Assembly (NCBI RefSeq): GCF_036711975.1
Contig: NC_091976.1
Span: 33,356,001-33,420,000, forward strand
Direction: 5' to 3'
DNA length: 64,000 nucleotides
From: Onthophagus taurus
Taxonomy: Eukaryota; Arthropoda; Insecta; Coleoptera; Scarabaeidae
In this document: positions 1 through 64,000 of the stretch, piece by piece
Layout: each line of letters starts with the position of its first letter
Numbering within the stretch: the stretch's first letter is position 1
Made by a program: the position numbers and the translations under genes
Notes under the pieces: model-generated
What the model saw: only the letters and a program-made list of their open reading frames with translations
What the model was told of the DNA's origin: nothing
Database searches by the model: none

Positions 1-291
1 TATGTGTTATAACAGGAATATTTAAAAAAAAATCACTTCCTTTTTTGATCATTTTCCACAATTTGATAAATAAAGTCGATATTGTTGAGGTTAAGTTCTT
101 CTCGAACCAAAAAAACATTCACTATTTATTATAACTAGGATTAAATTGAGACAAAATAATTATAATAAAAAAAAAACATTGTCATGGTTATCAAATTAAT
201 ATATAAATCATTTTTCGATTAACAATTTATAACCAAAATTATAAATCGGACAACTATACACAATAAACTTAAACCTTAACCTATATCTAAC

Positions 292-3200
292 TTAATACCA
301 TCTTCCATCACGTCCTCGATACCCCATCTGTCCCGGTGGTGGATTAAAATTACCCATCCCATCTTCCTGGCGTTGAAAACCAAATACGGGTGGTTTGGGT
401 TGATACCCAAAATTTCTTGAAACGCCCCCAAACCCAACGTCCCTATTTATAGTGGATCCAGGTCCTCGATCACGTTCAAATATGGCACTTCCTTTCACAG
501 TTTCACTTCTGTACCGATCGAATTCATTGTAATCGCTGAAACTATCCGGGGAATTAAACGAGCGTTGTTGATGATTCCTCTTGGCAGTTTCCGGGGATTC
601 AAAATTCGGTTGGTGATACTTTGAAGATGAAGTTGGTGAAGCATTCGCTAATAATTGCGCCGGGGTCATGCTAGCCAACGATTGATTATTTTTCAAGATA
701 CTCTTCGGTTTAGGAAAATCTTCTGGAGAAACTTGGCATGCAACATCGAACGTCATCGAATCATTAGTTTGGGTGGGAACTGAAGCTGTTACTTTTGCGT
801 TTCGAGTCTCGCAATCCGCGCATTTATAACGATCAGTTTGGGTGAACATTGTATGTGTGGGTGTATTTATTAAAGAAATTTTCGTCGATGGTGTTTTATC
901 CGTTTCGAAAATAACGGGGGGTGGTGGTGGGCTTTGGGTACCACTATTTCTTGACTCAATCGATGGTGTTTTTGGTAAATCCTCAAACGTAAATTCTTTT
1001 CCGAATTTACGGAGAAGTTTGGAGAGTTGGGAGGCCATCGTGGGGGAATCTTCCGATGTTTTAGATCTATTCGTAAATTGGAAACGAACCACCGGGATCT
1101 TCTTCAACGGCGATTGATGTTTATGATCGATTTTTTCCGGTTTGATGAGTTTCCTTACGGTGAAACGACTCGAAGATTTTGGTTCCCCGGCGAGTTCTTT
1201 TATAACATCTTGACAGTCTGAGATGACTAAAAGTTGCATATTTTGATAATGAGTTAAAATTTTTTTTTAACCTTCGAGCGGGCGCACCCGATTTTATAAT
1301 ACGAGCGGGCGCGTGGCATAAATTTTATGACATCAGGTCCGGGTTAATAAGTATTACGTTATTTTTAATAAAACAGTTAAAACACATATTTTACTAGAGT
1401 AAAAATATTTAATTTATATTAAACAATTGTTAAAAACATAAATTGAAATCGATTAATTTTTGAAACAAACTACATACCGGGAATTTCATATAAGTCGCAA
1501 TATACAGGGTGATTCTCAACTTACACTCAAACTTATATTTAAACTTGGGGAATTTTTTCCCAACGGGAATAATGACTAATAGGCTACATATCACAGCAAG
1601 TTTTCGAAGTTATTTCCGATATTTTTTATACACAATTGGGCTCCCCGAATCTACGATCCCCCACTAGTGCGGCTTAAACCAGAATGTTGCAAACCAGATT
1701 TTGCAATATTGCTCAGAATTAACTTCCGTGGCGTACACTCTGCTTTCTAAGTGACTCCAAAAATAAAAATCAAGAGGATTGAGGTTGGGCGATCACGATG
1801 ACCTATCCATCTTCCAGGAAACCCATTATCTAGATGTCACCGATTATATCGGATATCTAGGAAACTAAAAAACTTTTACTACAATTTTTTTCACCTATAG
1901 TCATTATTTATCATAAGGAATAAATCCCCAAGTTTACCGTATAGGCTGAGAATCACCCTGTATGAATGCATTAACCATAGTTACGAAACTACTGTGCATT
2001 TACACTGTCCCACATAAAATGCAACATACCTTAATAGTACAGATATTGGGTAGTTTTGCAGAGGAAAAGTTTTTCTTGGAAACAGGTCTACCACTAAACC
2101 CGAATGTTTCTAATTATGGGTCCTACTTTTCGTTCAATAAAAATATCCCACAATCAAACGCTGAATAATAATTAAAACTAGTTAAATAATAATTGGAATT
2201 AATATAAACGTGTATGTAACATATAAATGAAACACAATCAGAAGGAAGGATACCTTTACACGTTAAGGACAGGAATAACAGAAAGGAAAAATTAGCAGCG
2301 CCGGGACTATTGAAATTTTTCCTTTCTGTTATTCCTGTCCTTATAAATTAAAACTAGGATTAATACTAGACCTATAATCCTACTATAAGGTTGTTAGGCC
2401 ATACATATCAAAATATTTCATAGTTCTTGCTTTTAAACCATATTTGCATCAATTCTTTTCTATTGAAAGTTTCTGTTCAAAATATACATATAAAACTATT
2501 TTTAGTGCATAAAATTCTTTAAAATTTTAACATTTGCAAGTTTTTAGTGCATGCTTTCCTGATATATTCTTATTTGAATCCATGTTGCAAGTTCTTATAT
2601 AAATTTAAAATGATGATTAATTAGAAATAATTAAAATACTTCTTGTACTTGCTGTTTAAATATTTATTGAAACCGGTTTCGAAGTATTACTTCATCATCA
2701 GTCAAAACGTCAAGTCCTTAAAAAATGTAAATCATCATAGAATAACACACCTATTGAAAATAAACATTCAACGAACAAACCTCATTAAGAAACTATCGAA
2801 ACAAAATCTTATAGTTAACACGTTACAATTTGTCATGAGATAAAATGATGCATTGAATGATTCTAGTTTTAGGTCTTGTGTTAGTTCGAGTGATAATGCT
2901 ACTGTAAAACTAGAACTAACACAAGACCTAGAAAGTTTCGGGTTTAGCCGTGCGTCTGAAAACGAATGTTTCTAGTTCTAGTGCTAGTTCAATAAAATAT
3001 GCAACGTAGTGATTTCTTATGCTAACTAGCGCTACCTACTAATGTCACTAGAACTAACATTAGACCCAGAACTAGAAACATTCGGGTTTAGCTGCACGTC
3101 TCTCAAAACGACTAAACCCAAATGATTCTAGGTCTTGTGTTAGTTCTAGTCTTCTAGTGATAGTGCTAGTATAAAACTAGAAACATTCGAATGTTTTTTG

Positions 3201-6200
3201 TTCTAGGTCTAATGTTAGTTTTAGTTTTATACTAGCACCATCACTACAGAGCGTTCAACAATGATTCTGAGGTGTTTGAATTTCCCGCTTTTGCGTTTAA
3301 TTTTTAAGGTTGGTATGAGAAAACTAATAAGCATAGGCGTATCATAGGAAAAATGTTTAAGATTTATCAATGTGTAACTTTATTAACAAAATTTAAAAAT
3401 GTATATGAAATCAATTGATATTTATTCACATTTTGTTATAATAATTGTTGAAACTTGTTAACTCGAAAGCAATTAAAACATCCACAACCACGCCACTAAT
3501 TGTTAAAAATACGTCGAAAACACAAGCCGGTACCAACGTTGTTTGTCAAATGTTACTAAAAGTCAAGCGCGCCAAATTCAAATACCTTACAATTATTGTT
3601 GAACGCTCTGTGGAACTAACACAAGACCTAAAACTAGAATCATTCGGGTTTAGGCGTCTTGAGATATTTGCGGTTAAATCCTAATGTTTCTAGTTGTTGA
3701 TGTAGTGTTAGTTCTAGTGATAGTGCTAGTATAAAACTAGAATTAATATTAGACCTAGAACAAGAAACAAAAATATGCAACATAGTGATATCTAATGCTC
3801 CTTAGCATTGTTACTAGAACTAACATTTGATCTAGAACTAGAAACATTCAAAATGTGGTAAAAATTTAAAAGAACTCTTTCTCAGTTTTTTAATAAATAT
3901 ACTTAGAGGACCGGTTTCGACAAATACTTATGATCATCAGCTAAATCTACAAGCGAAATTATAATTAAAAGTATATAGAATTAAATAAAATAGATAAAAA
4001 AATAAATAAACTTATAGTCAAAAAATAATAAAACTCACAATATAAAATGATTTAAAAACTAAAATAACAGAAAATAAAGATGTGAAGTGGACGACACTGA
4101 ACAGGTTAAATTGGAGTAATCACATAAGAATAAAACAAGTTTCACGATATGTTAAAAACTAGAACTTTAAGTATGAGTATAGAGGTTGATAAATGGAGCA
4201 AAGCTGATTGTTCATTAATTTTTGATTTTTATGTTTGTGTTTGTCTATCTTAAGTTGTTGTAATACGTCTAATTTTTTACCCTTCTTACAGTTGTGTATG
4301 AGAGATACGTTATTATAATCTATGTTATGATTAAATACTATTCTATGTTGGTAAACATTTGATGAGGAAGTATTTTTATGTTTCTTAATTCTTTTTGCGA
4401 GTTTTCTACCTGTTTGACTGATGTATCTTTATATTTAATAGAATATACACAATTTTTATTTAACATATGTTCTTTGACAATATATCTATAAGTTTGTAGT
4501 TATTTTTAAAACCAATATTGATATTATTTTGTTTAAGAATACGTTTAAGTTTATAATTTATGTCATTATAGGGTAAAGAACGAAATGTGGTGTGTTCATT
4601 AGTATCCATAGTAAACAATGGGTCTAATTTTATTATAACATTATATAGTATTTTGTTAATTATATTTGGGGGATAGTTATTTTCTATGGCTAGTTTATTT
4701 ATGAAATTAAATTCGTTTTGTATAGAAGTTGTATTAATAGAGTATCGTATGGAATAGTAGTGTTCAAATTTGTTGATTTCCTATATATGTCAAAAGTTAG
4801 GTCTAGGTCATTTTCATTTATAGTTAAGTCAAGAAAATTGATTTTTCTATCTATTTCAATTTCTAAAGTGAATTTCAACTTCTCATGAATATTGTTTATA
4901 TATTTTAACATTGCTATAAGATCTTCATTGGTACCTTCCCATAGACAAAAAACATCATCCACATATCTAATCCATTTTTTGATGTTGTTAGAATAAGCAT
5001 TAAGTTTGTAGATTTTAGCTGATGATGATAAGTATTTGTCGAAATCGGTCCTAAGTATATTTATTAAAAAACTGAGAAAGAGTTCTTTTAAATTTTTACC
5101 ATATTTTAAATCATACACCTTAGTTTATGCATTTATTAGAATAGAAACATTCAGGTTTAGCCGTCTTAAGAGACGCACAGCTAAACCCCCTTGTCTTAGT
5201 TCTAGTGCAAAACCAGAACTAACACAAGACGTAGAATTAGAAACATTCTGGTTTAACCGCACGTCCCTCAGGACGGCTAAACCCGAATGATTCTAATTCT
5301 AGGTCTTGTGTTAGTGCTAGTATAAAACTAGAACTAACACTAGACCTAGAACTAGAAAGTCTGAAGACGCACGGCTAAACCCGCATGTTTTAGTTCTAGG
5401 TCTAGTGTTAGTTCTATTAGAATATGAACTAGAAACATTCTGGTTTAGTTCTTAAGACGACTAAACCCGAATGTTAGTCCTAGTTTAGTCCTTTGAATAT
5501 ACAGGGTGCCCATTATGTATGGAATATAGTATATATCTCGGTAAATGTTGACTTTATAAAAAAACTTTTTATACAAAAGCTGTTTCATATTTTATTTGCC
5601 ATAATAAGACAGCATTCAATTGTTTTTATTTCAGAAAACAAATGAGCAACGAATAACGCTTGAATTTTTTTAAATGGCAATGTACCCTTTCGTTAGGTTC
5701 ATTTGATAAACATTTTCTTTCTCTCTACGATAACGTAAAATTTTAGTACCCTTACATTAGAAAATTTTTGAAAAAAATGTAAAAATTGTTTATTAAGAAA
5801 AATTAATCAATAACATTAATCTAGATATCCGAGATCGTCAAGTACCTCGAATTATTACCGTAAATTAAATTTACATAAAACAAATAAACGAAAAATTAGT
5901 GTACATTTCCAATAATTCGAGGTACTTGACGATCTCGGATATCTAGATTAAATAACTTAACAATTTTTGAAAAAAAATTTCTGATCTGAGGGTACTAAAA
6001 TTTTACGTCATTGTAAAGGGAAAAAAAATCTCTATCATATGAGCCTAACGAAAGGGTACATTGCCATTTAAAAAACGTCCAGTGTTATTCGTTGCTCATT
6101 TATTTTCTGAAATAAAAACAATTGAATGCTGTCTTATTATGGCCAATAAAATATTAAACAACTTTTGTATAAAATGTTTTTTTATAAAGTTGATACTTAC

Positions 6201-8107
6201 CAAGATATATACTATATTCCGTACATAATGGGCACCTTGTATTGAACATTTCCATAAACTAACGAAAAACCGTAGATTGAAATTTTGAAAAGATAAAAAA
6301 CGATCCGCAACCTTCATGTATGACTCAAAATCTGTTTATAATACATTTATATCCCTTAATACATCCCATAATATAAATACGGCCTTAAACACAGCAATGA
6401 ATGTGTAAATTTTTTGTCATTTATAACTTTTTTTGCCATAAAGACAATTTTTTTAAATCATGTTCTAAATACATAGTTACATTGTGCTAAATAATAAATA
6501 TATAAATACTTTAGCGTTAAATCCTTTCAAATGCATAATATAAAGAGATATATTATAAAAACGAAAACTGTCATAAATTTTGACAGCGCGCCAGCTCGAA
6601 GGTTAAAATGGGTTTAAAAAAATTTTACTCACCTTTTATTTTATTTTGAATATTTTGAGGTCTAGATTCATCTAAATTTCATGGAAAAAAAAATCGTTTT
6701 TCAATTAAAAACCACTTTAAAATTCGACACATTTCAATTAAAAAAAAAAATTATCCCACCTGTAAATTTTCCTGTTAAACTGAGATAGTCACTTAACATT
6801 ATCTTCTTATCATTAAAAAGCTGCAAGATAAATCCACAATAAAATTTCAAATTCTTCTTTGAATTTTTTAATAAATCGAATACCTTTGATAAAGCGTCCT
6901 TTCCTAAAAGTGGCGACGTTGATGGTTTTTGCAAAATTTGATTGTGAGCGATAAAATCGTTGGGCATTGGGACGGGTTGGGGATTTTCCATCATATACGG
7001 TATATGTGTCGGTTGTAACGGGATCATATGATCGGGGGGAATAAATCCTAAAGATCTAGGAGGAAACATTGGTGGCCCCATATCCGATTGGCCAATAAAA
7101 AATTGTTGATCATAATCCGATTGGGGGGGAATAATCAAAGTTTGGGGAATAAAATTTTGAGGTGGCGGAACTGGAGTGGGTAAAAATCCCGATAAAAGCG
7201 CGCTAGATTTCGATAAAATATCCGGTAAAGTGTCTTTAAATAAAATTTTATCTTCCGGTTTTAATTTATCACCTAATTCCTGCAAAAACGTTTTGTTTCT
7301 TCTTGGACTCCTCGAGCGAGATCTCCTCCGCAACCATCGTTCTCGTTCTGAAATATCCGATTGAGGGGTCTTCGAACGTCGTCTTCTTGGACTCCTTGAA
7401 ACACTGTTTCTTCTTCGGATATCCCTCCGATCGTCAATGCGTCTATTTCGTTTTTCACCTCCTGGTTGCGAGATTCTTCTGGGGCTTCTAGTTCGCGATC
7501 TTGTTTTTTGGGGGCGTCTTAAAGGGCTCCTTCGTCGAATTGGACTCCTTCGAATCCTCTCTGGAGATGATTTCCGATGTTTTCTACCAATTTCTTGGCT
7601 CCGATTTCTTTCAACGCTTCGACGAATCTTCTGGAGTTTAGTTGTAACCGTGGATGAAGATAATTTGATGATATCCACTTCCATTTCCATCCCAGGGGGG
7701 ACCAAACCGGTTTCAACAACTTTTAATTTTTCTGATATAAATTTCGCTTTTTGATCTTTCGCACATTTATCTTTATCCCGGAGAATATCCCGTTGTGTTT
7801 TTGAGGGATCCCGACGATCGCGTTCCTTTTCGTTTTGATCCGAAGAGCGGTGCCGGCGGGGTGATTTAGTACGTTGACACTTCCTTCGAGGTGAACGGCT
7901 TTTTTGAGGTGATTTTTTAACTTTATCGTTTTTCTTGGACTCCTCTTCATCCCAAGTATCAACAACATTTAACCCATCAATAAAGTCTTCGTTCATAAAG
8001 TCATCAAAGAAATTCTCGGGGACATCCTCTTCCAGTTGTTGCTCTTTGTCATGTGATGGGTCACTATCGTTTTCAATTTCCGTCGATTTTGTTTCAGCAT
8101 TTTCCAT
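292..8107 (-). CDS. RS-rich nuclear protein, three coding exons, function unknown
   Basis: I do not recognise an orthologue. Coding exons on the minus strand are 8107-6760, 6671-6633 (39 nt) and 1226-292. All introns are phase 1, with donors GTGGGA and GTGAGT and acceptors ending TTTAG, and the total of 2322 nt encodes 773 aa. The first 60 residues are acidic (FFDDFMNEDFIDGL, then DTWDEEE). Residues about 65-275 are rich in RS, SPRR and RRRS, as in splicing or nuclear-speckle proteins. A proline- and methionine-rich stretch follows (about 310-410). The last exon has one CxxC (YKCADC), a run of five prolines and a Gly/Arg/Tyr tail. A role in RNA processing is inference from composition only. 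Reading exon 1 past 6760 or exon 3 upstream of 1226 as coding would be wrong, since consistent splice sites lie there. The second intron is enlarged to 5.4 kb by a transposon. The minus-strand AATAAA near 124-129 is a possible polyadenylation signal. Confidence 0.72.
1475..2165. repeat. Dispersed repeat ending in TACCGGGAATTTCATA
   Basis: It starts with TACCGGGAATTTCATA at 1475. After an inserted mariner remnant (1505-1960) it continues with ACCATAGTTACGAAACTACT and an ACATAAAATGCAACATA stretch. The same order (end motif, then the same two stretches) recurs at 21366-21690. An inverted form is at 59030-59123. The family is therefore repeated three times in the window and has acquired insertions just inside the end motif. 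Its class is unknown. It is often joined to the CTAG palindromic repeat. Confidence 0.5.
1505..1960 (-). mobile_element. Mariner/Tc1-like element remnant with transposase C-terminal fragment
   Basis: It begins CAGGGTGATTCTCA and ends with the exact complement TGAGAATCACCCTG, flanked on both sides by TA (1503-1504, 1961-1962), the target site of Tc1/mariner elements. On the minus strand around 1810-1690 a reading frame resembles the catalytic-domain end of mariner-type DDE transposases (PNLNPLDFYFWSHLESRVYA; the family pattern is a P-L-NP-D-F-W run). Only about 150 nt of this region survives, so the copy is dead. Confidence 0.6.
2264..2343. repeat. Perfect 30-bp inverted repeat with 20-nt loop
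   Basis: The arms at 2264-2293 and 2314-2343 are exact complements over 30 bp, starting TAAGGACAGGAATAACAG, with a 20-nt loop. A transcript from either strand would fold into an 80-nt hairpin. It may be a small foldback insertion or a small-RNA precursor. Nothing in the sequence decides between these. Confidence 0.7.
2660..2715 (-). ncRNA. Hammerhead ribozyme motif (Penelope-type), copy 1
   Basis: Minus strand, 5' to 3': stem I strand TTGA, core CTGATGA (2701-2695), one bulged T, stem II GAAGT-AAT-ACTTC (perfect 5 bp), core GAAA (2680-2677), a very short stem III from the palindrome ACCGGT, cleavage position T, then TCAA, which pairs with TTGA to close stem I. All hammerhead core nucleotides (CUGANGA and GAAA) are present. 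The bulge after CTGATGA and the tiny stem III depart from the textbook form; minimal stem III is known in Penelope-like retroelement ribozymes, where a dimer may be the active form. Confidence 0.6.
2855..3245. repeat. CTAG-rich palindromic repeats, degenerate
   Basis: These are several diverged copies of the window-wide repeat built from GAACTAACACTAGACCTAGA, the half-palindrome around GGGTTTAGCCG, and their complements (for example 2860-2990, 3045-3140 and 3180-3240). The clean arrays are at 35.75-37.07 and 57.66-59.05 kb. Confidence 0.75.
3600..3850. repeat. CTAG-rich palindromic repeats, degenerate
   Basis: This is the same family as 2855-3245. CTAACACAAGACCTA leads into a GGGTTTAG half-palindrome and complementary copies. 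The segment 3245-3600 between the two blocks has no gene. It contains AGCGTTCAACAATG near 3250 and its complement CATTGTTGAACGCT... as TTGTTGAACGCTC near 3600, so the blocks sit on a diverged larger inverted repeat. Confidence 0.7.
3900..3950 (-). ncRNA. Hammerhead ribozyme motif, copy 2 (decayed)
   Basis: Minus strand: CTGATGA (3940-3934), a stem II segment of 15 nt, GAAA (3918-3915), then CCGGTC with C at the cleavage position. The strand following cleavage reads CTCTAAG where copy 3 has CTAAG, an apparent CT duplication that weakens stem I. Stem II pairs poorly. It lies downstream of the Penelope-like coding remnant and in the same orientation, where a terminal ribozyme would be expected. 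Confidence 0.5.
4150..5118 (-). mobile_element. Penelope-like retroelement remnant (RT palm and decayed GIY-YIG region)
   Basis: The open frame at 5118-4699 contains KWIRYVDDVFCLWEG, the reverse-transcriptase active site (YVDD), followed by INFLDLTI and FDIYRKST, an order typical of Penelope-like elements. Downstream, across frameshifts, minus-strand segments near 4420-4260 read like the linker and endonuclease region (GRKLAKRIKKHKN; later KGKKLDVLQQLKI), matching the C-terminal GIY-YIG part of such elements. The copy is truncated and frame-broken. Hammerhead motifs lie on both sides in opposite orientation. The N-terminal codons of the frame run antisense through ribozyme copy 3, so its apparent start is not original. 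Confidence 0.72.
5010..5056 (+). ncRNA. Hammerhead ribozyme motif, copy 3 (best conserved ends)
   Basis: Plus strand: TTTTAG, CTGATGA (5019-5025), bulged T, stem II GATAA-GTAT-TTGTC, GAAA (5041-5044), short stem III ATCGGT, C at the cleavage position (5050; a GUC triplet), then CTAAG. CTAAG pairs with TTTTAG over five positions (one G-U) to form stem I. It is inverted relative to copy 2 at 3900-3950, and the two share flanking sequence up to the complement of CAGTTTTTTAATAAATATAC, as expected for inverted Penelope terminal repeats. Confidence 0.58.
5140..5490. repeat. CTAG-rich palindromic repeats
   Basis: Four or so diverged half-palindromes (GGTTTAGCCGTC, GACGGCTAAACCC) are joined by TAACACTAGACCTAGAACTA segments. 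The block abuts the TA-flanked foldback that begins at 5502. Confidence 0.75.
5502..6239. mobile_element. TA-flanked foldback element, 738 bp
   Basis: The element begins CAGGGTGCCCATTATGTA and ends with its near complement (TACATAATGGGCACCTTG), flanked by TA on both sides. The two halves are complementary along almost their whole length; the central palindrome around 5820-5855 and 5905-5950 (TCTAGATATCCGAGATCG) is nearly perfect. It carries no coding capacity. The CAGGGTG terminus and TA target are shared with the elements at 1505 and 12242, so one mariner-type transposase family may have moved all three. Confidence 0.72.
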
Positions 8108-8746
8108 TTTCGTTGAGTGCTTTTTACAAAAACCAAAATAATTTACTTATAAGCTATTTAAGATAAAAATACAAATAATGCTTCACTTAAAACTTCTACA
8201 TAATCCTCAAAATTTATTACATTCCTTGGAGCGACTCTTTTCGTAGATTATCCACAGAAATATTTACCTAAACGTATCCTTTGTTAATTTAAGTGGATTT
8301 TCACTAAAAACACCCGTTTAGAGCATAATTTTAATGCAAATCCTTGCACTAAAAGAAACGTCAAATTTGTTTGGTTATGAAGCGAAGATGGCTACGTTCT
8401 AAAATTGGTACAATTAATTATAAATTCCCACATAATTATAATTTAACAAATAAAAATAATCGACTTTTCTTTAATTTCCTTTTAATTTATTCTCTGCATT
8501 AATTAAAATCGTTACCACAAAAACCTCAAATAAAACATTTTCCTAACTTACCGACATCTTATTGACGTTTACTACGTCAATTTTAAAATATCAATAAATA
8601 ATCAAAAAGCTTGCAAATCAAAGGTTAAATTAGATAATTAAAGGCTTTTTTGTATCACTTTAATTTAGAAAATTCCCTATAATTATATTCAACTATATAT
8701 TATAAAAGCAAAGTTCTTTTTGTACCTAATTTCATAATGTACAACT
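8108..8746. promoter_or_regulatory. Divergent intergenic region, RS gene / odorant receptor
   Basis: The region is 639 bp of AT-rich DNA between the start codons of two divergent genes. It should hold the 5' UTR and promoter of the RS-rich gene (minus) and the promoter of the odorant receptor (plus). I see no convincing TATA box or named motif and no repeat. Confidence 0.4.
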
Positions 8747-10143
8747 ATGGAACTTAAAAGATTCAGATCTGAGATAGAAATCTTAAAAAAGTGGAAAATA
8801 TGGCCTGAAAATGAATCTGAATTAAAATACGCATTAAAAGTAACCTTACAGTACTCGATTATAACGTTTCCACTTCTTATTGGAGTCATTAATAATATTT
8901 ATCACTTATTAACAGGTTTTTCACTTTTACCCTGTTTTTTTATTAATTAAAATTGTTTTTAATTTTAGAGAATTTGCCGTTTAAAGAAATTTTAGTAAAC
9001 TCAGTTGTACCATTAACTTCAATTAACATTTTTTACTCAACCCCTCTTTTAGCGATTTCCGCAAGAAAAATCTCGAAACATTTGTATGAGTTAGAAGATT
9101 TTACACGATTCGGAATTCCATCGAACCATAAAAAGAATTTGGACATTCTCAATAAATTAATTGACTTTTTTAGATGGTCTGTAAGAATTGGAATCATTCT
9201 TTGTACATTAATCGGTTATATCACCCAAGAAAAATGTAAATCCAAGCAATTAGTATCCAAATTGAGTACATGCGGATTATTTATCGATGTTAGATATGAA
9301 TTTGACGTTCATAAATCGCCCATTTTTGAGGTTTATCTTATTTATCAATGTGTTTCTTTGTGTATATCTTATGATATCGCCGTTCATGTTGGTTGTTTAA
9401 TCTCCGTTGGGAACCTAGTTTTATGCAATATGTTGGATCACTTAAAATCGATGATTTGCGATGGATTTACTAAAGAATTTAATAAGAAAACGTTAATTGA
9501 ATGTATTCAATATCACGTTCATATTATAAGGTTGCAATTTGGGTTGCCTACATTTATTGTCTTTTAATTAATTAATTTAAAATTAATTTTTAGATTATGC
9601 GATCAACACAATCAAAATTTTAAACAAATCGTTTTAGTTTTGATGTTATCTTTACATATTTTTATTGGAGTCCCCGCTTTTGTGTTTATTATGGTAAAAT
9701 AATTTTTGTTAGGTTAGGATGTTTTATAATTATTACAGTGTATTTTTTTAGACTTTCGATTTAAAAGCTCTCGTTATATTATTTTGTTGGATAATTGGGC
9801 TGGGGTTGGGCCCATATCTCGGACAATTATTAATCGATAAAAGCACGGAGATATCTTACGTAATTTATGATGTAAATTGGTACGATTTAGATGTTAAAAC
9901 TCAAAAATTAATTTATTTCATAATACTTAATGCGCAAAAAGAATTGAAATGCACCTCGTCAAATTCGTTATATACTTTAAACTTTGAAGCTATTAAGCAG
10001 GTAAATTAACAATTTAAAAATAAATTAGGCAACTCATTTAGCGTTGTTATTTGGGTTGCCTATATAGTTTATAAAATTTTTTTTAGACATTAATAGGGGC
10101 TTATAATTACATCGCATTACTTTACACATTATTAAACAAATAA
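8747..10143 (+). CDS. Odorant receptor (insect 7tm_6 family), five exons
   Basis: This is a ligand-binding subunit of an insect odorant-gated cation channel, expected in the membrane of olfactory neurons with the co-receptor Orco. The exons are 8747-8915, 8969-9530, 9594-9693, 9752-10000 and 10087-10143. Phases are consistent and the total of 1137 nt encodes 378 aa, the usual length. Family hallmarks are the N-terminal block with KKWKIWP; several hydrophobic segments; the CIQYHVHIIR helix before the third junction (the usual short-exon boundary); the conserved GQLLIDKSTEISYVIYDVNW region, followed by DLDVKTQKLIYFIILNAQK; and the last exon TLIGAYNYIALLYTLLNK. The short C-terminal exons match the standard insect receptor gene structure. 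The ligand cannot be told. No frame break is seen, so it should be functional. Confidence 0.93.
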
Positions 10144-10364
10144 TAGTCTACGTTTATACCTAAAGTATAAAAATATTTGTAAAAGCAACGATGAATTCGA
10201 GATAAAAACTTCATTGTTAAGAATTGTTGAATCTAGACTATTGTTCGTCCATACAAAAAAAATAAACAAATTTATCAAGTTAATTTGCGTTTTACTCCAA
10301 ATTTAAGATAATCTTAAAACTAGGTTAACAGTATTCGTTAATTTAAAGGTGCGTGTCGTTAAAA

Positions 10365-13300
10365 ATGTATCATTTCGTTTTAATTTTATGTGTTTGGTGT
10401 GTAAAAGCTCAAGAAATCAACTCAAACGATTTATTAAATAATTTAGACTTAATAAGTAACATTTTTGCGATCCAAAACGATATCATTTCTTCAGTACCTA
10501 ATGGGGAGTGTAAAGAAGATTTATTTAAACTTTTTTCGGCGGTGGGTAACCATGAAATTTGGGGGTTAAAAAGTAATGCGTATTAAGTTGCCTACCCTAT
10601 TTTTTAATTAATTTTATTTCTTTAGTGGTAGATTCTTGGGCAAAACCCCAAATGGGGTTATTAACTGGTAATATAATGCATATAGGGAATTATGATGAAT
10701 GTTTAGAAGACGACGTTGATGGCCAATATTGCTCGGTGATCATCAAACCAACAGTTTCAAATTCTTCCAATTCCACCAACATCATTTTTGAAGAAATATT
10801 AAAACAACTTGTATGTAAAAGAAGTTGTATTTCGGGGATTATAAAGAATTTTCTTGTAGCAACAACAACTCGGAGATTTAGGAAATATTAAAACATCATT
10901 CGGAATTTGTACCCCAAAATCGTGCTCTCCCCCTACATTACAAGAAATTTTTAATAATCTCTCAAACAAATTTAATTTAGATTTAGAGTTTGTAATCGAA
11001 GACTTTTTATGCGATTTTAAAGGAAAAAAAGTGTTTACATTCGAAGCTTTAATAGGAATTATAATTTTTTTTGTAATTATCTCATTAATTATTGTAGCAA
11101 CAATTTACGATTTATTAACACTTCAAAAAAAAGGTTACAAAGAAATAACCTATCAACACAAATCTTATTAATTTATTTTTAGGTCGTATCAACGTTTTAA
11201 TTTCAATCTCAGCTTATGAGAACACAAAAAAAATCTTTTCAACAACCAAATCTGATGAAAACATTTCCTGTTTAAACGGAATTAAATTTATTAGTATGTT
11301 ATGGATCATTTTAGGCCATAAATACATGATAATCGTGTACGTTCCTTATATTAACACAAAAATTTTGGAGAAATGGGTCGAAAATCCTTTTAATTCAACG
11401 ATTATCGCCGCGAGTTTTGCGGTTGACACATTTTTTTTAATAAGCGGCTTATTAGTGTCTTATACATTTTTTAAACACCATGGGAATAATTTCCAACTAA
11501 AAAATTTTAATATTTTAAAGTATTGGATGCACCGATTAATACGGTTAACTCCATCTCTCGCCGCTTTAATTTTATTCTTAACCACTTTGGTGCAGTATTT
11601 CGGTAACGGTCCTTTATGGGATATAATGTTGAAGATGACCCAAAGTGATTGTAAACAAAATTGGTGGGCGATTTTGTTGTATGTTCAAAATTACGTTTAT
11701 CCAAGTAACAATGTAAGTAATTTTTTTATATACATATAAAAGTTTTTATTGTTAACTCAAAGTTTACAATTTTCTGTGCAATACATGACAAATCAAACTT
11801 AACTTCTCTTATCACCACCTCTTCCTGAGTTCCCTCCTCCCAACCACCTCCCTCATCCATCATCTACCTTCTTCCCCCTTTCTTCTTCTCTCAGCTCAAT
11901 CTTCTTCCAATCCTCTCCGTACAGCCGACACCACCTCCCCACATCATCTGCCCAGTACCTGTTCGATCTCTCCTCATCGCCCTTCCTCACTCTCCTTTTT
12001 CACCAAGTATTTTGAAAGCCCTTCCGTTATTATCCTCCCATGTCTTTCACGTCCTTATCTCCTTCAGTCTCTGGACGTCCGTCGTTTACCTGTCTATGCG
12101 TATCCCCTTCACCCTCCTCTCCATCTCCTTCCATAACTTCTCCCTATCCATCTTATCGAATGCCGTCTTCAAATCTATTGGGGCATACAAATTCCCTCTC
12201 TTCTTATACAACTTTCTATCCACCAGATCTCTTATGATGTACAGGGTGGTTCAAATTCGATGTCTGAATAGGCTAACTCGGAAACTATAAGAGTTAGACA
12301 AAAAGTAGCTTACATGTCATGATCTCGTTTTTCGAGAAACTGCTAATGCCGAAAATCTCATAGCGCTATCGTCTTTTGTTTTTCCCCTAGAGGCCAAAAT
12401 TGGAAATATCGTAAAACCAGCAAGTGCAATTATCTTCGTTATTATTATAGGTGGAGTATTATAACTAAGACATTATATGGACACTTTTTTATAGAGAATT
12501 GGATGACGTAGTCAAAAAAATTTTTTCGGTTTTAGATTTTGAGATATCATGACAATTTTCATTTTTTTAAATGGAAACAACCACTGATTATTCGCTTATT
12601 AAATTCTTTATTTTTTTCTAATTACAAAAATATAGGGTTCGAACGGTCTATTTCTTATTGTTTTAGAATAAAGCTAAAAATAAACTTTTTTTATAAAATT
12701 TCCATCTAGTGTCATCGACGAAATTAAATTTACAGTTTCCTGTAAATTACGGTACTATAACTAAAAATTATTCTACTAAAAATTTATATAAAATTTACTT
12801 TATTTTCTAATATGTAACATTCTAACATGTTAAACTTTTCGTAATTTTCGTAATCCATCTTAAAAAACAGGATTTTTAGAAAATTTTTGAATACAAACAA
12901 ATGTTGCTATGTTTAGGTTGAATTAAAAAAATATATATGAGCGCCATCTATCAATAATTTATTAAGTCATTTAATAATAATATTAAATATTAATATAAAA
13001 ATGTGAAATTATGCAATCTATTCCAACTTTTGTATAATTACATATATAAATTAAATAGTTCAACAAATATATTTGTTTCAAATATCAGAAAAATGTTTTT
13101 TTAATTTTTAATTATAGTACCGTAATTTACAGGAAACTGTAAATTTAATTTCTTGGAAGACACTAAAAGAAAAGTTAATTTTTAGCTTTATTCTAAAACA
13201 ATAAGAAATAGACCTGTCAAACCCTATATTTTTGTAATCAGAAAAAAATAACGAATTTAATAAGCGAGTAATCAGTGGTTGTTTCCATTTAAAAAAACGA

Positions 13301-15179
13301 ACATTGTGATAATATCTCAAAATCTAAAACCGAAAAATTTTTTTTGACTACGTCATCAAATTCTCTGTAAAAAAGTGTCCATATAATGTTTTAGTTATAA
13401 TACTCCAGCTATAATAATAACCAAGATAATTGCGCTTGCTGGTTTTACGATATTTTCAATTTTAGCCTCTAGCGGAAAAACAAAAGACGATAGCGCTATG
13501 AGGTTTTCGGCATTAGCAATTTCTCGAAAAACGAGATCATGACATGTAAGCTACTTTTTTTCTAACTCTTATAGTTTCCGAGTTAGCCTATTCGGACATC
13601 GAATTTGAACCACCCTGTACACTCTACCCTTCCAAAAACCTGTCTGTCCATCCGGAAACATCCCCCCTATCTCAATCTTTTCCTCCAATCTTCCCAGCAG
13701 TATCTTCGCATAAATCTGGTATGAGGAGTTGAGTAGGCTGATTCCATTCTAATTAACCACTACTCTCTTACTTCCCTTCTTGTGCACTGGGCATATTATA
13801 CTCATCCTCCAACTGTTCCTTCACACACTGTTCAACGTCTCTAACAGCTTCCCTCTCACCTCTCCTACCGCCTCCAACCATGCCTCGTTCTGTATCTCAT
13901 CCTCAACCCCCTCGAAACTGTTATCAACTCTTCTTCCATAATCTCCTCACCATCCTTAGTCGTCTCCTCCTCCTCGACCGCCTCCAAGTGACTCCTCCAT
14001 CTGTATTTCGCTACCGACCTCCTCCTTTCGCTTTCTCAACTTCTTCAAATACCTCCACACATCTCCTTCCCATCTTAACTCCTTAATTTTTGCTGCCTCC
14101 CTCAACCTCAGCTCCCTTTTCTTTGTCCCACTTACATCTTTGTGTCTTCTTCTTGTCTCCTTATAACTGTTCACCAGAACCTCTCCTCTCCGCCACTGCT
14201 TCAATCTTCTCCTTGTCTCCTTTTCGCCTCCCTGCATTCTCCATCCCATCATGTAAGTAATTTTTTTTTAATTAATTTTTAGTGCGCATCACAAGCTTGG
14301 TATTTAGCGGTTGATACTCAAATGTATTTCTTAGCACCCATTTTATTGATACCTTTGGTGAAATGGCCGAGAAAAACAATTTTTGCAACGATCATTTTGA
14401 TCGTTGCTTCGATTATTTGGGCTTTTTGTGTTAGTTGGAATAAAGATCTCGATTTAATGTATTATAAGTATGTATTAATTAATTATCTAGAGTGGTTTTT
14501 AATTTTAATACTTTTTTTTTAGTTATTCGTTAGATTTTTATAGTTTTTACATCTCAACTCATTTCCGAGCTTCATCTTGGCTGATCGGATTAATTTTAGG
14601 CTATTTTTTATTTACAATTAGAAACAAAAAGTTATTAATTAATAAAAAATTAATAATCTTGTTGTGGATTATCTCAATTTGTGTTATATTAGCCGTTGTT
14701 TTCGGGCATTTCTCTTTTATTGCGATTAACCAACACAGCCGAATCAGATCAAGTATTTTTAACGCTTTCTCAAGACCCGCTTGGTGCTTAGCGATTTGTT
14801 GGATCATTTTTGCTTGTTCCAAAGGATTTGGAGGTATTTTTTAAATTGATTTTTACATTTGTTGACTCAAAAAATTTTAGGGGTTATCAACAGATTTTTA
14901 TCGCTGAAATTTTTCGAAATTGGAGTCAAAATAAGTTATGGGATGTATTTGTTGCATGTATTTGAAATTTTATACACAGTGGGAATGGGTAGAGTTGCAA
15001 AATATTTTTCAAACGAAGAGGAATTAAAGATAATTTGGTCCGATTATGTGACGGTTATGTTTTTTGGGCTAATTTGGGTTTTAATTTTTGAATTACCCCC
15101 AATTCACTTGGAGAAACTCTTGTTTAATTACAAACAAAAAAATAAAAATGTTTTAAATGGAATTGTTTTAAATAAATAA
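10365..15179 (+). CDS. NRF-6-like membrane acyltransferase (acyltransferase 3 family), seven exons
   Basis: This belongs to the insect family related to C. elegans 'nose resistant to fluoxetine': an N-terminal extracellular NRF domain followed by a multi-pass acyltransferase-3 domain. The substrate is unknown; roles in lipid or yolk transport are known for some members. The exons are 10365-10572, 10626-10810, 10860-11133, 11183-11712, 14283-14467, 14523-14833 and 14881-15179, giving 1992 nt and 663 aa with all phases consistent. The first ATG is at 10365 (MYHFVLILCVWCVKA looks like a signal peptide). The NRF domain carries GNYDECL, GQYCSV and FGICTPKSCSP. The membrane domain includes LNGIKFISMLWIILGH (the catalytic-type His), FFLISGLLVSY, RLIRLTP, CASQAWYLAVDTQMY and KISYGMYLLH. 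Intron 4 is 2.6 kb because of a nested transposon insertion; the others are about 47-55 nt. It lies 221 bp downstream of the odorant receptor. Confidence 0.93.
11728..14250 (-). mobile_element. LINE (non-LTR retrotransposon) remnant in acyltransferase intron
   Basis: The insert is flanked by a 17-bp direct repeat ATGTAAGTAATTTTTTT (11711-11727 and 14251-14267), a target-site duplication of the length LINEs make. On the minus strand it encodes lysine/arginine-rich sequence, then a reverse-transcriptase stretch. DGQTGFWKGR (near 13640) is followed, across an inserted foldback, by LYAPIDLKTAFDKMDREKLW (near 12130-12190), the finger/palm motif of LINE RTs. An AATAAA lies near the minus-strand 3' end, next to the T-rich duplication. 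Stops and deletions show that it is inactive; its clade was not determined. Confidence 0.72.
12242..13617. mobile_element. TA-flanked long foldback element nested in the LINE
   Basis: The element starts CAGGGTGGTTCAAATTCG and ends with the complement, flanked by TA (12240-12241, 13618-13619). The arms of about 530 bp (12242-12770 and 13090-13617) are complementary with scattered mismatches around a 320-bp AT-rich centre. Removing it with one TA restores a continuous LINE reading frame across the RT motifs, so it inserted after the LINE. No transposase is seen. Confidence 0.8.
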
Positions 15180-15578
15180 ATTAAATATAAATGAATAGGC
15201 AACCAATATTGCATAAGCTAAATTTACGTCATTTTTATTTTGGTTAATTAATTTTAAATCGGACATTAAATTAATTAAAGGATTAATTGGGATTGCTTTA
15301 AATAAATAAATTAAAAGTTTTTATAATACTGCCCTTTATTTTTTCTTTTTTTCCTATATAAAAGTAGATAACCAACATAGCAACTTTGTTATCTGGGTTG
15401 CTTTGTTGGGTTTTAAAAAATTAATTAATGTCATTATTATTATCACAATAATTATAAATTAGAATTAATTTTAATTCAGTTCTCACACGTGTATTGCGCA
15501 AAATTAAAACAAACCAGAAGAATCATCCTGATAAGATAAAGCAACTCATCGTTTAAACAATCATGATTGTTTCATTTT
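15180..15578. other. Convergent intergenic spacer
   Basis: These are the 3' flanks of the acyltransferase (plus) and the ABHD4/5 gene (minus). A short duplicated stretch, TTTAAATAAATAAATTAAA, occurs at the acyltransferase stop codon (15168) and again near 15297, suggesting a small local duplication. Short GGCAACC/GGTTGC hairpins occur near 15200 and 15370-15405. Confidence 0.5.
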
Positions 15579-16742
15579 TTACAAGTTCATGGCAGTTTCA
15601 TCGCCGTTGTTTAATTCGCCGCTATCAAATTCTATGGCCAACCGATTTCTATCAATACAAGTTCCATCATCAGCCATCCGACACGCCTCCAAAACGTATT
15701 TATTAAAAACTTCCGCTTTATCAGCATAAACATGATGTCCGGCACCGGGGATAACAAAGCTTTGTACAAAACAATCCGGTCGTTTCTCTTTAACGATTTC
15801 AGCCGCGGTGTTATCAACCCAAGATCTTGACCCATAAAGCAACGTAATTGGAACTTTAGGACTTAATTTATCGATGCGATTAATCATCGGTTGTTTGGCC
15901 CATCCAAACCCGGCCATCATCGCGTGAAACGCGCTTTCTCCAGTTGGTGGTTGCGCATTACATTGATAAACATATTGCGAAATTAAATTTTCGTCGCCAA
16001 CAAAATGTTGGAATTTCTTCGAAATATCCGGCCTCGCTTTATTAATTAACCATTGTCCTAAAGGACCAGCTACTCTTACCGCGAATAACGGATTAAAAGG
16101 TTGAAAACTGTAGGAAAGAACTCGAACCCATAAAGGTAAGTTGGGTTTCTCCGCTGGTTTTTCTGGAAATCCCCATGGATCGGCCAAAATTAAATGGGCA
16201 ACCCGTTCCGGGTGACAAATCGCGTAAGAAGCGGCCAAAAACCCACCCAAACTATGTCCCAAAAGAACGAAATGGTCTAAATTCATCTCTCTTCTCCATG
16301 CTTCTAACGCGTCAACCATTTGAGTTTCAGCTTCGGCTGCTTCTTTGCTGAAAGCGGGGCGAGAACTTCGCCCAAAACCCAAAAGATCCATTGCGTAAAC
16401 TGGACGTTCCATTGCGAGAGAATCCAAGTTTAAGCACCAAAACGCAACACCCGCGCCTAAACCGTGTAAGAGAACAATCGGAGTATTTTTATTTGGTGTG
16501 TTCATTGAGATTGTCCAAATTTTATCGGAATGTCCAACAACGGGGCCAATATCCGTGTACCATCCCCGATATGGCGTTTTTACATACGAAAGAATCTTCT
16601 TTTCGGCGGTTCGTAATAAATTTTCGGAGAATTTGTTCCAAGAAAGCCATTGCGAACTCATCCAACCGACTTGCTGCTGTTGTTGCGGTGATCGGTCATC
16701 GATTTCCGCAATAGCTTTGTTATTATCAGAAATATCCGACAT
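15579..16742 (-). CDS. Alpha/beta hydrolase, ABHD4/ABHD5 (pummelig-like) lipid hydrolase
   Basis: The protein is a 387-aa single-exon alpha/beta-hydrolase. The family acts on N-acyl phospholipids (ABHD4) or as a lipid-droplet co-activator of triglyceride lipase (ABHD5/CGI-58). Visible elements are LLHGLGAG (oxyanion region, residues 91-98), GHSLGG with a serine at position 164, the probable acid in LLYGSRSWVD (310), and GAGHHVYAD near 334-341, which holds both the catalytic histidine and the HX4D signature of the ABHD4/5 branch. ABHD5 of vertebrates has Asn in place of the nucleophile, so this protein is predicted to be an active enzyme, as in ABHD4 and the single insect member. A poly-Gln run (20-24) lies in the N-terminal tail. 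A tryptophan-rich N-terminal segment (WMSSQWLSWNKF) resembles the lipid-droplet or membrane anchor of the family. The absence of introns in the coding region is unusual but the frame is intact. Confidence 0.92.
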   Translation of the reverse strand: MSDISDNNKAIAEIDDRSPQQQQQVGWMSSQWLSWNKFSENLLRTAEKKILSYVKTPYRGWYTDIGPVVGHSDKIWTISMNTPNKNTPIVLLHGLGAGVAFWCLNLDSLAMERPVYAMDLLGFGRSSRPAFSKEAAEAETQMVDALEAWRREMNLDHFVLLGHSLGGFLAASYAICHPERVAHLILADPWGFPEKPAEKPNLPLWVRVLSYSFQPFNPLFAVRVAGPLGQWLINKARPDISKKFQHFVGDENLISQYVYQCNAQPPTGESAFHAMMAGFGWAKQPMINRIDKLSPKVPITLLYGSRSWVDNTAAEIVKEKRPDCFVQSFVIPGAGHHVYADKAEVFNKYVLEACRMADDGTCIDRNRLAIEFDSGELNNGDETAMNL

Positions 16743-17184
16743 TTTTCTTTGGAAATTTTTAACTAAATATCACTTGTAAGATGTTTTGGATGACTTTTAT
16801 TGTTTTGAATCCGTTTTTGTTTTACTTTCACATCGTCATTATCACTTTTTTTTTGATTAATTTTTTTTTTGTTGCGTTTTATTACTTGGTAAATTTTGAA
16901 GGCAGTTAACTGTCAAAAAAACGACCGCACCTTGTCGAATCGCTAACTGCTCTAAACGTTATCGAGATTCCTGAAATCATTTGCTGCTCTCGATGATAAC
17001 GACTCAATTCAATTCGAATTCTTTTTTTAGATATGCGTATTAGAAAACGAAACGCTTTGTTAATGAATAGATTAGAGTCCAACTCTTTGTTTATAAACGT
17101 CACAATTCACCATTGACATAAGTATTAATAAAAAAAAGCGGATTTTTATTATTTTAAGGAAGCGAGTAGGAAAATTATTGTGTC
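16743..17184. other. 5' flank of the ABHD4/5 gene
   Basis: AT-rich sequence lies between the ABHD4/5 start codon and the 325-bp satellite. It should contain the ABHD promoter and 5' UTR, read on the minus strand. No gene or clear motif is visible. Minor complexity around 16915-17000 (TTGTCGAATCGCTAACTGC) is the most promoter-like part. Confidence 0.4.
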
Positions 17185-18838
17185 GATAAGACTTGATATG
17201 AATTGAATTGGTAACCGTACTATTCAGAGGGAAATCAAAAATATTCGTATACAGATTCCCATGTAGGAAATTCGAAAAAATTTTATTAACAAAAATTATT
17301 ACAAATTTAATTCTAAACAAATTTTATTTAAACAATTTTTTGTTAAAATCAATATTTATTGAGATAACTTCAAAAATGGTTCTTTTTATACCAGTGTACA
17401 GCGCACCCTAGTGGAAATATTAAAAAATGTTTATTACAAAATAAGTTTTAAATAATATTTTAAACAAATATTATTAGAAATAATTTTTGATAAATGCAAT
17501 AAATATCATGGTAAGCCCTGATATAAATTGAATTGGTAACCGTACTATTCAGAGGGAAATCAAAAATAATCGTATACAGCTTTCACCATAGGAAATTCGA
17601 AAATATTTTATTAACAAAAATTATTACAAATTTAATTCTAAACAAATTTTATTTGAACAATTTTTTGATACAATCAATAATTATTGAGATAACCTCAAAA
17701 ATGTTTCTTTTTATACCAGTGTACAGTGCACCCTAGTGGAAATATTCAAAAATGTTTATTACAAAATAAATTTTAAATAATATTTTAAACAAATGTTATT
17801 AGAAACAATTTTCGATAAAAATAATAAATATGATATTAAGCCCTGATATAAATTGAATTGGTAACCGTACTATTCAGAGGGAAATCAAAAATAATCGTAT
17901 ACAGCTTTCCCCATAGGAAATTCGAAAATATTTTATTAACAAAAATTATTACTAATTTGATTCTAAACAAATTTTATTTAAACAATTTTTTGATACAATC
18001 AATAATTATTGAGATAACCTCAAAAATGTTTCTTTTTATACCAGTGTACAGCGCACCCTAGTGGAAATATTAAAAAATGTTTATTACAAAATAAGTTTTA
18101 AATAATATTTTAAATAAATATTATTAGAAACAATTTTTGATAAATGCAATAAATATCATGGTAAGCCCGGATATAAATTAAATTGGTAACCGTACTATTC
18201 AGAGGGAAATCAAAAATAATCGTATACAGCTTTCCCCATAGGAAATTCGAAAATATTTTATTAACAAAAATTATTACAAATTTGATTCTAAACAAATTTT
18301 ATTTGAACAATTTTTTGATACATTCAATAATTATTGAGATAACCTCAAAAATGTTTCTTTTTATACCAGTGTACAGCGCACCCTAGTGGAAATATTAAAA
18401 AATGTTTATTACAAAATAAGTTTTAAATAATATTTTAAACAAATATTATTAGAAACAATTTTCGATAAAAATAATAAATATGATATTAAGCCCTGATATA
18501 AATTGAATTGGTAACCGTACTATTCAGAGGGAAATCAAAAATAATCGTATACAGCTTTCCCCATAGGAAATTCGAAAATATTTTATTAACAAAAATTATT
18601 ACAAATTTAATTCTAAACAAATTTTATTTGAACAATTTTTTGATACAATCAATAATTATTGAGATAACCTCAAAAATGTTTCTTTTTATACCAGTGTACA
18701 GCGTACCTTAGTGGAAATATTAAAAAATGTTTATTACAAAATAAGTTTTAAATAATATTTCAAACAAATATTATTAGAAACAATTTTCGATAAAAATAAT
18801 AAATACGATGATAAGCCCTGATATAAATTGAATTGCTA
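17185..18838. repeat. 325-bp satellite, five tandem copies
   Basis: The landmark GGTAACCGTACTATTCAGAG recurs at an exact spacing of 325 bp (17208, 17533, 17858, 18183 and 18508 mark the same phase). A sixth copy breaks off after about 30 bp. Copy ends alternate between two variants (GCAATAAATATCATGG after copies 1 and 3; AATAATAAATATGATA after copies 2 and 4), a sign of a 650-bp dimeric amplification unit. Each copy has an open frame of about 67 codons starting MVTVLFRGKSKI, but it ends inside the copy and no gene signal surrounds it, so I treat it as satellite DNA. Confidence 0.9.
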
Positions 18839-19200
18839 ACGCAATGTTATGTCAACTTCAGCAATTTTTTTCTCCAAAAGTAATCGAGATATCAAAAAGC
18901 TGTTTGCAGGATTAAAATCGTCATTTAATTATGTATAATTCCACCAAGTTACGTTTTTTCAATTTTATAACTAACCTAGATATAAATTTTTGAATCCAAC
19001 CTTAACAAAAATTTCCTGAAGATGGAGATTTTTTTAATGTCAACTTTAAGAATATTTTTCTCCAAAAGTAATAAAGATATCAAAGAACGGTTTTCAGAAA
19101 TAAAATCGTCATTCAATTGTGTATAATCCCATCAAGTTACGTTTCTTCAATTTTACACATAACCAAGATATTAATTTTTGAACCCACTCACACATATTTT
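18839..19200. repeat. Two-copy tandem repeat, about 187 bp
   Basis: The stretch beginning TTCTCCAAAAGTAAT, with AAAATCGTCATT and CAAGTTACGTTT downstream, occurs at about 18870-19000 and again at 19060-19190, diverged by roughly a fifth. It directly follows the 325-bp satellite but is unrelated in sequence. Confidence 0.65.
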
Positions 19201-19650
19201 ACAAGATAGTGCCAATAAAAAAAATAAATAAAAACTCACACATTTTACAACACTTCTATTATGAATTACTTAAATAGCGTTAACGTAATCGACGATTTTT
19301 TTTTTTTTTTTTGAAGATAAACGATGATAACAGTGTAAATTCAAACTTTTCCTATCAAAGTTTATTTTTAAATCTTTAGGATCAAAGGTACAATAAAACT
19401 TTATAATAACATGATTTTAATAACTTTATTTTTTCTTAATATAATCAATTTTATTTTACTCCTAAATTAAAACGATTCTCTTCAAACCGACGATAATATT
19501 TCAAAATTATTTTAATTGCAATTACACATGTCAACGTAAGTTTTCCTAAATAAATAAAATCCTTTACAAATATTTCATTCCTGCATAAAATCTTTCGTTA
19601 AATACAGTATAAACATACAAAATAATCTCATATTTAATAACGCCACCTTT

Positions 19651-20604
19651 TTATCGCTTTAATTCAACCACCAGAACAATAATTAAAACAATCAGGATAA
19701 CAGTACCAATTAAAGCTAAATAAAAAAGTTTCTTTCTGTAACGATTCCCATATCTAGCTGCTTTTTGAAGTTCTTCAGTTGCTTGAGTTACCGTTCCGGC
19801 TGTATAATCAATATTATTTTCAATTGAATCTAAAAAAAATACAAATAATTCTTGTTATTACCAATTTATTAAATTTTTTACCAATAACTTCACGATCTTG
19901 ATATACAAGAACACTTAATTCCCTCATTATTTCATTCACATCCAAAACATCAGCTTCGATTTTTTTAATTGCAACCTCTCTATCCATTAACATGTCATTT
20001 TCAAAAGCTAACTCCCTGGCTAATAATATTTGTTGTTGGGCTTGAGGATCATCTTTATCCATTTCCTCTAACTCAACGGGCGACATTAACAAATTCGCTT
20101 TCATCTTATCAGCGCACGTTTTTTGTAGAGATGAATAATTAGCAACGGCATCTTTAAAATTATCGGTGAGCTTTTCACATTGTAATTTTTGTTGCTTTTC
20201 CCCTTTTTTTACTACTCTACTTAATTTTTGTAATGAAGTTGTTGTTGCGGAGATAATTTGATTCGTACTTAATTGTGTTACATGGCTAAAAAATTCAAAA
20301 ATAATTATTTTCGAAATATAAAGTTAACTACTTTACCGACATTGTACGTGTGGTTGCATACATTTAAACAAATTATAATAATGTTTTTAATTATTTACAT
20401 TTTATCTCTGAGGCCTCGATTATCCTTTGAAGTACCAACGTTCTTTGTTAAATTATCTAAACTTTTCCAAGAGGAATTGATGGTATAAATGTTAGTAACA
20501 ATGCTGTCACACAATGTGTTAAAATCCGAAGTGGATGTTCCAGAAAAAGCCACTTCCGCCGTATTTTCCATGGCCCCATAACTAGGCGCTGGTTTCCTAT
20601 TCAT
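19651..20604 (-). CDS. Endosomal Qa-SNARE syntaxin (Syx7/12/13 group), three exons
   Basis: This is a tail-anchored syntaxin expected to drive fusion of early or recycling endosomes. Minus-strand exons are 20604-20399, 20285-19882 and 19829-19651 (789 nt, 262 aa, phases 2 and 1). The first ATG in frame is at 20604 (MNRKPAPSYG). An N-terminal Habc-type region includes NRGLRDKIHVTQLSTNQII across the first junction and KLTDNFKDAVANYSSLQ. The SNARE motif begins VLDVNEIMRELSVLV and continues through VIDSIENNIDYTAGTV. It ends in a basic linker (RYGNRYRKK), a hydrophobic anchor (LFYLALIGTVILIVLIIVLV) and a four-residue lumenal tail (VELKR). Odd point: the site of the zero-layer glutamine (family pattern HEQG/YQQG, then two residues to ID) reads YQDRE, so Asp replaces Gln there and the only nearby Gln is one residue earlier. 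The splice-joined IDSIE anchors this alignment. Confidence 0.88.
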
Positions 20605-21019
20605 CTTGAATTTCAACCCACTTAATTTCTTCTTAATTAACCCAAAAACCTTGACTTACACCGACATAACCTATCAAACACTTCCTTTTTGTAATCTTTT
20701 TAAGCACATCACCACCAATACTATTAGAATTTAGAAATAATAGAACTGTATCGAATTACATTATTATCTCCCCTTTTTGTTTGTTGTTTTAATAATAAAA
20801 TAGATGTGTGGAATTCAACAGCAAACACAACTGACGTTTTAATGCAGATAAAAAGTTGATTTTAGGAAACCGAAATCACGTGATTTTATTTATAATCACG
20901 TTGAGTTTTAAACCGATTATGAGTAAACAAGCTTAGTAATAAATTGTTGAAACATTAATTTTATTAAATGAGGTCATGTTTTAACAATGATGGTGAATTG
21001 ATTTTGTACGTATACGACC
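20605..21019 (-). promoter_or_regulatory. Syntaxin upstream region with an E-box/CLEAR-like palindrome
   Basis: The palindrome AATCACGTGATT (20874-20885) contains TCACGTGA, the core bound by MITF/TFE-type bHLH-zip factors that control lysosomal and endosomal genes. It is about 270 bp upstream of the syntaxin start codon. A second half-like ATCACGTTGAG follows at 20893. The functional link is inference. The remainder is AT-rich, with nothing else recognisable. Confidence 0.35.
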
Positions 21020-21205
21020 AATTATATTGTGTCGTATTGACTCTTTTAATTTAATTGTTTTCGATAATTATTCATAAATAAACGTAAATAATTGTTTAAA
21101 CAAATTAAAAAATATATATTGAAGTTGATTTGACTAATACATATAAATAACATCTATGACAGCACAGCTGTCATTTTTGACATTCACTTTTTAAGGTTAT
21201 CCAAT
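21020..21205 (+). repeat. Direct repeat, left copy (about 175 bp)
   Basis: From TTGTGTCGTATT through AAATAAACGTAAATA, GTTTAAACAAATTAAAAAAT and CTGTCATTTTTGACATTCAC this matches 22790-22970 in the same order and orientation, with small indels. The two copies enclose 1.6 kb of other repeats. Confidence 0.75.
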
Positions 21206-21365
21206 TGACGAACAAATTGACATTGACGGGGTGAGGTAGGAAACGTGATTGGAGGAAAAATATACATATAATATTAATATAATAATAATATTTGTATTAA
21301 TAATTATTTAAACACTAAACAAGTGTTATTAAACTTAAGAAATAAAGAGTTTGTTTGTTTTCGTA

Positions 21366-22140
21366 TACCGAGAATTTCATGTAACCCGCAATATGTATAC
21401 AGGTGTATCTGAATGACGTTCCCAAACTTCAAAGAGTGATTCTTTAGCAATTTAAGGGTACTTTCTTATATGAACTATGAGCAACTTCGACTCCCCTGGG
21501 GAGCTACACCCCTTCAAAAATGGAGGAACATTTTGGTTTAATTTTTTTTTCTCGAAAACCATAAACACCACAAAAATGAAATTTGAGAAATAAGTTCAGC
21601 TCATAATATAGCACGTTTCTAGAATGTAGTAACCATAGTTACGAAACTACTATGTACTTGCACTGTCCGACATAAAATGCAACATAGCTTTATAGTACAG
21701 GCTTGGATAGTATTGCAAAGGAAAAGTTTTGCTTGGAAAAGGTGACACCCTTATGATAACTCTGAGTTTCCGTCTTAGGAGACGCATATAGTTCTAGGTC
21801 TAGTGTTAGTTCTAGTTTTACACTAACACTGTAGAACTAGAATCATTTGAGTTTAGCTGCACGTCTCTAAAGACGGCTAAACCAGAATGATTTTAGTTCT
21901 AGGTATAATGTTAGTTCTAGTTTTACACTAGCACTGTTACTATGTAGAACTAACACTATACATAGAACTAGAATCATTTGGGTTTGGCAGCACATCTCTA
22001 AAGATGGCTAAACCTGAATGATTGTAGGTCTAGTGTTAGTTCTAGCTTTGGTGCAATAAAAATATGCAATATAGTAATATTTTACGCTAACTAGCGCTAT
22101 CTATCGGTTAAACGGTATGTCTCCAGTTCTACTTTTCTAA
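21366..22140. repeat. TACCG-GAATTTCAT ended repeat with insertion and CTAG palindromes
   Basis: It begins TACCGAGAATTTCAT, then has an inserted segment (about 21400-21640, starting CAGGTGTATCTGAATGACG). It resumes with GTAACCATAGTTACGAAACT and ACATAAAATGCAACATA as at 1475-2040, and from 21780 it runs into four diverged CTAG palindromic units (AGTTTAGCTGCACGTCTC, AGACGGCTAAACC). Confidence 0.6.
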
Positions 22141-22152
22141 TGCTAGAGTCTA

Positions 22153-22663
22153 CAGTGTGTTATAGTATATTGTGTCTCAAGGGAAGAAAATAAGCATTAG
22201 CAGCCCGAGGCTGATAGATAAGGGCTGCTAATGCATTTCTGCACGTGTGACACACAACTATTTTTCGCCTCCCATTAAACCAAACAAAATTGCAAAAATA
22301 TAAAATAAAACTAATTTTATAATTTTGTCGCAGTTTTGATTTCAACTGACGTTTAATGAAAAATTATGAGAAACGTCAAAAATGTCCGCAAATGTCAATG
22401 AAGACTAGCTAGATTGTGATGAAAAACTATAAAGATTCAGAGTTTAGAATCCCAAGGGCCGAAAATCTAGTTTTCAGTTATTTTTTTAGGGCTGATATGA
22501 TTTATTTTCAGGTATGGGAGGCGAAAAATTCATTATCGTACCCGATGTTATCATTGCATGTATGCAACCAATAGTGCAAATCGTGTATTGCAATACCAAT
22601 ATTGTGATATTGGTTGCATACTTTCAATGATGACGTCGGATACGATAATTAGATAACACACTG
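22153..22663. mobile_element. TA-flanked MITE with nested hairpins, 511 bp
   Basis: The terminal inverted repeat CAGTGTGTTAT is flanked by TA at both ends (22151-22152, 22664-22665). Three further inverted pairs lie inside: GCATTAGCAGCCC/GGGCTGCTAATGC (22194-22234), TTTTTCGCCTCCCAT/ATGGGAGGCGAAAAA (about 22260 and 22514), and TATCGTA(C/T)CCGA with ATGCAACCAATA and their complements (22535-22652). It is non-coding and of mariner type by its target site. Confidence 0.65.
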
Positions 22664-22789
22664 TAGGTTTATTTGTTATTCAGCGCTAAATTGTTGTATA
22701 TTTTTATTGAGCTATAACGGACACTGCGTTCCTTGTATTGTTCTTTTTTATCGAGGTTTTACTGTAATGTTAAATAAACGCTCTGGTAA

Positions 22790-22970
22790 ATATATATTGT
22801 GTCGTATTAAACGTATAAATCTTTTAATTTATTGTTTTTGATGATTAATAATAAATAAACGTAAATAGTTGTTTAAACAAATTAAAAAATATATGTTGAA
22901 GTTGATTTGACAAACTTGATTTGATTAATATCTATGACAGCTGTCATTTTTGACATTCACTTTTTGGTTA
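22790..22970 (+). repeat. Direct repeat, right copy
   Basis: This is the partner of 21020-21205. Its 3' end (GACATTCACTTTTTGG) is about 190 bp beyond the 3' end of the CCT5 gene on the other strand. The intervening 22971-23158 is the AT-rich 3' flank of CCT5. Confidence 0.75.
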
Positions 22971-23158
22971 GAATTCTTATTTAATTATAAATAATTTAAT
23001 AACAATAAATAAATCATGTTAAATCATTTTATTCGAAATTAAATAATATCGGAAAAACGATAGATTATTACAATTAATGACAAATATGACAATACGTGTG
23101 AAAAGCGATTTTTTTTTTTAATTTAATTATAAAGCAAAGTTAAGTATGAATCCTAAAT

Positions 23159-24891
23159 TCATTGTGATTCCTGTGCAGAACGAACATCATCGATCTTAAG
23201 AATCATTTTAACCAATTGAGTAGCAAGCTTAATTTGTTGCCTCTTCGATTTAAGAGATTCTATAACGTGTTGATCTCTCATATTAACATTCCCAGTTTGC
23301 ATGCAATCAATTCCCAAAGCAGAATCGCCGGTTCCCGCTTGTTTAGCTTTAACTTCGGCTAAAGCGTGAATAGCGCTTAATCCGCTATTTTCGGCTAACG
23401 CCAAAGGAATGCTTTCTAAAGCTTCGGCGAATGCTCGAAAAGCGTATTGTTCTAAGGAAGCTAACAAGTCAGCTTGAGCCGCTACGTATAAACTACAAGC
23501 AATTTCAGAGGCTCCTCCTCCATAGACAATACGAGGTTCTTGGATGAGACTTCTAATAACGCATAAAGCATCATGTAAGCTTCTTTTAGCTTCAGCGACT
23601 AACATTGCGTTACCACCGCGTACTAAAATAGTAACGGCACGCGAATTCGAACATTCTTCGATAACCAACATTTTATCTTTGGTTGTACCGAAAGATAATT
23701 CACGAACAAGACCGGCTTTTCCTAATTTATCCGGTGTAAGTTCCTCAAAACGAGGTACGATTCGTCCACCGGTTGCAATAGCGATTAATTCAATCTCAGG
23801 ACCTCCAACCCATCGAACCGCCGGTAACTTTTGTTGTAACAACAAATGATTAGCTTCATCGTCGAAACCCCATTGGCAAATAGCCAAAGTTGTCCCTGCA
23901 TTTTTAACTTGAGTAACCATTTCATTAAATTTCTCTTGTTCATATTTCCTTAACTCCTTATAATCTTCAGTGCTAGTTACATCTAACTTATGTTTAGTTT
24001 TTGGTTTTGGTGGTTCAAAGGGACAAGTTAAAATTGCGATTTTAACATCTTTTAATTCTTTAGGCATTTGGGGGTGACTCATTGTTTTATCGATCACAAC
24101 CCCTTTAACCAAAACGGTGTCTTCTAATCGACCCCCAACTTTTCCCTCAACTTTAATCAGTTCAAAGTTAACATCCCTTGTTTCTAAATTAGCAACTTGT
24201 AGTACGGCTTTAACAGCAATTTCAGCCATTTGGCGATGACATTTGTTAATGATTTTTGATCCCAACGTGGTCATAGCTACTTTTATGAGAGGTTCAAGGT
24301 TATCTTCAGCTACTGGAAAGAGTTCGGCGATTTTATCTAGGTGCTCCACAGCTTTTTGAGCTGCTAATTCAAAACCATCCGCTATTCTGATTGGGTGAAT
24401 ACCACGATCTAATAAAGCCCCAGCTTGCTCTAAAAGGGCCCCAGCTAAGACCACAACGCCAGTTGTTCCATCCCCGATTTCGTCATCTTGCGATTGGGAC
24501 AATTGAACGAGTAATTTACCAACTTCGTGCTCGACATCCATCATTTTTAAAATGGTGGCACCATCGTTGGTTACGGTTACATCACCGTCAGGTGACACCA
24601 TCATTTTGTCTAATCCTTTGGGGCCCAATGACGTTTTGATGGTGCCTGCGATTTGTTTTGCGGCCATAATATGGGACTAAAATGGATTTTTTCATATTAA
24701 TTGAGTTATTATAGACAAAATTAAGGTTTTTTTGAACATGTGTGAAATTATTGTGGGTGTTTACAAATTAGACATAACCTCACCTTGAGGGCATCGGCTC
24801 CTGTCAAACGTTTTTGCTTGTCTTGGTCCCTAATGATTATAAAAGGTCTACCGTATTCATCAAAGGCGATACTTCCTGGGAGGGAAGCCAT
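23159..24891 (-). CDS. CCT5: T-complex protein 1 subunit epsilon (chaperonin CCT5)
   Basis: This is one of eight subunits of the cytosolic chaperonin that folds actin, tubulin and other proteins with ATP. Minus-strand exons are 24891-24784 (36 codons, [18 protein letters not shown]...) and 24676-23159; the intron is phase 0 and the total is 541 aa, exactly the family length. The first exon gives the epsilon-specific start FDEYGRPF, and the junction reads [14 protein letters not shown]. Group II chaperonin motifs are present: [37 protein letters not shown] (ATP site), and near the C-terminus [10 protein letters not shown] and [12 protein letters not shown]. No frame defects are seen. The start codon is 528 bp from the divergent eIF3k gene, so a shared promoter region is likely. 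Confidence 0.97.
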
Positions 24892-25419
24892 GATTCGTTT
24901 TTGGATTTAACTTTTCGTTCTTTGGATGATTTTAGATGTATTTCGGTCGTTCTAGAAAAACTACACCCGTTATGCCGGTCAATGGTAGCGACATCTATTT
25001 TGACTTTTGACAAATAAGTGTTGTCATGTGATTTTTTTTAATATTTATTTATTATTTATAAAAAACAATTTTTATTTAAAAGACATTTGTATTAATTTAA
25101 TTATTAAACATTTATGTTTATAAATTTCTATTTTCTAACGACTTTTTTTTCGATCGAAATTGTAATTATTGCAGATTTCTGTAATAGATAAATAAAGACA
25201 ATAAAAACACACCAATAATTTTATAAATTAATTATTTATTTCTATATATTAATTTAATGTTTACATCAAAAATCACATTTATTTAATAAATTAAAATCCA
25301 AAATAATTACTACCTTCACATTATACCTCTCTTTATAACCTGTCAAAATAACCATACGTTTTTTGAGATTTTTCTTTTCAATTTCTCTATAATAACTGAT
25401 AAACCATAACTTTACAACA
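24892..25419. promoter_or_regulatory. Bidirectional promoter region CCT5 / eIF3k
   Basis: The 528 bp between divergent start codons of two housekeeping genes are AT-rich apart from the first 130 bp on the CCT5 side. No TATA box in a convincing position and no repeat were seen. TCTAGAAAAACTAC near 24950 and TGTCAAAATAACC near 25341 are unremarkable. Confidence 0.45.
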
Positions 25420-26118
25420 ATGGCAGAAGCTATGAAACAAGTCGTAGCAGATATGCTAAAAGGAATTGAAAGGTACGCACAATTTATTTAAAAAACGCAA
25501 TAAACATAACCTCACTTTTTTAGATACAACCCGAATAATCTCCCTACGTTAGAGCGTTACGTTGAAATTCAATCCAGAGAGAATGCTTACGATTTAGAAG
25601 CAAATTTGGCGGTGTTAAAACTGTATCAATTAAATCCGCACAAATTCAACATGGATATAACAAGCCAAATCTTATTAAAGGCTTTAACGAATCTGCCACA
25701 CACCGATTTTATTCTGTGTAAATGCTTGTTGAGTGAACGTAAATTGGTTGTGGAACCTATAAATCAAATTACTTATTTGGCTGATATCCTGGAACAATGT
25801 GATTTTCAAATCTTTTGGACGAGGGTTCATTCGATGCCGGAATTAACGCAAAGAATAACGGGATTTTTGGATTCGATAAGAAAGTTTGTTTGCCATGTTG
25901 TTGGAATTACCTATCAAAGTATTGAAAAGAGGCATTTGGCTCAACTTTTGGGCGGAGTTGATGATATCACTTTGAAACATTGGGTTAAGAAGTACGGATG
26001 GAAAGAAGAGGGTAATTTGATATTCATTTCCAATCAAGATGAAAACATCAAGACAAAAAATATTAACGAAAAGATCGATTTTGAAAGTGTTGGAGCTATT
26101 ATGGCTGCAAGCCGTTAA
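25420..26118 (+). CDS. eIF3k: Translation initiation factor eIF3 subunit K
   Basis: This is a small non-core subunit of eIF3, with HEAT-like and winged-helix (PCI-related) parts, in the translation pre-initiation complex. The exons are 25420-25472 and 25524-26118; the 51-nt intron is phase 2 and the total is 215 aa, close to the family length of about 218. The protein reads MAEAMKQVVADMLKGIERYN, then NLPTLERYVEIQSRENAYDLEANLA across the junction, with QCDFQIFW in the middle, TYQSIEKRHLAQLLGGVDD and a GAIMAASR end, all typical of eIF3k. AATAAA follows at about 26142. The next gene starts 117 bp downstream. Confidence 0.96.
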
Positions 26119-26235
26119 TAACTTTTTAAATTTAATTTCTTAATAAAAAGATCAAGTAATTTTTTTTTGGTTTTATTTAAGTTGGGCGCATTGTTAGCTA
26201 CATTCGCAGTTATTTATGTTGTGATTAACCTTAAA

Positions 26236-26784
26236 ATGTCTTATGTTTATAAAGAAACTTTTGTAAGAAACTCAAATAAGTATCTTCCTGGTTTTCTTAC
26301 TATTTTTATTCAAGATCTTTTGTGTTGTAACAAAACTGATTCAAAAGTCTTTTATTTGAGTTTTAAAGGTATTCCTTTCAAAGTGGTTAGAATTCGTGGC
26401 ACAATAACGGAAGTGATGAAACACCCAAATAAATGGAAATTGGTGGTAGATGATGGCACAGCATGTATTACTTGCTATTATATGATTACAAAATCGATGA
26501 TTTTGAATCAAAAGAAAATTGTTGATTTAAAAAATAAGTTGGAAAATAAAAATAAAAGTGTTTTAAATGCTGCTTCATTATTGTTGGTGAATTCTTCGTT
26601 AGATGTAATGGATACTGTATCACGAATATATAAATTGGGAGAAACCGTTGAAATTATTGGAAATGTTCGGGATTACAATGAAAGACTTATTTTTGTAGAA
26701 AAAATTACAATACACGAATATAACGATGTAAATGAGGAAAACGAATATTTTCTCCGAATTTATAATTTATTTTATAAAAAATAA
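26236..26784 (+). CDS. Short STN1-like OB-fold protein (CST complex candidate)
   Basis: This is a 182-aa protein starting MSYVYKETFVRNSNKYLPG (first ATG in frame; an open frame continues upstream without ATG). The central part matches the OB-fold of STN1, the telomere-capping and replication CST subunit: an N-terminal lead (FIQDLL, FYLSFKGIPFKVVRIRGTITEV), then KLVVDDGTACITCYYM, equivalent to the STN1 'VDDGTG-I-C' strand, and a later GETVEIIGNVRDYNERLIFVEKI, the closing strands of the fold. It ends soon after, so the C-terminal winged-helix domains of vertebrate STN1 are missing, as in several short invertebrate and yeast-like forms. RPA2-type OB proteins are the alternative. Assignment to STN1 is from memory of the family pattern. 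It lies between eIF3k and Gemin8, head to tail with both. Confidence 0.6.
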   Translation: MSYVYKETFVRNSNKYLPGFLTIFIQDLLCCNKTDSKVFYLSFKGIPFKVVRIRGTITEVMKHPNKWKLVVDDGTACITCYYMITKSMILNQKKIVDLKNKLENKNKSVLNAASLLLVNSSLDVMDTVSRIYKLGETVEIIGNVRDYNERLIFVEKITIHEYNDVNEENEYFLRIYNLFYKK

Positions 26785-26858
26785 TCATTAATTTTAGTTT
26801 AAATTAAATTTAATTTCGTTTCTGAGCTAACTTCATTCATATTGTTAAAACATTTAAT

Positions 26859-27428
26859 ATGGCGGATAGTGTTTTTATATCGGAGAGGTTATCCACAAAA
26901 TCAGTGTTCAACATCACAAAATCAACGACTAAATCGAAGCGGAGTCGTAACAGGTATTTAAGAAGAAAACGTAGTCGGCGTCATTACCGAAAAACCGTGC
27001 GAGAAGCGAGAATCCGAAAAAACTCGAGTTGTAATAACCTATTAACGGAAGTGTCAGTTTACGATTTTACCAACATGGCCGGAGAACAATACCCGGATCT
27101 ACCAAAAGAGGTCTCTGATTGGCAGTATTATCATCAATTGGCGTATTGGAAATCGCGCGCGATTAGTTTAGAATTTGAAAATAAAATGTTGCACGCTCAC
27201 TTAAAGAAAATGTGTACTAAGGATGTTGAAGATTACGTCGAGTACGTTCAAGGAGGTTTAACTGAATCGAATGTGGAGCAAAATCGAAGTGAAATCGAGG
27301 ACGCGAATTTGTACGGAGTGGCTAATTCTAAGATTAAAGCTATGGAAATGGCGATGGATGTTAATTTTAAGATGCAAGTTGATAATAAAAAACCTGTTTT
27401 GTGGCCGAATATTCCATTAAATTTATAA
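26859..27428 (+). CDS. Gemin8: Gemin8, SMN complex subunit
   Basis: This is a 189-aa single-exon protein of the SMN complex, which assembles Sm cores on spliceosomal snRNAs; Gemin8 binds Gemin6/7 and SMN. The C-terminus is diagnostic: NLYGVANSKIKAMEMAM, a short spacer, then PVLWPNIPLNL, matching the Gemin8 pattern LYG-A-KI-AMEAA ... P-WP-IPL. A central WQYYHQLAYWKSRAISLEFE resembles the family's Trp/Tyr-rich YW-YH-A segment. The N-terminal 55 residues are strongly basic (RSRNRYLRRKRSRRHYRK), possibly a nuclear signal or RNA contact. The start ATG at 26859 is 74 bp after the STN1-like stop. Confidence 0.88.
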   Translation: MADSVFISERLSTKSVFNITKSTTKSKRSRNRYLRRKRSRRHYRKTVREARIRKNSSCNNLLTEVSVYDFTNMAGEQYPDLPKEVSDWQYYHQLAYWKSRAISLEFENKMLHAHLKKMCTKDVEDYVEYVQGGLTESNVEQNRSEIEDANLYGVANSKIKAMEMAMDVNFKMQVDNKKPVLWPNIPLNL

Positions 27429-27499
27429 GTTAATTATATATATTTTTTTAACTAATTATAATTATGACTTTTGAGTGTGTTTATTTCATTTAAATGTAT

Positions 27500-27860
27500 T
27501 AATATAACTAAAACTAGAACTAACACTAGACCTAGAACTAGAAACATATGGGTTTAGACGTCTTAAGAGACGCACTGCTAATAATATATTACAATCTAAA
27601 CCAAAACAATCAACTATTCCTATTTTTTGAATTCTTTGAAGTATATGGACAACATCCGATTTATTTATTTTAACTTATTTTCTCCTTATCAAGTATCCTC
27701 GAGATGTTTCTTGGGGATTAGAACCATTTTGACACACCCCAACCCAATTAAGCAATAATTCCCATTATCTGATTTCTTTAGTGTTTATGGACAACATCTC
27801 ATTTAATTATTTTAACTTATTTTTTCTTTCTCTAGTATCTACGAGATGTATATAACTATC
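27500..27860. repeat. CTAG half-palindrome joined to dispersed repeat arm
   Basis: It opens with AACTAACACTAGACCTAGAA and a GGGTTTAG half-palindrome. It then continues as ACAATCTAAACCAAAACAAT, TGGACAACATCC and TATCAAGTATCC, the same order found at 37660-37840 and, inverted, at 30450-30725. A second partial copy of the ACAACATC...CTAGTATC segment follows at 27785-27850. Confidence 0.65.
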
Positions 27861-28019
27861 TAATGCATTAAAAGACATGGCATCCGTGTACATGCTCTTG
27901 CGTTTGGTTATTCATCATTTCTTCTCTGCTAATCGATGGTATATCAATTATCATTTCTTATGTCTTGTGCCTCTTTTTTTTCTTGTCGTCATATTTCTTC
28001 CATAGTTATAATCACCATT

Positions 28020-28165
28020 AATGTTTTGAAAGCGTGTCTAAATGTAACCCAACTGATTCCTAGTGTGTCTAAATGTCCCCAACTGCATCCAAGTATGTCT
28101 AAATGTCCCCAACTGCTTCCAAATGTGTCTAAATGTGCCCAACTGATTACAAGTGCTCCGAACTC
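28020..28165. repeat. Short tandem repeat, about 31 bp, four to five copies
   Basis: The unit GTGTCTAAATGTCCCCAACTG plus a variable tail is repeated with small changes. It also creates a chance open frame of 78 codons (27936-28172), which I do not regard as a gene. Confidence 0.8.
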
Positions 28166-28169
28166 ATTC

Positions 28170-30200
28170 TGACGATTTGGACGTGTTATGTAATTTTGCT
28201 CAAATTGCTTTTGGACTAAACGTAAACGCTATAAAATCATAACCGTTCAACCTACCGCCTTGTGGGTCGTCTTACAAAGCGCGTAACGATGAACTCTGTT
28301 TAAAAATTAAACGTATTGAACCCAAACAATTTTATGCAAATAATATTAATATGTTAAGTGCTTTAACTCATACGTAATGGATTTGTTTTATCTTACGATA
28401 ACAGTTTGGGAATCGCTGACTTGAACACTAAAAGTCACCAACCTAAATTCAATATTAGTACCATTTCTAAAAAGATTTCTTAACTTTGACCAGCCGCTTA
28501 AAAGTTATTTTTTCGAAAATGCATTTTTCTGGTAAGTATATTTGCTCGACTTAAGGTTGTTTGCGTTAGAAATTCAATACAACAATCGTTGCGCCCCGTT
28601 TTCTTTCTTCGTACCTGACTCTTTTTGGTCGCGTTCGTCGTCGGAGAGAGCGCGGGGTGAAATCGGGGGGCGGCAGGTAGTCCCAAGAGAAGAAGGAGAC
28701 TCCGCTCTAGCATGAAATTAATTGTGGCTCGTTTGGGCGACACCTGATGGCCCCATAACGCGGCCGGTTAACTCCCCAAAGTTAAGTAAATGTCGCTTGT
28801 CAGTGGAACCATTTTTTTCAACGATATCGCAGAAACGATTCTTTTCTGAACAAGTCACTAAGTTCTTCTAAAAACATTATCTTTCTAGTTATAGGGTATA
28901 CACAGAAAAATCGGATTAGCTATTAGCCGAGGAGGTGAGCCCACGTTTACTACTAATGAAGGAACTAATCAATTACGAGATGTCGTTAAGTGTGCAACTT
29001 TAAGAGTTAGAGGGGGGGGGTTAAAGAAATAAACCTGGAGGCGTCTCACGCACCGCGCGGATTTCGGTGCGATTCTTGAGCTGCCGCTTCTTCTTCTTCT
29101 TCGTTCTCCTTCGCCTTGTCGTTCTTTGTTTTTCGCCCGCGCCTTTTTGCGTCCTCAACGCTCTTCTAACCGATTCTCTATGGTTTCCCTGTCTTGTGCC
29201 GTAATGGTAATAATAGTACGCGGTTTCGCCGAGACGTTTTTCTCAACATTTTTTTTCCTTTTTCGACGGGATCCATTGTTTTGGAGTCGCGGTGATGATA
29301 AACGATTACCATTTTAAACTGCGGCCGCGAAAACAAAAGAATTAGACGGCGAAGGTGGGGTAGATTGAAAACGCTGCGACTTTGTCGGTGAAAAATGTTA
29401 GATCTAAAGTTAATCTTAAATGAATAAATTTTTTTGGTAACGGCTTTAGCTTAGTTAATAGATGGGGATGAGTGTGTGCTCTCTCACATTGTTGGTACTT
29501 ATTTCTTAGGTTGGGTACGAATCTGCGAAGTTAATTTATTTTACGACACCATTAAATTTCGGTTCGCGGTAAAACCCACGGCTTAAATCAGTTGATAATT
29601 GCGTTTTTCTGTGCGGCCTGGGATTGGCTCCTCGGCTACGCTTGGCCTAAGCTCGCCGTTTAGCGCATGATGGGCAATAACGGCTACCATAACGAGTTAG
29701 CGTTTGGACGAGAAAAAGAAACGAAGATGGTCTTTTGAAGAAGAAGAAGAAGCATCTTCGGGTTTCTTCGACGAATTCTATTCTGATCTTTTCGAAACTT
29801 ACTTTAACAATAAGATAATTGAAAGCTTTTTGTTTTCTTGTTTAAATTACGTTCCATAAAAAACATTTAAACTTTATTTCAATTTCCTATTTGAGTTTTT
29901 CTTCTTGTTTTGTTCCAACAACATTTTGATTTCCAATTAATTTTTCTCATCCACTTCTTCATTTAAAATCCATCGAAATTCCTATCATCCAGTCAATTAC
30001 ACTCAAGTAATCGTTTTCGCTACATTGCTGCTTTATGGACAAGTACTCAATGTAATTATCATTTTTATATTAACGGTTACAAAACTTAATGTCGTTTTAT
30101 AAGTGTTATGGCGATATTGATGATTAAGCGATAGAAATAATATAGCTATTTTGTCAGGTGTTAACAAATTTATTTAATTTAATTGAATATACAGTAAAAC
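28170..30200. other. Non-coding, low-repeat region with GC-rich patches
   Basis: There is no credible gene. GC-rich unique patches lie at 28590-28790, 29035-29350 and 29540-29720. CTTCTTCTTCTTCTTCG at 29088 and GAAGAAGAAGAAGAAGC at 29737 form an inverted simple-repeat pair. Cis-regulatory DNA upstream of dachsous, or a promoter of an unseen transcript, is possible. The edges are AT-rich. Confidence 0.35.
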
Positions 30201-30449
30201 CTCGATGTTACGGACCTCATTAAACTTTTTAGTGTTAGTTCTAGTTTTAAAAATGATGATACTTAAATAGAAACTGTTTCAAAGCTCATAGGAAATAGAA
30301 AAAGCTCTGTGGTATGTGTCAAAATGCTTCTATTTGATAGGAAACGTCTTGGGGATACTTGACAAAGAGATAATAAGTTTAAAAAATGAAATTGGATGTT
30401 GTCCATAAATTCCAAAAAATTCTGAAAATGGGAATAATTGATTACTTTG

Positions 30450-30971
30450 GTTCAAAATGATTCTAAATGGTTAAAAATATCTCAGTAATACTTAACAAGG
30501 ACGTTTAAATTAAAAAATATACTTGTGTGGCTTTTGAAAGTGTTTTAATGTGGCAAAATGTAGAGAAAAGTTGTTGGTGTGTGTCACAATAGTTCTAATC
30601 GACAAAAAACATTTCAAGGATACTTAATAGTGAGAAAATAAGTAAAAATAATTAAATGGATTGTTGTTCATAAACTAGAAAGAATACAAAAAATGGAACT
30701 AATTGATTATTTTGGTTACTAAACGTAAAATCTAGAAAGTTCTATAACTATAACTATACCTAATATGTAACTATAACTATACCTAATATATAACTATAAC
30801 TAATACCATACCTAGAACTGGAAACCTTTGGGTTCAGCCGTCTTGAAAAACGTCTGGCTAAACCCAAATGTTCCTAGTTCTAAAACTTACTTTTAAAACT
30901 AAAACTGGAACTAACAGTAGAACTAGAACTACAAATGTTTGCGCCGTGCGTCTTTAGACGTGGTTCCTTAA
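30450..30971 (-). repeat. Left arm of large inverted repeat, distal part
   Basis: The segment 30450-30725 matches the complement of 37655-37910 in order (AAGTTGTTGGTGTGTGTC, GGATACTTAATA, AATTGATTATTTTGG). It is followed by ACTATACCTAATAT simple repeats and two CTAG half-palindromes up to the TTAA at 30968. The adjoining 30200-30450 is a more diverged copy of the same arm. Confidence 0.7.
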
Positions 30972-32836
30972 CCCTTTGTGTCCCAAGAAGTCAAACATTT
31001 TGAAACTTTGTGACAGAATCAGACAGAATTAAAACGCTATCAAAATACACTCAGTAAAGGCCTTTGGAATAAAATTTTAGCAAAATATGCAATCCCCCTA
31101 TTTTCGCATAGTCTAAATGTCAAAAAAGATGCTAATTCAAAAATTCGTGGAAACCGTGTTTATTGAAATTAAGAAATAAAACTTATTTTAAATTGAAGCT
31201 TTCTGTTTAAATCGATGTATAACAATCGATGGGTTGAATTAAAAAAATATTGAGAAAAAGAGTATTGAGTTAAAACTAACATTTTGTATAACCTAAAAGT
31301 GTCAAAAAAGATGCTAATTTAAAAATTCCTGGAAGCCGTATTTATTGAAATTAAGGAATGAAACTTATTCTAAATTAAAGCTCAAAGCTTTCTTTTTAGA
31401 ATGATGTATAATAATTGTTGGGTTGGATTGGAAAAATATTGACAAAAAACATGTTGAAATAAAACTTACATTTTCGTATAACCTAAAAGTGTCAAAAAAA
31501 ATGCTAATTTAAAAATTCCTGGAAGCCGTATTTATTGAAATTAAGGAATGAAACTTATTTTAAATTAAAGCTCAAAGCTTTCTCTTGAAAATGATGTATA
31601 ATAATTGTTGGGTTGGATTGGAAAAATATAGAGAAAAAAAATTTTGAAACAAAACTTACATTTTCGAATAACCTAAAAATGTTAAAAAGATGCTAATTTA
31701 AAAATTCCTGTAAGCCGTATTTATTGAAATTAAGGAATGAAACTTATTTTTAATTAAAGCTCAAAGCTTTCTCTTGAAAATGATGTATAATAATAGTTGG
31801 GTTGGATTGGAAAAATATAGAGAAAAAAAAAGTTGAAATAAAACTTACATTTTCGTATAACCTAAGAGTGTCAAAAAAGATGCTAATTTAAAAATTCCTG
31901 GAAGCCGTATTTATTGAAATTAAAGAATGAAACTTATTTTAAATCAAAGCTCAAAGCTTTCTCTTTAAAATGATGTATAATAATTGTTGGGTTGGATTGG
32001 AAAAATATAGAGAAAAAAAAAGTTGAAATAAAACTTACATTTTCGTATAACCTAAGAGTGTCAAAAAAGATGCTAATTTAAAAATTCCTGGAAGCCGTAT
32101 TTATTGAAATTAAAGAATGAAACTTATTTTAAATCAAAGCTCAAAGCTTTCTCTTTAAAATGATGTATAATAATTGTTGGGTTGGATTGGAAAAATATAG
32201 AGAAAAAAAAAGTTGAAATAAAACTTACATTTTCGTATAACCTAAGAGTGTCAAAAAAGATGCTAATTTAAAAATTCCTGGAAGCCGTATTTATTGAAAT
32301 TAAAGAATGAAACTTATTTTAAATCAAAGCTCAAAGCTTTCTCTTTAAAATGATGTATAATAATTGTTGGGTTGGATTGGAAAAATATAGAGAAAAAAAA
32401 AGTTGAAATAAAACTTACATTTTCGTATAACCTAAGAGTGTCAAAAAAGATGCTAATTTAAAAATTCCTGGAAGCCGTATTTATTGAAATTAAGGAATGA
32501 GACTTATTTTAAATTTAAGCTCAATGTTTTCTTTTTAAAATGATCTGTAATAATCACACCTAATAACCATTTATCAAAGAAATACCTTTTTGAACAACAA
32601 AATTCAACAGCACCACTTTTCACCAAACTTCTAACCTCACATCTGGATGAATAAGTTTAAAGTGTACCTGAAAATCCTACAGTGCGGATTGCGACGTTTT
32701 TTATACAGATTCTCTCTTGTATACACTTGTATAGTAGAAAGTACCGACAGCTTTAAATGCGCCGAATAGATAACTACAGTTTAAAATGAGTGTTTAAAAT
32801 TACTGGTACTTTAAAGTACCGTCGGGACACAAAGGG
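30972..32836. mobile_element. TTAA element with 13-bp terminal repeats carrying a satellite array
   Basis: The perfect inverted termini CCCTTTGTGTCCC (30972-30984) and GGGACACAAAGGG (32824-32836) are flanked by TTAA (30968-30971 and 32837-32840), as in piggyBac-type elements (TTAA, CCC...GGG). The homologous locus at 37.63 kb reads GGTTCC-TTAA-ATATCC (on the complement), with a single TTAA and no insert. This is direct evidence of a precise insertion. There is no transposase; about 1.4 kb of the 1.87 kb is a 190-bp tandem array. Confidence 0.82.
31120..32560. repeat. 190-bp tandem array, about 7.5 copies
   Basis: The landmark TTCCTGGAAGCCGTATTTAT recurs every 190 bp (31329, 31519, 31709 with T for G, 31899, 32089, 32279, 32469). 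Copies from about 31800 to 32450 are almost identical and earlier ones are diverged, so expansion was recent at the right side. An inner AAAGCTCAAAGCTTT palindrome occurs in most copies. Confidence 0.92.
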
Positions 32837-32840
32837 TTAA

Positions 32841-33420
32841 ATATCCTATGATGCAAATGGGTTAAGTTATTATGATTTAATACAAAAAATTAAATAATAA
32901 AGTTCTTATAATCAATTTTAAGTTTAATAACTTTACAGATTCACAATTATTTGACTTTTAAACGTCAAATTGACAATTAAACGTCAATATCGTTAAAAAT
33001 CTAGATCTCAAAAACTCAAAAATCAGGTAATTTTATGTAAAAAATCTTATGGAAATACTAAAATTAGCGAAAAATATTACTATAAATCAAAAAATTTATG
33101 AAAAAACTGGTATGAAATATGCGATATCAAAAGTTTTTCAAAAATTTAGGTTGGTACCATTTTTGTTGTGGTTTTTAAGAATGTCAAAGTGACGTTTAAC
33201 GTTACGATGACATTTGTATGTCAAAATTATTAAAAAAATCAAAAACGGTTAGAAATAGAACGAGAAAAATAAAATATCAATAAGAATGTTGGATGGAAAA
33301 CTATAGCATTTATCAAATTTATCAGAATGAAATAATTAACACCATTATTGTAAAATGATCTGTACAAAAAATATTTGACTTTTAAACGTCAACTTGACAA
33401 TTAAACGTCAAACTAACACT
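32841..33420 (-). repeat. Left arm of large inverted repeat, proximal part
   Basis: It is complementary to 37066-37629 over about 570 bp with roughly 90% identity (for example GGTATGAAATAT, AGGTTGGTACCATTTTTGTT, GACGTTTAACGTTACGATGA). The arms enclose 3.6 kb containing a unique region and the 131-bp palindromic array. Confidence 0.85.
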
Positions 33421-33600
33421 AGACCTAGAACTAGAAAGTTTCAGGTTTGCACGGCTAAACCGTCTGACGACGAATATTAAACCCGAAACTTTCTAGTTCT
33501 AGGTAGAACTAACACTAGACCTAGAACTAGAATCATTCATTAGTCTTGAGAGACGCACGGCTAAACCCGAATGTTTCTAGATTTAGTGTTAGTTCTAGTT
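33400..33600. repeat. CTAG palindromic repeats at the inner edge of the left arm
   Basis: About two units: CTAACACTAGACCTAGAACT, AACCCGAAACTTTCTAG, AGACGCACGGCTAAACCCG. Confidence 0.75.
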
Positions 33601-33617
33601 TTAATTATTATTCAGCT

Positions 33618-33680
33618 GTGACGTCACAAACGGGCCTTCAAACTGTGTCCTCTTAGATTCTACCGTCCTTGGTATAAATA
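33618..33680 (+). promoter_or_regulatory. CRE palindrome and TATA box, possible core promoter
   Basis: GTGACGTCAC (33618-33627) is a perfect CREB/ATF site, and TATAAATA lies 46 bp downstream (33673-33680). If used, transcription would start near 33705. No obvious coding region follows, so this could be an enhancer or a non-coding promoter. Confidence 0.25.
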
Positions 33681-35745
33681 CTAATAATCTGAACGAGAAC
33701 GGGTAGTTGTCTGAATAAATGCGCATTGATATTATTGATATAACAGACTCTTCTTTCCCCGCATTAATCCGTTAAATCGAGGTTTAACGGTATTAAAATT
33801 TTTTTGCAAAATCTTAGCGTAAACAATGGTTAATAAGGGGCTCATCGAAAAAGTACATCGGCTTCGAGGACGAAGCGACCTTCTCTTAATGTCGAGTGAA
33901 GTCGGTGCGTGCGAGCGCGAAAGGAAAATCACTCAATCAATTAAGACGTCGGGTAATTATGGACGCGGCATTAAAATACCGATTAAATTTCTTAGATAGG
34001 TTAATTAGAAAAACGTCGCCGTCGTTCCGAGAAAAAATAGAAGAATTTAATTTTTAAGTTTGATTGCTTAATACTTATATTAAACGGGTATGCCTTCTCC
34101 CGAAGTGTCATCTTTAAGAAGACATAATCGCCCCGGCGCGAATTCTCCTAAAGTCGACGAAATTTATCTGAATAAGCCGGGTCTCTGTTCGATAATCGGA
34201 GATTTTTCGAGAAGCTGATTATGCTTTTTCGAGCTCCTAAATTTGGATCAGCCCTCACATACGATTACAATAAATCCGCGGTTTATGTACCCCGTTTAGT
34301 TGTGTATTTATATAGTCGGTAAGAAAAACGGAAACGTTCAAGACATCGCGAACGTTGTTTAGAAGCCGTCCCATTTCTCTTTAATATTCATGGGGATGGC
34401 GCGGTCGGCAAATTAATCGAATTTGTTGTTTGCACGTCGGCTCTGTCGTTGCAACACCGCCGAGGACACATAAATTCCAACGAACGTCCAGACTCGTCCT
34501 GCTGTTATTTACCTTATTTGACACGTTTGCGACGGTTTTATCCATTAATTAATCCGTGAAAAAAAAAAAAATTCTAATTTTATTCGAGCTTTAAACACAT
34601 TTTTTATACTTAATTATATTTTAATTATTAATTTAAATTTGTAATGGACAAAAATTACAATTCGTTGACACCTATTTACAAGATGACAACCTAAAGTTTA
34701 TAATTTTTTCTTTTCCTGTTAGAATAAATTTGTTTCAATAAATTTCGTCTACGTTCAAAATATTTAGGTTCTTCAAACAGACTTTAAAGCCAAATTTGAT
34801 GATATGTTAATGAATAATCTTTAAAAGCAAAAAATTAGGTGAAAAATACACGTTGATTAATGAACGTATCCTATTCACTGTCATTTTGACAACTGTCACT
34901 GCCAAATTTTAAAACTGTCAATTAATCAATGATGTAAGAGCATTATTAAATAATCACATTATTTATATTCTATATTTGGTATAAAAAATGTTTTAATTCA
35001 AGCTTAATTCTTAATTATATAGATTTAAGTCATTAAGTGAAATGAAGAAGACTTGTTGGAATTTGGAATTTAGGTACACACGATCCCACTTATATTCGAT
35101 TAAAATTTATCGGAAAAATTATTAGGATGGCGTAAGAAACTATTTTTTCCTCCTATCGAAACTCTCATTAGTTTAATCGTGATTAAATAGTTGAAACGCT
35201 TAACTTAAAAAATACGGCCTTTAAGTTTTGGAAACCCAAATAATTTCAAACTTTCTTAAAAAAAATTTTTTCTCCATCTTTTTTTATAAATTTCTTAAAA
35301 TAATCGGATTTAATATAAAAATCGTTAATTATAACATGGTGAATTAATAAGAAGATGCCTGTACAAGAGGGGAAACGGCTTGGAAGTTTTTCTGAGGTCG
35401 CCCTGGTTTATTTGTCAAATCCTTATTTATGGGCGGCCGCGATAATGAACCTTCTTGCCTCTAAAATAATGCGATTGTTGTCCCGCGTCTTCTAGCTTGG
35501 AAAGACCGAAGAGAGGAGAAGAGAAACCCCCCTCGACAGAAGCCCGACAGACGACCTTTAATGCTGAGTAATTTAGTAAATGCGGGATTACGTCGGGTTA
35601 GTTCTTACGCAGCGTATAAATTCAAATTTGCCATCCTCGGCAAAAAAAAATATTTTTATTTTTTTTTTTTTAATAAAAAATGTGATAATAAATTTTAAAA
35701 CAGTCAACATCAAATTTTATTCATTTTTAATACATTGCAACTAAA
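33681..35745. other. Unique non-coding region with conserved-looking patches
   Basis: There is no gene. GC-richer, non-repetitive patches lie at 33830-34020, 34090-34290, 34340-34540 and 35370-35640, separated by AT-rich DNA. Their complexity and lack of repeats suggest cis-regulatory modules, presumably for dachsous, but no specific site was recognised. Confidence 0.35.
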
Positions 35746-37065
35746 ACTAGAGTAATACTAGCATCAGAACTAACAATACACTTAGAACTAGAAACAATGT
35801 CTCTAGTTCTACGAATGTGAAAATGTACCACATTCTAGCATTGAATAACAATTAAAACTAGAACTAACAGTAGACCTAGAACTAGAATCATTTGGGTTTA
35901 GCCGCACGTCTCTAAAGACGGCTAAACCCGAATGATTCTAGTTCTAGGTATAGTGTTAGTTCTAGTTTAACACTAAAACTGTTACTATGCAAAACTAACA
36001 CTATACCTAGAACTAGAATCATTTGGGTTTAGCCGCACGTCTCTAAAGACGGCTAAACCCGAATGATTCTAGTTCTAGGTCTAGTGTTAGTTCTAGTTTA
36101 ACACTAAAACTGTTACTATGCAAAACTAACACTATACCTAGAACTAGAATCATTTGGGTTTAGCCGCACGTCTCTAAAGACGGCTAAACCCGAATGATTC
36201 TAGTTCTAGATATAGTGTTAGTTCTAGTTTAACACTAAAACTGTTACTATGCAAAACTAACACTATACCTAGAACTAGAATCATTTGGGTTTAGCCGCAC
36301 GTCTCTAAAGACGGCTAAACCCGAATGATTCTAGTTCTAGGTATAGTGTTAGTTCTAGTTTAACACTAAAACTGTTACTATGCAAAACTAACACTATACC
36401 TAGAACTAGAATCATTTGGGTTTAGCCGCACGTCTCTAAAGACGGCTAAACCCGAATGATTCTAGTTCTAGGTATAATGTTAGTTTTAGTTTTACACTAG
36501 CATTGTTACTATGTAGAACTAACATTATACATAAAACTAGAATCATTTGAGTTTAGCAGTACATCTCTAAAGATGGCTAAACCCGAATGATTCTAGTTCT
36601 AGGTCTAGTGTTAGTTCTAGTTTAACACTAAAACTGTTACTATGCAAAACTAACACTATACCTAGAACTAGAATCATTTGGGTTTAGCCGCACGTCTCTA
36701 AAGACGGCTAAACCCGAATGATTCTAGTTCTAGGTATAGTGTTAGTTCTAGTTTAACACTAAAACTGTTACTATGCAAAACTAACACTATACCTAGAACT
36801 AGAATCATTTGGGTTTAGCCGCACGTCTCTAAAGACGGCTAAACCCGAATGATTCTAGTTCTAGGTATAATGTTAGTTTTAGTTTTACACTAGCATTGTT
36901 ACTATGTAGAACTAACATTATACATAAAACTAGAATCATTTGAGTTTAGCAGTACATCTCTAAAGATGGCTAAACCCGAATGATTCTAGTTCTAGGTCTA
37001 GTGTTAGTTCTAGTTTTACACTAGCACTGTTACTCATTTGGATTTAGCCGCACGTCTCTAAAGAT
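35746..37065. repeat. 131-bp palindromic satellite array (CTAG family), about nine copies
   Basis: The unit recurs every 131 bp (GTTACTATGC at 35981, 36112 and 36243). Each unit is a near-perfect palindrome: CTAGAACTAGAATCATT, GGGTTTAGCCG, a short loop with CGTCT/AGACG, then CGGCTAAACCC and AATGATTCTAGTTCTAG. Two units (about 36480-36590 and 36870-36980) are a diverged variant (AGTTTAGCAGTACATC) at a spacing of about 393 bp, showing a higher-order repeat of three. Confidence 0.93.
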
Positions 37066-37910
37066 GTTGACGCTTAATTGTCAAGTTGACGTTTAAAAGT
37101 AAAAAATTTACTTTTTGTACAGATCATTTTACAATAATGGTGTTAATTATTTCATTCTGATAATTTGATAAATGCTATAGTTTTCCATCTAACTTTCTTA
37201 TTGATATTTTATTTTCTTGTTCTATTTATAACCGTCTTTGATTTTTTTAATATTTTTGACATACAAATGTCATCGTAACGTTAAACGTCACTTTGACATT
37301 TTTAAAAACCACAACAAAAATGGTACCAACCTAAATTTTTGGAAAACTTTTGATATTGAATATTTCATACCAGTTTTTTTATAACTTTTTTGATTTATAG
37401 TAATATTTTTCGCTAATTTTAGTATTTCCATAAGATCTTTTACATAAAATTAACTGATTTTTGAGATCTAGATTTTTAACAATATTGACGTTTAATTGTC
37501 AAATTGACGTTTAAAAGTCAAATAATTGTGAGTGTAAAATTATTAAACTTAAAATTGGTTATAAAAACTTGATTATTTAATTTTTTGTATTAAATCATAA
37601 TAACTTAACGCATTTGCATCATAGGATATTTAAGGAACCATGTCTGTGTTAGTTCTATAAAAATATACAACAATCTAAACCAAAATAATCAATTACTTCC
37701 ATTTTTTGATTTTTTTCAAAATTATTGACAACATTCCATTTAATTATTTTAACTTATTTTCTCCTTATTAAGTATCCTCAAGATGTTTTTTGACGATTAA
37801 AACAATTTTGACACACACCAACAACCTTTTTCTACTATTGAATTATCCTATTGAAGTGTCACAGAGATATTTTAAACCATTTAGAGCCATTTTGAGCTAA
37901 AATTATCTAT
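37066..37910 (+). repeat. Right arm of large inverted repeat (contains empty TTAA site)
   Basis: It complements 32841-33420 (via 37066-37629) and 30450-30725 (via 37655-37910). At 37630-37633 a single TTAA marks the uninterrupted form of the site occupied at 30968-32840 in the left arm. Confidence 0.85.
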
Positions 37911-38648
37911 ATAAATCGATTTAGCTATCAAAATTTCTTTTTAATTCTAAATGAAGTTTATTTTTCGTAACCACGATGTACATTTATTATGTATGATGAT
38001 AAACAATGAGTGCGACCGGGAATGGAAACGTAAAAGCAACAATCTGGCTTCTTGGGTAGCTTTCTGGTAGTAATAGTAATAAATCGCATAACTGTATTTC
38101 TATTTTGTTGAGTATAGAAACTCGGCGTTCTGGTATTTAGGCTTCGGAATTCGTCACAGAAATTTACAGAAAATCAAAGACCTACTATGTACGACTCGCG
38201 TCTAGAATAACAGAGAATGGTTATCGATCGTATGGAATTAGCGATTACTTGGAAATTACACCTAACAAAAACTGGTAATAATAAGTGGTAATAAAAGCTT
38301 GCGGTTAGATATTAAATATTATGAGAAAATGTTAATCGTATAGATATAAACCCATTCGCCTTAAATTATTCATCAATTACCAACACTTTATCTTTAAAAA
38401 ATTTTTTATGTTAGTGAACAAAAATAAATTATCTGTTATTCTTATCATAGAAAAAAATTATATATATATATAGTTATCATAGCCATATAACTTTGGTTTT
38501 CAAATATATATAGAATATATATAGAAGTTAATGACAACTCGTTGTAACGGAGATCCCATGGTTGCTCACAGATCATAGATGACATCATAATGTCATGCAA
38601 ATTTTCGCAGCATGATGTTAAAAAAGGGGTTCGTCGCTTATCCATCAT
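37911..38648. other. AT-rich non-coding region
   Basis: Nothing is recognised apart from a TA-rich microsatellite near 38459-38522 and a moderately complex stretch at 38000-38250. Confidence 0.4.
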
Positions 38649-39490
38649 TTGGGTTACCACAACTTACCGCGAATATGGATTCAGAAAATTCTGTTTTTTT
38701 TTGTTGAACCTGAAAAAAAAAAGTTTTTTATTTGGGGGGATTTGAGGGGGCGTTTCAATTTCGTCCCTTTCGTCCCCACTGTCGCATACATTACCCCGTC
38801 GGGTCCTTCGCGGAGAGTAACGCGACAGTCGCCAAATAGACAAGACAATAGGGCCGGGGGCCCCTCAGCCGTTTGGACAATGGCCCGTTCCCGGTCTCCG
38901 CTTTCAAACTTGCCGCCGCCGTCGCGGCCTCCGTCTTCTTTCCTCATCCCTCGCCCTTCCATTCTCCTCTTGGGGCCTTCGAGTTGTGTCCCCCCCTTGT
39001 CTTGCGAAGCCGAACGGAGCGGGGCCTTCTCCTCGCGTACGTGCGGCCGCGCGTGTGTGTGTGTGTGTTGGCCGGGACAGGTTACAGAGGCGCGGCGGGA
39101 GGCAGCTTGGAATGCTGAGAGGGCATTGCAGTCGCCTTTTGCCAGTCAGTCCAACTGAAGAGACGCAGCGGGAACGACGCGACGCGCGCGACCTCTCGTT
39201 CCGATTTTGAAAACCGGAGGATTTGGGCGAGTTTTTCGGCGACTCCGAATGCGTTGAGGGAGATTATTGTGCCGCGTCGTTGAATTTTCTTTTATGTGAA
39301 GTGATTATTTTTGAATTTGGTTCTTTTTTGTTCGCGAATTGTTTATGTAAACGCGTGTATGTACGCGGACATAAGACGTGCTGCGGTGCTTCTTCTTCTA
39401 CATGTGTTGAAGCTCGCAGAGGATATTCTAATTACATGTTAGGGTTCCGAGTTCGGAAGCCTCTTCGTCTTGGGAAGAACTAAAGTATAA
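38649..39490 (+). promoter_or_regulatory. GC-rich block, candidate dachsous promoter and 5' UTR exon
   Basis: This is the most GC- and CpG-rich part of the window, 3.2 kb upstream of the dachsous start codon and on the right side. An initiator-like TCAGTC at 39146-39151 (A at 39148) is followed at +28 by CGACG, a partial downstream promoter element, with AACG just before it at the MTE position; there is no TATA. A (GT)n run (39052-39067) precedes it. The chance open frames here (up to 169 codons) lack ATG-context or similarity support. The donor ending the 5' UTR exon could not be fixed. Confidence 0.4.
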
Positions 39491-40364
39491 AAGGTAGATT
39501 TTATGATTTAAAATAAAATCGCGATTAAAATTATTAAAAAGGATTTAAAAGATTTTCGTTTTTTAATTCGAGATGTTTTCAAGGTGAATAGTATATTTTT
39601 GTTCTACTCATTAGCCCTACGGTTCTTTTGGAGGGTAAAACTGTAGGTAGAAAAACGTTACCTATAGGGCCAGGTAACTACTACTAGACTTGGAGGTTCT
39701 AAGTAACCTTCGGTTGGCAACACCTTCGGGGCCCCCGAAAGCAATTATCCCTGGACTATTGCCCGTAAGGTCCTCGAGAGATGAAACTGGAAACTCCTTA
39801 TTAAGCGCAATAAACATTTGAGGAAATCGCGGCGATAATTACGATATCTCGACTCGAGCGCCTTTAATTATCAAAGATAAAACGACGATTCGGCGGCCAC
39901 AATGGGGCCCCCATAAATAATCGTAAATAGATTCGTGTCGTGTATAATTAAGTGGCGCGGTCTCCCGGTCGCGTAATAAAACCCATCATAATAATCCCGT
40001 AGATTGAATAACATCGGAAACGAACTGATTTATCGTTACTTTTCGTTTTAAAAACTCCTACCAGGTCTTACTTTAATCGATTGTGACACAATCCCAAAGT
40101 GACACCATTTCGATCGATTAATTACGACAAACGGTAATTGAAAATATCCCCTCGGGTAATTATTCCTGCATATTAATAAGAAACTCGCCAACAGATGGTG
40201 TATTAATAGGCGGATAAACTTTTCCGATTTTTAATTAATACATTCGAAGACTACTTTTATTACTCAAGAAATTCTTATTTGTATAATAACATCTTTATTT
40301 AAATGATCCCAACTCATTATCTTGTCAATTTAGGTAGCCGCGAGCGATCTTTGCAATATTATTA
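39491..40364. other. Unique non-coding region, probable 5' intron of dachsous
   Basis: Moderately complex sequence without a gene or recognisable repeat. Patches at 39600-39780 and 39830-40140 are GC-richer than the surroundings. Confidence 0.35.
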
Positions 40365-42490
40365 ATATATTAACTAATTTAGACTGCATATGGTTTTAAT
40401 TGAAACAACCTCAAGCTTAATAAAACAACATCATAGATGTGTTATGAGATTCTATGATGTGTTATAAATTATCGCCTATTGTCGATATGTTAAGTAATTT
40501 AGATGAGATATGGTATAAGTAACCTTAGAGATATAAAACAATATCATACAATCATCGCTTTAGATTTAACCGAGGTCCCTATCGGCTGAGGTGATGTAAT
40601 ACGTTATAAATTGTAGTTGTATTTTAATACATCAACTAATTTTGCGGAGATATGATATTAATTGAAGCTCTTAGGTTACAACCAACCTCACAATAACAAA
40701 ACAATATTATATAAATCGTTTTACATTTAACTGAGGTTCATTTTGGTTTAGCTGGTATAGTATGTTATAAATTGTAGCGCCTCGTCCTCAAGTGACCTCG
40801 GCGCTTTAATATATCAACTAATTTAACGAGGATATAGTATTAATTGAAATGAGTAGATTTTCGACAAAACAATATCATATAAAATCGTTTTACATTTAAC
40901 TGAGGTTCATTTCGAATGTAATACGTTAAAAATTGTAGCGCCTCGCCCGCAAGCGACCTCGGCGCTTTAATATATCAACTAATTTTGCGGAGATATGATA
41001 TTAATTGAAGCTCTTAGGTTACAACCAACCTCACAATAACAAAACAATATCATATAAATCGTTTTACATTTAACTGAGGTTCATTTCGGTTGAGGGGATG
41101 TAATACGTTATAAATTGTAGCATTAATATATCACCTAATTTTGCGGAGATATGATATTAATTGAAGTTCGTAGGTTACAAGCAAACACATTAATAAAACA
41201 ATATCATATAATCATCGTTTTATGTTTAACCGAGGTCCTTTTCGGTTTAGCTGGTGTAATATGTTATAAATTGTAGCGTCTCGCCTGCAAGCGATCTCGG
41301 CGCTTTAATATATCAACTAATTTAACGGGGATATAGTATTAATTGAAATGAGTAGATTTTAAGCAACCTCACCTTAACAAAACAATATCATATAAAAATC
41401 GTTTTTCATTTAACTGAGGTTCATTTCGGATGCAATACGTTATAAATTGTAGTGCCTCGCCCGCAAGCGACCTCGGCGCTTTAATATATCAACTAATTTA
41501 ACGGAGCTATAGTATTAATTGAAATGAGTAGATTTTAAGCAACCTCACCTTAACAAAACAATATCATATAAAAATCGTTTTACATTTAACTGAGGTTCAT
41601 TTCGGATGTAATACGTTGTAAATTGTAGCGCCTCGTCCGCAAGCGACCTCGGCGCTTTAATATATCAACTAATTTAACGGGGATATAGTATTAATTGAAA
41701 TGAGTAGATTTTAAGCAACCTCACCTTAACAAAACAATATCATATAAAAACCGTTTTACATTTAACTGAGGTTTATTTCGGATGTAATACGTTAGAAATT
41801 GTAGCGCCTCGCTCGCAAGCGACCTCGGCGCTTTAATATATCAACTAATTTAACGGGGATATAGTATTAATTGAAATGAGTAGATTTTAAGCAACCTCAC
41901 CTTAACAAAACAATATCATATAAAAATCGTTTTTCACTTAACTGAGGTTCATTTCGGATGCAATACGTTAAAAATTGTAGCGCCTCGCCCGCAAGCGACC
42001 TCGGCGTTTTAATATATCAACTAATGTTGCGGAGATATGATATTAATTGAAGTTCTTCGATTACAAGCAAACTCACATTCATAAAACAACATCATATAAT
42101 CATCGTTTTATGTTTATCCGAGGTCCTTTTCGGTTTAGGTGGTGTAATATGTTATAAATTGTTGTTGTTCTTTAATATATCAACTAATTTAGCGAGAATA
42201 TGGTATTAATTGAAGCAACCTCACCCTAACAAAACATTATCATACAATATCAACAATAATCATCATTTCAAGTTCAGCCGAGGTTCTTCTTTTGGTTGAA
42301 GTGGTGAAATATATTATAAATTGTAGCCCCTCGGCCGCAAATAATTTCGGTGATTTAATATATTAATTAATTTAGATGGGAAATGTCTAATATTTTATTG
42401 TCTTAATAAAACAATATCATAAAATCATCGATTTTAGGTTTAATCGAGATCCTGTTCGGCTAAAATGTTATAAATTGTAGTAACGCAAAA
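40365..42490. repeat. 176-bp tandem array with GC-rich hairpin, about 12 copies
   Basis: The period is about 176 bp (GGCGCTTTAATATATC near 41473, 41649 and 41825). Most copies carry AGCGCCTCGCCCGCAAGCGA followed by CCTCGGCGCT, in which AGCGCC pairs with GGCGCT and TCG with CGA, a GC hairpin in otherwise AT-rich DNA. Outer copies are degenerate and some lack the hairpin. The array ends 160 bp before the dachsous coding exon. Confidence 0.9.
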
Positions 42491-42651
42491 ATTGATCAAT
42501 AAAATTTATTAAACACACCTTGAAACTACATTAACAACGATTTATCGTAATTAACTTTCGAAATTAATTATTATCTAATTATAAATCTAAAGATACTAAA
42601 GTTCCGTTATTAAAAATGTTTAGTTATTTTAATTTTAATTTCAATTACAGG

Positions 42652-42672
42652 ATGGGAGCGCCTCCGCGATAA
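42652..42672 (+). other. Short upstream ORF in dachsous leader
   Basis: Just after a splice acceptor (TTTCAATTACAG, ending 42650) an ATG opens a six-codon frame (MGAPPR, stop TAA), ending 21 nt before the dachsous start. It could reduce translation of the main frame. Context is moderate. Confidence 0.4.
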
Positions 42673-42693
42673 TCCGCCAGAAAAGTGTCGAAG

Positions 42694-44409
42694 ATGGAGC
42701 CTTTCTGGATCCTATTGCCGCTCTTGCTGGCTTTGGCCCGCTCGGAATTGGTAAGGGACCTAGAGGTGTCCGAAGGTGCTCCCGTTGGTACCAGAATCGG
42801 ATTCATCGAGGAAGGTGTCACCACCGATAGCGGGCCGCCTTATTTAGTAGTTCCGGTTGGTAACAGCGTCAACACCGACCTATTAATCGATTTGACAACT
42901 GGTGAAATTAGCACGAAAGTTCTTTTAGATCGAGAAACTCGTTCGAGTTACTCGTTAGTCGCAATCACGATAAGCGGTTATAACATACAAGTCCACATCA
43001 AAGTTTTAGACGAAAACGATAACGCCCCAACGTTTCCCGTTGGCGTGATGACCATCGATTTTCCCGAAAACACCCCGTTAGACGTTAAAAGAACTTTACA
43101 CCCAGCGAAAGATTTGGATTTGGATCAATACAACACTCAAAGATACAACATTGTATCGGGAAACGTCAACAATGCTTTTCGATTGAGCGCGCATCGAGAA
43201 CGAGACAGCGTTTTATATTTGGATCTCCAAATAAACGGATTTTTAGATCGCGAATCGATTGCTTCGTACAGTTTATTAATCGAAGCTTTAGATGGGGGAA
43301 CCCCACCTTTAAGGGGCGAAATGATGGTTAACATCACGATTCAAGACGTCAACGATAACCAACCGATTTTTAATCAAAGCAGATATTTCGCGACAATTCC
43401 CGAAAACGCAACCGTTGGAACAACCGTCTTACAAGTTTTCGCAACGGACACCGATTCCAACGAAAACGGAAAAGTCGAATATTCAATTAATCGAAGACAA
43501 AGCGATAAAGATGTAATGTTTCGAATTGATTCAACGACCGGGTTTATATCAGTAAATAAACCGTTAGATTTCGAAACTAAAGAACTTCACGAATTGGTGA
43601 TAGTAGCGAGAGATCGGGGGTTACAACCGCTGGAAACGACAGCTTTCGTCTCGATTAAAGTGACCGATGTTAACGATAACCAACCGACGATTACCGTCAT
43701 CTTTTTAAGCGATGACGCAACCCCGAAAATATCGGAATCCGCCCAACCAGGCGAATTTGTTGCACGAATCTCGGTGAACGATCCCGATTCAAAAACGGAA
43801 TACTCAAACATTAACGTAACGTTAGATGGTGGCGAAGGACATTTCGGTTTAACAACTCGAGATAATATCATATATTTAGTGATCGTTTCTCTTCCGTTGG
43901 ATCGCGAAATCCAACCGAATTATACTTTAAATGTGGTTGCAACCGATACCGGAACACCACCGCTTCACGCATCGAGAACAATTTTATTAAAAGTGACCGA
44001 TATTAACGATAACGCCCCGGAATTCGAAAAAGATGTTTATCAAGCGAATGTTATGGAAATTTCCGATCCGGGAACGAGTGTTATCCAAGTGTCCGCGACC
44101 GATAAAGATGAAGGCAATAATAGCGCGATCACCTATTCGTTAGCCGAAACGTCGGATACTCATTATTCGTGGTTTCAAATTGATCCGCGTAGTGGTTTAG
44201 TGACAACGAAGGTGCACGTCGATTGTGAAACCGATCCGGTGCCAAAGTTGACGGTGATCGCGACCGATAATGGTTTTCCACCGTTGTCTTCTTCCGCAAC
44301 GGTTCACGTAACTATTCATGACGTCAACGACAACGAACCCATCTTCGATCAAAGTTTTTACAACGTTTCCGTTGCGGAAAATATCGCCGAAGGAAAATGC
44401 ATTTTAAAG
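42694..44409 (+). CDS. ds: Dachsous (atypical cadherin), first coding exon, partial gene
   Basis: This is the N-terminus of the giant cadherin that binds Fat and controls planar polarity and Hippo-dependent growth. The exon runs from an acceptor at 42650 to GTAAGT after 44409 and encodes 572 codons (phase 0 end). The start is MEPFWILLPLLLALARS, a signal peptide, followed by LVRDLEVSEGAPVGTRIGFI, typical of the mature Dachsous start. Five complete cadherin repeats follow, each closed by a calcium-binding DxNDNxP box: DENDNAP, DVNDNQP, DVNDNQP, DINDNAP and DVNDNEP; the sixth begins QSFYNVSVAENIAEGKCILK. Dachsous has 27 repeats in flies, so most of the gene lies beyond the right edge of the window. 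The large leading exon, long next intron and upstream untranslated exon agree with known ds architecture. Confidence 0.93.
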
Positions 44410-44639
44410 GTAAGTCGTTTAAATTAATTCATTGATTTCAAATAAAATTTCATTTATTATTTATCGTTACGGCGACGCCCTATTTTTCCATAAATGATAC
44501 CGAGTAATTGAGACGTAATCGTAATTTAATCAATGTTGAAATGTTGTTTTTCTTGTAAATCATCTGAGACAACCTGGAAATTATTAGACATTTTTGGATA
44601 TTCAATGAAGTTCTTAAATGTTCCAGATAATTCATGAAT

Positions 44640-47275
44640 ATAAAAATCGTCCAATTTTGATATTTTGTGATTTATACTATATCATTAGAAATTGGTGATA
44701 GATAAATATGAAATAAGTCTGGATTATGATTTATTGATGTATTAGGAATATTTTTGATACATAACGTCTTTCTCTATCAGTTTTAGTATTTACGTTGTGG
44801 TTGATTTTATTAAGAAAAATCGTCCAATTTTGGCATTTTGTGATTTATTCTATATCACTAGAAACTGGTGATAGATAAATATAAAATAAGTGCGGATTAT
44901 ATTTTATTGATGCATTAAGAATATTTTTTATTCATAACGTTTTTCTCCATCAGTTTTGGTACTTAGGTTGTAGTTGATTTTATTAAAAAAAATCGTCCAA
45001 TTTTGACATTTTGTGATTTATGCTATATCATTAGAAATTGGTGATAGATAAATATGAAATAAGCCTGGATTATGACTTATTGATGCATTAAGAATATTTT
45101 TATTCATACCGTCTTTTTCCATCAGATTTAGTTCTTACGTTGTAATTGATTTTATTATGAAAAATCGTCCAATTTCGACATTTTATGATTTATGCTATAT
45201 CATTAGAATCTGGTGATAGATGAATATGATATAAGTGCGGATTATGATTTTTTGATACATTAGGAATATTTTTTATTCATAACGTCTTCCTCCGTCAGTT
45301 TAAGTTCTAACGTTGTAGTTGATTTTATTAAGAAAAATCGTCCAATTTTGACATTTTGTGATTTATGCTATATCACTAGAAACTGGTGATAGATAAATAT
45401 GAAATAAGTGCGGATTGTATTTTATTGATGCATTAAGAATATTTTTTATTCATAACGTTTTTCTCCATCAGTTTTAGTACTTAGGTTGTAGTTGATTTTA
45501 TTAAGAAAAATCGTCCAATTTTGACATTTTGTGATTTATGCTATATCATTAGAAACTGGTGACAGATAAATATGAAATAAGCCTGGATTATGACTTATTG
45601 ATGCATTAAGAATATTTTTATTCATACCGTCTTTCTCCATCAGAATTAGTTCTTACGTTGTAATTGATTTTATTATGAAAAATCGTCCAATTTTGACATT
45701 TTGTGATTTATGCTATATCACTAGAAACTGGTGATAGATAAATATGAAATAAGTGCGGATTATATTTTATTGATGCATTAGGAATATTTTTTATTCATAA
45801 CGTTTTTCTCTATCAGTTTTAGTACTTAGGTTGTAGTTGATTTTATTAAAAAAATCGTCCAATTTTGACATTTTGTGGTTTATGCTATATCACTAGAAGT
45901 TGGTGATAGATAAATATGAAATAAGTATGGGTTATGACATCTTGATGTATCAGGAATATTTTTTATTCATAACGTCTTTCTCCATCAGTTTTAGTACTCA
46001 CGTTATAGTTGGTTTTACTAGAAAAAATTGTTCAATTTTGACATATTGTGATTTATGCTATATCACTAGAAACTGGTGATAGATAAATATGAAATAAGTC
46101 TGGATTATAATTTCATGATGCATTAGGAATACTTTTTATTCATAACGACGTTCTCCATCAGTTTTAGTACTTAAGTTATAGTTGATTTTATTAAGAAAAA
46201 TCCAATGCTAATGTCCAATTTTGACATTTTGTGATTTATGCTATATCACTAGAAACTGGTGATAGATAAATATGAAGTATGTCTGGAGTATGATTTATTG
46301 ATGCATAAGACACATTTTTTATTCATAACGTCTTTGTCTATCAGTTTTAGTAATTAGATTACAATTGATTTTATAAAAAAATCGTCCAATTTTGAAATTT
46401 TGGGGATATATGCTATATCACTAGAAATTGGTGATAGATAAATATGAAATAAGTGTGGATCATGATTTATTGATCAATAAGGAACATTTTTTATTCATAG
46501 CGTCTTTCTTCATCAATTATAGTAATTAGATTATAATTGATTTTATTAAAAAAATCGTCCAATTTTAACATTTTGTGATTTATGCTATATCTCTAGAAAC
46601 TGGTGATAGATAAATGTGAAATAAGTGTGGATTATGATTTATTGATTATTTTATATTCATAACGTCTTTCTCCATCAGTTTTAGTACTTAGGTTGTAGTT
46701 GACTTTATTAAGAAAATTCGTCCAATTTTGACATTTTGTAATGTATGCTATATCACTAAAAATTGGTGATAGATAAATATGATATAAGTGTGGATTATGA
46801 TTTCTTGGTGCATTAGGAATATTTTTTATTGATAACGTTTTTCTCCATCAGCTTTAGTTTTTACGTTATAATCGATTTTATTGAGAAAAATCGTCCAATT
46901 TTGACATTTTGTGATTTATTCTATATCACTAGAAACTGGTGATAGATAAATATGAAATAAGTGCAGATTGTAACTTATTGATGCATTAGGAATATTTTTT
47001 ATTCATAACGTTTTTCTCCACCAGTTTTAGTTCTTACGTTGTAGTTAATTAAAAAAAAATCGTCCAATTTTGACATTTTGTGATTTATTCTATATCAACG
47101 AAAACTGGTGATAGATAAATATGATATAAGTGAGGATTATGATTTATTGCTGCATTAGGAATATTTTTTATTCATAGTGTCTTTCTTCATCAGTTTTAGT
47201 ACTTAGGTTATAATTGATTTTATTAAGAAATCCATCCTATTTTGACATTTTGGGGATTTATGCTATATATCACTA
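44640..47275. repeat. 173-bp tandem array in dachsous intron, about 15 copies
   Basis: AAAATCGTCCAATTTTGACA recurs about every 173 bp (44642, 44815, 44988, 45160, 45333 and on). Every copy keeps TATATCACTAGAAACTGGTG, whose TATCACTAG and following CTGGTGATA are complementary at 8 of 9 positions around AAA, a conserved small hairpin. Copies differ by about 5-15%. The first 230 bp of the intron (44410-44640) are unique. Confidence 0.92.
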
Positions 47276-47334
47276 GGAACAGAGAAACGGTTGTGACAGG
47301 TATTTGGAGTTATTACTTTTTAGGACACGAATGT

Positions 47335-47525
47335 GTTTAACTCTAGGTCTAGTGTTACTTCTAAAATTAAAACTGGAACTAACACTAGACCTAGAACTAG
47401 AAATATTTGGGATTAAAAACTGTTAAACCAGCCGTACGTCTCTCAAGACGGCTAAACCCGAATGTTTGTAGTTCTAGATTTACTATTAGTTCTAGTTTTA
47501 GTATTAATTCTAGTTTTAGTTATTC
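47335..47525. repeat. CTAG palindromic repeat unit
   Basis: One diverged unit (CTAACACTAGACCTAGAACT; AGACGGCTAAACCCG). It is followed to about 47560 by GCGAATGGGTTAAGTTA, related to the sequence next to the TTAA site at 32850. Confidence 0.7.
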
Positions 47526-50455
47526 CGCAAATATCTTAGCTAATAATGCGAATGGGTTAAGTTACTTTTAACTAACGCCATCTTTTGCCCGACGATCGTT
47601 TCTATTGACAATTACGGACTGACAATTCGCTACGAACGTCTGCGTGTATTAGGTTAATTAAACGTCAAAGTAAAATTGTTACCAACATGAAACGCAAAAA
47701 TAATTATAACACTCCTAGTAACTTTTTGTTTAATGAAACGTCATTTTGACATGTCTAGAATTTAATGAATTAATTAACTTTTTTTTTAATAAACTTTTAT
47801 AGATTTTAAGAATAAAAATTCCTAAACTATTTCGACAATTTCTTAAAAGGCACTTTATAAAATAAATTTTTTGTAAATTGATTTCCATCATTTCGGTTAC
47901 ACACCTGGGGCGTAATCACACGGTAGGTGAGAAGCTAATAGCGGACGGCTCGGTCGTTTTACCGATAACAGCTAAAAGCCACTGCACTTATTAGGATTTT
48001 ACTGTTTTGCTTTACGATTACAACTGTATATAGCGCGAGGAGAGAAAAGATATCGACCGCACGGCAGCGACGGAAATCGATCGTTTTTCTCGTTTATTTT
48101 ATTTTTCTTAATTTTTTTATTAACACCAATGGGCAAATTATTCAAACCGATTCCGAACCGAAGGACGTTTCAGCGGAGCCTAATCAGTACCGCGGCGTTT
48201 CGAGCTTTTACGACGAATTAAATCATTAGCGACGTCTTGGAACGATAATTGGGTACCGTAAAGATTAACTTAAATATGCAAAAATAAAAGGAGGGGATGC
48301 AAAACATTTCAAGAATTTTTCTTTATAAATTCCATCTTTAAATATCCGATTAAATATTAAGATAACGCAATTTTTATTGTTAAGTTGCGGAAAACAGATA
48401 AAAAACTGTTATATATCGGAAGTCGTAAACGAAACGTCGCGGACCGAAAAGGAACAACACGAATCGGGTATTTAATTGATTAAGGACGGATTTATCTGAA
48501 TGTGCCGGGGTCGTAAACGGTCGGCGTCAGAGAAGAATTAACTTCGTAATAGGCCTGTTCTCGTCGGTATGCGGCTTTTTAATTTATTAATTGAGTGGCA
48601 AAACCGCGAAATAAAGACGATTATTTGCAGATTGATGTTGTTTGAGACAATCGGCAAAGAATAGCCTATGAATATCTTTAGAATACATTAACAACTGTAA
48701 GAAGCGCGGGGATTTCGTCGACTATCCTATTGTCTAACGTATATATTTATTTTCAATCTAAACATTTCTTTTTCTTGCAAGAAAATTGTATAGAACCGCG
48801 CAATATCCTGACATTAAATTTTACAGTTATTTATTTTAAGCATTCAGTTATATATGTGAGCAATTAGCTCTCTTAATAGAGAATTGTTTACGTTTAAGAA
48901 CGTAAAAAGTAGCTTTGTTCTTACTAAAAATGTTACTTTACAATCGACTAATTGAATTTGTAATGAAGATCATTTTAATTTTAATTAATTTGCTTATAAA
49001 GATCATTAATGTTAAAGTGTTATTGTCGTTGTTAAGAATCAAGAATCACAACAAATTCCGAGATGAGAAAGAGAAATTTCTCTTGTTGAAGAAAAAAAAA
49101 TCATTTTCTCTTTCCCAATACCACGAGAAATTAAGAATGGCACTCCAAGAGTGGTTGGATCGTTAAGAGGAGGTAAAAGTGAAGTGCCTAATTATAGATG
49201 ACCGAATGAGCACCCAACAGCAGGACCACGCTACGCCAGGCGGGGTACGTGAGACGTTCAAGAGAAGAAGAAGAAGAAAGTCGTGCGTCTCCTAAATCGT
49301 ACGCGAGCCTGGTTTACGTCAATCGAAAAAACTGGGCGCATAAACCGATGAAAGTGCACCGACGAGTTCCGTTTTTTGACGGTACCACCTTGCCCTGAAA
49401 GAGAGAAAGAACGAAACCAACCGTGGACAGGACCGGCCCAAAGCGACGTCACATTTCATTTCGTAGAAATCGGCGAAAAAATCGAGAATTTTCTGACTCG
49501 TACTAAGAAACATTTTTATTTTTATTTATTCAACTCTCCCAAGAAATAGTTTTTAGGTGATGAAGGAAGAATAATTAAGAAATTTTCTAATCTCGGTTAG
49601 TATCGGGTTGAGCGAGCCATTGTGGCTAGTTCGAGAACGTTATCTAGTGTTTACGGTGTAGGTGCTGGATGCCGTCGAGGTGGATTATTGCCGTTTTATG
49701 CCGCCAATCGAAATAAAACGAGCCGGCTTTTTAATGTCCGTTTGATGTGTTTCTTCCATTAGCGTAAATCGAACCCCGAGGAACATGTCGAGAACCGCCG
49801 GTTATTTTAACTTATTTTACATAGGCTAGTGTAAAGTAAAGTGAAAGGAGACGACCGAAACTGATTGAAACACACTGGAATAAACGCAAAACACGAATGT
49901 CGAAGTCGAAGTCGCCGAGACTTGGCCAGCCATAAGTGAAAGTTCGTATTGGAACTTTTTTTTCAGCGCGAATATTAACAAGTGAAAATCCGCGTAGCTA
50001 ATTAATAATTTAATGGCGTTATTAATCCGACGAAAGGTGGGTAGGGTTTTTGAGACTCTTAAGCTTGACTACATTTGTATATAAAAAAATAAACACGTTT
50101 CGAAAGTTTCTTAAACAAGCTGTACTTTCGTAAATTACATTTCTTTATCAAAATTCTTTTTTTATTCGACAGCAAATTATCTTTAACCATGCTAAAAAAG
50201 AAAAAAAAAAGAGAAAACGTCTTGTTCATTTTCGATTACTATTATTATTATTATTTTACTTTGGAATCGTTTCATTTCACGTAACTCGATCTAGTTTATA
50301 AATAGAAAGAAAAAGTCATCGTGTTATTTATGCTCGACTTATGAAATATCAACCTGTGCAAAAACGTTATGGATTATAACGTAATCGTAACAACTAAAAA
50401 TATGACAATAAAATATATATTAAATATAATGTTTGTCGGTATAATGCAAATATGA
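47526..50455. other. Unique intronic region, possible regulatory modules
   Basis: There is no gene. Non-repetitive GC-richer patches are at 47900-48270, 48420-48720, 49140-49470 and 49580-49960. The open frame at 48915-49166 is low-complexity and the two minus-strand frames near 49260-49513 overlap each other, so none is credible. Confidence 0.35.
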
Positions 50456-53400
50456 ATTTTTTAATTTTTGATTTTCCAAGATGGTCAAATTTGACATCAA
50501 TTTATTATTTGACAATTTTGACCCATTTTATATCATATCATCTTAAAGTACATACTTTCAGCTTTAATTTGACATAAAAATCATGTAATAATAACCCGAA
50601 ATAAAGGAGATATCATTTTTTTAATTTTTCGATTTTTTCGAAGATATTATTTGACATCAACTTATTATTTGCCAATTTTGAGCCATTTTTCATTAATAAA
50701 CACCCATGTTACACCAAATCATCTTAAAGTACACATTTTCAGCTTTAATTTAATATAAAAATCATTTCATAATAACTTTAAATAAAGCAGATATGGGTTT
50801 TTTTAATTTTCGATTTTCCAAGATGGTCAAATTTGACATTTATTTATTATTTGACAATTTTTAGCCATTTTTCTTTAATAAACACTCATTTTATATCATA
50901 TCATCTTAAAGTACATACTTTCAGCTTTAATTTGATATAAAAACCATGCAATAATACTCGAAATAAAGGAGATATGATTTTTTTTAATTTTCGATTTTTC
51001 CAAGATGGTCAAATTTGACATCAATTTATTATTTGACAATTTTGACCCATTTTGTATCATATCATATTAAAGTACATACTTTCAGCTTTAATTTGACATA
51101 AAAATCATGTAATAATAACCCGAAATAAAGGAGATATCATTTTTTTAATTTTTCGATTTTTTCGAAGATATTATTTGACATCAACTTATTACTTGCCAAT
51201 TTTGAGCCATTTTTCATTAATAAACACCCATGTTACACCAAATCATTTTAAAGTACACATTTTCAGCTTTAATTTAATATAAAAATCATTTCATAATAAC
51301 TTTAAATAAAGCAGATATGGGTTTTTTTAATTTTCGATTTTCCAAGATGGTCAAATTTGACATTTATTTATTATTTGACAATTTTTAGCCATTTTTCTTT
51401 AATAAACACTCATTTTATATCATATCATCTTAAAGTACATACTTTCAGCTTTAATTTGATATAAAAACCATGCAATAATACTCGAAATAAAGGAGATATG
51501 ATTTTTTTTAATTTTCGATTTTTCCAAGATGGTCAAATTTGACATCAATTTATTATTTGACAATTTTGACCCATTTTATATCATATCATATTAAAGTACA
51601 TACTTTCAGCTTTAATTTGACATAAAAATCATGTAATAATAACTCGAAATAAAGGAGATATCATATTTTTAATTTTTCGACTTTTTCGAAGATATTATTT
51701 GACATCAACTTATTACTTGCCAATTTTAAGCCATTTTTCATCAATAAACACCCATGCTACACCAAATCATCTTAAAGTACACATTTTCAGCTTTAATTTA
51801 ATATAAAAATCATTTCATAATAACTTTAAATAAAGCAGATATCAGTTTATTTAATTTTCGATTTTTCCAAGATGGTCAAATTTGACATCAATTTATAATT
51901 TGACAATTTTGAGACATTTTTCTGTAATGAACACCCATTTTATATCATATCATATTAAAGTACATACTTTCAGCTTTAATTTGACATAAAAATCATGTAA
52001 TAATAACCCGAAATAAAGGAGATATCATATTTTTAATTTTTCGATTTTTTCGAAGATATTATTTGACATCAACTTATTACTTACCAATTTTGAGCCATTT
52101 TTCATTAATAAACACCCATGTTACACCAAATCATCTTAAAGTACACATTTTCAGCTTTAATTTAATATAAAAATCATTTCATAATAACTTTAAATAAAGC
52201 AGATATCAGTTTTTTTAATTTTCGATTTTTCCAAGATGGTCAAATTTGACATCAATTTATTATTTGGCAATTTTGAGGCATTTTTCTTTAATAAACAACC
52301 ATTTTATATTATATCATATTAAAGTACATACTTTCAGCTTTAATTTGACATAAAAATCATGTAATAATAACTCGAAATAAAGGAGATATCATTTTTTTAA
52401 TTTTTCGATTTTTTCGAAGATATTTGACATCAACTTATTACTTGCCAATTTTGAGCCATTTTTCATTAATAAACACCCATGTTACACCAAATCATCTTAA
52501 AGTACACATTTTTAGCTTTAATTTAATATAAAAATCATTTCATAATAACTTTAAATAAAGCAGATATCAGTTTTTTTAATTTTCGATTCTTCCAAGATGG
52601 TCAAATTTGACATCAATTTATAATTTGACAATTTTGACGCATTTTTCTTTAATAAACACCCATTTTATATCATATCATCTTAAAGTACATACTTTCAGCT
52701 TTAATTTGACATAAAAATCATGTAGTAATAACCCGAAATAAAGGAGATATCACTTTTTTAATTTTTCGATTTTTTCGAAGATATTTGACATCAACTTATT
52801 ACTTGCCAATTTTGAGCCATTTTTCATTAATAAACACCCATGTTACACCAAATCATCTTAAAGTACACATTTTCAGCTTTAATTTAATATAAAGATCATT
52901 ACATAATAACTTTAAATAAAGCAGATATCAGTTTTTTTAATTTTCGATTCTTCCAAGATGGTCAAATTTGACATCAATTTATTATTTGGCAATTTTGAGG
53001 CATTTTTCTTTAATAAACAACCATTTTATATCATATCATATTAAAGTACATACTTTCAGCTTTAATTTGACATAAAAATCATGTAATAATAACCCGAAAT
53101 AAAGGAGATATCATTTTTTTAATTTTTCGATTTTTTCGAAGATATTATTTGACATCAACTTATTACTGGCCAATTTTGAGCCATTTTTCATTAATAAATA
53201 CCCATGTTACACCAAATCATCTTAAAGTACACATTTTTAGCTTTAATTTAATATAAAAATCATTTCATAATAACTTTGAATAAAGCAGATATCAGTTTAT
53301 TTAATTTTCGATTTTTCCAAGATGGTCAAATTTGACATCAATTTATAATTTGACAATTTTGAGACATTTTTCTGTAATGAACACCCATTTTATATCATAT

Positions 53401-56190
53401 CATATTAAAGTACATACTTTCAGCTTTAATTTGACATAAAAATCATGTAATAATAACCCGAAATAAAGGAGATATCATTTTTTTAATTTTTCGATTTTTT
53501 CGAAGATATTATTTGACATAAACTTATTACTTGCCAATTTTGAGCCATTTTTCATGAATAAACACCCATGTTACACCAAATCATCTTAAAGTACACATTT
53601 TTAGCTTTAATTTAATATAAAAATCATTTCATAATAACTTTAAATAAAGCAGATATCAGTTTTTTTAATTTTCGATTTTTCCAAGATGGTCAAATTTGAC
53701 ATCAATTTATAATTTGACAATTTTGAGGCATTTTTCTTTAATAAACAACCATTTTATATCATATCATATTAAAGTACATACTTTCAGCTTTAATTTGACA
53801 TAAAAATCATGTAATAATAACCCGAAATAAAGGAGATATCATTTTTTTAATTTTTCGATTTTTTCGAAGATATTATTTGACATCAACTTATTACTGGCCA
53901 ATTTTGAGCCATTTTTCATTAATAAATACCCATGTTACACCAAATCATCTTAAAGTACACATTTTTAGCTTTAATTTAATATAAAAATCATTTCATAATA
54001 ACTTTGAATAAAGCAGATATCAGTTTATTTAATTTTCGATTTTTCCAAGATGGTCAAATTTGACATCAATTTATAATTTGACAATTTTGAGACATTTTTC
54101 TGTAATGAACACCCATTTTATATCATATCATATTAAAGTACATACTTTCAGCTTTAATTTGACATAAAAATCATGTAATAATAACCCGAAATAAAGGAGA
54201 TATCATTTTTTTAATTTTTCGATTTTTTCGAAGATATTATTTGACATAAACTTATTACTTGCCAATTTTGAGCCATTTTTCATGAATAAACACCCATGTT
54301 ACACCAAATCATCTTAAAGTACACATTTTTAGCTTTAATTTAATATAAAAATCATTTCATAATAACTTTAAATAAAGCAGATATCAGTTTTTTTAATTTT
54401 CGATTTTTCCAAGATGGTCAAATTTGACATCAATTTATAATTTGACAATTTTGAGGCATTTTTCTTTAATAAACAACCATTTTATATCATATCATATTAA
54501 AGTACATACTTTCAGCTTTAATTTGACATAAAAATCATGTAATAATAACTCCAAATAAAAGAGATATCATTTTTTTTAATTTTTCGATTTTTTCGAAGAT
54601 ATTATTTGACATCAACTTATTACTTGCCAATTTTGAGCCATTTTTCATTAATAAACATCCATGTTACACCAAATCATCTTAAAGTACACATTTTCAGCTT
54701 TAATTTAATATAAAAATCGTTTCATGATAACTTTAAATAAAGCAGATGAGTTTTTTTAATTTTCGATTTTCCAAGATGGTCAAATTTGACATCAATTTAT
54801 AATTTGACAATTTTGAGGCATTTTTCTTTAATAAACACCCATTTTATATCATATCTTCTTAAAGTACATACTTTCAGCTTTAATTTGACATAAAAATCAT
54901 GTAATAATAACCCGAAATAAAGGAGATATCATTTTTTTAATTTTTCGATTTTTTCTAAGATATTATTTGACATCAACTTATTACTTACCAATTTTGAGCC
55001 ATTTTTCATTAATAAACACCCATGTTACAACAAATCATCTTAAAGTACACATTTTCAGCTTTAATTTAATATAAAAATCATTTCATAATAACTTTAAATA
55101 AAGCAGATACGAATTTTTTTAATTTTTGATTTTTCCAAGATGGTCAAATTTGACATCAATTTATAATTTGACAATTTTGAGGCATTTTTCTTTAATAAAC
55201 ACCCATTTTATATCATATCATCTTAAAGTACATACTTTCAGCTTTAATTTGACATAAAAATCATATAATAATAACCCGAAATAAAGGAGATATAATTTTT
55301 TTAATTTTTCGATTTTGTCGAAGATATTATTTGACATCAACTTATTACTTGCCAATTTTGAGCTATTTTTCATTAATAAACACCCATGTTACACCAAATC
55401 ATCTTAAAGTACACATTTTCAGCTTTAATTTAATATAAAAATCATTTCATAATAACTTTAAATAAAGCAGATATGAGTTTTTTTAATTTTCGATTTTTCC
55501 AAGATGGTCAAATTTGACATCAATTTATTATTTGACAATTTTGAGGCATTTTTCTTTAATAAACACCCATTTTATATCATATCATCTTAAAGTACACACT
55601 TTCAGCTTTAATTTGACATAAAAATCATGTAATATTAACTCGAAATAAAGGAGATATCATTTTTTTAATTTTCGATTTTTCTAAGATGTCATTATTTGAC
55701 ATCAACTTATTACTTGCCAATTTTGAGCCATTTTTCATTAATAAACACCCATGTTACACCAAATCATCTTAAAGTACACATTTTCAGCTTTAATTTAATA
55801 TAAAAATCATTTCATAATAACTTTAAATAAAGCAGATACGAGTTTTTTTAATTTTCGATTCTTCCAAGATGGTCAAATTTGACATCAATTTATAATTTGA
55901 CAATTTTGAGGCATTTTTCTTTAATGAACACCCATTTTATATCATATCATCTTAAAGTACATACTTTCAGTTTTAATTTGACATAAAAATCATGTAATAT
56001 TAACTCGAAATAAAGGAGATATCATTTTTTTCAATTTTCGATTTTTTCTAAGATGGTCATTATTTGACATTAACTTATCACTTGCCAATTTTGACCCATT
56101 TTTCATTAATAATTTATTAATTATTAATAATTAAAGTTTTCAGTTTAATATAAAAATCATCTCATAATAACTGTAAATAAAGGGGACATG
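50456..56190. repeat. 181-bp satellite, about 31 copies, dimeric and higher-order
   Basis: Two alternating monomer types, one with AAATAAAGGAGATATCA and one with AAATAAAGCAGATAT, alternate to give a unit of about 361 bp. Blocks of about 720 bp are duplicated almost exactly (53096-53812 against 53813-54540, sharing the rare TGAATAAAGCAGATATCAG and CATGAATAAACACCCATG variants). Each monomer holds CATCTTAAAGTACA, AGCTTTAATTT and ATAAAAATCAT. Confidence 0.95.
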
Positions 56191-57600
56191 ACTTTTTGAC
56201 TCTCCCATAAAGGGATCAAATTTTTAAGAAATTACCATTATTATGCTCAAATGACTTATACCTTAAAAAGCCACACCTTTTAAGAAGCACCTCGTTTCAA
56301 TGATTCGTTTCAGCATTAATAATTCCATAATCTTTTTTATGATATATATATTTTTACATCTAATGTTTTTAAGTAGATAAAAAGTGATGTAATTAGTCGA
56401 CTGAAAAAAAAAAAATATAACGTAATTACAACCAATTAAAATCGAGTTTCACTCTCAAAAGAGATAAAAATCGTCGCCCCGGAGGATTCGAGCTTGGTGC
56501 ACACACAATGACGTAACGCGACCGAACCTCGATGTCGTCGCAGTCGGAATGGAGGGCAAAAGCAGCGCGATGAGAACACGAGGCACCTGAAATATGTGAC
56601 ACATTCCACTCATCTTCAGTAACCGCCCGTGTCATACTGAATGTCCAATTAACAGGACTTCTTCTTCGTCGCGAAAACCACTTTTACTTTTATTATTATC
56701 TCCTTTAACCCAACATAACAAAACGATTGTTATTAATTTGTTTATTTATATATTTATTTAAGAATTTACGTATTTTTCTTTTTCTTTCTTAACTAATTGT
56801 AAGATTTCGTCCCAAACGATTTAGTAATTAACGTTCCGTTTGGACGCAATTTAAGAAGTAAACCGAATAACTGTAAATCGAACGAGCTGTTTTGTTCTCG
56901 TATATTATTGGTTCGAAGGAGAGAAGGGAAAGCTACAGAATATAGCAGAACATAGCCGCGGCGAAGAGTTCGGGTTATAAACTCTCCGGGCAAACGATAG
57001 TTACGTGTTTACGGAGCCTTTATGTGTGCCCACCTATACTATATTATATACCGGTATCTGTATAGATATACGCCATTTTCTTGATTTGAACTTTATGTAA
57101 CAGTGACTCAGAACGAGTTGCAGGTGAAATTGACCTATTCTAAGGTTAAATTGAAGATATTGTGATATTTTTGTGACACACTTTTGATGAAAATAACGTT
57201 AATGACCGAACGTAAATCAACTTCGTTATTAACATTTCAGTCAGCTTTCGCTCGTAAGATACCGTAATTACCACGTATCTCCTTTCAGTTTTGCGCTTTA
57301 AGATGAGCTACGTTTGCGCAACATTTTATTGGCATCGTTTGCGGAAAGAGAAACCGGATGTTTTTGCGCCGACGCGCGTCGTTAGCAAGAATGTCATTTT
57401 GTAATTTATGTCGTCTTTAGAGGAGATCTTCGGAATAGAAGAGAAAGCATAACTCGTCGGAATTTCATAAATGCCTGTAATGGTCTTAGGGATTAACTTC
57501 TGGAATGCACCGGTTAATGCTGAGTTATTAATATAAGGTAGCTGGTGATATAAATTTACAGATACTGTATTAAGTTTTTAAACATCAATTTTATTTTCTA
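56191..57600. other. Unique intronic region
   Basis: There is no gene. Complex, GC-richer patches are at 56440-56640, 56800-57060 and 57230-57480. The minus-strand open frames there (66-69 codons) have no supporting features. Confidence 0.35.
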
Positions 57601-57607
57601 TAATATA

Positions 57608-59156
57608 CAGTGGCCGACAAAAAGTCAATAACATTCCGATGTTTTTTTTTGGTTCTATTTCACACTGTCTTAACCAGAATGTTTCTAGTTCTAGGTCTAG
57701 TGTTAGTTCTAGTTTTACACTAGCACTATCGTTAGTGATATAGTTATGAAACTACTATGCACTTGCACTAACTAATGCTATCTAGCACTGTCACTACAGC
57801 TAACAGTAGACCTAGAACTAGAAACGTTCGGATTTAGCCGCACATCTCTCAAGACGGCTAAACCCGAATGCTCCTAGTTCTAGGTCTTGTGTTAGTTCTA
57901 GTGATAGTGTTAGTGTAAAACTAGAACTAACACTAGACCTAGAACTAGAAGAATTCGGGTTTAGCCGTCTTGAGAGACGTGCGGCTAAACCCGAATGCTT
58001 CTAGTTCTAGGTCTTGTGTTAGTTCTAGTGATAGTGCTAGTGTAAAACTAGAACTAACACTAGACCTAGAACTAGAATCATTCGGGTTTAGCCGTCTTGA
58101 GAGACGTGCGGCTAAACCCGAATGCTTCTAGTTCTAGGTCTTGTGTTAGTTCTAGTGATAGTGCTAGTGTAAAACTAGAACTAACACTAGACCTAGAACT
58201 AGAATCATTCGGGTTTAGCCGTCTTGAGAGACGTGCGGCTAAACCCGAATGCTTCTAGTTCTAGGTCTTGTGTTAGTTCTAGTGATAGTGCTAGTGTAAA
58301 ACTAGAACTAACACTAGACCTAGAACTAGAATCATTCGGGTTTAGCCGTCTTGAGAGACGTGCGGCTAAACCCGAATGCTTCTAGTTCTAGGTCTTGTGT
58401 TAGTTCTAGTGATAGTGCTAGTGTAAAACTAGAACTAACACTAGACCTAGAACTAGAATCATTCGGGTTTAGCCGTCTTGAGAGACGTGCGGCTAAACCC
58501 GAATGCTTCTAGTTCTAGGTCTTGTGTTAGTTCTAGTGATAGTGCTAGTGTAAAACTAGAACTAACACTAGACCTAGAACTAGAATCATTCGGGTTTAGC
58601 CGTCTTGAGAGACGTGCGGCTAAACCCGAATGCTTCTAGTTCTAGGTCTTGTGTTAGTTCTAGTGATAGTGCTAGTGTAAAACTAGAACTAACACTAGAC
58701 CTAGAACTAGAATCTTTCGGGTTTAGCCGTCTTGAGAGACGTGCGGCTAAACCCGAATGCTTCTAGTTCTAGGTCTTGTGTTAGTTCTAGTGATAGTGCT
58801 AGTGTAAAACTACAACTAACACTCGACCTAGAACTAGAAGCATTCGGGTTTAGCCGTCTTGAGAGACGTGCGGCTAAATCCGAACGTTTCTAGTTCTAGG
58901 TCTAGTGTTAGTTCTAGTTTTACACCATCACTAGAACTAACACAAGACCTAGAACTAGAATCATTCGGGTTTAGCCGTCTTGAGAGACGTGCGGCTAAAC
59001 CCGAATGTTTCTAGTTCTAGGTTTACTGTTAGCTGTGGTGACAGTGCTAGATAGCATTAGTTAGTGCAAGTGCATAGTAGTTTCATAACTATGGTTACTG
59101 CATTCTGTATGAAATTCCCGGTATAATATAAATACAAGACTGATTTTTTGGCAGTG
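57608..59156. mobile_element. Possible TA-flanked element enclosing the 127-bp array
   Basis: The left end CAGTGGCCGACAAAAAGTCA and the complement of the right end (CACTGCCAAAAAATCAGTC) are similar but imperfect, each flanked by TA (57606-57607, 59157-59158). A TACCGGGAATTTCATAC end (complement at 59107-59123) lies just inside the right end. The arrangement suggests a Tc1-like shell with the CTAG array inside; alternatively the similarity is chance. Confidence 0.35.
57665..59050. repeat. 127-bp palindromic satellite array (CTAG family), about ten copies
   Basis: The unit recurs at exactly 127 bp (GATAGTGCTAG at 58030, 58157, 58284 and 58411) with nearly identical central copies. Each unit is a palindrome: AACTAACACTAGACCTAGAA, CGGGTTTAGCCG, TCTTGAGAGACGTG, CGGCTAAACCCG, then the complement of the first part. 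Edge copies are diverged. Confidence 0.94.
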
Positions 59157-59159
59157 TAT

Positions 59160-60274
59160 AATAAGATAAAAATATTTTTGTTCTATTTTGATTAGATTTT
59201 GATTATTATTCTTGTAGAGATAATTCATGTAATACAAATTTATGTAAATTGCGTCCGCGTTCGAGGTCTCGGTCTGGATTAACCGTTTATTTATTATTTC
59301 TTAAGAGGAGCTGGTCGCGAAATAATTCAGGATTAGTTTTACGAGCGGTCCAAAAAATCCCGAATTTTATCGAGGAACGCGCGAGCGCGGGTTCAGGGCG
59401 GAGGGAGATTTTAATAAGCCTCACACCGCGGCATAAATTCGACGATTTTACGGCGGTTTGACGTAAGGACCTACCTGTTTTCGACGCTCTACGGATCGTC
59501 CGGCATAATATGGATAAATGAATGCGAACGACCAACATAAAACCCTAATCCCTTTTTAACCGATTCAAAAGGATTTTTCTTGAAAAAGTTTCAATTAAAA
59601 CCAATATCAAAATAATCTAATAACATTATAATTACATACCTACATATATGTATTAAGCAGCTTTAGTTTATACTGTTGTGGATGGTTGTGTTGTAACCTG
59701 TTGAACGGGGCGTAATTACGACGGAAATTTTTCCACGGTGTGTTCGGTCGAAACCTCGTCTCCTCTTCCTTTAGCCTTAATAAGATTGGTTACTCCTTCG
59801 ACATCATCAGCGAAGAAAATTAGATTTCGTCGCTGCGCCCCCGCCCCCCGGCGTGGGTGTGGTCGCCCGGATTATTAATGAACATGTTTTGACACTTATT
59901 TTGTTATTGGTTTTCTGGGGTAATCAGTAGGCACGGCACCGACCGGATTAATTATCAGGATTCTTTCGGCATTTTTTTAATTACAATACAAAAATTTATT
60001 GGTTTCGTGTCCGTTTCGTTTCTGGTACTGTACACGAAACATTTCTTTATCTCAACATGATATCTCTTCACACACACCTTAATTTTTTTTAGAAATTATT
60101 GTCTTCATTTTTCGATTATTTACGTAACACATGTTTAACGTTAACTAATCTCATGTTCTTATTCTGCAATTTTCTATCGGAATCTTTTTACCAACAATGA
60201 TTTCTACAACGTTTCTCACAACTCTGTTTGTTGTATTCTAAGAACAGAAAATCCAAAAAGTACTTTTTTACATA
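59160..60274. other. Unique intronic region
   Basis: There is no gene. GC-rich patches lie at 59240-59530 and 59690-59980. Two open frames on opposite strands (59249-59461 and 59287-59538) overlap one another and neither is credible as a gene. Confidence 0.35.
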
Positions 60275-63200
60275 ACAATTTTTTAAAGGAAAAATAATTA
60301 ATTTATTATGGATAGTTATATACCATCTTAAAGAGAACATTCTTAGCTTTGATTTGATATATAAATCATTTCTTAATTATCATAAATAAAGTACGAGGAA
60401 TTTTTTAAAGTTTACCCATTTTGATTACGTTAAGGCAAAAAACGCTATTTCATGTAATAACATTTGGAAGCAAAAATAATTTATTTATCATTGATTGTTA
60501 TATACTATCTAAAAGAGGACATTCTTAGCTTTAATTTGATATATAAATCATTTCTTAGTTTTCATAAATAAAGTATGGGAGATTGTTTAAAGTTTACCCA
60601 TTTTAATTAAGTTAAGCCAAAAAACGCTATTTAATATAATAACATTTGGAAGCAAAAATAATTAATTTATTATTGATTGTTATATACCATCTTAAAGGAG
60701 ACATTCTTAGCTTTAATTTGATATACAAATCATTTCTTAGTTTTCATAAATAAAGTATGAGGGATTTTTTAAAGTTTACCCATTTTGATTAAGATAAGCC
60801 AAAAAATGCTATTTCATATAATAACATTTGGAAGCAAAAATAATTAATTTATTATTGATTGTTATATACCATCTTAAAGCGGACATTCTTAGCTTTAATT
60901 TGATATACAAATCATTTCTTAGTTTTCATAAATAAAGTATGAGGGAATTTTTAAAGTTTACCCATTTTGATTAAGTTAAGCCAAAAAAGCACTATTTCAT
61001 ATAATAACATTTGGAAGCAACAATAGTTAATTTATTATTGATTATTATATACCATCTTAAAGGGGACATTCTTAGCTTTAATTTGATATATAAATCATTT
61101 CTTAGTTATCATAAATAAAGTATGCGAAGTTTTTTAAAGTTTACCCATTTTAATTAAGTTAAGCCAAAAAATGCTATTTCATATAATGACAGTTGGAAGC
61201 AAAAATAATTAATTTATTATTGATTGTTATATACCATCTTAAAGGGGACATTCTTAGCTTTAATTTGATATACAAATCATTTCTTAGTTTTCATAAATAA
61301 AGTATGAGGGAATTTTTAAAGTTTACCCATTTTGATTAAGATAAGCCAAAAAAGCACTATTTCATATAATAACATTTGGAAGCAACAATAGTTAATTTAT
61401 TATTGATTATTATATACCATCTTAAAGGGGACATTCTTAGCTTTAATTTGATATACAAATTATTTCTTAGTTTTCATAAATAAAGTATGAGGGATTTTTT
61501 AAAGTTTACCCATTTTGATTAAGATAAGCCAAAAAATGCTATTTCATATAATAACATTTGGAAGCAAAAATAATTAATTTATTATTGATTGTTATATACC
61601 ATCTTAAAGGGGACATTCTTAGCTTTAATTTGATATACAAATTATTTCTTAGTTTTCATAAATAAAGTATGAGGGATTTTTTAAAGTTTACCCATTTTGA
61701 TTAAGATAAGCCAAAAAATGCTATTTCATATAATAACATTTGGAAGCAAAAATAATTAATTTATTATTCATTGTTATATACCACCTTAAAGAGGACATTC
61801 TTAGCTTTAATTTGATATATAAATCATTTCTTAGTTATCATAAATAAAGTATACGAGGTTTTTAGAAGTTTACCCATTTTAATTAAGTTAAGCCAAAAAA
61901 CGCTATTTTATATAATAACATTTGGAAGCAAAAATAATTAATTTATTATTGATTGTTATATACCATCTTAAAGAGGACATCCTCAGCTTTAATGTGATAT
62001 ATAAATCATTTCTTAGTTATCATAAATAAAGTTTGCGATGTTTTTTAAAGTTAACTCATTTTGATTAAGTTAACCCAAAAACCCTATTTTACATAACATT
62101 TTTTTTAAAGAAAAATAATTTATTATTAATTATTATGTACCATCTTAAAGACGACATCCTCAGCTTTAATTTGATATATAAATCATTTCTTAGTTATCAT
62201 AAATAAAGTATGCGAAGTTTTTTAAAGTTTACCCATTTTAATTAAGTTAAGCCAAAAAACGCTATTTCATATAATGACAGCTGGAAGCAAAAATAATTAA
62301 TTTATTATTGATTGCTATATACCATCTTAAAGAGGGCATTCTTAGCTTTGATTTGATATATAAATCATTTCTTAGTTTTCATAAACAAAGTATGAGGGAT
62401 TTTTTAAAGTTTACCCATTTTGATTAAGTTAAGCCAAAAACGCTATTTCATATAATAACATTTGGAAGCAACAATAATTAATTTATTATTGATTGTTATA
62501 TACTATCTTAAAGAGGACATTCTTAGCTTTAATTTGATATATAAATCATTTTTTAGTTTTCATAAATAAAGTATAGGGGAGTGTCTAAAGTTTACCCATT
62601 TTAATTAAGTTAAGCCAAAAAACGCTATTTCATATAATAACATTTCGAAGTAAAAATAATTTATTTATTGTTGATTGTTATATACCATCTTAAAGAGGAC
62701 ATTCTTAGCTTTAATTTGATATATAAATCATTTCTTAGTTTTTATAAATAAAGTATGGGCAATTTTTTAAAGTTAACTCATTTTAATTAAGTTAAGCCAA
62801 AAAACACTATTTTTCATAACAATTTTTTTAAAGAAAAATAATTTATTATTAATTATTATGTACCATCTTAAAGACGACATCCTCAGCTTTAATTTGATAT
62901 ATAAATCATTTCTTAGTTATCATAAATAAAGTATGCGAGGTTTTTTAAAGTTTACCCATTTTAATTAAGTTAAGCCAAAAAAACACTATTTTACATAACA
63001 ATTTTTTTAAAGAAAAATAATTTATTATTAATTATTATGTACCATCTTAAAGAGGACGTCCTGAACTTTAATTTGATATATAAATCATTTCTTAATTTTC
63101 ATAAATAAAGTATGGGGAATTTTATTAAGCATTTTAACTTAATCAAAAAAGTACTTTTCAACAAAATATTTTTTAAAACAAAAAATAATTAAATTATTAT

Positions 63201-63285
63201 TAAACACTATATTATCACCTTAAAGAGGATGTACTCAACTTTTTCTTGACGCATAAATCATTTCTTAATTTTCATAAATAAAGTT
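60275..63285. repeat. 182-bp tandem array, about 16.5 copies
   Basis: TATACCATCTTAAAG recurs about every 182 bp, followed by GACATTCTTAGCTTTAATTT and ATATAAATCATTTCTTAG. This core is homologous to the core of the 181-bp array at 50.5-56.2 kb, but the other half of the monomer (TTTACCCATTTTGATTAAG, GCTATTTCATATAATAAC) is different. Some copies carry a variant half (TTTTTTAAAGAAAAATAATT). Confidence 0.93.
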
Positions 63286-64000
63286 TTTTTTGTGATTAAC
63301 GAGAAGATATCGGGAGGAAAATTAGGTATAAAAACTAGATTAAAACTTTATTGATGGGCTTTTTATTTAGTAAACGTTCGCCTTAATGAAGTCTTTAGCC
63401 CGAACACCCTAATAATTCGCGTTCACCTTTTCCGTTGAAAGAATTAACTTTTATTGGTGCGATACCCGAGGCACGAGACTCGAAGCACTTCGCATGGTTT
63501 GCATTGTTCGTTCCTAATAGTACCCAATGACCTACTGGATACGCTACATTCAAATAACAGGGCCGTATTTGGTTTATCAAAAATTATTTTTTATGCTAAA
63601 TAAGGAAATGGGGTGTTTTTGAGAGAGGGGGAAATCAATTTTGGGAGTTAATTTTGATTAATTTTTTTAGTTTTAGAAATTTTTTGAATCCCTCCCTGTT
63701 GTTCGGGTGGGGTTCAGGTACGTGGCCCTCGTGTCGACCTGCGTCCGGTATTTTTCTCCACGGGACGCACGGGCCTGGATCTCCCAGGGTGACGCTTTGA
63801 ATAGGAACCAGATTGATACAATTAACAATAACATTCGGTTTGTCGACACCGCTATAAGGGACGCGTTATCCGCTTCACGGTGTAAATTAAATTACTTCTC
63901 TTATTTTACTCTTTTCCCTGATTCCTATTCATATTCTTCCACCTCCCCAAAAAGATCGAAACCCTCCTTATCATCATCTCAAACGAACCCAGTTAAATCG
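63286..64000. other. Unique intronic end of window
   Basis: There is no gene. A GC-rich patch at 63690-63800 and complex sequence at 63370-63560 resemble the other low-repeat islands. Cadherin-coding sequence does not resume before the edge. Confidence 0.35.

Follow-up and report, generated by a model that had tools for sequence, protein, structure and literature searches.

A satellite array within a TTAA-bounded element, apparently of piggyBac type, and its paralogous empty site in the beetle Onthophagus taurus

For insects, the question of how short arrays of satellite DNA arrive between genes is unsettled. A 64,000-nucleotide stretch of the Onthophagus taurus genome, referred to here as the window, raises this question at a single locus, where an array of 190-bp units is enclosed by short inverted repeats and TTAA, and a second copy of the surrounding sequence lies nearby in the opposite orientation. 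The combination of a TTAA shell, an internal satellite and a neighboring empty site provides a well-defined test case, and the 13-bp ends can serve as an exact query for genome-wide searches. What kind of element this is, what the second copy says of its movement, and where its satellite came from are considered in turn.

Structure and class of the element

The element was found to have the following layout, with coordinates given relative to the first letter of the window.

30968-30971, no strand: left TTAA target-site duplication, read from the sequence
30972-30984, plus strand: left 13-bp terminal inverted repeat, CCCTTTGTGTCCC, located by pattern search
30985-31099, plus strand: left shell, 115 bp, one copy in the window, no similarity to the 190-bp unit above that of shuffled sequences
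31100-32554, plus strand: 190-bp satellite array, 7.7 copies, defined by its tandem-repeat period
32555-32823, plus strand: right shell, 269 bp, one copy in the window
32805-32820: palindrome GGTACTTTAAAGTACC, within the right shell
32824-32836, minus strand: right 13-bp terminal inverted repeat
32837-32840, no strand: right TTAA target-site duplication, read from the sequence

The sequence between the two TTAAs is 1865 bp long. Its 13-bp ends are perfect and inverted, and the initial annotation of perfect 13-bp termini and TTAA duplications around a 190-bp array was borne out, with both ends located and the array measured. The array (1455 bp, period 190, 7.7 copies, 93% matches) accounts for 78% of the element, which is gene-less. 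Stop-to-stop ORFs of at least 35 aa that overlap the element number 22, the longest being at most 50 aa; a Pfam scan of three of the 22 gave no match, and no transposase gene or remnant was found among them. Because of the short ORFs and the absence of a Pfam match in those three, the element was not filed as autonomous. As a separate observation on the window at large, the Pfam scan of seven of its 19 ORFs of at least 120 aa returned a match to odorant receptors (7tm_6, a family not known outside insects), and two of the seven had no match.

Within the array, units 5 to 7 are mutually identical, units 2 to 4 are 91-96% identical among themselves and to units 5 to 7, unit 1 is 82-84% identical to the other units, and unit 8 is truncated. 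The center is thus more uniform than the edges, which is the product that would be expected from unequal exchange.

A non-autonomous element of piggyBac type is the best reading of these features. The target site is duplicated as TTAA, and the short inverted ends, CCCTTTGTGTCCC being perfect at both, start with CCC(T), as in piggyBac elements. TTAA duplications are likewise recorded for beetle piggyBac elements, and four of the six end motifs listed for them are CCCT or CCCTTT (PMC12732532); the CCCTTT start of the present element agrees with this motif. The terminal inverted repeats of the beetle elements are given as up to 26 bp in the text of that source and as 6-46 bp in its table (PMC12732532). 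The ends of piggyBac are described as asymmetric, 35 and 63 bp long, with some short repeats common to both (PMC7351741). Here, a comparison of the left and right shells for subterminal repeats gave no alignment above shuffles, and the ends comprise only 13 bp. A second class of TTAA element is Kolobok, and a Kolobok-type MITE would find a precedent in the Xenopus T2-MITEs, one of which bears Xstir tandem repeats, so that target and tandem-repeat cargo are both alike (PMC6004289). However, Kolobok/T2 termini start with purines (AG or AGGRR) in the same source, whereas those of the present element start with CCC; this assignment was rejected on that account, and we consider it very improbable.

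When the whole window was searched with up to three mismatches, TTAACCCTTTGTGTCCC (TTAA followed by CCCTTTGTGTCCC) matched only at 30968-30984 on the plus strand and 32824-32840 on the minus strand; these two matches compare with 0.13 expected, and two of 100 shuffles gave as many. For the 13 bp without TTAA, at up to two mismatches, two matches were found where 0.51 were expected, and 10 of 100 shuffles gave two. TTAA-bounded inverted 13-mers as a class are common in the window, with 44 pairs at up to two mismatches and 14 perfect pairs, versus three to nine pairs, none of them perfect, in five Markov-simulated windows. Thirteen of the 14 perfect pairs lie within longer inverted repeats; the element is the fourteenth. 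A scan for filled and empty sites was also made, in which 1103 TTAA sites with 12-base flanks agreeing within two mismatches yielded 27,221 combinations, a number inflated by satellites. In just two of these were inverted ends present (at most two mismatches in 13), namely the element and a mirror parse of the same junctions. It is the paralogous empty site, not the inverted ends alone, that distinguishes the element.

The empty site and the order of events

The sequences flanking the element and their counterparts at the empty site are as follows.

30560-30967, plus strand: left flank of the filled side, made up of a 158-bp dispersed unit, a palindromic-satellite fragment and GGTTCC
32837-33411, plus strand: right flank, or arm, of the filled side, 92.9% identical to 37633-37067
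37067-37633, minus strand: arm of the empty copy, with TTAA at its end
37630-37633, no strand: single TTAA, the empty site
37634-37835, minus strand: opposite flank at the empty site, with GGAACC and then the 158-bp unit

The relative of the filled-side flanks thus occupies 37067-37835 on the minus strand and has one TTAA and no insert, a clean unoccupied target as expected for a piggyBac-type element. The same flanks had been proposed to surround this site at 37.63 kb. On the ATATCC side this is well supported, as 32837-33411 and 37633-37067 agree at 92.9% over 579 columns, with 25 substitutions in 563 aligned bases (4.4%). On the GGTTCC side the proposal holds for only about 12 bp, 11 of the 12 bases beside the TTAA being matched (AGAC[G/A]TGGTTCC); beyond this, palindromic-satellite sequence of unequal length intervenes, and then 158 bp match at 86%.

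The three TTAA junctions also permit the mirror parse, in which the mobile unit would be 32837-37633, with inverted arms of about 570 bp, and the junction at 30968 would be the empty site; it is one of the two hits of the filled/empty scan. In this parse, however, one of the required flank pairs has nothing in common but the 13-bp inverted repeat, the shells beyond being at background. Moreover, the arm homology crosses the TTAA into GGTTCC and, past the interruption, into the 158-bp unit. Since flank homology continues through the TTAA in this way, the mirror parse is disfavored, and we give it hardly any credence. An assembly artefact at the array or the arms seems just as remote: the three identical 190-bp units could collapse or expand during assembly, which puts the unit count at risk, but a misassembly would not be expected to yield both the exact symmetry of TTAA and 13-bp termini and an empty copy that has diverged.

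The 158-bp outer unit occurs five times in the window (27600-27743, 27742-27850, 30297-30451, 30561-30716 and 37679-37834), and palindromic-satellite sequence adjoins it at 27511-27581 and 30789-30963. A short satellite-like remnant, TAGAACTAACAC, is present in the empty copy at about 37.65 kb. The 567-bp arm is represented in the window by two full copies and one partial match of 69 bases. Given the five occurrences of the 158-bp unit, the second copy, presumed to be an inverted paralogue, is at least in part a composite repeat that is dispersed and found in two orientations. The initial annotation had invoked one inverted duplication; such a single event is possible as the origin of the two copies, but their partly dispersed nature does not allow it to be taken as given.

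The empty copy indicates that the element moved, either in or out; the order of events is not given by this copy alone. Excision of piggyBac is reported to be seamless, with a single TTAA restored and no footprint (PMC7351741), so that the lone TTAA of the empty copy could be either a target that was never filled or a donor site restored after excision. For this reason the locus does not constitute internal proof, as had been claimed, that duplication came first and insertion second. The opposite history would have the element once residing in the now-empty arm and excised precisely, with one TTAA left behind, and seamless excision would yield exactly the present sequence (PMC7351741). The sequence evidence favors neither history, but excision needs one extra event, and we regard it as unlikely. 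Insertion into one copy of the repeat is the simpler history and is the one followed here.

Relatives of the satellite elsewhere in the window

Two further arrays of similar period lie downstream of the element.

50.5-56.1 kb: 183-bp satellite array
60.3-63.1 kb: 182-bp satellite array

The satellites of the window were compared by monomer shuffles, using one unit per satellite and 200 shuffles per pair. The z value was 7.0 for the 190- and 182-bp units, 8.2 for the 182- and 183-bp units and 3.7 for the 190- and 183-bp units; the 190-bp unit against those of 173, 176, 325 and 131 bp gave values of at most 0.2, which is background. The value of 3.7 is weak alone, because the 182- and 176-bp units, a pair unsupported by profile searches, also reached 3.6. 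In profile searches, the 190-bp profile matched 16 stretches of the 182-bp array (best E 2.7e-6) and four stretches of the 183-bp array (best E 0.024), in both cases on the minus strand. In the reverse direction, the 182- and 183-bp profiles matched the 190-bp array eight times (best E 4e-6) and seven times (best E 0.0013), respectively. The 176-bp array was unmatched by any of the 190-, 182- and 183-bp profiles at E 0.1, and at the same threshold none of 15 column-permuted profiles matched anything. E-values from array-against-array comparisons were set aside, because in AT-rich DNA such values accumulate from one repeated unit to the next. The 190-bp unit, about 58% identical to the 182- and 183-bp satellites, is distantly homologous to these two arrays of the window, a new result that is weak for the 183-bp array.

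No TTAA+CC ends were found within 1.5 kb of the 182- or 183-bp arrays, and of the eight arrays examined in the window only the 190-bp array has such ends within that distance. Whether related arrays are always bounded by the ends can therefore be answered in the negative for the window. Neither half of the shell has a second copy in the 64-kb window. Because the homologous 182- and 183-bp arrays are without ends and the shell is without a second copy, the satellite superfamily is not exclusive to the shell: two of its three arrays in the window have none. Viral contigs were scanned for exact matches to the ends, to the core of the 190-bp unit and to that of the palindromic satellite, and none of the three scans gave a match. 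The arrangement is that of a satellite-bearing MITE, with an array inside terminal repeats and related free arrays elsewhere (about 58% identical, hence distant). The presence of the superfamily outside such ends counsels caution against tracing all of its arrays to a single packaged one.

Origin of the array and comparison with known elements

No match above shuffles was found between the 190-bp unit and either the left or the right shell, and derivation of the unit by duplication of a piece of the present shell is for that reason unsupported. Since relatives without ends exist and the shells are unlike the unit, sequence comparison favors capture of a pre-existing satellite over an origin from the present shell. 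Capture from those very 182- and 183-bp arrays is not implied, the relationship being distant (about 58%) and weak for the 183-bp array.

The account that we consider probable is that of a non-autonomous element of piggyBac type that captured a satellite, whose array would have lengthened before a transposase supplied in trans inserted it at a TTAA. The element or its ancestor would first have captured one or a few units of an existing satellite, a step with precedents in the rDNA-spacer repeats of Pokey (PMC3849761) and, according to one review, in miDNA4 (PMC12628747), and the array would then have lengthened through unequal exchange or replication slippage. A piggyBac transposase acting in trans would have inserted the element at a TTAA in one copy of the composite repeat, while the second, inverted copy would have kept its bare TTAA. 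With one filled copy in the window and no autonomous partner seen there, both the piggyBac mover and the joint movement of array and shell are predictions of this account.

A different sequence of steps, less probable in our estimation but deserving of serious consideration, is that the shell was short when inserted, holding a single 190-bp unit or two, and the array grew in place, so that no array was carried. The identity of units 5 to 7 and the greater divergence of the edge units are what local amplification predicts, and the single filled copy in the window is also consistent with it. On the other hand, unit 1 differs from the center by about 17%, which exceeds the 4.4% between the arms. 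This hints that part of the array divergence may have arisen before the arms separated, with the proviso that rates may differ and satellites need not follow that of the arms. The proposal that a mobile shell can carry and seed satellite DNA is unsupported in that form: a TTAA element does hold an array, but with one filled copy in the window the joint movement of array and shell would be a prediction.

A broader reading is that piggyBac-type shells brought the whole 180-190-bp superfamily to gene-rich DNA, through capture of units, their movement to a TTAA and expansion, and decay of the shells, leaving the free arrays at 50.5-56.1 and 60.3-63.1 kb. We think this rather improbable; if true, dispersal by shells would represent a piggyBac route for the spread of insect satellites, parallel to that of the oyster Helentrons. 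Helentrons are not known to produce TTAA duplications or to have inverted ends.

Tandem repeats on mobile elements, including TTAA elements, have already been described (Xmix/Xstir, miDNA4, Tetris and the oyster Helentrons), as have piggyBac elements with repeats of about 200 bp (Pokey, PMC3849761). The present element is thus a clean example of a kind of mobile element already described, not a new kind. Among the matches listed in the literature search, titles and the opening parts of abstracts did not describe a gene-less piggyBac element consisting mostly of satellite.

Pokey, of the piggyBac superfamily in Daphnia, holds two to five copies of 200-bp rDNA-spacer repeats, and resembles our element in its TTAA, its short ends (12 or 16 bp in Pokey) and its run of approximately 200-bp repeats from a host tandem array (PMC3849761). 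It differs in that Pokey encodes a transposase, upstream of whose gene the rDNA-derived repeats lie. The Pokey MITEs, mPok, are about 750 bp long, and the relevant parts of that source mention no comparable array in them (PMC3849761), whereas our element is gene-less and 78% array. The Xmix/Xstir T2-MITE of Xenopus (Hikosaka and Kawahara 2004, as cited in PMC6004289 and PMC12628747) is likewise a TTAA MITE with an amplified internal repeat that also forms arrays, but it has Kolobok-type AGGRR ends and its repeat is held to come from the MITE interior. In Xenopus tropicalis, miDNA4 (Scalvenzi and Pollet, via PMC12628747 and PMC9659126) is a MITE with an internal satellite of varying copy number; unlike the present element, it belongs to Tc1/mariner. 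Reviews differ on its origin, one having it capture a pre-existing repeat that later gave free arrays (PMC12628747) and the other having the monomer born inside the MITE (PMC9659126).

Tetris, with its TIR-220 repeats, is a non-autonomous element of Drosophila virilis carrying tandem repeats of about 220 bp that also occur as satellite-like arrays; it is, however, Foldback-like, and its repeats lie within its inverted repeats (PMC4079207). The Cg_HINE elements of the oyster are also non-autonomous carriers of dispersed satellite-like arrays for which an empty-site test was made, but they are Helentrons, of Helitron type (PMC7492417). Among beetles, the low-copy satellites of Tribolium castaneum are described as short, euchromatic, AT-rich arrays, most of which have transposable elements, chiefly DNA transposons, within 5 kb (PMC10218199). 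In the transposon-embedded case reported there, a 164-bp unit lies in the inverted termini of Rehavkus-1_TC rather than in a TTAA shell (PMC10218199).

Palindromic repeat and 158-bp unit

In the window, the palindromic AACTAACACTAGACCTAGAACTAG-type repeat gave 76 matches, both strands together, and was present in two forms: scattered units and two arrays (131 and 127 bp), which are 86% alike. The repeat was located as follows.

2855-5484, scattered
21783-22049
27511-27581
30789-30963
33407-33602
35862-37070
47325-47500
57667-59050

The 158-bp unit, which forms the outer part of both the left flank of the piggyBac-like TTAA element and the flank of its empty copy, is itself dispersed in the window, with five copies at 27600-27850, 30297-30716 and 37679-37834. 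Palindromic-satellite sequence adjoins this unit at 27.5 and 30.8 kb, and a remnant is found at 37.65 kb.

Inverted repeats

Besides the 190-bp array inside the TTAA element, a second packaged array was found at 57740-59092, in which the 127-bp palindromic satellite (57793-59050) has inverted flanks on both sides. These flanks share 30 exact bases (57740 / 59063), and the inverted arms extend for 205 nt at 91%; the whole resembles a foldback element. Inverted arms of ~530 bp (91.7%) with a spacer of ~330 bp were also identified at 12238-13621, perhaps another foldback element or a MITE. A 744-bp region (5499-6242) shows an 81% match to its reverse complement.

Satellite superfamily and neighboring genes

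Three arrays belong to one distant satellite superfamily, the 190-bp array being opposite in orientation to the other two.

31100-32554, 190-bp satellite array
50521-56112, 183-bp satellite array
60286-63128, 182-bp satellite array

The genes around the TTAA element, labeled by Pfam hits, are listed below; eight satellite arrays >1 kb share this 64-kb window with them.

8947-9567, odorant-receptor fragment
11149-11739, acyltransferase fragment
15579-16769, alpha/beta hydrolase
23159-24676, TCP-1 chaperonin
42673-44427, cadherin
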